A stretch of DNA of 44,501 bases from Bifidobacterium breve. GTDB taxonomy: Bacteria > Actinomycetota > Thermoleophilia > Solirubrobacterales > Solirubrobacteraceae. Positions within the stretch are counted from its first letter, which is position 1; every line of letters starts with the position of its first letter. Positions 1-44,501 of this stretch are shown one piece after another. The stretch is from the NCBI GenBank assembly GCA_945878865.1, contig CAMCUD010000035.1:1-44501 (forward strand), given 5' to 3'. The notes below the pieces were generated by a model. That model was not told where the DNA came from. It searched no databases and was given only the letters and a program-made list of their open reading frames with translations. A program made the translations under genes and the position numbers.

Positions 1-129
1 GGGGCGCCCACCCCGCTGATGAGGCGAGGTATGAACGTCGTCCCGGGGGGAGTGGACGAACGTTCGGCTCAAGGCTGTCCGGGCCTGAGACCGCCTGACA
101 GTTCCGTATCGGCAGCTTCTCCGGGTTCC

Positions 130-194
130 TTGACCCCCAATTTCCCGGATTGCTACCGTTCGCGCGCCGTTCCATACGTGGACTGGGGGGAGAG
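130..194 (+). promoter_or_regulatory. Promoter and ribosome-binding site of first secreted paralog
   Basis: A -35-like TTGACC (130-135) is followed after 18 nt by TACCGT (154-159). A purine-rich GGGGGGAGAG (185-194) sits just before a TTG codon at 198. The third paralog has the same layout (TTGCAC, 18 nt, TACCGT, then GGGGGGAG), which supports both promoter and start choice. Bases 1-129 hold no gene I can support. Confidence 0.5.
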
Positions 195-197
195 AAC

Positions 198-3100
198 TTG
201 TCCAGGCAGTGGGGTCGCGGCGTGCTGTCCAGCGCGCTTGCGGCAATTGTCGTCCTCGGGACGCCAGCTTTGGCGTCCGCGAAGGTGTCGTTCACAGGCG
301 TCGTGGCGAAGCCAATCGCCGCGTCGTCGGAGTGCTCGTCTTTGAGCGAGCCCGCAACCGTCTCGCAGGCGGGCAAGCGCACGGATTTCTGCGTGTCGCT
401 GGCCGTCAACGGCGGTCCAGATCCGAAGCTCGGGGACATCCCGGGGCTCGGTGACGATCTGAAGGACCTGACCATCAGCCTGCCTCCGGGGCAGGTCGCG
501 TCGCCGAAGGCCACGCCGCTCTGCTCGCGCTCGACCTTCCTGTCGAGCAAGGGCTGCCCCGCGAGCAGCCAGGTGGGCGTGCTCGCCCTCGCCGTGGACG
601 TCTTCGGCGTCGGCCGGATCGACGAGCGGCTGCTCCAGGGCAAGGTGTTCAACCTCGCGCCGCAGGGCACCGAGGGCGCGCGGCTCGGCCTCGCGGTCGA
701 CGTCAACGTCCCGATCCCGGGCGTGTCCCTGCCGAGCCTCATCCATCTCGAGACCGAGGCGCGGCTGCGCGCGTCGGACAGCGGGCTGGACTCGATCACG
801 CTCGACAACCCGCGTGACCTCGAGGGCATCCCGCTGGAGGTGCGCCGCCTGAGCCTCACGCTGTGGGGCAGCAAGGCCGACCACCCGACGCTCACGAAGT
901 CGTTCATGAGCAGCCCGACGACGTGCGATCCCGCGGTGACGAAGATCACCGCCGTGTCGTACGCCGGCGACACCTCGAAGGCCCAGACCTCGTGGACCCC
1001 CACCGGCTGCGACAAGCTCGACTTCGACCCGACGCCGATCTTCGAGAGCGCGCGTGAGGCCGACACGCCGGGCGCGCTGACCTCGGGTGTGGCGCTGCCC
1101 GATCCGGAGGGCCCGCTCGCCCAGTCGCACATCAAGAAGGCGACGGTCGTGCTGCCCCCGGGCTTCGAGCTCTCGCCGACGGTCGGCTCCAAGCCGGGCT
1201 TCACCGGCTGCGCGTCGAACGAGTTCAACCGCTACGACGGCGGCCCGGTCACCTGCCCCGGCGGCTCGCAGATCGGCACGGTGCGCTTCCGCTCGCCGCT
1301 GCTGCTCGCCAACGAGCTCCAGGGCAAGGTCTTCGTGGCCAACCCCGAGCCGGGCGAGCCGAAGGTCCGCTTCTTCGTCTCGGCCGAGGCCGGCCCTGAG
1401 GCCGACGCGGTGCGCGTGAAGCTCATCGCGAAGGTGCAGATCGATCCGGCCACCGGGCAGCTGACGACGGTGCTCGACGATCTGCCCAAGACGCCGTTCA
1501 CGGAGTTCCGGTTCAGCTTCTTCGGCGGGCCCAACGGCCCGGTCGCGATGCCGCGCACGTGCGGCACGTACACCGCGGACACGATCCTCGAGCCGTACAA
1601 CGGCAACCCGACGAAGAGCGTGAAGTCGTCGGTGAACATCGACCAGAACTGCTCCGACCCGGAGCCGTTCGCGCCGACGTTCTCGGCCGACGCCAGCCCG
1701 CTGCTGGCGGGCGCCGGGACGACGCTGACGACGACGTTCACCCGCCCCGGCGGCGGGCGCATGAAGGCGCTGGAGCTCCAGCTGCCCACGGGTCTCTCCG
1801 GCAAGCTCACGGTCGCGCCGCTGTGCCCGCTGAGCGTGGCGGCGGTCGCGGGGTGCAGCGAGGAGAGCCGCGTGGGCCGCGTCGACGCCCTGGCGGGCGG
1901 CGGCAGCGACCCGAAGGCGCTGTCGGGCAACGTCTACCTGACGCAGGGCCCGAACGGCGCGCTGGCCGGGCTGAGCATCGTCGTCGACGTGAAGGTCGGG
2001 CCGCTGGACTTCGGCCGCGTCATCACGCAGGCGACGATCGTCGTGCGGCCGGACACGGGCCTCACGCTCGTCGTCCCGGAGATCCCGCTGCGCCAGGAGG
2101 GCGTCGAGGCGAACATCCGGGAACTGAAGGTCATCCTGGACAAGCCCGGGTTCAACCTGAACGCCACGAGCTGCGCCCCGGCGTCGTTCCAGGGCACGGT
2201 CACGTCGGACACCGGCGCGGTCGCGCCCGTCACGGCGCCCTACCAGCCCAGCGGCTGCGACCAGATCCCGTTCGCCCCGAAGGTCTCCGCCGTCATCGGC
2301 GGCGGCCCGAAGGAGACGGCGATCAACGGCCACCCGTCGCTCGACGTCACGGTGACCCAGCAGCCGGGGGAGGCGAACTCCTCGAAGATGGAGGTCGTCC
2401 TGCCGGAGGGCATCGCCGCCGACAGCGAGCGCCTGCGCTCGGTCTGCACGCTCGCCGACTACGCGAAGGACGCGTGCGCGCCGGACACGGTCAAGGGCAC
2501 GGCGACGGCGTGGTCGCCGCTGCTGCCCGAGCCGCTGCGGGGGCCGGTGACGTTCGTGCAGATCCCGGGCAAGCCGCTGCCGGGCCTGCGGATCAAGCTC
2601 CAGGGGGCACTGAGCATCGAGCTGACCGGCACGGTCGCGTTCGGTGACAAGAACCGCCTGGTCAACGTCATCGATCCGATCCCGGACACGCCGCTCTCCA
2701 AGTTCACCCTGAGCCTGCAGACCGGTCCACAGAGCCCGCTCATCGCGACGAAGGACCTGTGCCAGAGCGCGACGAACACGGTGAACGGCACGGCGTGGTC
2801 GCACGCCGGCAGCTCGGCGACGATCAAGGCCGAGGCCGAGGTCCCGAACTGCGCGCCGGCGGGCACGCTGAAGCTCGGGTCGCTGAAGACCGGGCGGCCG
2901 ACGCTCGACCTGCGCGTCACGGGCACCCGCTCGCAGGTGACGAGCGCGCAGCTCGTGCTCCCGAAGGGCATGGAGTTCGCGTCCTCGACGTCGGTGAAGA
3001 AGCGCCTGAAGCTCAGCGCCACCGGCCTGAAGAAGGGCACGAAGGCGTCGGTGACCGTGAGCGGCGGCGCCATCAAGGTCACGGTCCCGAAGGGCCAGGC

Positions 3101-3260
3101 CGCGACGGTGCTCCGCGTCCGGATCGCCAAGGGCGGGCTGAAGGCGAGCACGCGCCTGCGCAAGCAGGGGCGCCCGCGCCTGGCGTTCCGCCTGAACATG
3201 ACCGCGCCGGGCAACGTGTCGAGCCGGTCCACGCTGCGGGTCCGCCCCGCCGCGCGCTAG
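198..3260 (+). CDS. Large secreted four-module repeat protein, paralog 1
   Basis: I do not recognise a named family. The chosen TTG start at 198 follows a strong GGGGGGAG site and gives 1,020 residues; a longer frame from 150 would begin inside the -10 element. The N-terminus is a signal peptide (basic start, hydrophobic stretch, ASA before the mature end near residue 29). The mature protein contains four related modules at about residues 89-284, 312-496, 523-699 and 729-888. Each has an LPxG-like opening, a cysteine pair, a serine/valine-glycine turn, an LxGxV strand, a P-x(2,3)-F segment and two late cysteines. A lysine/arginine-rich, cysteine-free domain (890-1020) ends the protein. There is no LPXTG motif and no C-terminal membrane anchor. 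The next two genes are paralogs on the same strand. Extracytoplasmic location is inferred from the signal peptide; the role is unknown, with adhesin or envelope component as possibilities. Confidence 0.85.
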   Translation: MSRQWGRGVLSSALAAIVVLGTPALASAKVSFTGVVAKPIAASSECSSLSEPATVSQAGKRTDFCVSLAVNGGPDPKLGDIPGLGDDLKDLTISLPPGQVASPKATPLCSRSTFLSSKGCPASSQVGVLALAVDVFGVGRIDERLLQGKVFNLAPQGTEGARLGLAVDVNVPIPGVSLPSLIHLETEARLRASDSGLDSITLDNPRDLEGIPLEVRRLSLTLWGSKADHPTLTKSFMSSPTTCDPAVTKITAVSYAGDTSKAQTSWTPTGCDKLDFDPTPIFESAREADTPGALTSGVALPDPEGPLAQSHIKKATVVLPPGFELSPTVGSKPGFTGCASNEFNRYDGGPVTCPGGSQIGTVRFRSPLLLANELQGKVFVANPEPGEPKVRFFVSAEAGPEADAVRVKLIAKVQIDPATGQLTTVLDDLPKTPFTEFRFSFFGGPNGPVAMPRTCGTYTADTILEPYNGNPTKSVKSSVNIDQNCSDPEPFAPTFSADASPLLAGAGTTLTTTFTRPGGGRMKALELQLPTGLSGKLTVAPLCPLSVAAVAGCSEESRVGRVDALAGGGSDPKALSGNVYLTQGPNGALAGLSIVVDVKVGPLDFGRVITQATIVVRPDTGLTLVVPEIPLRQEGVEANIRELKVILDKPGFNLNATSCAPASFQGTVTSDTGAVAPVTAPYQPSGCDQIPFAPKVSAVIGGGPKETAINGHPSLDVTVTQQPGEANSSKMEVVLPEGIAADSERLRSVCTLADYAKDACAPDTVKGTATAWSPLLPEPLRGPVTFVQIPGKPLPGLRIKLQGALSIELTGTVAFGDKNRLVNVIDPIPDTPLSKFTLSLQTGPQSPLIATKDLCQSATNTVNGTAWSHAGSSATIKAEAEVPNCAPAGTLKLGSLKTGRPTLDLRVTGTRSQVTSAQLVLPKGMEFASSTSVKKRLKLSATGLKKGTKASVTVSGGAIKVTVPKGQAATVLRVRIAKGGLKASTRLRKQGRPRLAFRLNMTAPGNVSSRSTLRVRPAAR
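2857..3190 (+). repeat. Direct repeat copy A: C-terminal domain shared by paralogs 1 and 2
   Basis: This stretch matches 6057-6390 almost base for base by eye, with differences mostly at third codon positions. The upstream parts of the two genes are much more divergent. It encodes the basic C-terminal domain of the secreted protein. It could be a substrate for gene conversion or for recombination that deletes the 3.2 kb between the copies. Confidence 0.7.
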
Positions 3261-3270
3261 CTGGCCGGCC

Positions 3271-3311
3271 CTCACGTCCCCCGCGCCGTGTCCAGGCGCG
3301 GGGGACGTGAG
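3271..3311 (+). terminator. Hairpin terminator after paralog 1
   Basis: Perfect 17-bp inverted repeat CTCACGTCCCCCGCGCC (3271-3287) and its complement (3295-3311) around a 7-nt loop, starting 10 bp after the stop codon. No T-tract follows, as is common for actinobacterial terminators. Confidence 0.7.
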
Positions 3312-3366
3312 ACTCATCGCACACAAGGCCTCGCGGGGCCCGTGCCACCATCGCTCCCTTCCTTCC

Positions 3367-3387
3367 GCCGAAATTCAGAATTTCGGC
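3367..3387. promoter_or_regulatory. AT-rich perfect palindrome upstream of paralog 2
   Basis: GCCGAAATTC / GAATTTCGGC, 10-bp arms around one base, ending 28 bp before the GTG start at 3416. It is unusually AT-rich for this window. An operator is plausible because it sits at promoter distance; a second terminator hairpin is the alternative. Confidence 0.45.
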
Positions 3388-3415
3388 CTTTCGCAGAGAC
3401 CAGACGGGGGTCGGG

Positions 3416-6400
3416 GTGCAGCAGATTCGTTGGAGGTCGCTGGCGGCGTGTGCCGTGGCGGCCATCGCCGCGCTGAGCGGCGCGGCAAGCGCGCAGGCGA
3501 ACGTCGAGATCACGCAGCTGGTCGCCAAGCCGATCGACCCCGGCGCCACGTGCTCGCCCACCACCGGTGCGACCGCGCTCACCCAGGCCGGCGCGCACGA
3601 GGACTTCTGCGTCGCCCTCGGCCTCAACGGCGGCGGCGACGGCTTCGGCGGCGGTGACGACCTCAAGGACCTCAAGCTCTCACTGCCGACCGGTCAGGTC
3701 GGCAACGCGACCGCCACTCCGCTCTGCTCCACCTCCCGCTTCCAGAGCCTCAACGGCTGCGCGGCCACCTCGCAGGTCGGCCGCGTCACCGCGGGCGTCG
3801 AGTCGATCATCCCTCTGAACGAGGCGCTCATCGGCGGCGGCATCTACAACCTCGAGCCGCGCGGCACCGAGGCTGCCCGCCTCGGTCTCGTTCTCGAGTT
3901 CGGCGACCTGCTCGCCGTCTCGAAGATCGAGGTGGAGATCCGACTGCGCACCGACGACGGCGGCCTCGACTCGCTGGCGTTCGACAACCCGCGTGCAGTC
4001 ATCGGGCTGCCGATCGAGGTCAAGCGCCTGAACCTCCGCCTGTGGGGGTCGAAGACCGTCGGCAGCCGCCAGATGCAGAAGTCGTTCATGGCCAACCCGA
4101 CGGACTGCTCGAAGCCCGCGACGACGAAGGTCGCGATCTCCTCGTACCAGGGCGGCTCGGCGACGAAGTCGGCGAGCTACACGCCCACCGGCTGCGACCA
4201 GGTCCCGTTCGAGCCGGGCATGATCCTCGAAGGCGACCGCACCGCGGACGCTCCCGGGACGATCAGCACCGGCGTCTCGATGCCGTCAGGCGACGAGCCG
4301 CTCGTCCAGAAGCACATCAAGACGAGCGTCAACGTCCTGCCGCGCGGTGTCGAGCTCTCCCCCACGTCCGGCAGCCAGCCGGGCTTCGTCGGCTGCACCG
4401 ACGCGGAGTTCGGCTACGGCCAGGGCGCCCCCTCGACCTGCCCGGCCGGCGCGAAGATCGGCACGGTGCGCTTCCGCACCCCGCTGCTCTCCAAGGCCGT
4501 CGAGGGCGACGTGTTCCTCGCCCAGCCGACCGCGACCTCACCGAAGATCCGACTATTCGTCGTCGGTGAGCTCGGCCCGCAGTTCGACGCCACGCGCGTG
4601 AAGTTCATCGGCGTCGTCGAGCCCGACCGCTACACCGGCCAGCTCGTCACGACGTTCGACAACCTCCCGGCCACGCCGTTCACCGAGTTCCGCCTGACGT
4701 TCCGCGGCGGCCCGACGGCGATCATGTCGCTGCCGCGCGACTGCGGCACGTTCACCGGCCAGGCGATCAACACGCCGTGGGGCTCGTCCACCGAGGACCG
4801 CCGCAACGGCACGCTGCCCGTCGACCAGGGCTGCGAGAACGACCCCGACCCGTTCACGCCGTCGCTCGAGGGCTCCACGTCCACGACGCAGGCGGGCGCG
4901 GACACGGCGATCGTCACGACGCTCGCGCGCCCCGACGGCCACCAGCGCCTGACCGGCGCGAAGATCTCGCTGCCCACCGGCCTCGCCGGCAAGCTCACCG
5001 CGGCGCCCGCGTGCCCCGCGGCCCAGGGCCGCGAGGGCACCTGTGACGCGGCCAGCCGCGTCGGCTCCGTCACGGCGCTCGCCGGCCCGGGCTCGTCGCC
5101 CGCGACGCTCACCGGCGACGTCTACCTGACCGACTCGTACGTCAGCGGTGGTCTCGCCGGCCTGTCGATCGTCGTCCCGGCGAAGTTCGGTCCGCTGGAC
5201 TTCGGCAACGTCGTGTCGACGGCGCAGCTGTCGGTCCGCCCGGACACCGGGATCGACGTCGCCGTCGACGGCATCCCGCAGCGGACGAGCAACGGCATCT
5301 CCGCGCAGATCCGCTCGCTGAAGCTCTCGCTGGACAAGCCCGGCTTCGGCGTGAACCCGACGAGCTGCGCGCCCAAGGCGTTCACCGGCACGCTCACCGG
5401 CGACCTCGGGGGCAGCGGCGACGTCAGCTCGCCGTTCCAGGCGACGGGCTGCGAGAACGTGCCGTTCGGCCCGAAGCTCGAAGCCGTCATGGACGGCGGC
5501 GCGAACGGCGCCGAGCTCGCGCTCAACGGTCACCCCGGCCTGACCACCGTCATCCAGCAGCCCGAGGGCAACGCGAACAACGCCGCGGTCAAGGTGACGC
5601 TGCCGCCGGGTCTGGCGGCCGACACCGACCGCCTGCGCCGCGCCTGCCCGATCGCGCAGTACGAGGCGGGCGCCTGCCCGGCGAGCGCGACGGTCGGCGA
5701 CGTCAGCGCGGTCACGCCGCTGCTGCCCGAGCCGCTCACCGGGAAGGTCACGTTCGTGTCCGTCCCCGGCGCCCCGCTGCCCGAGCTGCGGGCCGCGCTG
5801 ACCGGCAAGATCTCGCTGACGCTGCGCGGCAAGATCACGTTCGGCGCGAACAACCAGCTCGTCGCCGGGTTCGAGGGCATCCCGGACGTCCCGCTCAGCC
5901 GGTTCGTCCTGAACCTCGCCGGCGGCTCGCAGTCGCTGATCATCGCCACGAAGGACCTGTGCCCGATCAGCTCGCTGCCGTTCAAGGGCGACTTCACCGC
6001 GCACTCCGGCGCGACGTCGACAACGACGATCGCCCCGCAGCTGAAGGGCTGCGGCCCGGCGGGCACGCTGAAGCTCGGCTCGCTGAAGACCGGCCGCCCG
6101 ACGCTCGACCTGCGCGTGGCCGGCGGCCGCACGACGGTGAGCACCGCGCAGCTCGTGCTGCCCAAGGGCCTCGAGTTCGCCGCCTCAAAGACGGTGAAGA
6201 AGCGGCTGAAGCTCAGCGCGACCGGCCTGAAGAAGGGCGCCAAGGCGTCGGTGACCGTCAGCGGCGGCGCGATCAAGGTGACGGTCCCGAAGGGCCAGAG
6301 CGCCGCGGTCATCCGCGTCCGCATCGCCAAGGGCGGCCTGAAGGCCAGCACGCGCCTGCGCAAGCAGGGCCGTCCCCGGCTGGCGTTCAAGCTGAGCACC

Positions 6401-6457
6401 ACGACGCCCGACCAGCAGCTGCGCCGCGCCACCTTGCGCGTGCGCCCCTCCGCGTAG
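3416..6457 (+). CDS. Large secreted four-module repeat protein, paralog 2
   Basis: Encodes 1,013 residues from a GTG start. The signal peptide runs to about residue 27 (hydrophobic stretch ending ASA, then QANVEI). The same order as its neighbours follows: an N-terminal segment with two cysteines, four modules of about 160-200 residues with paired cysteines, and a basic C-terminal domain. Similarity to paralog 1 is moderate through the modules and very high in the last 130 residues, where the DNA also matches. The promoter differs from those of paralogs 1 and 3: no TTGnnC/TACCGT pair is visible and an AT-rich palindrome lies upstream, so its expression may be controlled separately. No anchor, catalytic motif or known domain is evident. 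Function unknown; secreted location is inferred. Confidence 0.85.
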   Translation: MQQIRWRSLAACAVAAIAALSGAASAQANVEITQLVAKPIDPGATCSPTTGATALTQAGAHEDFCVALGLNGGGDGFGGGDDLKDLKLSLPTGQVGNATATPLCSTSRFQSLNGCAATSQVGRVTAGVESIIPLNEALIGGGIYNLEPRGTEAARLGLVLEFGDLLAVSKIEVEIRLRTDDGGLDSLAFDNPRAVIGLPIEVKRLNLRLWGSKTVGSRQMQKSFMANPTDCSKPATTKVAISSYQGGSATKSASYTPTGCDQVPFEPGMILEGDRTADAPGTISTGVSMPSGDEPLVQKHIKTSVNVLPRGVELSPTSGSQPGFVGCTDAEFGYGQGAPSTCPAGAKIGTVRFRTPLLSKAVEGDVFLAQPTATSPKIRLFVVGELGPQFDATRVKFIGVVEPDRYTGQLVTTFDNLPATPFTEFRLTFRGGPTAIMSLPRDCGTFTGQAINTPWGSSTEDRRNGTLPVDQGCENDPDPFTPSLEGSTSTTQAGADTAIVTTLARPDGHQRLTGAKISLPTGLAGKLTAAPACPAAQGREGTCDAASRVGSVTALAGPGSSPATLTGDVYLTDSYVSGGLAGLSIVVPAKFGPLDFGNVVSTAQLSVRPDTGIDVAVDGIPQRTSNGISAQIRSLKLSLDKPGFGVNPTSCAPKAFTGTLTGDLGGSGDVSSPFQATGCENVPFGPKLEAVMDGGANGAELALNGHPGLTTVIQQPEGNANNAAVKVTLPPGLAADTDRLRRACPIAQYEAGACPASATVGDVSAVTPLLPEPLTGKVTFVSVPGAPLPELRAALTGKISLTLRGKITFGANNQLVAGFEGIPDVPLSRFVLNLAGGSQSLIIATKDLCPISSLPFKGDFTAHSGATSTTTIAPQLKGCGPAGTLKLGSLKTGRPTLDLRVAGGRTTVSTAQLVLPKGLEFAASKTVKKRLKLSATGLKKGAKASVTVSGGAIKVTVPKGQSAAVIRVRIAKGGLKASTRLRKQGRPRLAFKLSTTTPDQQLRRATLRVRPSA
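6057..6390 (+). repeat. Direct repeat copy B: C-terminal domain of paralog 2
   Basis: Partner of 2857-3190, same orientation. The corresponding region of paralog 3 (about 9285-9620) encodes the same domain but is clearly more diverged in both protein and DNA. Confidence 0.7.
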
Positions 6458-6476
6458 TCACTCCCGCGTCCGACCC

Positions 6477-6508
6477 CTCGCCCACCGCGTCCCAGCGCGG
6501 TGGGCGAG
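6477..6508 (+). terminator. Hairpin terminator after paralog 2
   Basis: Perfect 13-bp arms CTCGCCCACCGCG (6477-6489) and CGCGGTGGGCGAG (6496-6508), loop of 6 nt, 19 bp after the stop codon. No T-tract. Confidence 0.65.
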
Positions 6509-6556
6509 CCTTGAGCGCGCAACTCGCCATGTGGACGGGTGTTTGACAATGTGATG

Positions 6557-6610
6557 TTGCACACACACGGTCGCGGTTGTTACCGTCGAGTGCGTACTGA
6601 ACGGGGGGAG
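6557..6610 (+). promoter_or_regulatory. Promoter and ribosome-binding site of paralog 3
   Basis: TTGCAC (6557-6562), 18-nt spacer, TACCGT (6581-6586), then GGGGGGAG (6603-6610) before the GTG at 6616. A TTGACA also occurs at 6543-6548 but is too far from the -10. Element sequence and spacing match the promoter of paralog 1. Confidence 0.5.
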
Positions 6611-6615
6611 GACTC

Positions 6616-9600
6616 GTGTCAGGTCTGTTGGGTCGCGGCGTGCTCAGATGCGCGCCGGTTGTTGTCGCATGCGTGCTGCTGGTCGGGGTCCCGACCGCCG
6701 GCGCCACCGTCCGCGTGGACCAGATCGTCGCCAAGCCGATCACCGCGTCATCCGCGTGCTCGACCAAGAGCACGCCCACGGTGGATCCGCAGTCGGGGAA
6801 GTACACGGACTTCTGCCTCGCCCTCGCGCTGAACGGCGGCGGCGACCCGGAGCTCGGGGGCATCCCCGGGCTCGGTGATGACGCGAAGAACATGACGATC
6901 TCGCTCGCGCCGGGCCAGATCGGCTCGCCGCGCGCGGCGACCACATGCTCGCCCTCGCGCTTCCGCTCCACGAACGGGTGCTCGAACGCGTCACAGGTCG
7001 GCTCCGTGTCGGCTGCGGTCGAGGGCCTCGTCCCCCTCACCGAGAGCCTGCTGCAGGGCAAGGTCTTCAACCTCGACCCGGAGGGCACCGAGGCCGCGCG
7101 CCTGGGCCTGCAGATCGAGGTGGTCCTCCCCGGCCTGCCCGGCGTTCCCGCGATCAAGCTCGAGAGCGCGATCCGCCTGCGCGCCGACGACGGCGGACTC
7201 GACGCGACGGTGGCCAACACGCCGCGCGACTTCCTCGGCATCCCGATCGAGATGCGCCGCCTGGGGCTGCGCCTGTGGGGTAGCAAGGCCGACCACCCGA
7301 CGATGAAGGAAGGCTTCACGAGCAACCCGACGGACTGCTCGAAGCCGTCGGTGAGCCGGGTGCGCATCGAGTCCTACCGCGGTGACGTCACGACGGCGAG
7401 CGACAGCTACACGCCGACCGACTGCGGGTCGCTGAAGTACTCGATGACGTCGGACATCCTCACGAACCACGAGGCCGACGCCCCGACCTTCGCCACCGCC
7501 GAGATCCGCGTCCCGGCGCCGTCGGGCAACCGGGTGATCGCGCACGTCAAGGAAGCCGAACTCGTCCTGCCGGAAGGCTTCGAGCTCTCGCCGACCGCCG
7601 CGTCCGGCGCGCCGCTGGAGGGCTGCACCGACGAGCAGTTCAACCGCTACGACGAGGGCCCCGTGAGGTGCCCCGCCGCGTCGGAGATCGGCGAGGTGCT
7701 GTTCGACTCGCCGGTGCTGCTGAAGGGCGCGATCAAGGGACCGATCTACCTCGGGATGCCGGCGCCCGGCAAGAAGCTGCGCTTCTTCGCCACCGCCGCG
7801 CTCGGCCCGCAGCCCGACGCGGTGCGCGTCAAGCTCGAGGCCGTTGCGACCGTGGACCCGGTCACCGGCCAGGTCACGACGCGGATGTCCGGACTGCCGC
7901 CGGTGCCGTTCACGCTGTTCCAGTTCACGTTCCGCGGCGGCGACAACGCGATCGTCGCGTCGCCGCGCAGCTGCGGCACGCGTGAGCAGCGGACGACGGC
8001 GACGCTGTTCAGCGGCCAGCCCGACGTCACGACGACGAGCATGATCTCCACGGACAAGGGCTGCACGGATCCGGCGACGTTCACGCCGAACCTCGGGGCG
8101 GCGGCGAACCCGACGCAGGCCGGGGCGGACACGGCGATCATCACGACGCTCGAGCGCCCGGACAAGAACGCCCGGATCTCCAGTGCCACGGTCCACCTGC
8201 CGCCCGGCCTCATGGGCCGGCTGGGGGCCGCAGCGCAATGCAACCTCGGTGACGCCGCATCGGGCAACTGCCCTGCCGAGACCCGGGTCGGCGGGGTCAC
8301 GGCGACCGCGGGCCCCGGTCCGCAGCCGCTGAAGCTGGGCGGCGACGTGTACCTCACCCAAGGCCGGGACGGCGATCCCGCCGGGCTGACGATCACGGCC
8401 AACGCGACGTTCGGCCCGATCGATCTCGGCAAGGTCGTCGTCCCCGGCCGCCTGAAGGTGCGTGACGCCGACAAGGGCCTCGACCTCGTCGTCGAGAACG
8501 TGCCGCAGCGCCAGGAGGGCATCTCGACGTCGATCCGCGCCCTGGAGGTGCGGCTCGACAAGCCCGGGTTCGCCGTGAACGCGACGAACTGCGCGCCGCA
8601 GCAGATCACGGCGGAGCTCGGCTCCGATCTCGGTGGCAGCGCCAGCGTCTCCGCGCCCTACCAGGCGACCGGCTGCGACAAGCTGCCGTACGCGCCGAAG
8701 CTCACCGCATCGCTGTCGGGCGGCGCGAAGGAGGCCGCGGTCAACGGCCATCCGGGCGTGGCGACGGCGCTGACGCAGGCGCCGGGTGAGGCCAACACGA
8801 AGAAGGTCGAGCTCAAGCTGCCGGCCGGCATCTCCATCGACAGCACGCGCATCAACCGCGCGTGTCCGCTGACGACGTTCAATGCGGGCGGCTGCCCGGC
8901 GACGTCGACGCTCGGCAAGGCGTCGGCCACGTCGCCGCTGCTGAACGATCCGCTGAGCGGCCCGGTGGTCATGGTCAACGTGCCGGGGGCGCCGCTGCCC
9001 GAGCTGCGGATCCAGCTCAACGGCATCCTGCCGATCACCCTCGCGGGCAAGATCACGTTCGCGTCGGACCAGCGGCTGATCACGACCGTCGAGCCGGTGC
9101 CCGACGTGCCGCTCTCGCGGTTCGAGCTGTCGTTCAACGGCGGTGACGAGAGCGTGCTGCAGGCCGGCAAGGACCTGTGCGCCGACCCGAACCTGTCGTT
9201 CGACAACACGTTCGTCTCGCAGGCCGGGCCGACGTTCCAGTCCAAGACGCTCGTCGACATCCCCGGGTGCGGACCGACCGCCACGCTGAAGGTCAGCTCG
9301 GTGAAGGCCGGCCGCCCCGCCCTCGACCTCCGGGTCAACGGTGTGCGCAACCGGCTGCGGGTCGTCCGGCTCACGCTGCCCAAGGGCATGGAGTTCCAGC
9401 GGGCGGCGACGGTGCGCAAGCGCCTGCGCCTGAGCGCGACCGGCCTGCCCAAGGGCAAGAAGGCCACCGTGTCCGTCTCCGGGTCGAGCATCCGGATCTC
9501 TGTCCCCAGCGGCGTCTCCGCCAAGACGCTGCGGGCGCGGATCGCCAAGGGCGGCGTCCGCGTCAGCAAGCGGCTGCGACGTGCCAGCGGCCGCCTGTCC

Positions 9601-9672
9601 TTCGGCCTGAGCGCGTCGCAAGTCGGCTCCGTCGACACGCGGACGACGCTGCGGGTCCGGCCCGGGTCGTAG
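6616..9672 (+). CDS. Large secreted four-module repeat protein, paralog 3
   Basis: Encodes 1,018 residues from a GTG start with a strong upstream ribosome-binding site. The signal peptide ends near residue 32 (hydrophobic core, then AGA). The four-module plus basic C-terminal architecture is the same as in the two preceding genes, with module cysteines, LPxG-like openings and late TGC/PGC motifs at the module ends. Its C-terminal domain is the most diverged of the three. It ends in LRVRPGS, like the LRVRP endings of its paralogs, which suggests a conserved C-terminal tail. No enzyme motif, sortase signal or membrane anchor is visible. Function unknown. Confidence 0.85.
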   Translation: MSGLLGRGVLRCAPVVVACVLLVGVPTAGATVRVDQIVAKPITASSACSTKSTPTVDPQSGKYTDFCLALALNGGGDPELGGIPGLGDDAKNMTISLAPGQIGSPRAATTCSPSRFRSTNGCSNASQVGSVSAAVEGLVPLTESLLQGKVFNLDPEGTEAARLGLQIEVVLPGLPGVPAIKLESAIRLRADDGGLDATVANTPRDFLGIPIEMRRLGLRLWGSKADHPTMKEGFTSNPTDCSKPSVSRVRIESYRGDVTTASDSYTPTDCGSLKYSMTSDILTNHEADAPTFATAEIRVPAPSGNRVIAHVKEAELVLPEGFELSPTAASGAPLEGCTDEQFNRYDEGPVRCPAASEIGEVLFDSPVLLKGAIKGPIYLGMPAPGKKLRFFATAALGPQPDAVRVKLEAVATVDPVTGQVTTRMSGLPPVPFTLFQFTFRGGDNAIVASPRSCGTREQRTTATLFSGQPDVTTTSMISTDKGCTDPATFTPNLGAAANPTQAGADTAIITTLERPDKNARISSATVHLPPGLMGRLGAAAQCNLGDAASGNCPAETRVGGVTATAGPGPQPLKLGGDVYLTQGRDGDPAGLTITANATFGPIDLGKVVVPGRLKVRDADKGLDLVVENVPQRQEGISTSIRALEVRLDKPGFAVNATNCAPQQITAELGSDLGGSASVSAPYQATGCDKLPYAPKLTASLSGGAKEAAVNGHPGVATALTQAPGEANTKKVELKLPAGISIDSTRINRACPLTTFNAGGCPATSTLGKASATSPLLNDPLSGPVVMVNVPGAPLPELRIQLNGILPITLAGKITFASDQRLITTVEPVPDVPLSRFELSFNGGDESVLQAGKDLCADPNLSFDNTFVSQAGPTFQSKTLVDIPGCGPTATLKVSSVKAGRPALDLRVNGVRNRLRVVRLTLPKGMEFQRAATVRKRLRLSATGLPKGKKATVSVSGSSIRISVPSGVSAKTLRARIAKGGVRVSKRLRRASGRLSFGLSASQVGSVDTRTTLRVRPGS

Positions 9673-9683
9673 ATCCCCAGTCC

Positions 9684-9708
9684 ACGCCCGGGTCCGCCGG
9701 GTGGGCGT
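9684..9708. terminator. Short hairpin between converging genes
   Basis: CCCGG (9687-9691) and CCGGG (9697-9701) pair around 5 nt, with flanking ACG...CGT extending the stem imperfectly. It lies between the stop of paralog 3 and the stop of the minus-strand permease, so it may serve both. It is weaker than the other hairpins here. Confidence 0.35.
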
Positions 9709-10539
9709 CTACATGACGCTCATCCGGCGGAAGCGGCGCACGGCCAGCGGCACGCAGATCGCCAGCGCCGCCGCGCACCACAGGACGAGCGCGAGCTCGG
9801 GGTGCGCGAGCGGCCAGGCCCCGGTCTCGTGCACGCCGCCGGTGAGGTCGCGCATCGTCGCGACGAGCGTCGAGACCGGGTTGTACTCGCCGATCACCCG
9901 CGGCACGTCGGCCATCCCGGAGATCGGGACGAACGTCCCGGCCAGGAACGTCAGCGGGAACACGACGCAGAACACGATCCCCTGCACCGCGTCGGCCGAG
10001 CGGGCGAGGATGCCGAGCAGCACCCCGACCCACGTCACGGCGATGAGCGCGAGAAAGACGAGCGCGCCGAGCTCGAGCGCGTCGGCCACCGAGAGGTCCG
10101 GGCGCCAGCCCAGCACCAGGCCGAGCACGCCGACGACGGCCAGGCCGAGCATCGCCTCCAGCGCCTGGCTGAGCACCTGGGCCGAGAGCACCGACCACCG
10201 GCCGATCGGAAGGGAGCGGAAGCGGTCGACGACGCCGTCCTTCAGGTCGGTGGCGGTCGCCGTGCCCGTCCCCATGATCGAGAAGGCGAGCTGCTGGGCC
10301 AGCACACCGGGCAGCAGGTAGTCGACGTAGGACGTGCCGGGAACCTTCACGGCCGAGCCGAGCACGTAGAGGAACAGGACGATGAAGATGATCGGCTGGA
10401 TCGTCACGTCCACGAGCCGCTCGGGCACGCGCGGGATGGCGCGGAGGCTGCGGCCGGTCAGCAGCAGGGTCTCGCGCACGCCGCGCAGCAGGGCGGGGCC
10501 GCGCAGCGGCGGCGCGGCGGGAAGGGCGTGGGCGCTCAT
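9709..10539 (-). CDS. ABC-2 type (DrrB-like) exporter permease
   Basis: 276-residue integral membrane protein with an N-terminal cytoplasmic segment and about six hydrophobic spans, typical in length and pattern for DrrB/ABC-2 permeases. The hydrophobic segment ending in LAGTFVPISGM and the following IGEYNPVSTL stretch are characteristic of this family. Its ATG overlaps the stop of the upstream ATPase gene by 4 bp (ATGA), so the two are translationally coupled and form one transporter. The family exports drugs, antibiotics or lipids; the substrate cannot be read from sequence. A TetR gene lies divergently upstream and is the likely regulator. Confidence 0.88.
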   Translation of the reverse strand: MSAHALPAAPPLRGPALLRGVRETLLLTGRSLRAIPRVPERLVDVTIQPIIFIVLFLYVLGSAVKVPGTSYVDYLLPGVLAQQLAFSIMGTGTATATDLKDGVVDRFRSLPIGRWSVLSAQVLSQALEAMLGLAVVGVLGLVLGWRPDLSVADALELGALVFLALIAVTWVGVLLGILARSADAVQGIVFCVVFPLTFLAGTFVPISGMADVPRVIGEYNPVSTLVATMRDLTGGVHETGAWPLAHPELALVLWCAAALAICVPLAVRRFRRMSVM

Positions 10540-11519
10540 GCTGCCACCTCCTGGGCGATGTCGTCGGGGCTGGTCTCGTGGGCGGCGTGGCCGGTCAGCG
10601 CGAGGAACGCGTCGTCGAGCGTCGGGCGGCGCAGGGCGACCTCGTCGACGGGCACGCCGAGATCCCGGACGGCGGCGGCGACGTCCGTGAGGTCGCGTGC
10701 CGCGTCGGGCGCGGGGATCGAGATCGTGCGGGACTCGTGGGCGACTTCCAGCGAGAAGCGGCGCTCCAGCGCGCCCGTGAGCGCGTCGAGCGCGGCGGCA
10801 TCCGGAGCGATGACGTCGACGCGCTGGTCGCCCACGCGCGCCTTCAGCTCGCCCGGCGTGCCCGCGGCGACCTCGCGGCCGCGGTCGATGAGCACGATCC
10901 GGTCGGCCAGCTCGTCGGCCTCCTCGAGGTACTGCGTGGTGAGCAGGACGGTCACGCCCTGGGCGACGAGGTCACGCACCGCGGACCAGACGGCCTGGCG
11001 GCTGCGCGGATCGAGCCCTGTGGTCGGCTCGTCGAGGACGAGCAGGCCCGGCTGGGCGACGAGGCTCGCGGCGAGATCGACGCGCCTGCGCTGACCGCCG
11101 GAGAGCGAGCCGACCTGGCGCGAGGCGAACTCACCGGCGTCGAAGCGCTCCAGCAGCTCGTCGGCGATGCGGCGGGCGGCGGCCCGGCCGTGGCCGCGCA
11201 GGGCGGCGATGAGCACGAGGTTCTCCCGTGCCGTGAGGTGTTTGTCGAGCGCGGCGAACTGGCCGGTGAGGGCAAGCTCGCGGCGGACCGCATCCCCTTC
11301 GGCCACGACGTCGTGGCCGAGCACGCGAGCCGAGCCCTCCGTGGGGGCGACGAGCGTGGCGAGCATGCGGACGGTGGTGGTCTTCCCAGCGCCGTTGGGG
11401 CCGAGGAGCGCGACGACGGTGCCGCGCTCGACCCGCAGGTCGAGGGCGTCGACGGCGGTGAAGCCGCCGTAGCGCTTGGTGAGGCCGTCGGCTTCGACGG
11501 CGGGCGGCAATTCGTTCAT
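10536..11519 (-). CDS. ABC exporter ATPase, DrrA-like
   Basis: 327 residues. Walker A GPNGAGKTT at 40-48, signature LSGGQ at 139-143, Walker B LLVLDEP at 159-165. The C-terminal ~100 residues extend beyond the nucleotide-binding domain as in DrrA/daunorubicin-resistance ATPases. It is first gene of the two-gene exporter operon and energises the downstream permease. The ATG at 11519 lies 8 nt after a TACTTT hexamer (minus strand, 11528-11533), so the transcript probably has almost no leader. The palindromes in the divergent gap to the TetR gene overlap this promoter, consistent with repression. Confidence 0.9.
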   Translation of the reverse strand: MNELPPAVEADGLTKRYGGFTAVDALDLRVERGTVVALLGPNGAGKTTTVRMLATLVAPTEGSARVLGHDVVAEGDAVRRELALTGQFAALDKHLTARENLVLIAALRGHGRAAARRIADELLERFDAGEFASRQVGSLSGGQRRRVDLAASLVAQPGLLVLDEPTTGLDPRSRQAVWSAVRDLVAQGVTVLLTTQYLEEADELADRIVLIDRGREVAAGTPGELKARVGDQRVDVIAPDAAALDALTGALERRFSLEVAHESRTISIPAPDAARDLTDVAAAVRDLGVPVDEVALRRPTLDDAFLALTGHAAHETSPDDIAQEVAA

Positions 11520-11531
11520 GGGGCGTAAAAG

Positions 11532-11567
11532 TACAGTGGCTGAAAAGTTTCTGCAACTGTAGCCACT
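11532..11567. promoter_or_regulatory. Nested inverted repeats between drrAB-like operon and tetR
   Basis: Several inverted repeats share one region: TACAGT (11532-11537)/ACTGTA (11556-11561), AGTT (11546-11549)/AACT (11555-11558) and AGTGGCT (11535-11541)/AGCCACT (11561-11567). They lie between the -10 hexamers of the two divergent genes (TACTTT, minus, 11528-11533; TAGCCT, plus, 11570-11575). Inferred to be the binding site of the adjacent TetR protein. Confidence 0.55.
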
Positions 11568-11581
11568 GATAGCCTGGACGT

Positions 11582-12490
11582 GTGGCCCAGAAGGACGCCC
11601 AGAACGACTTCTCCATCGAGCGCTACCGGCGGCTCTCCCACCGGCTGCGCGGGGCCTGGGAGCACGAGGCCGATCCGGGCGAGGGGCTGCGCGAGCGCAA
11701 GAAGCGCCTCACACGGCAGGAGATCTCCGACATCGCCACCTGGATGTTCTGCGACCGCGGGTTCGAGCACGTCTCGGTCAGCGAGATCGCTGCGGAGGCC
11801 GGCGTGTCGGAGAAGACCGTCTACAACTACTTCCCGTCCAAGGAGCTGCTCGTCTTCGACCAGGTCGACGAGACCGAAGCCGCGATCGTCGCCGCAATGC
11901 GCGACCGCCCACCGGGCACCTCCCCGACCGACGCCATGGTCGCCACCATCGACACGTGGAGCGGGCGGCTCGTCGGCATCCCCGACGAGCTCCGCGGGAT
12001 GCGCCTGCGGTTCCGCGAGATGATCACCGAGTCCCCAGCACTCGTGGCGTTCCGGCGCCAGATCAGCGACCGCTTCGTCGACGTCATCGCCGACGCACTC
12101 AGCGAGGCCGCGGAGATCAACCCGCGCGACCCCGAGCCGAGGATGGCGGCGATGGCGTTGGCTTCGCTGTACGAGATCTACCACGCCTCCGACGACCGTC
12201 ACCTGCGCGAGGGCCTGTGGGGCGACGAGCTCCATCAGGCCGTCATGGACGACGTGCGCCGGGCCGCGCGCCTGCTCGACACAGGCCTGTGGTCATTCAA
12301 CGTCGTCGTGCAGGGCGTGAAGACCAAACGCGACCTCGTCGATGCCTCGAAGGCCGCCCGCGACGCGCAGAAGCTCATCGCCGAGACGCTGCGCCAGGCG
12401 CGCAACGCCTGGCGGGACACGCTGCGCGAGGAGATGCAGGCGCGGCACGAGACCGCGCGCCGCGGGCGCGGCCGCCGGCCTAGAGGGTGA
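11582..12490 (+). CDS. TetR-family regulator, long form
   Basis: 302 residues from GTG, against about 200 for a usual TetR protein. An N-terminal extension of about 40 residues precedes a clear TetR helix-turn-helix (about residues 45-90, with a VSVSEIAAEAGVSEKTVYNYF core). The ligand-binding region follows, and a basic arginine-rich tail ends the protein. The GTG lies 6 nt after TAGCCT (11570-11575) with no ribosome-binding site, indicating a leaderless transcript. It is divergent from the DrrAB-like exporter and probably represses it and itself. The last 11 bp overlap the end of the converging gene on the other strand. Confidence 0.85.
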   Translation: MAQKDAQNDFSIERYRRLSHRLRGAWEHEADPGEGLRERKKRLTRQEISDIATWMFCDRGFEHVSVSEIAAEAGVSEKTVYNYFPSKELLVFDQVDETEAAIVAAMRDRPPGTSPTDAMVATIDTWSGRLVGIPDELRGMRLRFREMITESPALVAFRRQISDRFVDVIADALSEAAEINPRDPEPRMAAMALASLYEIYHASDDRHLREGLWGDELHQAVMDDVRRAARLLDTGLWSFNVVVQGVKTKRDLVDASKAARDAQKLIAETLRQARNAWRDTLREEMQARHETARRGRGRRPRG

Positions 12491-13421
12491 CGGTGGAGGC
12501 GGGCACCCGCCCGTCGCGCACCGCCTCATAGGCCGCGATCGCCACGCCGAGATCCTGGATGGCCAGGCCCGTCGAGTCGAAGAGCGTCGTCTCGTCGTCG
12601 TCCACGCGTCCCGTGGCGTCCCCCGCGAGCACCGCGCCAAGGTCGGTGACGTCCTCACGCGTGACGACGCCCGCCTCCACGGCGCCGGTCAGCTCGCCGC
12701 CGTGCGAGGCCTGGGCCCACTCGTCGCAGAACAGACGGCACGCGCGCACCGCGTCGATCTCGGCCTCGGCTTTCCCGGGCCCGTCGGCGCCGAGCATGTT
12801 CAGATGCGCGCCGGGGCGGACCTGGCCGGCCGCGAGCACGATCTCGTGGCCCGGGGTCACGAAGCAGAGGACGTCGCAGTCGGAGGGATCGGCGTCGGCG
12901 TCCCACCCGAGCTCCTCGGCGAGCCCCGCCGCCGCACGTGGATCCGGATCCGCGCAGACACCCGGGCCGTAGCCGGCGGCGACCATGCAGCGGGCCGCCC
13001 ATGTGCCGTGCAGGCCGCAGCCGATCACGCCGACCGTCGCGGCGTCCTCACGCGCGAGCGCGTCCGCGGCCACGGCGGCCACCGCGCCCGTACGCAACGC
13101 GGTCACCGCGCGCGCGTCGATGATGGCCAGGGGGACGCCGGTCTCGGCGTCGCTGAGCACGAGGACGCCGCTGACCGTCGGCAGCCCCTTCGCCGGGTTG
13201 CCCGGAAACGACGTGATCCACTTGACCATCGCGTAGCCGCCGCCGAGCGCCGGCATCGCGCGGAAGTCGCCGGCAGGGTAGTTCTCGACGTAGACCTTGC
13301 TCGGCATCGTCCACTCGCCGTCGTGGTGACGCAGGAACGCATCGCGCGTCGCCTCGATCGCCCCCGTGGGCGAGACGGCGGCGAGGACGGTGTCGTGGTC
13401 CAGCAGGGCGAGCTCGGGCAT
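12480..13421 (-). CDS. Ornithine cyclodeaminase / mu-crystallin family protein
   Basis: 313 residues from ATG at 13421. The start is supported by TAGATT (minus, 13429-13434) 7 nt upstream; a longer frame to 13769 exists but runs across the promoter of the divergent DGPF gene. Family features are an N-terminal substrate domain with MPSKVY and a YAMVKWI segment, an RTGA motif, then a Rossmann nucleotide-binding loop (VGVIGCGLHG). Members include ornithine cyclodeaminase, alanine dehydrogenase, ketimine reductases and siderophore or diaminopropionate enzymes; the specific substrate is not decidable here. It stands alone on its strand. Confidence 0.82.
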   Translation of the reverse strand: MPELALLDHDTVLAAVSPTGAIEATRDAFLRHHDGEWTMPSKVYVENYPAGDFRAMPALGGGYAMVKWITSFPGNPAKGLPTVSGVLVLSDAETGVPLAIIDARAVTALRTGAVAAVAADALAREDAATVGVIGCGLHGTWAARCMVAAGYGPGVCADPDPRAAAGLAEELGWDADADPSDCDVLCFVTPGHEIVLAAGQVRPGAHLNMLGADGPGKAEAEIDAVRACRLFCDEWAQASHGGELTGAVEAGVVTREDVTDLGAVLAGDATGRVDDDETTLFDSTGLAIQDLGVAIAAYEAVRDGRVPASTVTL

Positions 13422-13481
13422 GGCGCCGAATCTACCCACCACTCTCGGATGCGAGCGTGAACGCGCCAGATGTATCCGCGG

Positions 13482-13510
13482 TGTCCTTCCGCTCCGCTGC
13501 CCTGCGACGT
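13482..13510 (+). promoter_or_regulatory. Possible ECF-type promoter of the DGPF / sigma operon
   Basis: TGTCCT (13482-13487), a 17-nt spacer, then CGACGT (13505-13510), followed by GGAGG (13531-13535) before the ATG at 13545. The TGTC/CGAC pairing resembles ECF-type promoters and could mark autoregulation by the downstream sigma factor. It is a single instance, so support is weak. Confidence 0.3.
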
Positions 13511-13544
13511 AGGGATGAGACCACGACCCCGGAGGCTCACCACC

Positions 13545-13898
13545 ATGCAGTACATGCTTCTCATCTACGGCGACCCCGCCGCCGGCCCCGCACCGGATTC
13601 CCCCGAAGCCGCGGCCGAGTTCGGCCGCTGGATGGCCTACAGCCAGGAGATGGCCGAGGTCACCGTGGCGGGCGCGCCGCTCGAGCCGGTACCCACCGCG
13701 ACGACCGTGCGCCTGCGCGACGGCGAGACGCTGCTCAGCGACGGGCCGTTCGCCGAGACGAAGGAACACCTCGGCGGGTACTACATCATCGACGTCCCGG
13801 ATCTCGACACCGCGCTGGCGTGGGCGGCGAAGGCGCCCAACGCGTCGTACGGCTCGGTCGAGGTCCGTCCCGTCATGCAGATCCCGATGGAGGCCTGA
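13545..13898 (+). CDS. DGPF-domain (YCII-related) protein 1
   Basis: 117 residues. The ATG at 13545 is preceded by GGAGG 9 nt upstream and gives the normal family start (MQYMLLIYGD). The defining DGPFAETKE motif lies near residue 67, followed by the GGYYIID strand. YCII/DGPF proteins are small ferredoxin-like alpha/beta barrel dimers of uncertain chemistry. They are typically encoded beside ECF42-type sigma factors, exactly as here. Its stop lies 3 bp before the start of the second DGPF gene. Confidence 0.88.
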   Translation: MQYMLLIYGDPAAGPAPDSPEAAAEFGRWMAYSQEMAEVTVAGAPLEPVPTATTVRLRDGETLLSDGPFAETKEHLGGYYIIDVPDLDTALAWAAKAPNASYGSVEVRPVMQIPMEA

Positions 13899-13901
13899 GC
13901 G

Positions 13902-14264
13902 ATGGACGTCATGCTGCTCATCTACCTCGACCCCGCGAAGATGCCGGCGGCCGACAGCCCCGAGCTGCTCGCCGACCGCGAGGTGTGGACCCGCGTCACG
14001 CAGGAGATGGCCGACGCCGGCGTGCTCCGCGGCGGAGCACCGCTCGACGACACCACGGCGGCGCAGACCGTCCGCGTCGCCGACGGTGACGCGTTCGTCA
14101 CCGACGGCCCGTTCGCCGAGACGAAGGAGATCCTCGGCGGCTACTACCTCCTCGAGGTCGAGTCGCTCGAGGAGGCGGCCGCATGGGCGAAGAAGCTCCC
14201 GAACGTCAACCGCGGCTCGGTGGAGGTCCGGCGCGTGCTGCCCGCGCCGCCGCCACAGCGGTGA
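13902..14264 (+). CDS. DGPF-domain (YCII-related) protein 2
   Basis: 120 residues, paralogous to the preceding gene (MLLIYLDP start, DGPFAETKE, GGYYLLEVES, then NRGSVEVRRV). It ends in a proline-rich tail. The stop codon TGA overlaps the GTG start of the sigma factor gene (GTGA), so the two are translationally coupled. The pair probably arose by local duplication. Function is unknown beyond the family association with ECF42 regulation. Confidence 0.88.
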   Translation: MDVMLLIYLDPAKMPAADSPELLADREVWTRVTQEMADAGVLRGGAPLDDTTAAQTVRVADGDAFVTDGPFAETKEILGGYYLLEVESLEEAAAWAKKLPNVNRGSVEVRRVLPAPPPQR

Positions 14265-15481
14265 CGAGCGACCACGCCATCGAGGCGGCGTTCCGCGAGG
14301 AGGCGCCGGCGGTCCTCGCGACGCTCATCCGCCAGGTCGGCGACTTCGGCCTGGCGGAGGATGCGCTGCAGGACGCGTTCGCCGCGGCCGTCGCAAGCTG
14401 GCGGCGCGACGGCATCCCCGAACGGCCCGGCGCGTGGATCACGACGATCGCGCGCCGGCGGGCGATCGACCGGCTGCGCCGTGAACGCGGGCAGGCCGAC
14501 CGGATCGCGGCGCTGCAGCGGCTCAGCGAGCTCGACACGCGCGACGACGATCCCATGGATGCGCCCGCGGTCACCGACGATCAGCTGCGGCTGATCTTCA
14601 CGTGCTGCCACCCCGCCCTGGCGATGGAGGCGCGGGTCGGCCTGACCCTGCGCGCGCTCGGCGGCCTGACCACCGCCGAGGTCGCCCGCGCGCTGCTCGT
14701 CTCCGAGGCCGCGATGGCACGACGCCTCACCCGCGCGAAGCAGAAGATCGCCGCGGCGGGGATCCCCTACCGCGTGCCCGACCACGACGAGCTGCCCGAG
14801 CGTCTGCGCGGCGTGCTCGCCGTGGTCTATCTCGTGTTCAACGAGGGCTACGCGGCCGCGAGCGGCGACCGGCTCGTGCGCGGGGAGCTGTGCGGCGAGG
14901 CGATCCGGCTCGGGCGGCTCCTCGTGCGGCTCATGCCCGACGACGCCGAGACCGAGGGACTGCTCGCGCTCATGCTGCTGCAGGACGCGCGCCGCGGCGC
15001 CCGCGTGGACGACCACGGCGCGTACGTCCCGCTCGACGCACAGGACCGGTCGCGGTGGGACGCCGGGCGCCTGGCGGAGGGGCGCACGGCGCTCGACCGC
15101 GCGCTCTCGCGCGGCACGCCCGGGCCGTACCAGCTGCAGGCCGCGATCGCGGCGCTGCACTGCGCGGACACGGCCGACTGGCCGCAGATCGCCGCGCTGT
15201 ACGGCGAGCTGGCCCGCGTGGCGCCGTCGCCCGTCGTCGAGCTCAACCGCGCGGTGGCCGTGATGTTCGCCGGAGGCGACGGCCTTGCGGTGCTCGCGCC
15301 GCTGCTCGCCGATGCGCGGCTGGCCGACTACCAGCCGCTGCATGCCGCCCACGCGGAGATGCTGCGCCGCGCCGGGGACCGCGTCGGCGCGGACATTGCC
15401 TACGCCCGGGCGATCACGCTGAGCGGCAACGCGGTCGAGCGCGCGGAGCTCGAACGCCGCCGCGCCGCGCTGGCCACCTGA
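14261..15481 (+). CDS. ECF sigma factor with C-terminal extension, ECF42-like
   Basis: 406 residues from the GTG that overlaps the preceding stop. Regions sigma-2 (about residues 8-80, with GDFGLAEDALQDAFAAA and PGAWITTIARRRAIDRLRR) and sigma-4 (about 105-165, with ALGGLTTAEVARALLVSEA) are followed by about 230 residues containing VYLVFNEGY, LLALMLLQDARR and LNRAVAV. That extension is typical of ECF42-type factors, which lack a classical anti-sigma partner and are encoded with DGPF proteins. The extension is thought to regulate activity. The three-gene operon is closed by a strong hairpin. Confidence 0.9.
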   Translation: MTSDHAIEAAFREEAPAVLATLIRQVGDFGLAEDALQDAFAAAVASWRRDGIPERPGAWITTIARRRAIDRLRRERGQADRIAALQRLSELDTRDDDPMDAPAVTDDQLRLIFTCCHPALAMEARVGLTLRALGGLTTAEVARALLVSEAAMARRLTRAKQKIAAAGIPYRVPDHDELPERLRGVLAVVYLVFNEGYAAASGDRLVRGELCGEAIRLGRLLVRLMPDDAETEGLLALMLLQDARRGARVDDHGAYVPLDAQDRSRWDAGRLAEGRTALDRALSRGTPGPYQLQAAIAALHCADTADWPQIAALYGELARVAPSPVVELNRAVAVMFAGGDGLAVLAPLLADARLADYQPLHAAHAEMLRRAGDRVGADIAYARAITLSGNAVERAELERRRAALAT

Positions 15482-15491
15482 CCCCCCACCC

Positions 15492-15543
15492 CGCCGAACG
15501 TCGAAATGTTGTCGCTCTGGCGACATCTCCTCGACGTTCGGCG
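15492..15543. terminator. Bidirectional terminator between sigma factor and reductase genes
   Basis: Perfect 13-bp arms CGCCGAACGTCGA (15492-15504) and TCGACGTTCGGCG (15531-15543), with a nested TGTCGC (15510-15515)/GCGACA (15520-15525) stem inside. It lies between two converging gene ends. Confidence 0.7.
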
Positions 15544-15554
15544 TCCCCCGGGGG

Positions 15555-16145
15555 TCAGCGGCGGTGGACGGCGAAGGCGAAGGTGCGGCCCTGGCCGAGG
15601 ACGATCGCGTTGCGGATCCACACGCACGCGAGGTGCTCGAGGTCGCGCGCGGCGGCGAGCGGCCCCGCGTCGACGGCGTCGAAGCCGATCTCCGCGGCCA
15701 GCCCCAGGACCACCGTCTTGGCCTCGGCGTCGTCGGCGGCGACGAACATCGCCGCCGGCCCGGCGGGATACGCCGGGTCGGCCATGTTCTCCGCGCCCGT
15801 GGTGTTGAAGGCCTTGACGAGGCGCGTGCTGCCCGACCACCGCGCGAGGCGCTCGGCGCCCGACTCCGTCCGGGCGCGCTCCTCGTCGCCGGACATCGGG
15901 GTGAGCGGGTTGGCGGCGTCGACGACCACCGCCGTCCCGACGTCGAGGCCGGTGAAGACCTCCTCGACCGCTCCGAACGGCAGGGCGTTGATGACGACCG
16001 CCGCGCCCTCGACCGCCTCGGCGAACGACCGCCGGTCCGCGCCGTCGGGCGCGCGCACGCCGTAGACGACGTCGTGGCCGGCCGCAGCGAAGCGCCCGCC
16101 GAGCGTCGTCCCCACCGTGCCGGCGCCGATGATCGCGATGCGCAT
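15555..16145 (-). CDS. NADPH-dependent F420 reductase-like dinucleotide-binding protein
   Basis: 196 residues. The N-terminal Rossmann loop IIGAGTVGTTLG is followed by a GHDVVYGVR segment. The strand-turn VVDAANPLT and the VKAFNTTGAENM motif are typical of the F420-oxidoreductase/NADP-binding group (PF03807 type). Related proteins reduce NADP with F420H2 or act as ketol or pyrroline reductase-like enzymes, so the exact substrate is open. Its ATG lies 2 bp after the stop of the DJ-1-like gene upstream, so both are probably on one transcript. Confidence 0.8.
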   Translation of the reverse strand: MRIAIIGAGTVGTTLGGRFAAAGHDVVYGVRAPDGADRRSFAEAVEGAAVVINALPFGAVEEVFTGLDVGTAVVVDAANPLTPMSGDEERARTESGAERLARWSGSTRLVKAFNTTGAENMADPAYPAGPAAMFVAADDAEAKTVVLGLAAEIGFDAVDAGPLAAARDLEHLACVWIRNAIVLGQGRTFAFAVHRR

Positions 16146-16147
16146 GC

Positions 16148-16894
16148 TCAGACTCCCAGTGCCTCGATGACGAGCCGCGCCGCCGCGGCCCCTGAGTACT
16201 GCTGTTGCCCGGTGATGAGGTTGCCATCACGCACGGCGTGCGCCTTGAACCGCGACTGCACGAGGAAGTTCGTGTTCGGCAGCTTGCGCGCCTCCTCCTC
16301 GATCCAGAACGGCTGGATCTTCTGCCCGACGAACTCGTCGGCGAAGCGCTCCTCACTGTCGGCGAAGCCCGTCCAGCTCAGGCCGTCGACGACGAGCGAG
16401 CCGTCGGCCTTCGTGGCCTCGAGCAGCACGCAGGTGGCGTGGCAGACGATCGCCGTCGGCTTCCCCGACGCAGAGAACGCGCGGACGAGCCCCAGGACCT
16501 CGTCGTTGCCGCGGAAGGTGATCATCGGCCCCTGGCCGCCGACGAGGAAGACCGCGTCGAAGTCCTCCGGGTCGACGTCCGCGAGCGCCGTGGTCGTCTC
16601 GAGCAGCGCCGCATGCGCGGGGCTCTTCTTGAAGCCCAGGCTGATCAGGTCGTGCGCCGAGTAGCCGGACTCGTCCTCGGGGTCGCTGAAGCCGTCGGCC
16701 ACCAGCGCGCCGCCCTGCGGGCTGGCGATCGTCACGTCGTACCCGCGCTCGGTGAACTCCCAGTACGGGTGCGTGAGCTCGGCCCACCAGAAGCCGACCG
16801 GCCACCCCGTCTGGGGGGACACGGCGGGATTCGAGGCGACGATGAGCACGCGCTTTGGCGCTTCGGGGTGGAGGACGTCGATGGCGGCAGGCAT
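16148..16894 (-). CDS. DJ-1/PfpI-family (type 1 glutamine amidotransferase-like) protein
   Basis: 248 residues from ATG at 16894; a TTG at 16906 in the same frame is less likely because it falls in the probable -10 region. The fold is recognisable from VLIVASNPAV, the GFWWAELTHPY segment and FLVGGQGPM. The nucleophile elbow AIVCHATC carries the family's reactive cysteine (C151) followed by H152. Relatives include Hsp31-like glyoxalases/deglycases and stress proteins. A TTGCAT and TATTGA (minus, 16903-16908) promoter lies in the gap shared with the divergent TetR gene. It is first gene of a two-gene operon. Confidence 0.83.
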   Translation of the reverse strand: MPAAIDVLHPEAPKRVLIVASNPAVSPQTGWPVGFWWAELTHPYWEFTERGYDVTIASPQGGALVADGFSDPEDESGYSAHDLISLGFKKSPAHAALLETTTALADVDPEDFDAVFLVGGQGPMITFRGNDEVLGLVRAFSASGKPTAIVCHATCVLLEATKADGSLVVDGLSWTGFADSEERFADEFVGQKIQPFWIEEEARKLPNTNFLVQSRFKAHAVRDGNLITGQQQYSGAAAARLVIEALGV

Positions 16895-16904
16895 GGCCAA
16901 TATC

Positions 16905-16925
16905 AATACAACACTGTTCCGTATT
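16905..16925. promoter_or_regulatory. Candidate TetR operator between DJ-1-like gene and tetR2
   Basis: AATAC (16905-16909) and GTATT (16921-16925) form an inverted repeat, with an inner AC-T-GT match at the centre (7 of 10 base pairs). It overlaps the DJ-1 promoter and precedes the TetR -10 (TACGAT, 16934-16939). Inferred operator of the adjacent TetR protein. Confidence 0.45.
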
Positions 16926-16945
16926 TATGCAAGTACGATGGCGCG

Positions 16946-17530
16946 GTGCCGTCCCCCGCCCAGCCCGGCCGCCCCCGCGACCCCGAGATCGATGCCCGCG
17001 TCCTCGCCGTCGCCCGCGAGCACCTGGGCACGCGCGGGTACGAGGCGATGTCACTGGCCGCGGTCGCCGAAGAAGCGGGGACGACGCGGCAGGCCGTCTA
17101 TCGCCGCTGGCCCACGAAGGCGGACCTCGCCACCGCGGCGATCGCCGCGATGTCCCGCGCCGCGGAGCGCACGCCCACCGACGACCCCTACGCCGACCTC
17201 GTGCGCGAGCTGCGCGCCTACGCCGCCGGCGTCGGGCGACCGGGCGGCGTCTCCCTGGTCGGCACCATGCTCGTCGACGCCACGGACCCCGACCTCGTGA
17301 CCCAGTACCGCGAGCGGATCGTCCTCCCGCGTCGCGCCCAGCTGCGGGAGATCCTCGAGCGAGCCCGCGACGCGGGACTGATCGCCGCGGACGCGGACGT
17401 CGAGACCGTGCTGCCCATGCTCACGGGTGCCTGGTACGCCACCGCCTTGGCGGGCGAGGCGCCCGGGGCGGACTGGCCGGACCGCGCCGCCGCGCTCGCC
17501 TGGCGCGCGCTCGGCGGGACACCGCGATAG
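16946..17530 (+). CDS. TetR-family regulator 2
   Basis: 194 residues from GTG at 16946, normal TetR length. The helix-turn-helix spans about residues 13-59 (ARVLAVAREHLGTRGYEAM, then LAAVAEEAGTTRQAVYRRW). The C-terminal half is a helical ligand/dimer domain. TACGAT (16934-16939) lies 6 nt before the GTG without a ribosome-binding site, so the mRNA is probably leaderless. A longer upstream frame exists but crosses the divergent promoter and is not used. It probably controls the DJ-1-like/F420-reductase-like operon it faces. Confidence 0.85.
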   Translation: MPSPAQPGRPRDPEIDARVLAVAREHLGTRGYEAMSLAAVAEEAGTTRQAVYRRWPTKADLATAAIAAMSRAAERTPTDDPYADLVRELRAYAAGVGRPGGVSLVGTMLVDATDPDLVTQYRERIVLPRRAQLREILERARDAGLIAADADVETVLPMLTGAWYATALAGEAPGADWPDRAAALAWRALGGTPR

Positions 17531-17541
17531 CCTTCGCGGCG

Positions 17542-17763
17542 ATGAACCGCCGCCCGCAGCTCGAGCTCATCGCGCCGTCCGCCTCCCCCGAGGAGGCTGC
17601 GGCCATCGTCGCCGCACTCGAGCAGTTCATGCGCAACCACGCGCCGGTCATCGTCGCCGGGCCAGACAAGCCGGCCGCCTGGCAGCGCGCCGCCCTCATG
17701 GAGAGCCACAAGCACGGTGGCTGGTCGCCCGACCCCTGGGGCGACGCGCATCCCTGGGGCTAG
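17542..17763 (+). CDS. Acyl-CoA carboxylase epsilon-subunit-like small protein
   Basis: 73 residues from ATG at 17542, 11 bp after the tetR2 stop. The N-terminal half (LELIAPSASPEEAAAIVAAL) and a following AAWQRAALMES segment fit the pattern of actinobacterial AccE proteins, which stimulate biotin-dependent acyl-CoA carboxylases. The C-terminus is unusual, rich in W, D, P and H. AccE genes usually sit beside the carboxyltransferase beta gene; here none is visible, although a carboxylase alpha chain lies about 7 kb downstream. The assignment rests on short sequence resemblance and is moderate; it could be a different small protein. Confidence 0.55.
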   Translation: MNRRPQLELIAPSASPEEAAAIVAALEQFMRNHAPVIVAGPDKPAAWQRAALMESHKHGGWSPDPWGDAHPWG

Positions 17764-17841
17764 CCCCCAGCTCTCTGCCTGACCGCCCCACCCAGCCCTC
17801 CCCGAGGGACGGGTTCTCCGCGACCTCGGTCCAGATTCTCA

Positions 17842-17905
17842 AAACCTGATCGGGTTTGGGTATATTTCCCGGTTCCCCGGGTCCCAGACCCCGCGCCCGA
17901 GAACC
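17842..17905 (+). promoter_or_regulatory. Promoter, palindrome and leader hairpin of the sulfur operon
   Basis: A near-perfect 16-bp palindrome AAACCTGATCGGGTTT (17842-17857) lies directly before a TATATT -10 (17861-17866), a position expected of a repressor or activator site. The ~55-nt leader can fold through GGTTC (17871-17875)/GAACC (17901-17905) with an inner CGGG/CCCG pairing. A GGAGA precedes the start codon at 17926. No known riboswitch class is recognised. Confidence 0.5.
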
Positions 17906-17925
17906 ACCACGGAGATCTCACCGAG

Positions 17926-19755
17926 ATGGAGCCGACCAGCACCCCGAGTCGACCGCATGGCCCCCGCGGCTCGCTCAACGCGCCGGAGGTCTACGAGAAC
18001 GTCCCCGGCCACATCATCCCGATCCTCCAGAAGGAGTTCGAGGACTTCGAGGTGGAGTCCGAGAAGTTCCTGGACGGTCAGACCCCGGAGCCGGAATTCA
18101 TCGGCTTCCGCCTGAAGCAGGGCGTCTACGGCCAGCGCCAGCCCGACGTCCAGATGATTCGCGTCAAGCTTCCGTGGGGCGGCGTCACGCCCGAGCAGCT
18201 CGAGGCGTTCGCCGACGTCGTCGAGCAGTTCGTGCCGAAGAACAAGGCGCACATCACCACGCGCCAGTGCATCCAGATGCACGACGTGCCGCTGCGGGAC
18301 ATGACGCCGCTCATGACCCGCATCTCCGAGGCCGGGCTCTCCAGCCGCGAGGGCTGCGGCAACACCGTGCGCAACGTCACCGGCGACCCGTGGGCCGGCA
18401 TCGCGCACGACGAGACCTTCGACCCGACGCCCTACGCCGGCGCGTACGTCCGCTACTTCGTGCGCCACCCGACGACGCAGCTCATGCCGCGCAAGGTCAA
18501 GACCGCCTTCGCCGCATCGGACTCCGACCGGCCGATCACCGGCATCCACGACATCGCCTTCATCCCGCGCATCCGGGACGGCGTCAAGGGCTTCGAGATC
18601 CGCGTCGGCGGCGGCACGTCGATCATGCCGCGCGTCGCGCCCACGCTCACGGAGTTCGCGACCGCCGACGACGGCGAGTACCTGAAGATCTCCGAGGCGG
18701 TCTTCCGCATCTTCGACCGCCAGGACTGGCTGCGCGTCAACCGCGCGCGTGCCCGCATGAAGGTCTTCGTCGACAAGTACGGCATGGAGGAGCTGCAGAA
18801 GCAGGTCGCCGAGGAGCTCAAGGGCGACTGGGTCGCCGAGCGCAACTTCGACCCGCAGCCGCTCCTGTTCGTCATCGACGAGACCGAGCAGCTGCCCGCC
18901 GCCCGTGACGACCACGGCACTCCGTCGGCCGACGAGCAGGCCGCGTTCGACGCGTTCGTCGCCGAGAACGTCATGCGTCAGCGCCAGGAGGGCTTCAGCG
19001 CCGTCCAGATCAAGGTCACACGCGGCGACCTCTCCCCGGAGCAGCTGCGCGGCCTGGCGAACGTCGCCCGCGACTACGCCGCCGGCTGGATGCGCACGAC
19101 GATGCATCAGAACCTCGTGCTGCGCTGGGTGCGCGACGAGGCGGTGTACGACGTGTGGAAGGCGCTCGGCGAGCTCGGCCTCGGCGACGCCGGCGCCGAT
19201 CACATCAACGACGTCGTCTCGTGCCCCGGCACCGACAGCTGCAAGCTCGGCATCACGTCGTCGATGGGCCTCAACCGCGCCGTGCAGGCGAAGGTCGAGT
19301 CGATGAACATCACCGACCCGCTCACGCGCAAGATCCACATCAAGATGAGCGGCTGCCCGAACGGGTGCTCCCAGCACCACGTCGGCACCATCGGGTTCTA
19401 CGGCGCGTCGATCAAGGTCGGCGAGCACACGATCCCCGCCTACATCCCGCATATCGGCGGCAACTTCGAGGACGGCGACGTCGTCTTCGGCGCCCGGCTG
19501 AAGGTCCGCATGCCGGCCAAGCGCGCCCCCGAGGCCGTCGAGCGGTGGCTGCGGATGTACGAGGCCGAGCGCGCGAGCGACTCCGAGACGTTCCGCGTCT
19601 ACGCCGAGCGCGTCGGCACGAAGCGCTTCGAGGACGAAGTCAAGGATCTCGCGATCGCCGTGGACTTCTCGATCGAGACGATGCAGATGTTCATCGACTG
19701 GAACCGCGACGTCCCGTTCGTCGTGCAGCGCGGCGAGGGCGAGTGCGCGGTCTGA
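17926..19755 (+). CDS. sir: Ferredoxin-dependent sulfite reductase (SirA/NirA family)
   Basis: 609 residues. It carries the duplicated nitrite/sulfite reductase fold, with siroheme/4Fe-4S ligands C433, C439 (C-x5-C) and C477, C481 (C-x3-C), in CPGTDSC and SGCPNGC. Y68 (GVYGQRQ) and C144 (EGCGN) occupy positions matching the Tyr-Cys pair described next to the siroheme in mycobacterial NirA/SirA; this correspondence is from memory. It reduces sulfite to sulfide with six electrons. Context (cysH, cysD, cysN immediately downstream) favours sulfite over nitrite. First gene of a five-gene operon; its end overlaps the cysH start by 13 bp. Confidence 0.92.
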   Translation: MEPTSTPSRPHGPRGSLNAPEVYENVPGHIIPILQKEFEDFEVESEKFLDGQTPEPEFIGFRLKQGVYGQRQPDVQMIRVKLPWGGVTPEQLEAFADVVEQFVPKNKAHITTRQCIQMHDVPLRDMTPLMTRISEAGLSSREGCGNTVRNVTGDPWAGIAHDETFDPTPYAGAYVRYFVRHPTTQLMPRKVKTAFAASDSDRPITGIHDIAFIPRIRDGVKGFEIRVGGGTSIMPRVAPTLTEFATADDGEYLKISEAVFRIFDRQDWLRVNRARARMKVFVDKYGMEELQKQVAEELKGDWVAERNFDPQPLLFVIDETEQLPAARDDHGTPSADEQAAFDAFVAENVMRQRQEGFSAVQIKVTRGDLSPEQLRGLANVARDYAAGWMRTTMHQNLVLRWVRDEAVYDVWKALGELGLGDAGADHINDVVSCPGTDSCKLGITSSMGLNRAVQAKVESMNITDPLTRKIHIKMSGCPNGCSQHHVGTIGFYGASIKVGEHTIPAYIPHIGGNFEDGDVVFGARLKVRMPAKRAPEAVERWLRMYEAERASDSETFRVYAERVGTKRFEDEVKDLAIAVDFSIETMQMFIDWNRDVPFVVQRGEGECAV

Positions 19756-20411
19756 CCCCCACCGACCTGCCGGACCTCGACGCGCTCGGCGTCGACGAGG
19801 TCATCGCGCACGCGGGCGAGCAGCACGGCAACGGGCTCGTGCTGCTCTGCTCCTTCCAGAAGGAGGAGAGCGTGCTCGTGGACGCCGTCGCGCGGCTCGC
19901 GCCCAAGACGCGGATCGTCACGATCGACACCGGCGTGCTCTTCCCGGAGACGCTCGCGGCGTGGAAGGCGTTCGAGGACCGGTTCGGCGTGCGCGTCGAG
20001 GTCGAGGACGCCTCACGCGCGGGGAACCCGTGGACGGGTCCGGCGGACTGCTGCGGCGTCGAGAAGGTCGCGGCGCTCGAGCGCGCGCTGGCCGGCGCCT
20101 CGGCCTGGGTCACGGGCATCCGCCGCGAGCAGTCGCCGACCCGCGCGGACGCGAGGAAGCTGGAGTGGGACGCCAAGCGCGGCATCCCGAAGTACAACCC
20201 GCTCGCCGACTGGACGGACAAGGACCTCTGGCGGCACATCGCCGAGCGCGACCTGCCGTACCACGAGCTGCACGACCAGGGCTACGCGTCGATCGGTTGC
20301 GCGCCGTGCACACTGCCGGGCTCCGGCCGCGAGGGTCGCTGGGCCGGCCAGGACAAGACCGAGTGCGGCCTTCATGTGGAGTCCGTCTCCCCGGGCGCGG
20401 AGATCGGCTGA
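19743..20411 (+). CDS. cysH: Assimilatory APS reductase
   Basis: 222 residues from the GTG at 19743, overlapping the sir stop. The PAPS-reductase fold is seen in SFQKEESVLVD and TIDTGVLFPET. Cysteines C103-C104 (DCCGVEKV) and C186, C189 (GCAPC) are the 4Fe-4S ligands that define the APS-using type, and C208 in ECGLH is the catalytic residue that forms the thiosulfonate intermediate. It therefore reduces adenylyl sulfate directly, which fits the absence of an APS kinase (CysC) gene or domain here. Electrons come from thioredoxin in this family. Confidence 0.93.
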   Translation: MRGLTPTDLPDLDALGVDEVIAHAGEQHGNGLVLLCSFQKEESVLVDAVARLAPKTRIVTIDTGVLFPETLAAWKAFEDRFGVRVEVEDASRAGNPWTGPADCCGVEKVAALERALAGASAWVTGIRREQSPTRADARKLEWDAKRGIPKYNPLADWTDKDLWRHIAERDLPYHELHDQGYASIGCAPCTLPGSGREGRWAGQDKTECGLHVESVSPGAEIG

Positions 20412-20415
20412 CGCG

Positions 20416-21303
20416 ATGGACCCGCTGATCATCGTCTTCGGCCTGGGTGTGGGCATCCTCGTCGGCATGACGGGGATCGGCGGTGGCTCGCTCATGGCGC
20501 CGCTGCTCATCCTCGGTGCGGGCGTCTCCCCGGTCGTCGCGATCGGGACCGACCTCATGTACGGCGCGATCACGAAGACGGTCGGCGGCTGGCGTCACCT
20601 GAAGGCGGGCACGGTCGACCTCGGCCTCTCGAAGTGGCTGGCGTTCGGCTCGGTGCCCGGGTCGCTCGTCGGCGTCTTCGTGCTCAACCGGCTGCACGAC
20701 AGCTACGGCGAGGACTTCGACCCGGTGCTCCTGACGATGGTCGCCGTGATGCTGCTCGTCGTCGCCACGGCGATCCTCTTCCGTGTCCTGTTCATGCCGC
20801 GACTCAACGAGCGTGAGCGCGACACCGTGGCGCTCACGCGCGGGACGAAGATCCTCGCGGTGAGCATCGGCCTGGTCATCGGCTTCCTGCTCGGCATGAC
20901 GTCGGTCGGCAGCGGCGCGCTCATCGGCCTGGCGCTCATCCTCATCTTCCGGATGACCCCGCACCGCGTGGTCGGAACCGACGTCTTCCACGCCGCGATC
21001 CTGCTGTGGACCGCCGGCATCGCGCACTGGTTCAGCGGCAACGTCGACTGGATGCTCACGGCGAACATCCTCATCGGTTCGATCCCCGGCGTCTGGGCCG
21101 GCACCTGGCTCATGCAGCGCGTGCCCGCCAACGGCCTGCGCCCCGCGCTCGGGTGCGTGCTGCTCGGCTCGGCGCTCGCCGTCCTGAACAAGGCCGGCAT
21201 CGAGGTGCCGATCGCCGCGATCATCGGCGTGCCGCTGGCCGTCGGCGCCCTCGCCTTCGCTCTGAACCGACTTCGTCCGACCCCCGAGGTGGCCACCGCA
21301 TGA
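20416..21303 (+). CDS. TauE/SafE-family membrane transporter
   Basis: 295 residues from ATG at 20416. Two homologous halves each begin with a glycine-rich helix (VGILVGMTGIGGGSLMAPLL and LGMTSVGSGALIGLAL), the hallmark of the TauE/SafE family, with about 8 membrane spans. The family includes sulfite/sulfoacetate exporters and suspected sulfate permeases. Its location between cysH and cysD, 4 bp after cysH and overlapping cysD by 4 bp (ATGA), ties it to assimilation. No ABC sulfate importer is present in the window, so uptake of sulfate or removal of excess sulfite are both possible; direction is inference. Confidence 0.85.
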   Translation: MDPLIIVFGLGVGILVGMTGIGGGSLMAPLLILGAGVSPVVAIGTDLMYGAITKTVGGWRHLKAGTVDLGLSKWLAFGSVPGSLVGVFVLNRLHDSYGEDFDPVLLTMVAVMLLVVATAILFRVLFMPRLNERERDTVALTRGTKILAVSIGLVIGFLLGMTSVGSGALIGLALILIFRMTPHRVVGTDVFHAAILLWTAGIAHWFSGNVDWMLTANILIGSIPGVWAGTWLMQRVPANGLRPALGCVLLGSALAVLNKAGIEVPIAAIIGVPLAVGALAFALNRLRPTPEVATA

Positions 21304-22205
21304 GTAGGACGCTCACCCATCTGGACGCCCTCGAGTCTGAGGCGATCCACATCATGCGCGAGGTCGCGGCGGAGCTCGAGAAGCCCGTGCTGCTCTTCAG
21401 CGGCGGCAAGGACTCGATCGTGCTGCTGCGCCTCGCCGAGAAGGCCTTCCGCCCCGGGAAGTTCCCGTTCCCGCTCATGCACGTCGACACGGGCCACAAC
21501 TTCCCCGAGGTCATCGAGTTCCGCGACCGCCGCGTCGCCGAGCTGGGCGAACGGCTCATCGTCGCCTCGGTCCAGGACTCGATCGACGCCGGACGCGTGC
21601 GCGAGGAGACGGGCATCGGCGCGTCGCGCAACCGCCTGCAGACGACGACGCTGCTCGACGCGATCGAGGAGCACGGCTTCGACGCCGCGTTCGGCGGCGC
21701 CCGCCGCGACGAGGAGCGCGCCCGCGCGAAGGAGCGCATCTTCAGCTTCCGCGACGACTTCGGCGGCTGGGATCCGCGCGCCCAGCGCCCCGAGCCGTGG
21801 AACCTCTACAACGGCCGTGTCCGCCGCGGCGAGAGCGTCCGCGTGTTCCCGCTGTCGAACTGGACCGAGCTCGACGTGTGGGCGTACATCGAGCGCGAGG
21901 GCCTCGAGCTGCCGAACATCTACTTCGCCCACGAGCGTGAGGTCTTCCAGCGCGACGGGATGCTCTACGCGACCGCCGACTTCGTCGAGCGCCGCCCGGA
22001 GGAGGAGCCGTTCGTCGCCACGGTGCGGTATCGGACGGTCGGCGACATGAGCTGCACCGGCGCGGTGCGCAGCGACGCGGCGACCCTGCCGGACGTCGTG
22101 GCGGAGATCGCGGCGACGCGGGTGACCGAGCGCGGCGAGACGCGCGCGGACGACCGGGTCTCCGAGGCCGCCATGGAAGACAGAAAGGTCGCCGGGTACT
22201 TCTAG
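21300..22205 (+). CDS. cysD: Sulfate adenylyltransferase small subunit
   Basis: 301 residues. PP-loop ATP-pyrophosphatase motif SGGKDS at 34-39, then HVDTGHNFPEV, GGARRDEE and FPLSNWTELDVW, all characteristic of CysD. With CysN it forms APS from sulfate and ATP, driven by GTP hydrolysis. The ATG overlaps the tauE-like stop by 4 bp, and cysN starts 2 bp after its end, giving a tightly coupled operon. Confidence 0.95.
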   Translation: MSRTLTHLDALESEAIHIMREVAAELEKPVLLFSGGKDSIVLLRLAEKAFRPGKFPFPLMHVDTGHNFPEVIEFRDRRVAELGERLIVASVQDSIDAGRVREETGIGASRNRLQTTTLLDAIEEHGFDAAFGGARRDEERARAKERIFSFRDDFGGWDPRAQRPEPWNLYNGRVRRGESVRVFPLSNWTELDVWAYIEREGLELPNIYFAHEREVFQRDGMLYATADFVERRPEEEPFVATVRYRTVGDMSCTGAVRSDAATLPDVVAEIAATRVTERGETRADDRVSEAAMEDRKVAGYF

Positions 22206-22207
22206 CC

Positions 22208-23464
22208 ATGGCCGTCCAGACCGCAACGACCCTGCGCCTCGCCACGGCGGGCTCCGTCGACGACGGCAAGTCGACGCTCATCGGGCGCCTGCTCTACGAC
22301 GCCAAGTCGGTGCTCGCCGACCAGCTCGAGCAGGTCGCCGAGGCGAGCAAGCGCCGCAACGGCGACGGCGAGATCGACCTGTCGCTGCTCACCGACGGCC
22401 TGCGCGCCGAGCGCGAGCAGGGCATCACCATCGACGTCGCCTACCGCTACTTCGCCACGGCGAAGCGCCGGTTCATCCTCGCCGACTGCCCGGGGCACGT
22501 GCAGTACACGCGCAACATGCTCACGGGCGCCTCGACCGCCGACCTGGCGATCGTCCTCGTCGACGCGCGCAACGGCGTCGTCGAGCAGACGCGCCGCCAC
22601 GCGTTCATCGCGTCGCTGCTCGGTATCCGCCACGTCGTCCTGGCCGTCAACAAGATGGACCTCGTCGAGTTCAGCGAGGAGCGCTTCGACGAGATCTCCC
22701 GAGACTTCTGCGAGTTCGCGCGCGGCCTGGACGGCGTGCGCGAGGTGACGTACATCCCGATCGACGCCAAGCACGGCGACAACGTCGTACACGGCAGCGA
22801 GCGGATGCCCTGGTATGGCGGCGTGCCGCTGCTCGAGCACCTCGAGACCGTCGAGGTCCACGGCGAGCACGACGACGGGCGCCTGCGCTTCCCCGTGCAG
22901 TGGGTGATCCGCGACCCGGAGACCGGCGCGCGCGAGTACGCCGGTCAGGTCGCGGGCGGCACGATCAAGCCGGGCGACGACGTCGTCGTCCTGCCCGCGG
23001 GCGTGCGCACGACGATCGCCGACGTCCGCACCGCCGACGGCTCCCTGGAGGAGGCCGAGGCGCCGCTGTCGATCACCGTCACGCTGACCGAGGACGTCGA
23101 CGTCGCCCGCGGCGACGTGCTGTGCGGCGCGGCCGACGCGCCGGAGCCCGTTCGCGAGCTCGAGGGCGACGTGTGCTGGATGAGCGACACGCCGCTGCGC
23201 CCGCGCGGCAAGTACGCGCTGAAGCTCGGCACGCAGAGCGTCCGGGTGATCGTGGACGAGCTCGTCGACGTGCTCGACGTCCACACGCTCGACCGCCACG
23301 CGGCGCCCACGGAGCTCGGCGCCAACGACATCGGCCGGGTGCGCCTGCGCGTGTCGCGGCCGATCGTCGCCGACGCCTACGAGGCGATCCGCGGGACGGG
23401 GGCGTTCATCCTCATTGATGAGGGGACGAACGACACCGTCGCGGCCGGCATGGTCACGCGCTGA
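22208..23464 (+). CDS. cysN: Sulfate adenylyltransferase large subunit (GTPase)
   Basis: 418 residues. An elongation-factor-type GTPase: G1 GSVDDGKST at 15-23, an EREQGITIDVAYRYF switch, G3 DCPGH, G4 NKMD, then two beta-barrel domains. It partners CysD. Many actinobacterial and proteobacterial CysN proteins are fused to APS kinase (CysC); this one stops at the barrel domains, which agrees with the APS-type CysH. Last gene of the operon, followed by a hairpin terminator. Confidence 0.95.
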   Translation: MAVQTATTLRLATAGSVDDGKSTLIGRLLYDAKSVLADQLEQVAEASKRRNGDGEIDLSLLTDGLRAEREQGITIDVAYRYFATAKRRFILADCPGHVQYTRNMLTGASTADLAIVLVDARNGVVEQTRRHAFIASLLGIRHVVLAVNKMDLVEFSEERFDEISRDFCEFARGLDGVREVTYIPIDAKHGDNVVHGSERMPWYGGVPLLEHLETVEVHGEHDDGRLRFPVQWVIRDPETGAREYAGQVAGGTIKPGDDVVVLPAGVRTTIADVRTADGSLEEAEAPLSITVTLTEDVDVARGDVLCGAADAPEPVRELEGDVCWMSDTPLRPRGKYALKLGTQSVRVIVDELVDVLDVHTLDRHAAPTELGANDIGRVRLRVSRPIVADAYEAIRGTGAFILIDEGTNDTVAAGMVTR

Positions 23465-23466
23465 CG

Positions 23467-23515
23467 GGGGTGCCGCCCGAAACGGTCGAGATCGGACCGT
23501 TCTCGGCATCACCCC
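23467..23515 (+). terminator. Terminator of the sulfur operon
   Basis: GGGGTGCCG (23467-23475) pairs with CGGCATCACCCC (23504-23515) with one bulge, and AACGGTC (23481-23487) with GACCGTT (23495-23501) inside. It lies just after the cysN stop and 44 bp before the next start. Confidence 0.65.
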
Positions 23516-23558
23516 TCCGCGCTCGCGGGTCCGGGAGGCCCAACGGCTACCGTGAGCC

Positions 23559-24872
23559 GTGCGCGCACCCGCGCGACCCATGACCACCGCCCTCGAGATC
23601 CTCGCCGTCCTCGCGCTCGTCGGCGCCAACGCCTACTTCGTCATCGGCGAGTACGCCGTGGTCACCGCGCGCCGGGGGGCGCTCGCCCAGCGCGCGCTGG
23701 AAGGCGGCCGGGGCGCGGCCGCCGCGCTCAAGCTCATGGACGAGCCCGTGCGCGTGATCAGCACCGTGCAGGTCGGGATCACCGCCGTCGGGATCCTCAC
23801 CGGTGCGCTCGGCGAGCCGCTCATCCGCGACATCCTCGGTGAGGGCCTGCCCGTCTGGGCGGGGTTCCTCATCAGCTTCGCCATCGTCACGTACCTCACG
23901 GTGGTCTTCGGCGAGCTCGTGCCGAAGGCGCTGACCCTCGCCCGCGCCGAGCAGCTCGCCGCGCTGCTCGCGCCGTCCATCACGCTCCTGGCGATCGTCT
24001 TCCGGCCGCTCGTGTTCGTGCTCGAGCGCTCGGCCTCCTTCGTGCTCCGGCCGTTCGGCATCCGCGAGGTCATCGCGGGCGAGGGCGTCCGCTCACCTGA
24101 GGAGCTGCGCCAGATCGTTGACGAGGCCGAGGGCTCCGGTGTCATCGAATCCGCGCAGGAGGAGATGCTCTACAAGGTCTTCGACTTCGCCGACCAGGAG
24201 GCTCGCGACGTGCTCGTCCCCGCCGACGACGTCGTCTGGCTCGACGCCGCGCTGTCCCCCGCCGACGCGTTCGAGCGGGCACTGAAGACCGGCCACAGCC
24301 GCTTCCCGATCGGCGAGGGATCCCTCGACGCGGTCACCGGCATCGTGCACCTCCGCGACCTCGCGCGGGCGGCGCAGCGTGGCGAGGCCACGCCGATCGG
24401 CCAGCTCTGCCGCGAGGTCCATGTCGTCCCGCCCACGAAGGACCTCGGCGCGCTCCTGCGCGAGCTGCGCCAGCGCCACGAGCAGCTCGCAATGGTCTCC
24501 GACGAGTACGGGCGGACGCTCGGCATCGTGACGGTCGAGGACATCCTCGAGGAGCTCGTCGGCGAGATCGAGGACGAGTACGACCTGCCAGACGCGTCGG
24601 TCGAGGAGCTCCCCGACGGGCGGCTGCGCGTGGCCGGCACGCTGACCATCGACGACTTCAACGAGACGTACGGCACGGCGCTTCCCGAGGAGGACGTCCA
24701 CACCCTCGCCGGACTGGTGTTCACCACGGTCGGGCGGCTCCCCAGAAGGGGTGAGAAGGTGACCGCCGCGGACGTCACGCTGGAGGTCGAGGAGCTCGAC
24801 GGCGCCCGGATCAAGCGCCTCCTCGTGAACCTCCCGCGCGGCACCCGACGCACGAGTCCGGATACGGACTGA
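23559..24872 (+). CDS. CNNM/CorC-type membrane protein with CBS domains
   Basis: 437 residues from GTG at 23559; an ATG at 23580 in the same frame is the alternative. The GTG is favoured because TACCGT (23548-23553) lies 5 nt upstream without a ribosome-binding site. The DUF21 transmembrane domain (about 1-190, with NAYFVIGEYAVVTAR and VVFGELVPKALTLA) precedes a CBS pair (about 215-345, with EYGRTLGIVTVEDILEELVG) and a C-terminal CorC/HlyC domain (about 355-430). Family members act in magnesium/cobalt efflux or resistance; older names are hemolysin-like. It stands alone between hairpin and accA-like promoter. Confidence 0.88.
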   Translation: MRAPARPMTTALEILAVLALVGANAYFVIGEYAVVTARRGALAQRALEGGRGAAAALKLMDEPVRVISTVQVGITAVGILTGALGEPLIRDILGEGLPVWAGFLISFAIVTYLTVVFGELVPKALTLARAEQLAALLAPSITLLAIVFRPLVFVLERSASFVLRPFGIREVIAGEGVRSPEELRQIVDEAEGSGVIESAQEEMLYKVFDFADQEARDVLVPADDVVWLDAALSPADAFERALKTGHSRFPIGEGSLDAVTGIVHLRDLARAAQRGEATPIGQLCREVHVVPPTKDLGALLRELRQRHEQLAMVSDEYGRTLGIVTVEDILEELVGEIEDEYDLPDASVEELPDGRLRVAGTLTIDDFNETYGTALPEEDVHTLAGLVFTTVGRLPRRGEKVTAADVTLEVEELDGARIKRLLVNLPRGTRRTSPDTD

Positions 24873-24917
24873 GCCAGACCGCGAAAATGCGGGCCTTCAA
24901 CTAGACTGCCGCGCCGC

Positions 24918-26708
<1,791 letters not shown>

Positions 26709-26716
26709 CGGCCGTC

Positions 26717-27208
26717 GTGCCCATCCGGGCCTGGGTCGCCGAGCAGCACGAGGCCGAGACGGCCGCGGCGCTGCTCATCGCCTTCCGCGACCACAACGGC
26801 AGCGACTGGCCGTCGGACAACGCGTTCTACGCCGGCGTCGAGAAGCTGCTGGAGGACCCGAACACGGAGTTCCTCCTCGCGTCGACGGACGACGACTCAC
26901 CTCCGACCGGCGTCTGCCAGGTGCGGTTCCGGTGGGGGATCTGGAAGGCCGCGACCGACGCGTGGCTGGAGGACCTCTACGTGCGGCCGGAGGCGCGGCG
27001 CCACGGGCTCGGCGACGCGCTCGTCAAGCTCGCGATCGAGCGGGCCGCAGAGCGCGGCGCCCGGCGCATCGAGCTCGACACGAACGAGGAGAACGCGGGC
27101 GCCATCGCGCTCTACGAGCGCAACGGGTTCAGCACGCGGTCCAAGGCCACGCCCGCCCTGCCGGGGCGCGACCTCTTCCTCGGCTGCGCGATCGAGCGCG
27201 AGGACTGA
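26717..27208 (+). CDS. GNAT-family N-acetyltransferase
   Basis: 163 residues from GTG, 8 bp after the carboxylase stop, so probably cotranscribed. The GNAT core is visible: DLYVRPEARRHGLGDALVKLA, the acetyl-CoA binding motif A (RRHGLG), and the later ELDTNEENAGAIALYERNGF. The N-terminal region is family-typical in length. Substrate cannot be assigned; protein or small-molecule amines are possible. Whether it regulates the carboxylase is speculation. Confidence 0.85.
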   Translation: MPIRAWVAEQHEAETAAALLIAFRDHNGSDWPSDNAFYAGVEKLLEDPNTEFLLASTDDDSPPTGVCQVRFRWGIWKAATDAWLEDLYVRPEARRHGLGDALVKLAIERAAERGARRIELDTNEENAGAIALYERNGFSTRSKATPALPGRDLFLGCAIERED

Positions 27209-27214
27209 CGGGCG

Positions 27215-28564
27215 CTACGCCGCCGCGAGCGGCGCCGTCTCGATAACCGGCTCGGGCCGGGCGTCGATCGACTCGATGCGCACCCGCGCGCCGTGCTGCG
27301 GGGCCAGCGTCACGCTGCGCAGAATGGGGCGCTCCGGCGTGGGATCCACCGCGCTCATCTTCACGCGGGAGTAGAGGATCTTCATGACGTGGCGCATCTC
27401 CATCTCGGCGAACGCCGCGCCGAGGCACCGGCGGATGCCGCCGCCGAACGGGACCCACGCGTACGTGTCCGGGCGCTTGCCCAGGAAGCGGTCGGGGTTG
27501 AAGACGAACGGGTTCTCGTACGTGTCCGCGCGGTGGTTGACGAGGTACAGCGCGACGTTGACCGTCGTGCCCGCGGGCAGCTCGTAGCCATCGAGCGTGA
27601 GCGGCTTGAGGAGGTTGCGCCCGATGATCGGCACGACCGGGCGGTCGCGCAGCACCTCGTAGATCGCGGCGTCGATGTACGCCGCGCCGCCGTCGGGGCC
27701 GGCCAGCTCCTCCTGTAGGCGCGCCATCGCGGCGGGCGTGCGCAGGAAGCGCTCGGCCGCCCACGACAGCGACGTCGCGGTCGTCTCGTGGCCGACGAGC
27801 AGCAGCGTGACGAGCTCGTCGCGCAACTCCTGGTCGCTCATGCGGCTGCCGTCCTCGTCCTCGGCGAGCATGAGCAGCGACATGATGTCGTTGCGCTCGG
27901 CGAGGTCGGGCAGCGCGCGGTGGTGGGCGATCTCCTCGTAGACGAGGCGGTCGATCTCCTTGCCCATCTTCGCCATCGGGCCGGCGAGCTTCTTGCGCGA
28001 CGCGAGCACCATGTCGAACATCGAGCGCGGCCCGCTCGTGGCGCGCTTCGTCATCTCGACGATGACGGTGCGCAGCGCGTCCTGGCGCGCCGCGTCCTCC
28101 ATGCCGAAGATGATCGCGAGGATCGTGTCGAAGGTGATCGCCTGCATCTCCTCCTGGAGGCGGATCTCCTGCCCGGGCCGCCAGGTGTCGATGCGCTCGT
28201 GCGTGAGCTGCTCGATGACCGGGCCCCACGGCTTGAGCCGGTCACCGCGGAACGACGGGGACAGCAGGCGCCTCTGGCGCAGGTGGCCCTCGCCGTTGAG
28301 CGTCAGCACCGAGTGCTCGCCGAGGAACAGGCCGAGCGCGGTCGACGACGACACCGTCGGGACGTCCTCGCGCGGGGCGGTGAAGATGGTCTTGACGTCC
28401 TCGGGCCGCGTGATCATCACGGTGGGCTGGACGCCGGCGAGCTCGAACTGGAACGTGTCGCCGCACTCGCGCTGCAGGCGGCGCAGCAGCGTGGTCGGGC
28501 GCGCCAGGAAGCGCAGCGTCGTGATCGGCGCGGGCAGGCTCGTGCGGGGCGGCTGATCGGTCAC
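27215..28564 (-). CDS. Cytochrome P450, paralog 1
   Basis: 449 residues from GTG at 28564, chosen because TACCAT (minus, 28572-28577) lies 7 nt before it; an in-frame GTG at 28585 would give 456 and overlaps no better signal. P450 landmarks: I-helix LVGHETTATS, K-helix EVLRDRP (ExxR), and the heme-thiolate loop FGGGIRRCLGAAFA. No membrane anchor or fused reductase; soluble bacterial class needing separate redox partners, none of which is nearby. The C-terminal region and heme loop are closely similar to the upstream P450, indicating tandem duplication. Substrate unknown. Confidence 0.92.
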   Translation of the reverse strand: MTDQPPRTSLPAPITTLRFLARPTTLLRRLQRECGDTFQFELAGVQPTVMITRPEDVKTIFTAPREDVPTVSSSTALGLFLGEHSVLTLNGEGHLRQRRLLSPSFRGDRLKPWGPVIEQLTHERIDTWRPGQEIRLQEEMQAITFDTILAIIFGMEDAARQDALRTVIVEMTKRATSGPRSMFDMVLASRKKLAGPMAKMGKEIDRLVYEEIAHHRALPDLAERNDIMSLLMLAEDEDGSRMSDQELRDELVTLLLVGHETTATSLSWAAERFLRTPAAMARLQEELAGPDGGAAYIDAAIYEVLRDRPVVPIIGRNLLKPLTLDGYELPAGTTVNVALYLVNHRADTYENPFVFNPDRFLGKRPDTYAWVPFGGGIRRCLGAAFAEMEMRHVMKILYSRVKMSAVDPTPERPILRSVTLAPQHGARVRIESIDARPEPVIETAPLAAA

Positions 28565-28638
28565 CCGCCGGATGGTACCCGGCACCCCGTGACGCGCGCG
28601 AGCGTGGTTTTCCCGGATTGTGGTTCGTTACGAGGCGG

Positions 28639-29964
28639 TCAGGAGACCGCCACAGCTTCCGGGCGCGCGGGCGCTCGGTCGACCGTCCGCACGCGCACCG
28701 TCGTGCCGTGCTGCGGGACGAACGTGATGTTGCGCCGGCGGATGCGCTCGGGCGCGGGGTCCACGGCCTCGAGGCGGACCCGGCGGAGCACCGCCCGCAG
28801 CACGAGCCGCATCTCCATCTGCGCGAACGCCGCGCCGATGCAGCGGCGAATCCCGCCGCCGAACGGGATCCACGCGTAGGTGTCGGGTTTGCGGTCGAGG
28901 AAGCGCTCGGGGATGAACGCCTTCGGGTCCTCGTAGACGGCGGGGTTGTGGTTCGTGCCGTAGAGGCTCGCCCCCGCGAACGTCCCGACCGGCAGCTCAT
29001 ACTCGCCGAACGCGATGGGTTCCTGGGGCTCGCGGCCGATGATCGGCACGACCGGGCGGGAACGCAGCGTCTCGTGGATGACGGCGTCGAGGTAGGCGTC
29101 GTCCTCGATCTCGTCGGTGAGGCGCGCGAGCGCGTGCGGCGTGCGCAGGAGCCGCTCGAACGCCCAGGACAGCGACGTCGCGGTCGTCTCGTGGCCGGCC
29201 AGCAGGAGGGTGACGAGCTCGTCGCGCAGCTCGACGTCGGTCATCGACTCGCCGTCCTCGTCGCGCGCGCACATCATGAGGCTCAGGATGTCCTCGCGCT
29301 CCTCCAGGCCGCCGCGCTGGCGGTGCGCGGCGATCTCGTCGTAGAGGAGGCGGTCCATCTCGCCGGCGAGACGCGCGAATGGGCCGACGAGCTCGCCGGT
29401 GCGCAGCGTGCGGATCGCGGTGATCGCGGCGCGCGGAGAGGCGGTGTAGAGCAGGAGGTTCTCGATCGCGGTGCGCAGCTCGGTCTGGCGCGCTGCGTCC
29501 TCGACGCCGAAGACGGCGCGCAGGATGACCTCGAGCGTGATCGCCGACATGTGCGGCTGCAGGCGCATGACGTCGCCCTCGCGCCACCGGTCGATCCGAT
29601 CGTTGGCGGCCTCCTCGATGATCTCGGCGTACGCCCGCATGCGATCGCCGTGGAAGCTCGGGAGCAGCAGCTTGCGCTGGCGCAGGTGCGGCGGGCCGTT
29701 GAGGGTCAGCAGCGAGTGCTCGCCGACGAGCGGGGCGATCGGGCTGTTGCCAGTGGCCGTGGGGACGGTCTCCGGCGGGGCGGTGAACAGCCGCCGGACG
29801 TCGGCCGGATCGCTCGTGAGCACCAGGGCCCGCCCCGGGAAGAACCGTAGGCGAAAGACGTCGCCGCACTCCTCACGCGCGCGGTCGAGCAGCAGCGTCG
29901 GCCGGAAGATCCAGCGCGCGGTCTGGACGACGGGTGGAAGCGACAGCTCAGGGACGGACGCCAC
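28639..29964 (-). CDS. Cytochrome P450, paralog 2
   Basis: 441 residues from GTG at 29964, 6 nt after TACGAT (minus, 29971-29976). Landmarks: I-helix LLAGHETTATSLSW, ExxR in HETLRSRP, heme loop FGGGIRRCIGAAFAQMEM. About 75 bp separate it from paralog 1 downstream, so the two may be partly cotranscribed, although paralog 1 has its own -10 candidate. Two palindromes lie upstream. The HAD/MBL/glyoxalase trio precedes it on the same strand and might belong to the same catabolic theme; substrate unknown. Confidence 0.92.
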   Translation of the reverse strand: MASVPELSLPPVVQTARWIFRPTLLLDRAREECGDVFRLRFFPGRALVLTSDPADVRRLFTAPPETVPTATGNSPIAPLVGEHSLLTLNGPPHLRQRKLLLPSFHGDRMRAYAEIIEEAANDRIDRWREGDVMRLQPHMSAITLEVILRAVFGVEDAARQTELRTAIENLLLYTASPRAAITAIRTLRTGELVGPFARLAGEMDRLLYDEIAAHRQRGGLEEREDILSLMMCARDEDGESMTDVELRDELVTLLLAGHETTATSLSWAFERLLRTPHALARLTDEIEDDAYLDAVIHETLRSRPVVPIIGREPQEPIAFGEYELPVGTFAGASLYGTNHNPAVYEDPKAFIPERFLDRKPDTYAWIPFGGGIRRCIGAAFAQMEMRLVLRAVLRRVRLEAVDPAPERIRRRNITFVPQHGTTVRVRTVDRAPARPEAVAVS

Positions 29965-30012
29965 GCGTCGATCGTACCGATCACTCCACCGCGGCCGACC
30001 GCCCCAGCCCCG

Positions 30013-30133
30013 GGTGAACGTTGGTTCACCGGGGTTCAGGGCCCGCCAGACGTACGCTCAGCCGGATACCGCCCGTTCCTCTGACCGAGCGTCTGTCGTG
30101 CGGGGTCAGAGCCCCGGTGAACCAACGTTCACC
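30013..30133. repeat. 121-bp element bounded by 22-bp inverted repeats
   Basis: The arms 30013-30034 and 30112-30133 are exact reverse complements. Each contains its own palindrome GGTGAACGTTGGTTCACC or the complement (GGTGAAC, 4 nt, GTTCACC). Between them, CTCTGACC (30080-30087) pairs with GGTCAGAG (30104-30111) and CAGACG/CGTCTG form a further pair. The right arm includes the stop codon of the glyoxalase-fold gene; the left lies about 50 bp upstream of the P450-2 start. Candidate dual operator, structured terminator, or miniature mobile-element relic. Confidence 0.7.
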
Positions 30134-30497
30134 GCGGCTGGCGCGGGGCGGGCGGCGCGGCCATGAGCTCGACCGTCGCGCCGCCGGGCGCGGTGGTCTT
30201 GCCGCGCGGCTCACCCCAGTGCTCGGTTCCGGGCTCGATGGCGAAGCCGGCGTCCTCCAGCGCGCGCGCCGTCTCGTCGTACCGGTCGACAACCACTGCC
30301 ACATGCCAGCCCACGGCCACCGCGTCCCATGGCTCGCGCGGGCGCAGGTGGATCTGCGTGCCCGCCCGCTCCACCCACCGCCAGTCGCCGGACAGCGTCG
30401 GAGGTACCGGGACCTCGTCGTAGCCCAGCAGCCCCCAAAACGCCACCGCCGCCTCGAGCTCGCCCGCGGGCACGTCGATGGCGACGTGATGGATCAC
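30129..30497 (-). CDS. Glyoxalase/VOC-fold protein
   Basis: 122 residues from a GTG that overlaps the stop of the upstream metallo-beta-lactamase gene by 4 bp (GTGA). Opening IHHVAIDVPAGELEAAVAFW, the central IHLRPREPWD and WHVAVVVDRYD, and the closing GGATVELM are the VOC beta-alpha-beta-beta-beta pattern; H3 or H4 and the final E are plausible metal ligands. Members include glyoxalase I, extradiol dioxygenases and fosfomycin-type enzymes; no specific role is assigned. Third gene of the HAD-MBL-VOC operon; its stop lies inside the inverted-repeat element. Confidence 0.8.
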   Translation of the reverse strand: MIHHVAIDVPAGELEAAVAFWGLLGYDEVPVPPTLSGDWRWVERAGTQIHLRPREPWDAVAVGWHVAVVVDRYDETARALEDAGFAIEPGTEHWGEPRGKTTAPGGATVELMAAPPAPRQPR

Positions 30498-31255
30498 AGC
30501 CGCGTGAGGTTCTCGTCGTGGATCTTCTGCTGGAACTTCGACCGGCGCGCCAGCGGCAGCGGCGAGCCGGGCAGCCCCTCGAGGTAGGCGATGTCCTCCC
30601 GGAGGATCGCCAGCGCGCGGGCGCCGTCCAGCGGCGTGCCGTGGCCGGGGACCACGTGCGCGGCCTCGGCGACCACCGGCTCGAGCCGCCGCAGCGTCGC
30701 GAGATACGCGCTCACGGACCCGGTCTCCGAGATCCACGGGATCTCCACCGGCGAGACGTAGTCACCGACCACCAGCACCCCCGCCCAGCCGAGCCACAGC
30801 GCCATCCCGTCAGTCGTGTGCCCCTCGGTGGGATGGAGCTCGATGACCTCCGAGCCGATGTCGAGCCGGCCCGGCACCGGCAGCGGCTGGACCTCGCCGA
30901 GCGCCAGGGGCCGCTCGCGCTCGACGTAGTGCTCGTCGTCGAAGTCCCGCAGCTCACGCTGGGCGGCACCGGGTTCGGCGCGCAGTCGCGCCGCGGTCGT
31001 CTCCGCGACACCGAGCGCCGCGCCCGGGAAGGCGAGCCGGCCCAGGAGATGGTCCCAGTCGGCGTGCGTGGCGAGCAGCCCGCTCACCGGAAACGACGCC
31101 TGCTCGCTGATCGCCGGCAGCACGTCGAGCTCGTCCGGGAGGACGGGCGAATCGATGATGAACCCCTCGTCACCGCTGCGGACGAGCGTGCAGGTCGTCT
31201 GCCAGAACCGGCTCGTGGCGACGAGGACGTCGGGATGCAGCCCGACGACCTTCAT
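30494..31255 (-). CDS. Metallo-beta-lactamase-fold hydrolase, variant metal motif
   Basis: 253 residues. Fold markers: HADWDH (canonical HxHxDH with the second His replaced by Asp), EGHTTDG, VVGDYVSP and PGHG. The first motif therefore departs from the usual zinc site, so metal content or mechanism may differ. Broad family: thioesterases, glyoxalase II, lactonases, RNases; no nucleic-acid domain (beta-CASP) is present. Its ATG abuts the stop of the HAD gene directly, and its stop overlaps the VOC start. A small-molecule hydrolase role is inferred from size and neighbours. Confidence 0.83.
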   Translation of the reverse strand: MKVVGLHPDVLVATSRFWQTTCTLVRSGDEGFIIDSPVLPDELDVLPAISEQASFPVSGLLATHADWDHLLGRLAFPGAALGVAETTAARLRAEPGAAQRELRDFDDEHYVERERPLALGEVQPLPVPGRLDIGSEVIELHPTEGHTTDGMALWLGWAGVLVVGDYVSPVEIPWISETGSVSAYLATLRRLEPVVAEAAHVVPGHGTPLDGARALAILREDIAYLEGLPGSPLPLARRSKFQQKIHDENLTRL

Positions 31256-31933
31256 CTACAGGCCCAGGAGCTTCGCGGCCTCGAGGAGCGTCTTGACCTC
31301 GGCCGTCGGCTTCTTCTGGCCGGACTCGAGCTCCTGCTTGTGGCGGTTGACCCAGATGACCGGGATCTTCGCCTTGATGCACGGCTCGATGTCGTGGTAG
31401 TAGCTCGACCCGATGTGGACCCACCCCTTCTTGCCGCCGACGCGGCGCTCGCACTCCTTGAAGTGCGCGGGGTCGGGCTTGTAGGAGCGCACCTGCTGCG
31501 CCGTGACGACGAGGTCGAAGTCGTGCGGGATGTGGCGGCGCGTCTGCCCGAGCAGCTTGTCGTCGATGTTCGAGATGAGGCCCGTCTCGAACTTCTTGCC
31601 GAACTTGTTCAGCTGCGGCATGGTCTCCTTGAACGGCTTCCAGCGGATCACCGAATCCGGCAGGAACCCGGAGCGCGAGGACTCCAGCGGCCAGCCGAGG
31701 TTCTCGGCGATCTTCACGGCGCAGCGGCGCAGGACCTCGGCGTAGAGCTCGTAGCTGCCGCCCTCGATCTCCTTCTGGATCTCCATGAACATCGGGATGA
31801 GCTCATCCCGGTTGATCGTGAAGCCGTCGCGGGCCGCTTCCTTCTGGAAGGCGTCGTTGATGCCCTCCTCCCAATCGATCAACGTGCCGTAGACGTCGAA
31901 GGTGACGAAGGTGATGTCCTTGGGAAGCGCCAT
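31256..31933 (-). CDS. HAD-superfamily hydrolase, haloacid dehalogenase type II-like
   Basis: 225 residues from ATG at 31933; the ATG at 31945 overlaps the probable -10 (CATAAT, minus, 31944-31949), so the shorter form is preferred. Motif I FDVYGTLIDW with nucleophilic Asp, motif II SNIDD, motif III lysine in SYKPDPAHF, and a motif IV region HIGSSYYHDIEPC followed by VIWVNR, which matches the (S)-2-haloacid dehalogenase subgroup. Phosphatase activity remains possible. Head of the three-gene operon with 0 bp to the next gene. Confidence 0.82.
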   Translation of the reverse strand: MALPKDITFVTFDVYGTLIDWEEGINDAFQKEAARDGFTINRDELIPMFMEIQKEIEGGSYELYAEVLRRCAVKIAENLGWPLESSRSGFLPDSVIRWKPFKETMPQLNKFGKKFETGLISNIDDKLLGQTRRHIPHDFDLVVTAQQVRSYKPDPAHFKECERRVGGKKGWVHIGSSYYHDIEPCIKAKIPVIWVNRHKQELESGQKKPTAEVKTLLEAAKLLGL

Positions 31934-31994
31934 GAGAGCGGGCATTATGACTTGCCCGGCGTCTCGATGACGCCCCGTGCAACCTTGCGTGCTG

Positions 31995-33290
31995 TCAGCC
32001 GAAGAACGTCTGCTGCAGCAGGAACATGTTCAGCCCGATGATGAGCGCCGCGACGACGCTCGCCGCGACGGTCGTCAGCCGCCGGTTGACGAGCTTGCCC
32101 ATGACGTCCTGCCGGCGCGTGAGCAGGATCACCGGCACCAGCGCGAAGGGGATGCCGAAGGACAGGATCACCTGCGAGGCGACGAGCGTGTCCGTCGCGT
32201 CGAGGCCGAGCGCCAGGACGACGAGCGCGGGCGCCATCGTGATCGCCCGGCGCAGGAACAGGGGGATCGCCCGGTTGATGAAGCCCTGCATGACGACCTG
32301 GCCGGCGAACGTGCCGACGCTCGAGCTCGACAGGCCCGAGGCCAGGAGCGCGACTGCGAAGGCCAGTGCCGCGCCGCCGCCGATGAGCTGCTCGAACCCG
32401 GCGTGCGCGCCCTCGATGCTGTCGATGTCCGCATTCCCGCTGTTGTGGAACAGCGAAGCGGCGACGACGAGCATCGTGAGGTTGATGCATCCCGCGAGCG
32501 CCATGGCGATGATCACGTCGACGCGCTGGAAGCGCAGGAGCTCGCGGCGTTCGCCGTCGTCCTGCGGGCGGATGCGGTCGTTGGTCAGCGCCGAGTGCAG
32601 GTAGACGACGTGGGGCATGACCGTGGCGCCGAGGATGCCGACGGCGAGCAGCACGCTGTCCGTGCCGTCGAACGACGGGATGAGACCCTGCGCGAACGCG
32701 GCGCGGTCGACGTCGACCTGCGTGAGGTCGTAGAGGAAACCGAGGAAGACGATCGCCAGGAAGCCGATGATCGCCAGCTCGAACTTGCGATAGCCGCGCT
32801 CCTGCAGCGCGAGGATGGCGAAGGCGACGACGGCGGTGATGAGGCCCGCGGCGAACGGCGGGACCCCGAAGAGGAGGTTCAGCGCGATCGCGGCGCCGAC
32901 GAACTCCGCGAGGTCGGTGGCGATCGCGACGATCTCCGCCTGGCCCCACAGCCCCCACGACACCGGGCGCGGGAAATGCTCGCGGCAGAGCTCGGGCAGC
33001 GTCTTGCCGGTGGCGATCCCGATCTTCGCCGAGAGGTACTGCACGAGCATCGCCATGAGGTTCGCGGCGACGATGACCCAGACGAGCAGGAACCCGTACT
33101 TGGCGCCGCCCGCGATGTTCGTCGCGAAGTTGCCCGGGTCGATGTACGCGACGGCCGCGACGAACGCCGGGCCGAGAAGCGCGAGCCGCCCGCGGAGCCG
33201 GCCTCGCGCTCGCGCCGCGCGCAGCGGCGAGAGCTGCACGTCGAGTGCGGCAGCCTCGGCCGTGCTGGCAGGGGCGGGCGGCGGGTTCAT
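31995..33290 (-). CDS. mntH: Nramp-family divalent metal transporter (MntH-like)
   Basis: 431 residues from ATG at 33290, supported by TATGCT (minus, 33298-33303) 7 nt upstream; a further ATG at 33302 overlaps that hexamer. About 11 membrane helices. The transport motifs are intact: DPGN at 51-54 in helix 1 (YIDPGNFATN) and MPH in helix 6 (GATVMPHVVYLHS), which coordinate Mn2+/Fe2+ in Nramp proteins. The cytoplasmic N-terminus is about 40 residues and basic. It faces a DtxR/MntR gene, the classic arrangement for manganese uptake control. Confidence 0.92.
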   Translation of the reverse strand: MNPPPAPASTAEAAALDVQLSPLRAARARGRLRGRLALLGPAFVAAVAYIDPGNFATNIAGGAKYGFLLVWVIVAANLMAMLVQYLSAKIGIATGKTLPELCREHFPRPVSWGLWGQAEIVAIATDLAEFVGAAIALNLLFGVPPFAAGLITAVVAFAILALQERGYRKFELAIIGFLAIVFLGFLYDLTQVDVDRAAFAQGLIPSFDGTDSVLLAVGILGATVMPHVVYLHSALTNDRIRPQDDGERRELLRFQRVDVIIAMALAGCINLTMLVVAASLFHNSGNADIDSIEGAHAGFEQLIGGGAALAFAVALLASGLSSSSVGTFAGQVVMQGFINRAIPLFLRRAITMAPALVVLALGLDATDTLVASQVILSFGIPFALVPVILLTRRQDVMGKLVNRRLTTVAASVVAALIIGLNMFLLQQTFFG

Positions 33291-33319
33291 CGTGGTCAGC
33301 ATAGCGGGATTTCTTGGAG

Positions 33320-33353
33320 AGCCAAAACCAGCCGCGTGGGCATGGCTTAGGCT
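33320..33353. promoter_or_regulatory. Candidate MntR/DtxR operator between mntH and mntR
   Basis: AGCCAAAACCA (33320-33330) and TGGCTTAGGCT (33343-33353) form an imperfect inverted repeat (9 of 11 pairs) around 12 nt. The right half TTAGGCT resembles half-sites of iron/manganese boxes and contains the mntR -10 (TAGGCT, 33348-33353). Inferred metal-responsive operator acting on both genes. Confidence 0.5.
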
Positions 33354-33359
33354 GACCCC

Positions 33360-34034
33360 GTGAGCGACTCCGCCCTCACGCCCACGTCCCACGCGATCGA
33401 GGACTACCTCAAGGCGATCTACTCGCTCGAGGCCCGCCGGGGCGAAGCCGTCTCCACCAACGCGCTCGCCGAGCGCCTGGGCGTGACCAGCGGCTCGGTC
33501 TCCGGGATGCTCCGCCGTCTCTCCGACCTCGGCCTGGTCGAGCACGAGCGCTACAAGGGCGTGAAGCTCACCCCCGAGGGCCGCCGCGCCGCGCTGCGCG
33601 TCGTGCGCAACCACCGGCTCATCGAGCTGCTGCTCGTCGAGGTGCTCGACGTCCCGTGGGAGCTCGTGCACCGCGAAGCCGAGCAGCTCGAGCACGCGCT
33701 CTCCGACGAGCTCGCCGAGCGGATCGCCGCCAAGCTCGGGCACCCCGACGTCGACCCGCACGGCGACCCGATCCCCGACGCGCAGCTCTCCATCACCGAG
33801 GTCGAGACCCGCAGCCTCGGCGACGCCGACCCCGGCGAGCAGGTCGCGTTCGTCCGCGTGTCCGACGCCGACCCGGACATGCTGCGCTATCTCTCCCAGC
33901 TCGGTATCACCCCCGGCGACACGCTGACGGTGCTGGAGCGTCAGCCGTTCGGCGGACCGATCACGGTGCGCTGCGCGGACGCCGAGCACCATCTCGGCAT
34001 GCAGCTCGCGGCGGCGATGCGCGTCGCGAGCTGA
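33360..34034 (+). CDS. mntR: DtxR/MntR-family metal-dependent regulator
   Basis: 224 residues from GTG, 6 nt after TAGGCT, so leaderless. Winged helix about 10-70 (AIEDYLKAIYSLE, TNALAERLGVTSGSVSGMLRRL), dimer/metal domain with H in RNHRLIELL and the EAEQLEHALSDEL helix providing Glu/His ligands, and a C-terminal FeoA/SH3-like domain (about 150-222), as in IdeR-type long members. Pairing with an Nramp gene suggests manganese (or iron) sensing and repression of mntH. Confidence 0.9.
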   Translation: MSDSALTPTSHAIEDYLKAIYSLEARRGEAVSTNALAERLGVTSGSVSGMLRRLSDLGLVEHERYKGVKLTPEGRRAALRVVRNHRLIELLLVEVLDVPWELVHREAEQLEHALSDELAERIAAKLGHPDVDPHGDPIPDAQLSITEVETRSLGDADPGEQVAFVRVSDADPDMLRYLSQLGITPGDTLTVLERQPFGGPITVRCADAEHHLGMQLAAAMRVAS

Positions 34035-34035
34035 G

Positions 34036-35073
34036 TCAGGCCGCGGCGAGCGCCCAGCGCCCGGCGAACTCACGCCGCGACCGCACGCCCGTCTTCTCGA
34101 AGATCGCCTTGAGGTGGTCCTGGACCGTCCAGGGCGAGAGGAAGAGCCCGGACGCGATGGTCTTCGTGTCGTCGCCGCGGAGGACGGCAAGCGCGATCTC
34201 GCGCTCGCGCTCGGTCAGCCCGGCCGCGCGGAGCCGCACCTCGAGCAGCGACGGCGGCGGCGCCGGTCGCACGGACAGGGCCACCCCGCCGCCGTCGACG
34301 AGCCGGCTGGCCTCAACCTCCAGCCAGGCGCCGTCGACGCCGAGCGTGCTCGTCGTCGCACGCCCGCGGGCGCGGGCGGTCGCGGCGAGGATGTGCAGGA
34401 CGCCTGGGAGCCGGCCGGTCGTGACGGCGGCGCCCAGGAGATCACCCGCCCGCTCGTCGCGCGTGACGACGCGATCATCGGCGCTGAGCAGCACGACGCC
34501 CGCCGGCGCGGGCCGGGCGGCCGCCGCGGCCACCGCCGCCCCGAGGCGCAGCGCCCGCGCGACGACCGGCACGAGCTGCGCCGCAAGATCGACCTCCGCG
34601 CGCGTGAACGTGCGGTCGGCGAAGAGCCCGAGCGAGCCCCACCGCCCGTAGCCGTCGGCGAACGCCAGGCGCAGCTCGTCCTCGAAGCCGTCGGGGCGAA
34701 GCTGCTCGCGGAACCGGCGCGAGTGCCCCGGACGGCCGTCGGTCTCCTCGAGCAGGCTCGCAGCCGATCGGGGCCGGCGCGCCAGCTCGCGGTACTTCGC
34801 CACGTCGTCCTGCTCGTACTCGTTGCGCACGGCGGCGACGAAGTCGGCGGGCAGCTCACCGCGCACACCTGTCCAGGTGAAGAGCCCGGTGGCGGGGTCG
34901 GTGAGGTGGTAACACGCCCCGACGGGCTCGACGCCCGCCGCCCCGAGGACGTCGAGCAGCGCGCCGAAGAACCCATCCGGATCCGCCGGATCGAGCGTGA
35001 GCCGCTCGGTGCGGTCGATGACGGCGTCGGCGCGCATGTCCCCATGGTGACGGCGAACGGAGGTCGTGACCAC
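34036..35073 (-). CDS. LuxR-type transcriptional regulator
   Basis: 345 residues from GTG at 35073, 6 nt after CAGGAT (minus, 35080-35085); an internal ATG at 35037 would give 333. C-terminal LuxR helix-turn-helix at about 282-340 (LTEREREIALAVLRGDD, TIASGLFLSPWTVQDHLKAIFEKTGVRSRREF). The N-terminal ~200 residues are a ligand- or GAF-like sensing region without a receiver aspartate signature. Converges with mntR (1 bp between stops) and is divergent from the cupin gene, across a gap with the short palindrome CATCCTGGGATG (35079-35090). Confidence 0.85.
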   Translation of the reverse strand: MVTTSVRRHHGDMRADAVIDRTERLTLDPADPDGFFGALLDVLGAAGVEPVGACYHLTDPATGLFTWTGVRGELPADFVAAVRNEYEQDDVAKYRELARRPRSAASLLEETDGRPGHSRRFREQLRPDGFEDELRLAFADGYGRWGSLGLFADRTFTRAEVDLAAQLVPVVARALRLGAAVAAAAARPAPAGVVLLSADDRVVTRDERAGDLLGAAVTTGRLPGVLHILAATARARGRATTSTLGVDGAWLEVEASRLVDGGGVALSVRPAPPPSLLEVRLRAAGLTEREREIALAVLRGDDTKTIASGLFLSPWTVQDHLKAIFEKTGVRSRREFAGRWALAAA

Positions 35074-35125
35074 CCCAGCATCCTGGGATGGTCAGCCCGG
35101 CCCGCCCGTCGGCAGCCTCCCGGCC

Positions 35126-35542
35126 ATGACCACGACAGCCACTCCCACCACGCTCACCCGTGACGGCGCGGGCCGCCGGCTGGAGATCCGCGGCGGCGCC
35201 GTCACGATCCGCGCGGCCTCGCCCGCGCTGACGCTGACCGACCACGAGCTGCCCGCCGGCTTCGGCGGACCGCCGCTGCACGTGCACGCCTTCGACGAGG
35301 TCTTCTTCGTGCTCGCCGGACGCCTGAAGATGCGTCTCGGCGACGAGGTGCTCGAGCTGGACCAGGGCGCCTCCGTCGTGGTGCCCGGCGACGTGCCGCA
35401 CACGTTCGCCGCGGAGGAGGCGGTGCGCTTCCTGTGCGTGATGACGCCCGGCGGTTTCGAGCGCTACTTCGAGGCGCTGGCGCAGGGCGACGAGGAGCGC
35501 GCCCAGTTCGCCGCCGCGGCGATGGGGTACCGCCCGAGCTGA
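35126..35542 (+). CDS. Cupin-domain protein
   Basis: 138 residues from ATG at 35126; upstream in-frame GTG codons lie in the divergent promoter region. Single cupin barrel: motif 1 PPLHVHAFDEVFFVLAGRLKMR (metal-binding His, His, Glu) and motif 2 VVVPGDVPHTF with the final His. A small stand-alone cupin can be a dioxygenase, isomerase or sensor; it faces the LuxR regulator, which may control it. Substrate unknown. Confidence 0.85.
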   Translation: MTTTATPTTLTRDGAGRRLEIRGGAVTIRAASPALTLTDHELPAGFGGPPLHVHAFDEVFFVLAGRLKMRLGDEVLELDQGASVVVPGDVPHTFAAEEAVRFLCVMTPGGFERYFEALAQGDEERAQFAAAAMGYRPS

Positions 35543-35570
35543 TCCACCCGCGCCAGTGGTTTGCGCACGG

Positions 35571-35596
35571 GCGTGCCATCTGTTCAGATGGCACGC
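35571..35596. promoter_or_regulatory. Perfect 26-bp palindrome abutting a start codon
   Basis: GCGTGCCATCTG (35571-35582), TT, CAGATGGCACGC (35585-35596): 12-bp arms with a two-base centre, ending directly before ATG 35597. A TTGCGC (35561-35566), 17 nt, TCAGAT (35584-35589) promoter overlaps it, so it fits an operator covering the -10 of a leaderless gene. Confidence 0.6.
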
Positions 35597-36985
35597 ATGT
35601 CCTCGATGCGGACGGGGCTCGCCGTGGCAGGGATCGCCGTCACCGCGCTCTTGGGCGCCGGCGCCCCGGCCCGCAGCGCCGTGACGGCGCCCCAGGCCGC
35701 CGCGCTTGGCACGCAGGCGTACGTCTACGGCTTCCCGCTCATGGAGTTCCTGCGGGTGCGCGCGACGGCCACGAGCGTGCCGTGCCCGACCTCCACGGCG
35801 GAGGCTCCGGTGAATGCCCTCGGAATCGCCGCGGGCTTCCCGGGGCCCCAGGACCGCACCGTCGTCCAGCCGAACGTCGACACCCTCTACGCCGTCGCGC
35901 AGCTCGACCTGGGCGCCGGCCCGGTCGTCCTCGGCCACCCCGACATGGGCGACCGCTACTTCGTCTTCCAGTTCCTCGACCCGTACACGAACACCGTCGC
36001 GTACGTGGGCCAGCGGACGACCGGCGCGTCGGCCGGCCGCTTCGCCATCACCTGGAGCGGGGGCCCGGGAGCGGCGCCCGCCGGCACGACGCCGGTCGTC
36101 GTGCCCTCGCGTCGTATCTGGATGATCGGCCGCGTGCTCGCGACCGACTCCGCCGACCAGCTCGCCGCGCGGGCGCTCATGCGCCGGTTCACGCTCACCC
36201 CGCCGGGCGGCGCGACGCCGGACCCCGACTGCGAGCACCAGCCGCCCGTGCCCGCGCCTCGACGCACAGGCATCGACTTCCTCGACGGCCTGAGCGCCGC
36301 GATGGAGGACAACCCGCCGCCCGCGCGCGACGCGGCGTTCCTCCAGCGATTCACAGCGATCGGCGTAGGCCCGGGCCGGCGTGTCGGGCAGGCCCGGCTG
36401 GGCCCCGTCGTCCGCGCCGTGCTCAGCCGCGCCGTCACGGCGACCGACCACGCCATGCCGAAGCTCGTCGAGGCCCAGCAGTTCCGCGGGGCGCTGGCGC
36501 GACGCGGCTGGATGGTCCCTCCGGCGAACATCGGCGACTACGGCCGGGACTACGTGACCCGCGCGGGCGTGGCCGAGGTCGGCCTCGGGGCGAACACCCC
36601 CGAGGAGGCCGCCTACTCCACCGCCCAGCTCGATGTCCGCGGGCGCCGGCTCGACGGCCGCCGAACGTACGCGCTGCGGTTCGGGCCCGGCCAGGAGCCG
36701 CCCGCGGGCGCGTTCTGGTCGCTCACCCTCTACAACGAGGCCGGGGTCCTCGCCGACGTCCCCGAGGACCGGCACGCGATCGGCAGCAGCCGCCCCGGGC
36801 TGCACCGGCGCCCGGACGGCTCCATCGCCGTGGTGTTCAGCCGCGAGCGGCCTTCCGCGCCGGACGTGAACTGGCTGCCCACGCCGCGGGGCCGCTTCCT
36901 CGTCACCCTGCGGATCTACCGTCCCGGCCCCTCGGTGCTCTCCGGCGCCTGGCGGCCGCCGGGCATCGAGCCGGCCGCCGGCTGA
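35597..36985 (+). CDS. Secreted DUF1254/DUF1214-type protein
   Basis: 462 residues from ATG at 35597; ATG 35588 and 35606 are alternatives. Signal peptide to about residue 28 (hydrophobic stretch, ARSA). The N-terminal domain shows DUF1254 features (YVYGFPLMEFLRV, VVQPNVDTLYAVAQLDL, DRYFVFQFLDPYTN) and the C-terminal domain DUF1214 features (FWSLTLYNEAGVLADVPEDRHAIG, WLPTPRGRFLVTLRIYRP). Such proteins are exported and widespread, without a settled biochemical role. It has a short arginine-rich stretch in the middle. Preceded by the strong palindrome; no partner gene recognised. Confidence 0.85.
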   Translation: MSSMRTGLAVAGIAVTALLGAGAPARSAVTAPQAAALGTQAYVYGFPLMEFLRVRATATSVPCPTSTAEAPVNALGIAAGFPGPQDRTVVQPNVDTLYAVAQLDLGAGPVVLGHPDMGDRYFVFQFLDPYTNTVAYVGQRTTGASAGRFAITWSGGPGAAPAGTTPVVVPSRRIWMIGRVLATDSADQLAARALMRRFTLTPPGGATPDPDCEHQPPVPAPRRTGIDFLDGLSAAMEDNPPPARDAAFLQRFTAIGVGPGRRVGQARLGPVVRAVLSRAVTATDHAMPKLVEAQQFRGALARRGWMVPPANIGDYGRDYVTRAGVAEVGLGANTPEEAAYSTAQLDVRGRRLDGRRTYALRFGPGQEPPAGAFWSLTLYNEAGVLADVPEDRHAIGSSRPGLHRRPDGSIAVVFSRERPSAPDVNWLPTPRGRFLVTLRIYRPGPSVLSGAWRPPGIEPAAG

Positions 36986-37090
36986 CCACACCGCCCGACC
37001 TGATTGACGGCACGTCACTAGCATCCCCCGGCGGCGCCACGACCCGGCGCCGCAGGAGACGCCGGGGCGGGGTGGCGCACCCAACCACGC

Positions 37091-37113
37091 GGCGCGGCCC
37101 GACTGGCCGCGCC
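37091..37113 (+). promoter_or_regulatory. GC-rich leader hairpin upstream of sucC
   Basis: GGCGCGGCC (37091-37099)/GGCCGCGCC (37105-37113), loop of 5 nt, ending 19 nt before the sucC ATG. The ~145-bp gap from 36986 also carries a GCGGCGCC/GGCGCCGC pair near 37035-37055. A TTGACG and TAGCAT occur around 37013-37028, but not at standard spacing. Transcript start is uncertain. Confidence 0.35.
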
Positions 37114-37132
37114 CCCAAACCCGAAACGGCAC

Positions 37133-38281
37133 ATGGACCTGCTCGAATATCAAGGCAAGCAGCTGTTCGCCCGCCACGGCCTGGAGATCTCGGAGGGTCG
37201 TGCAGTCACGACCGTCGAGGACGCCGTCGCGGCCGCGAACGAACTCGGTTATCCCGTCGTCGTCAAGGCCCAGGTGCTGGTCGGCGGCCGCGGCAAGGCC
37301 GGCGGCGTCAAGCTGGCCGGTGACGAGGCCGAGGCGCGCGAGCACGCGACGAACATCCTCGGCCTGGACATCAAGGGCCACATCGTCCACACCCTGTGGA
37401 TCGAGAAGGCGTCGGACATCGAGACCGAGTACTACGCCTCGGTGCTTCTCGACCGGTCGGCGAAGAAGCCGCTCGTGATGTTCAGCCTCGAGGGCGGCGT
37501 GGACATCGAGGAGGTCGCCGAGAAGACCCCCGAGAAGCTCATCAAGCGCAACGTCGACCCGCTCGTCGGCCTGACGAAGGACGAGGCGCTCGAGATCGTC
37601 AAGACCGCTGGTGTGCCCGACGACGTCCAGGACGGCGTCGCCGGCATCCTCGTCGCGCTCTACGAGGTGTGGATCGAAGAGGACGCCACCCTCGCCGAGA
37701 TCAACCCGCTCATCATCACGCCGGACCGCAAGGCGAAGGCGCTCGACGCGAAGGTGTCGCTCGACGAGAGCGCGCTGTTCCGTCACAAGGAGAACGCCGA
37801 GCTGCGCTACACGCAGGGCGAGGACGAGCAGGAGAAGACCGCGCGCGAGAAGGGCATCACGTACGTGGCGCTCGATGGCGACATCGGCATCCTCGGCAAC
37901 GGCGCGGGCCTCGTCATGAGCACGCTCGACGTCGTCGCCCAGGCCGGCGGCTCCCCCGCCAACTTCCTGGACGCCGGCGGCGGATCGGACGCCGACAAGA
38001 TCACCGAAGCCACGCAGGTGATCCTGAGCAACCCGAACGTCAAGGCCGTCCTGTTCAACATCTTCGGCGGCATCACCCGCTGCGACGAGGTGGCGAACGG
38101 CCTGGTCGAGGCGTTCAACCGGCTGAAGCCGACCGTCCCGTTCGTCGTCCGCCTGGACGGCACGAACGACGTCGCGGGCCGCGAGATCCTCGAGAAGGCC
38201 GCGCTGCCCAACGTGTACCCCGCCAAGACGATGCTGGGCGCGGCCGAGCAGGTCGTCGCGCTCGCCAAGGAGAACAGCTGA
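37133..38281 (+). CDS. sucC: Succinyl-CoA ligase (ADP-forming) beta subunit
   Basis: 382 residues, normal family length. Begins [19 protein letters not shown]-grasp domain with [18 protein letters not shown], then the C-terminal CoA-ligase domain with [24 protein letters not shown] and [16 protein letters not shown]. Works with the alpha subunit in the TCA cycle, converting succinyl-CoA to succinate with ATP formation. The stop TGA overlaps the ATG of sucD by one base. Confidence 0.96.
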
Positions 38282-39159
38282 TGTCCGTCCTCGTTGGCAA
38301 CGACACGAAGCTCGCCGTCGCCGGCATCACCGGTCGCGAGGGCTCGTTCCACACGCTGAACAACCGCAAGTACGGCACGAACGTCGTCGGCGGCATCAAC
38401 CCGAAGAAGGCCGGGGAGAACGTCGAGGGCATCCCGGTCTTCGCCGACTGGGAGACGACCGTCAAGGAGACGGGCGCGAACACGGCGATGATCTTCGTCC
38501 CGCCGCCCTTCGCGGCCGCGTCGGCCCTCGAGGCCGCCGCCGCGGGCGTCGAGGTCGTGATCATCATCACCGAGGGCATCCCCGCCCACGACGAGCTCAA
38601 GCTCTACAACCAGGTCAAGCGCGACTACCCGAACACGCGACTGGTCGGCCCGAACTGCCCGGGCATCCTGTCGCCAGGCAAGGCGAACGTCGGCATCATC
38701 CCGGCGTCCTTCTTCAAGGAGGGCAACGTCGGCGTGGTGTCGCGCTCGGGCACGCTGACGTACCAGATCGGCAACGAGCTGGCCCAGAAGGGCTTCGGCA
38801 ACTCGAGCATCGTCGGCATCGGCGGCGACCCGGTCCCGGGCTCGTCGTTCGTCGACATCATCGAGCTGTTCGAGCAGGACGACCAGACCGAGCTCATCGT
38901 GATGAGCGGCGAGATCGGCGGCTCGGCCGAGGAGGAAGCGGCCGAGTACATCGCCGAGAACGTCAAGAAGCCGGTCGTCGCGTACATCGCGGGCTTCACC
39001 GCCCCGGCGGGCAAGCAGATGGGCCACGCCGGCGCGATCGTCTCGGGCTCGGCGGGCACCGCCAAGGCCAAGCAGGAGGCGCTGGAGGCCAAGGGCGTCC
39101 GGGTCGGCCGCACCCCGACGGAGACCGCCGAGATCGCCATGGAGATCATCGGCGCGTAA
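38281..39159 (+). CDS. sucD: Succinyl-CoA ligase alpha subunit
   Basis: 292 residues. CoA-binding N-domain ([25 protein letters not shown]), the [12 protein letters not shown] segment, and the phosphohistidine loop [14 protein letters not shown] with H249. Coupled to sucC by a 1-bp overlap and closed by a strong hairpin. Ordinary, complete TCA-cycle subunit. Confidence 0.96.
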
Positions 39160-39171
39160 GCACTCACGCGA

Positions 39172-39198
39172 GCGGCGGGGCGCCACGCGCCCCGCCGC
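39172..39198 (+). terminator. Terminator of sucCD
   Basis: Perfect 12-bp arms GCGGCGGGGCGC (39172-39183)/GCGCCCCGCCGC (39187-39198) with a 3-nt loop, 12 bp after the sucD stop. No T-tract. Confidence 0.7.
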
Positions 39199-39206
39199 AT
39201 CGCCCC

Positions 39207-39292
39207 GAGCCAGGGCATCCTGTCCTGGTTGCTCAAGGCTCTTCTTCAGGGTCCGATAGCCCGGCTGGGAGGTTGTCCTTCCGGGGACCCTG
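39207..39292 (+). ncRNA. Unassigned structured leader upstream of chemoreceptor-like gene
   Basis: Hairpin 1: CCAGG (39210-39214)/CCTGG (39224-39228) with flanking GAG/CTC. Hairpin 2: CAGGGTCC (39247-39254)/GGACCCTG (39285-39292), enclosing an asymmetric loop GATAGCCCGGCT (39255-39266) and an inner GGGAGG (39267-39272)/CCTTCC (39277-39282) stem with a TTGT loop. A bulged two-hairpin leader before a chemotaxis-type gene invites a riboswitch idea (c-di-GMP class suspected), but I cannot match a known consensus, and transcription of the region is assumed. Confidence 0.35.
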
Positions 39293-39356
39293 GTTCTGGG
39301 GACTCGGCGGCACGCCTTGGTCTCACCACCACCGCGCCCCCACCAAGGAGAGCCGT

Positions 39357-40550
39357 ATGCGTACCCTGTCCCGGCGTCCCAGCGCCGACGTCGCGCCCGC
39401 GTTCGACGCGGATCTGCTGCACCAGCTCGAAGGCCGCCTTCGCAGCCTCGACGAGCACTGCCTCAACGGCCTGGTCGACGGCCTGGCCGCCGCGGCGGAC
39501 GGCGACCTCACGGTCGAGGTCCGTCCCGTCACGACGCCGATCGACGCCGACCACGCGGGTGACCTCACCGCGATCATCGAGCTGTTCAACTCGATGCTCG
39601 GCAAGGCCCAGGCGGCAATCGAGGGCTATGAGACGCTGCGCGCCCAGCTGCGCAGCGCCCTCGGTGACCACTCCTGCCTCGACGATCTTCAGGACCGCCT
39701 GACGAGCCTCAGCGACCACTGCCTCACCGGCCTGGGCGCCGGCCTCGACGCCATGACCCAGGGCGACCTGACCGTCGCCGCCGACCCGGTCACCGAGCCG
39801 TTGCTCGCCGCACCCGGCGAGGAGCTCGGCCAGCTCGGCGAGGTCTTCAACGTCATGCTGGGCCGCGCGCAGGGCGGCCTGCGGGCGTACAACACGACGC
39901 GCGCGCAGCTCGCCGACATGATCGGCCAGATCGGCCGCACGGCCGGCGATGTCGCGTCGGCCTCCGAGCAGATGTCGACGAGCGCCGAGCAGACCGGCAG
40001 CGCGATCGGCGAGATCGCTCAGGCCACCACGGATCTGGCAACCGGGGCCGCGCGGCAGGTGCAGCTCATCGAGACCGTCCACGAGTCGGCCGAGGGCGCC
40101 GCGGACCTGTCCGACAAGGCGAGCACCCTCGCCGAGGAGGGCATCGCCCTGACGGACCGGATCGCGTCGATCGCCGACCAGACGAACCTGCTCGCGCTCA
40201 ACGCCGCGATCGAAGCGGCGCGCGCCGGCGAGCACGGCCGCGGGTTCGCCGTGGTCGCCGAGGAGGTGCGAACGCTCGCCGAGTCCGCGTCGGCCACCGT
40301 GCAGGAGACCGAGCGCGCGTTCACCGCGCTGTCGGAGAGCGTGCGGGACGTGACCGGCCGGGTCGGGCACATGCGCGACGCGATCGGCGAGGTCCGCCAC
40401 GTCGCCGAGGAGGCCAGCGCCACGAGCGAGCAGGTGTCCGCGTCGACGGAGCAGTCGAGCGCGACCACGCAGGAGGTCGCGGCCTCCAGCGTCTCGCTCG
40501 CGCAGCGGGCGCAGGAGCTCGACGCGCTCGTGGGCCGGTTCACCGTCTGA
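39357..40550 (+). CDS. Soluble methyl-accepting chemotaxis-like protein with duplicated HAMP-like domain
   Basis: 397 residues from ATG with AAGGAG (39345-39350). No membrane span or signal peptide, so cytoplasmic. Residues 24-110 and 111-195 are a tandem duplication: each starts LxxRLxSLxxHCLxGL, has GDLTV near position 27, and ends FNxMLGxAQ...YxTxRAQL, resembling HAMP-type signal converters. Residues 196-397 form the coiled-coil signalling domain with hairpin tip [20 protein letters not shown] and [12 protein letters not shown]. The input may reach it through a partner or by the HAMP units. No che gene lies in the window. A terminator follows. Confidence 0.87.
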
Positions 40551-40568
40551 CCCTCCCAAGAATCGGGG

Positions 40569-40606
40569 ACGTGGTTTCTCCGCGGACTTCTGCGGAGAAA
40601 CCGCGT
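40569..40606 (+). terminator. Terminator after chemoreceptor-like gene
   Basis: 15-bp arms ACGTGGTTTCTCCGC (40569-40583)/GCGGAGAAACCGCGT (40592-40606), one T-G wobble, 8-nt loop. The remaining gap to 40783 has a possible TTGACG near 40681 but no convincing promoter and no small gene that I can see. Confidence 0.7.
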
Positions 40607-40783
40607 ACCGGTGCGCTGCGTCCCATGGCTCCGCGTGTCTGGCGGTACTGTTCGCGCGCGAGTTGTCTGCCGGGGCCGCGTTGACGTGGAACTGGCCGGG
40701 GGAGCGTGTGCGTGAGGGGTCGTGCCTCGTGATCCCGCGCGCGCCCCTACCCGTACGAGGCGTGAAGACCACGAAGGGATGAC

Positions 40784-41146
40784 GTGTCGGTCACGGACGA
40801 TTTCCTCCCCGGCGGCGAGCTCGCCGCGGAGATCTCGACAACGGTGGTTCGGGTGCTGGCGCGCTACGCGGGCCGAGGCCCCACGAAGGCCCGGACCTAC
40901 CGCGGTCCGGACGTCGTCGCGGTCGTGTTGGAAGAGGCGCTGACGCAGGGCGAGCAGACCCTCGTCGACCACGGCCGCCCCGAGCTGGCGCGAGATGCGC
41001 GCCATGCGCTGCAGGGGGCCGCGCGCGACGATCTCGTCGCCGAGATCGAGCGGCTCATGTGCCGGAAGGTGCGCGCGTACCTCAGCGCGGCGGAGGTCCA
41101 GCCCGACGTGGCGGTCCTGACCTTCCTGCTCGAGCCGGAAGCCTGA
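40784..41146 (+). CDS. DUF2294/MpsC-family small protein
   Basis: 120 residues from GTG preceded by GAAGGGA. The GRGPTKARTYRGPDVVAVVL segment, EALTQGEQTLVDHGRPELAR and a terminal CRKVRAYLSAAEVQPDVAVLTFLLEP fit the DUF2294 family, renamed after the MpsC protein of a proposed Na+-translocating membrane-potential system. It has no membrane span itself. It follows the soluble chemoreceptor-like gene after a terminator, and the next gene has its own operator, so it is probably a single-gene unit. Biochemical role is not established. Confidence 0.75.
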   Translation: MSVTDDFLPGGELAAEISTTVVRVLARYAGRGPTKARTYRGPDVVAVVLEEALTQGEQTLVDHGRPELARDARHALQGAARDDLVAEIERLMCRKVRAYLSAAEVQPDVAVLTFLLEPEA

Positions 41147-41152
41147 TCGGCA

Positions 41153-41180
41153 GCGCATCCTACGCATCAGTAGGATGCGC
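41153..41180. promoter_or_regulatory. Perfect palindrome overlapping the -10 of the oxidoreductase gene
   Basis: GCGCATCCTAC (41153-41163), GCATCA, GTAGGATGCGC (41170-41180): 11-bp arms, 6-nt spacer. The right arm contains TAGGAT (41171-41176), 8 nt before ATG 41185. Strong candidate repressor operator; it also lies 7 bp after the preceding stop and could double as a terminator. Confidence 0.6.
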
Positions 41181-41184
41181 GGCG

Positions 41185-42411
41185 ATGCCCGACATCTCGT
41201 CACCGCTCACGCTCCCGTGCGGCGTCGACCTGCCGAACCGCCTCGCCAAGTCGGCGATGAGCGAGCAGCTGGGCGACGTCCTGACCAACGCGCCGACCGA
41301 TCGCCTGACCCGCCTGTACGAGCGCTGGTCGGCCGGCGGCTCCGGCCTGCTCGTCACGGGCAACGTCATGGTCGACCGCAGCGCGCTCGGCGAGCCGCGC
41401 AACGTCGTCGTCGACGACGAGCGCGACATGGAGGCCTTGCGCGCGTGGGCCGAGGCGTCCACCCGAAACGGCACCCAGGCCTGGGTGCAGCTCAACCACC
41501 CCGGCCGCCAGACGCCGCGGCTGCTCAGCCGCCGTCCCGTCGCGCCCTCGGCCGTGCCGATCGCCGGGATGAAGCCGGCGTTCGCCACGCCGCGCGCGCT
41601 GACCGACGGCGAGATCTACGCGATCATCGAGCGCTTCGCGCGCGCGGCGGACATCGTGGTCCGGGCCGGCTTCACCGGCGTGCAGATCCACGGCGCCCAC
41701 GGCTACCTCGTCAGCCAGTTCCTCTCCCCGCTGACCAACCGGCGCCAGGACGCGTGGGGAGGCGACCCGGAGCGCCGGCGGCGCTTCCTCGTCGAGCTCG
41801 TCCGTGCGATCCGTGACGAGATCGGTGCCCAGATCCCGCTCGGCGTCAAGCTCAACAGCGCGGACTTCCAGCGGGGCGGCTTCAGCGAGGACGAGTCGAT
41901 GGCGGTCGTCGAGACACTCGAGGCCGAGGGCGTCGACCTCCTGGAGATCTCCGGCGGGACGTACGAGCGGGCGGCGATGGTCGGCGATCTCGCCGAGCAG
42001 CGCCAGAGCACCCGTGAGCGCGAGGCCTACTTCCTCGAGTATGCGCGCAAGGTCCGCGAGCGCACCCGCATGCCGCTCATGCTCACCGGCGGGCTTCGCA
42101 GCGCCGCGGCGATGAACGCGGTGCTCGACGAGGGCGCCGTCGACGTCATCGGAATCGGCCGCCCGATGGCCGTCGAACCCGAGCTGCCCGCGGCGCTCAT
42201 GTCGGGCGCGCTGGCGGCCAGCGGCGACCGCCCGCAGCGCATCGGCATCAAGCGCGCCGACGCGCTGTGCGATCTGTACTGGCACACGCAGCAGCTCTGG
42301 CGCCTCGGCGACGGGCTCGAGCCCGACCCGGCGCGCAGTCCGCGCGCCGCGCTCATGTCCTGGGCCGTGGTCACGACCCAGGACGGCGCGCGCAGGCTCC
42401 TCAAGCGGTGA
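41185..42411 (+). CDS. NADH:flavin oxidoreductase, Old Yellow Enzyme family
   Basis: 408 residues. TIM-barrel FMN enzyme of the OYE class: substrate-loop QLNHPGRQ, the IHGAHGYLVSQFLSP signature with NRRQDAWGGDPERRRRF, then GVKLNSADFQRGG and the phosphate-binding GGLRSAAAMNAVL/VDVIGIGRP. No C-terminal iron-sulfur/NAD domain, so it is a single-domain ene-reductase-like protein. Substrate unknown. It overlaps the converging MFS gene by 11 bp. The operator upstream suggests inducible expression. Confidence 0.9.
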   Translation: MPDISSPLTLPCGVDLPNRLAKSAMSEQLGDVLTNAPTDRLTRLYERWSAGGSGLLVTGNVMVDRSALGEPRNVVVDDERDMEALRAWAEASTRNGTQAWVQLNHPGRQTPRLLSRRPVAPSAVPIAGMKPAFATPRALTDGEIYAIIERFARAADIVVRAGFTGVQIHGAHGYLVSQFLSPLTNRRQDAWGGDPERRRRFLVELVRAIRDEIGAQIPLGVKLNSADFQRGGFSEDESMAVVETLEAEGVDLLEISGGTYERAAMVGDLAEQRQSTREREAYFLEYARKVRERTRMPLMLTGGLRSAAAMNAVLDEGAVDVIGIGRPMAVEPELPAALMSGALAASGDRPQRIGIKRADALCDLYWHTQQLWRLGDGLEPDPARSPRAALMSWAVVTTQDGARRLLKR

Positions 42412-43609
42412 CCGCGCGCGGCGCCCGCGCGCCGCGCAGCAGCGCCGAGGTGGCCAGCACCCCGGTCATCAGCAGACCGGCGAAGAGCGTGAGGCTCGTG
42501 TCGGCGGCGAGCTCCTGGGTGAGGAGCCCCAGGCCGATCACCGGGATCGCGAGCCCGATATAGCCCGCGAGGAAGATCGCGGCGAGCGCCTCGGCACGCT
42601 CCTCCGGCGGCGCCAGCGCCGCCGCCGTCCCCAGGCCGCCCTTCAGCGTGAGCCCCGCCCCGGCGCCGCTCACGGCGCCTCCGCCCAGGAAGACGGCCAG
42701 GCTCGGCAGCCACACGGCGAGGATGAGCAGCGCGGGCCCTGCGAGCATTGCGGCGAGCCCTGCTCCGAGCACCGCGCGCGGCGGCCGGGTGCCCGCGAGC
42801 ACCTGGGCGGTCGCCGCCGACGCGAAGACGACGAACACCGCCGCGCCGGCGAGCGCCCGCGAGGTGTGGTGCAGCGTCCCGGCGATGAACGCGGGCGCGA
42901 GGGACGTGAACAGGCCGAGCAGCGCGAAGCCGATGAAGGCCGCGAGCGCGGCGGCGGCGAACGCCTGGCGCCCCTCGGGCGGGACCGTCGCCCGCTGCGG
43001 GCGATAGGCGGGCGCCGGCCGGACGGCCGGGTGGGTCTCGGGGACGAGCGCGACGAGCACCGCGGCGATCGCGAGCGCGGCGAGAGCGACGACGTACGGC
43101 GTCGTCAGGGGACCGGCGACCCACTGGGCGAGGATGCCGCCGACGAGCGGGCCGAGACCGATCCCGCCGAGGTTCGCCGCCGTCGCGATCGCCTGCGCCC
43201 GATGAGGGCTGGCGCCCGGCTGGGCGTGGAGCTCCATGAGCCATGCCGTCGCCGTCGCAGTCACCGCGCCGACGCCGAGCCCCCCGATGAAGCGCGCGGC
43301 GAGCAGCCCGGGCAGCTCTGGCCACAGCAGGAATGTGGCCGCGCTGGCGAGGTTCAAGCCGATCGCGGCGAGCATGAGCGGCCGGCGTCCGTGGACGTCG
43401 GAGAGGTGCCCGGCGAGGAAGAGGCTGAGCGTCACGCCGACCGCGTAGGCGGCGAAGATGACGGTGATCGTCAGGGCCGAGAAGCCGTCGCGCGCCTGGT
43501 AGAGGACGTAGAGCGGCGTGGGGATGGCGGAGAACGCCATGACGGTGAGGAACGCGTACGCCACCGCGGCGATGGCGGGGCGACGGCCGGTGAGCAGCGC
43601 AGTGGGCAT
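42401..43609 (-). CDS. MFS transporter
   Basis: 402 residues with about 12 hydrophobic spans; the loop between helices 2 and 3 is GHLSDVHGRRPLML, the MFS motif A. A drug/metabolite exporter of the major facilitator superfamily is the likely call; substrate not assigned. ATG at 43609 lies 6 nt after GATGCT (minus, 43616-43621), which is 17 nt from a TTGCGA -35 (minus, 43639-43644). It faces a LysR gene that probably controls it. Confidence 0.88.
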   Translation of the reverse strand: MPTALLTGRRPAIAAVAYAFLTVMAFSAIPTPLYVLYQARDGFSALTITVIFAAYAVGVTLSLFLAGHLSDVHGRRPLMLAAIGLNLASAATFLLWPELPGLLAARFIGGLGVGAVTATATAWLMELHAQPGASPHRAQAIATAANLGGIGLGPLVGGILAQWVAGPLTTPYVVALAALAIAAVLVALVPETHPAVRPAPAYRPQRATVPPEGRQAFAAAALAAFIGFALLGLFTSLAPAFIAGTLHHTSRALAGAAVFVVFASAATAQVLAGTRPPRAVLGAGLAAMLAGPALLILAVWLPSLAVFLGGGAVSGAGAGLTLKGGLGTAAALAPPEERAEALAAIFLAGYIGLAIPVIGLGLLTQELAADTSLTLFAGLLMTGVLATSALLRGARAPRAVTA

Positions 43610-43631
43610 GGAGGAAGCATCCGTCCGCGAG

Positions 43632-43685
43632 CCATCACTCGCAACGCAAGTTTGCGATGTCTTCCATCACAGTTCGCGATACCTT
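43632..43685. promoter_or_regulatory. LysR-type operator region between MFS and lysR genes
   Basis: Palindrome TCGCAA (43639-43644), 7 nt, TTGCGA (43652-43657) fits the LysR T-N11-A layout and overlaps the MFS -35. CCATCAC occurs twice in direct orientation at 43632 and 43664, 32 bp (about three helical turns) apart. TACCTT (43680-43685) is 6 nt before the lysR GTG. Confidence 0.5.
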
Positions 43686-43691
43686 CACCAC

Positions 43692-44501
43692 GTGAACCTC
43701 CGCCAGCTCGAGACGTTCCTCGCCGTCGCTGACGAGGGCGGGTTCTCCCACGCGGCCGACCGGCTGCACGTCGTGCAGTCCGCCGTCTCCGCCGCGATCA
43801 AGGGGTTGGAGCAGGAGCTCGGCGCGCCGCTGTTCGTCCGCACGCGCCGCGGGGCGGAACTGACGGACGCCGGGCGCGCGCTCGTCCCCGAGGCGCGAGC
43901 GACGCTCGCCGCCGCCCAAGCCGCGCGTGATGCCGTCGACGAGGCGACCGGAGGACTGCGCGGCGAGGTCGACCTCGGGATCATGCAGGCCATGCGGGCG
44001 CCCGCGCCCAACGTGCCGGCGCTGCTGCGCGCGTTCCGCGCCACGCACCCGAACGTCACCGTGCGCGTCCGCCACGGCGGGGGCTCGATGCAGATGGCCG
44101 CGCAGGTCCGCGAGGGACTGCTCGACCTCGCGTTCGTGTCCCTCCAGCACGACGTCGCCGGGGTCGAGCTCACCCCGCTGAACACCCAGCCGATGCACCT
44201 GGCGTGCGCGACCGACCATCCGCTCGCCGGCCGGGCGAAGGTCGAATTGCGCGAGCTCGCCGCCGAGCCGTTCGCCGACCTCCCGCCGTTGTGGGGCACG
44301 CGCATCGTCAACGACCGCGCGTTCGCCGCCGCCAAGGTCGAGCGGACCGTCGCGTATGAGATCAACGACACGTCGACGCTCGTGGAGTTCGTGCGCCACG
44401 GGCTCGCCGTCACGCTCATGCCCGCGGCGCTCATCGGCGAGGCGAGCGGGATCGCGCAGGTCCCGATCGGGCGGCACGCCCCGACCTTCCAGGTCGCGAT
44501 C
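43692..44501 (+). CDS. LysR-family regulator, partial at window end
   Basis: 270 residues are visible from GTG 43692 and the frame is open at the edge; LysR proteins are usually about 300 residues. N-terminal HTH (NLRQLETFLAVADEGGFSHA, RLHVVQSAVSAAIKGLEQELG, LFVRTRRG) and a periplasmic-binding-like effector domain from about residue 90. Leaderless layout with TACCTT. Divergent from the MFS gene, the standard LysR target arrangement. Confidence 0.9.
   Translation, partial: MNLRQLETFLAVADEGGFSHAADRLHVVQSAVSAAIKGLEQELGAPLFVRTRRGAELTDAGRALVPEARATLAAAQAARDAVDEATGGLRGEVDLGIMQAMRAPAPNVPALLRAFRATHPNVTVRVRHGGGSMQMAAQVREGLLDLAFVSLQHDVAGVELTPLNTQPMHLACATDHPLAGRAKVELRELAAEPFADLPPLWGTRIVNDRAFAAAKVERTVAYEINDTSTLVEFVRHGLAVTLMPAALIGEASGIAQVPIGRHAPTFQVAI

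Follow-up and report, generated by a model that had tools for sequence, protein, structure and literature searches.

Among the described systems close to the proteins analyzed here are the MSCRAMM adhesins (ClfA, SdrC/D/E, CNA and Ace), being likewise exported, built of tandem Ig-like sandwiches, and the best structural neighbors of our models. Unlike these adhesins, the present family has no MSCRAMM Pfam domain, sorting signal or hydrophobic helix, and it shows two predicted disulfides per module and a strict alternation of two module types, a and b; its paired-domain unit recalls the MSCRAMM N2-N3 pair, with the match lying in the single module (Z 8-9) and a whole-model TM of about 0.2. The Gram-positive sortase pilins (EbpB, LrpA, CppA) resemble the family in how its single modules and its C-terminal domain are predicted to fold, but the family has neither a C-terminal sorting signal nor an adjoining sortase and owes its chain length to repeats inside a single polypeptide. 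Giant repetitive adhesins, such as SiiE and the RTX adhesins, are also secreted, long strings of Ig-like domains with extreme length variation, whereas the proteins studied here yield no RTX or BIg matches in Pfam, are pinned by cysteines and have no recognized type I secretion signal. The Als adhesins of Candida, which are eukaryotic and GPI-anchored, contain tandem Ig-like N-terminal domains and rank first in the Foldseek search, yet have no sequence relation to the family. The family resembles modular surface adhesins or stalks, but has neither the sequence domains nor the anchoring signals of the known adhesin families.

The window, that is, the whole 44,501-nucleotide stretch analyzed here, is the entire contig C35 of its genome (G000) and begins about 200 bases upstream of the first of three adjacent genes, denoted A, B and C (Table 1), each encoding an exported, four-module protein of about 1,000 aa. 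A start of gene A at the TTG at position 198, which GGGGGGAGAGAAC precedes, is plausible and yields a product of about 1020 aa. An earlier note on this DNA had described the same order of parts in the three tandem genes (signal peptide, N-terminal cysteine pair, four modules, basic C-terminus), which the open reading frames and the order of the cysteines confirm; it had also called the proteins giant, a term that does not suit products of about 100 kDa, although relatives reach about 7,200 aa. The interest lies less in the triplet than in the sizeable, unnamed, modular extracellular family to which it belongs, with its strict growth rule and its occurrence in an order of bacteria about whose cell surface little is known. 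We give about an even chance to the reading that A, B and C are paralogs within a family of exported, envelope-attached, rod- or adhesin-like proteins that consist of Ig-like modules and are anchored through a cationic end.

Table 1. Coordinates of the three genes, their modules and the associated hairpins in the window
Feature	Coordinates	Strand	Evidence
Gene A (ORF 1036 aa): signal peptide, M1-M2-M3-M4, basic C-terminal domain (CT)	198..3260	+	ORF, Cys order, module HMMs
A module M1 (a-type; holds extra N-terminal Cys pair)	282..1013	+	module HMMs
A module M2 (b-type)	1014..1655	+	module HMMs
A module M3 (a-type)	1656..2264	+	module HMMs
A module M4 (b-type, end module)	2265..2858	+	module HMMs
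A CT, basic, Cys-free, net charge about +27	2859..3257	+	module HMMs, charge
Perfect 17-bp hairpin 3' of gene A; likely terminator, without U run	3271..3311	+	z -5.6
Gene B (1013 aa): signal peptide, M1-M2-M3-M4, CT	3416..6457	+	ORF, Cys order, module HMMs
B module M1	3503..4201	+	module HMMs
B module M2	4202..4837	+	module HMMs
B module M3 (structure modelled)	4838..5458	+	module HMMs, AlphaFold
B module M4 (structure modelled)	5459..6058	+	module HMMs, AlphaFold
B basic CT (structure modelled)	6059..6454	+	module HMMs, AlphaFold, structural neighbors
Perfect 13-bp hairpin 3' of gene B; likely terminator	6477..6508	+	z -5.4
Gene C (1018 aa): signal peptide, M1-M2-M3-M4, CT	6616..9672	+	ORF, Cys order, module HMMs
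C module M1	6709..7431	+	module HMMs
C module M2	7432..8067	+	module HMMs
C module M3	8068..8682	+	module HMMs
C module M4	8683..9276	+	module HMMs
C basic CT	9277..9669	+	module HMMs, charge

Profile comparison indicates that the four modules are homologous. With profiles derived from an alignment of 17 family members and cut at the late cysteines, self-comparison produced E values far beyond chance (M1-M3, 9e-31; M2-M4, 1.4e-27; M3-M4, 6e-19; M1-M2, 4e-16; M2-M3, 1e-13; M1-M4, 2e-13), so that the four related modules per protein proposed earlier hold up. Because the best partner of M1 is M3 and that of M2 is M4, the protein reads a-b-a-b, an alternation of two subtypes. The module consensus includes, besides the cysteines, the LPxG strand and the LxGxV(Y) strand already noted from the sequence, but the size had been underestimated at 160-200 residues, the modules spanning about 200-240 aa. 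The C-terminal domain was considered as a further cysteine module and rejected: its profile similarity to M4 covers only 34 columns around the LPxG strand.

The predicted mature chains of A, B and C each contain 18 cysteines, namely, an N-terminal pair and four in each of the four modules, in identical order and, in B and C, at spacing similar to that in A (125,136,259,287 / 354,369,471,501 / 559,569,675,703 / 766,776,871,901). The additional cysteines of B (12) and C (12 and 19) lie within the signal peptides, so the count of 18 is kept in each mature chain. The module cysteines are all invariant or nearly so across the 17 members. The N-terminal pair, by contrast, although present in A, B and C, does not mark a separate segment as had been supposed, but is a variable portion of M1 that is absent from several paralogs. 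The first two cysteines of a module are within about 10-15 residues of each other, and, given the secondary structure of the model and the near-total conservation of the cysteines, each module probably forms two local disulfides, as the note had suggested, with C1/C2 around a short helix and C3/C4 closing a beta hairpin; variation across members is too low for cysteine co-loss to decide the pairing.

Structure prediction assigns a familiar fold to these modules. The AlphaFold (AF2) model of the M3-M4 dimodule, built from eight sequences, reached a pLDDT of 81 and a pTM of 0.77, and that of M3-M4-CT a pLDDT of 82 and a pTM of 0.70. In the models, every module is all-beta apart from a short helix next to the early cysteine pair, the late pair flanks a beta hairpin, and the module is predicted to be an antibody-like, Ig-like beta sandwich; the basic C-terminal domain, for which only the basic character had been noted, is itself predicted to be a Cys-free Ig-like domain. 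Among the neighbors of the modules and the C-terminal domain retrieved with Foldseek and VIA-align (Ace, CNA, ClfA, SdrD, Als and EbpB, Z 8-9), the single modules matched Ace (Z 9.1, rmsd 3.6, 138 aligned) and CNA (Z 8.5), whereas the best neighbor of the C-terminal domain was the basal pilin EbpB (Z 9.2, rmsd 3.1, 115 aligned). These matches share about 10% identity and have a whole-model TM of about 0.2, with a Foldseek probability of about 1.0 for the MSCRAMM adhesins. The tool itself cautions that models lacking a clear match typically reach a best Z of 7-8, and the values of 8-9 may reflect merely the common arrangement of a sandwich. As far as the models go, the structural matches point to a fold class, not to membership in the adhesin or pilin families.

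The earlier statement that no known domain family comes to mind stands for the sequence but not for the predicted fold. For A, B and C, neither Pfam (no family at E<=1) nor NCBIfam (nothing relevant at E<=1) yielded a relevant model, and the PHROGs and PDB sequence searches returned no match; isolated hits, such as DnaJ at E 0.05, were dismissed as chance. In particular, these proteins matched no MSCRAMM-type domain in Pfam at E<=1, no SLH anchoring domain in Pfam or among relevant NCBIfam models, and no RTX repeat in Pfam, with no transporter gene kept beside the family loci; DUF11, an LPxG-containing beta repeat, gave no match at E<=1 in the Pfam and NCBIfam scans, and neither a pilin sorting signal at the termini nor an adjacent pilin sortase among the neighbors was found. 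None of the papers searched dealt with this family, which, judged by the sequence libraries searched (Pfam, NCBIfam, PHROGs and PDB), is undescribed.

Across some 60 loci, module HMMs establish a single architecture formula, M1-(M2-M3)n-M4, with the C-terminal domain added in most. The observed values of n are 0, 1, 3 and about 9 to 15, and the proteins accordingly range from ~490 to ~7,200 aa: about 490-700 aa at n = 0, about 1000 aa at n = 1 (most genes), about 1865 aa at n = 3 (two genomes of the window's genus), and about 4,600 to 7,200 aa at n of about 9 to 15 (one genus of another family). The giants, with very basic tails, are L041+L042 (G042; the longest chain, read in these two pieces), L049 (G039), L088 (G045) and L089 (G048). 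Among 65 genes that extend from M1 through to M4, the module count is even in every case but one, where a spurious 7.8-bit fragment in the tail adds to the count. A variant architecture, M1-M4-M1-M4, occurs in L087, and several distant members have a very short tail after M4. Between related genomes, the giants are colinear in part, with insertions or deletions of whole dimodules setting them apart, which makes the dimodule the unit of length change. The formula lends itself to cheap tests of length against repeat number, of disulfide pairing and of sortase-free anchoring by charge.

Profile comparison (E down to 1e-25) recognizes this module also in exported relatives of 215-345 aa. Like the family, these secreted proteins lack a family name, but they contain one module only and no C-terminal domain of this type. 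The window's own genome encodes at least eight of them, including five in a row on contig C11, of ~240 aa each (L098 4976-10000; G000:C11:16975-22981, extending beyond the end of L098); two of the three other copies sit 2-4 kb from multi-module genes (C52 and C18).

The family is largely confined to the window's order, which comprises soil bacteria. Of 299 genomes sampled across the class, 53 were positive, all within the four families of this order where the full family was seen, and samples across the phylum added three marginal matches outside the order; these genome counts are lower bounds, because scoring was limited to a few candidates in each genome. A scan of genome contigs recovered one locus (L030), in a Solirubrobacteraceae MAG, matching the same-genus G002, a match that assigns the window to the Solirubrobacteraceae, and no relative was found in viral contigs. 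Many relatives from the same taxonomic family have no detectable copies, and the lineage can therefore do without the function.

The window's own genome carries 12 family genes with 52 modules, nine of the genes lying scattered outside the triplet. A tree of 34 proteins groups almost all of the tested genes of this genome, including A, B and C, with orthologs from two congeneric genomes, which implies that the copies predate the split of these three genomes; the nearest paralog of B lies on contig C6. Recent tandem duplication is thereby rejected, and the triplet is a piece of an old, dispersed family, ordinary within its paralog set. The lineage-specific expansion put forward earlier thus applies to the family as a whole, but not to the three adjacent copies. 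Tandem clustering in other genomes, which the note had proposed to look for, is seen in a complete congener, but with an interruption: its locus holds four copies, the last two of which are separated by a glucose/sorbosone dehydrogenase-like gene, and the copies in the window's genome are mostly dispersed. Because the congener has four copies and the window's contig begins so close to the 5' end of gene A, the triplet may be a partial view from which a fourth, upstream copy is missing in the assembly. As a separate observation, A and B are 80% identical over the last 100 aligned residues and about 50% elsewhere (2859-3257, 6059-6454), a pattern shared by the congener copies and suggesting that the C-terminal domain has undergone gene conversion.

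The orthologs evolve under purifying selection, with dN/dS of 0.26-0.46 compared to 0.20-0.30 in neighbor genes. Such values, well below 1, refute the notion that the genes are antisense or random reading frames of DNA with 71-72% GC, a notion that minus-strand ORFs of 1057 aa and 876 aa overlapping A and C might have encouraged; with plus-frame protein conservation across dozens of genomes and near-invariant module cysteines in 17 members, we consider an artefact exceedingly improbable. The elevation of dN/dS over the neighbor genes, together with many old paralogs that have separate orthologs, would fit secreted soluble binders of polysaccharides, lipids or other compounds present in soil, the paralogs differing in specificity. 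Ig-like folds often bind ligands, the proteins have no membrane anchor, and ABC transporter genes lie downstream of the triplet. However, these transporter genes lie on the other strand and do not accompany other family genes, Pfam reveals no known binding domain, and the basic tail that recurs across the family speaks for proteins retained on a polyanion; we regard soluble binders as improbable. No conserved operon partner emerged, the neighbors of 20 family loci sharing only generic enzymes, which, together with the strong hairpins after A and B, suggests that the genes are separately transcribed and self-sufficient.

Returning to the reading of an envelope-attached rod, the export-type N-termini of A, B and C confirm the exported system that had been proposed, and from the properties of the chain we infer a surface location and an adhesive role. 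No standard anchor is present: about 60 members have no C-terminal hydrophobic stretch or transmembrane helix (maximum KD19 <=1.35), and the C-termini of the members inspected bear no LPXTG-type sorting signal. In view of the missing signal, sortase anchoring is rejected, despite two sortases encoded outside the tandem locus (contigs C6 and C10). The tails are instead strongly basic (mean net charge +26.7, minimum +11, in 40 four-module genes with tails >=80 aa), and the mean module charge runs from N to C as -6, -7, -1 and +5 (M1 vs M4, p 8e-8). Under the model we favor, the Sec pathway would carry the chain out of the cell, where it would fold and be oxidized; the cationic C-terminal domain would be held non-covalently on polyanionic envelope polymers, the neutral-to-acidic modules would extend outward as a stiff, disulfide-pinned stalk, its length depending on how many dimodules it contains, and M1 would be displayed to make contact with surfaces, matrix or other cells. 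Whether their function is adhesive or structural, the proteins probably form a coat or stalks on the cell surface, although the basic tail could also bind other polyanions or act as a processing signal.

The acidic-to-basic polarity along the chain also accords with modules forming a wall-associated layer or an extracellular matrix rather than a ligand-binding tip, in which they would pack with each other and the basic C-terminal domain would lie against the acidic modules of neighbors. About a dozen co-existing paralogs, disulfide pinning, the lack of partner genes and length variation by whole dimodules speak for such a coat, but A, B and C contain no SLH or other described S-layer domain, and the maintenance of the paralogs as distinct ortholog lines suggests separate roles; this arrangement is possible, if somewhat unlikely. 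It is doubtful, too, that the proteins represent a new class of bacterial surface filaments with one gene per filament, in which the number of a/b dimodules would encode the length in the DNA and, with no sortase, pilus machinery or membrane anchor, the filaments would be anchored, or joined head to tail, by charge only, through the acidic N-terminal modules and the strongly cationic C-terminal domain.

Elsewhere in the window, positions 17926-23464 hold a probable assimilatory sulfur cluster (a sulfite reductase and a TauE-type exporter, together with a GTP_EFTU protein, possibly a subunit of sulfate adenylyltransferase), and positions 27215-29964 hold two adjacent, related minus-strand genes, one of them a confirmed cytochrome P450.
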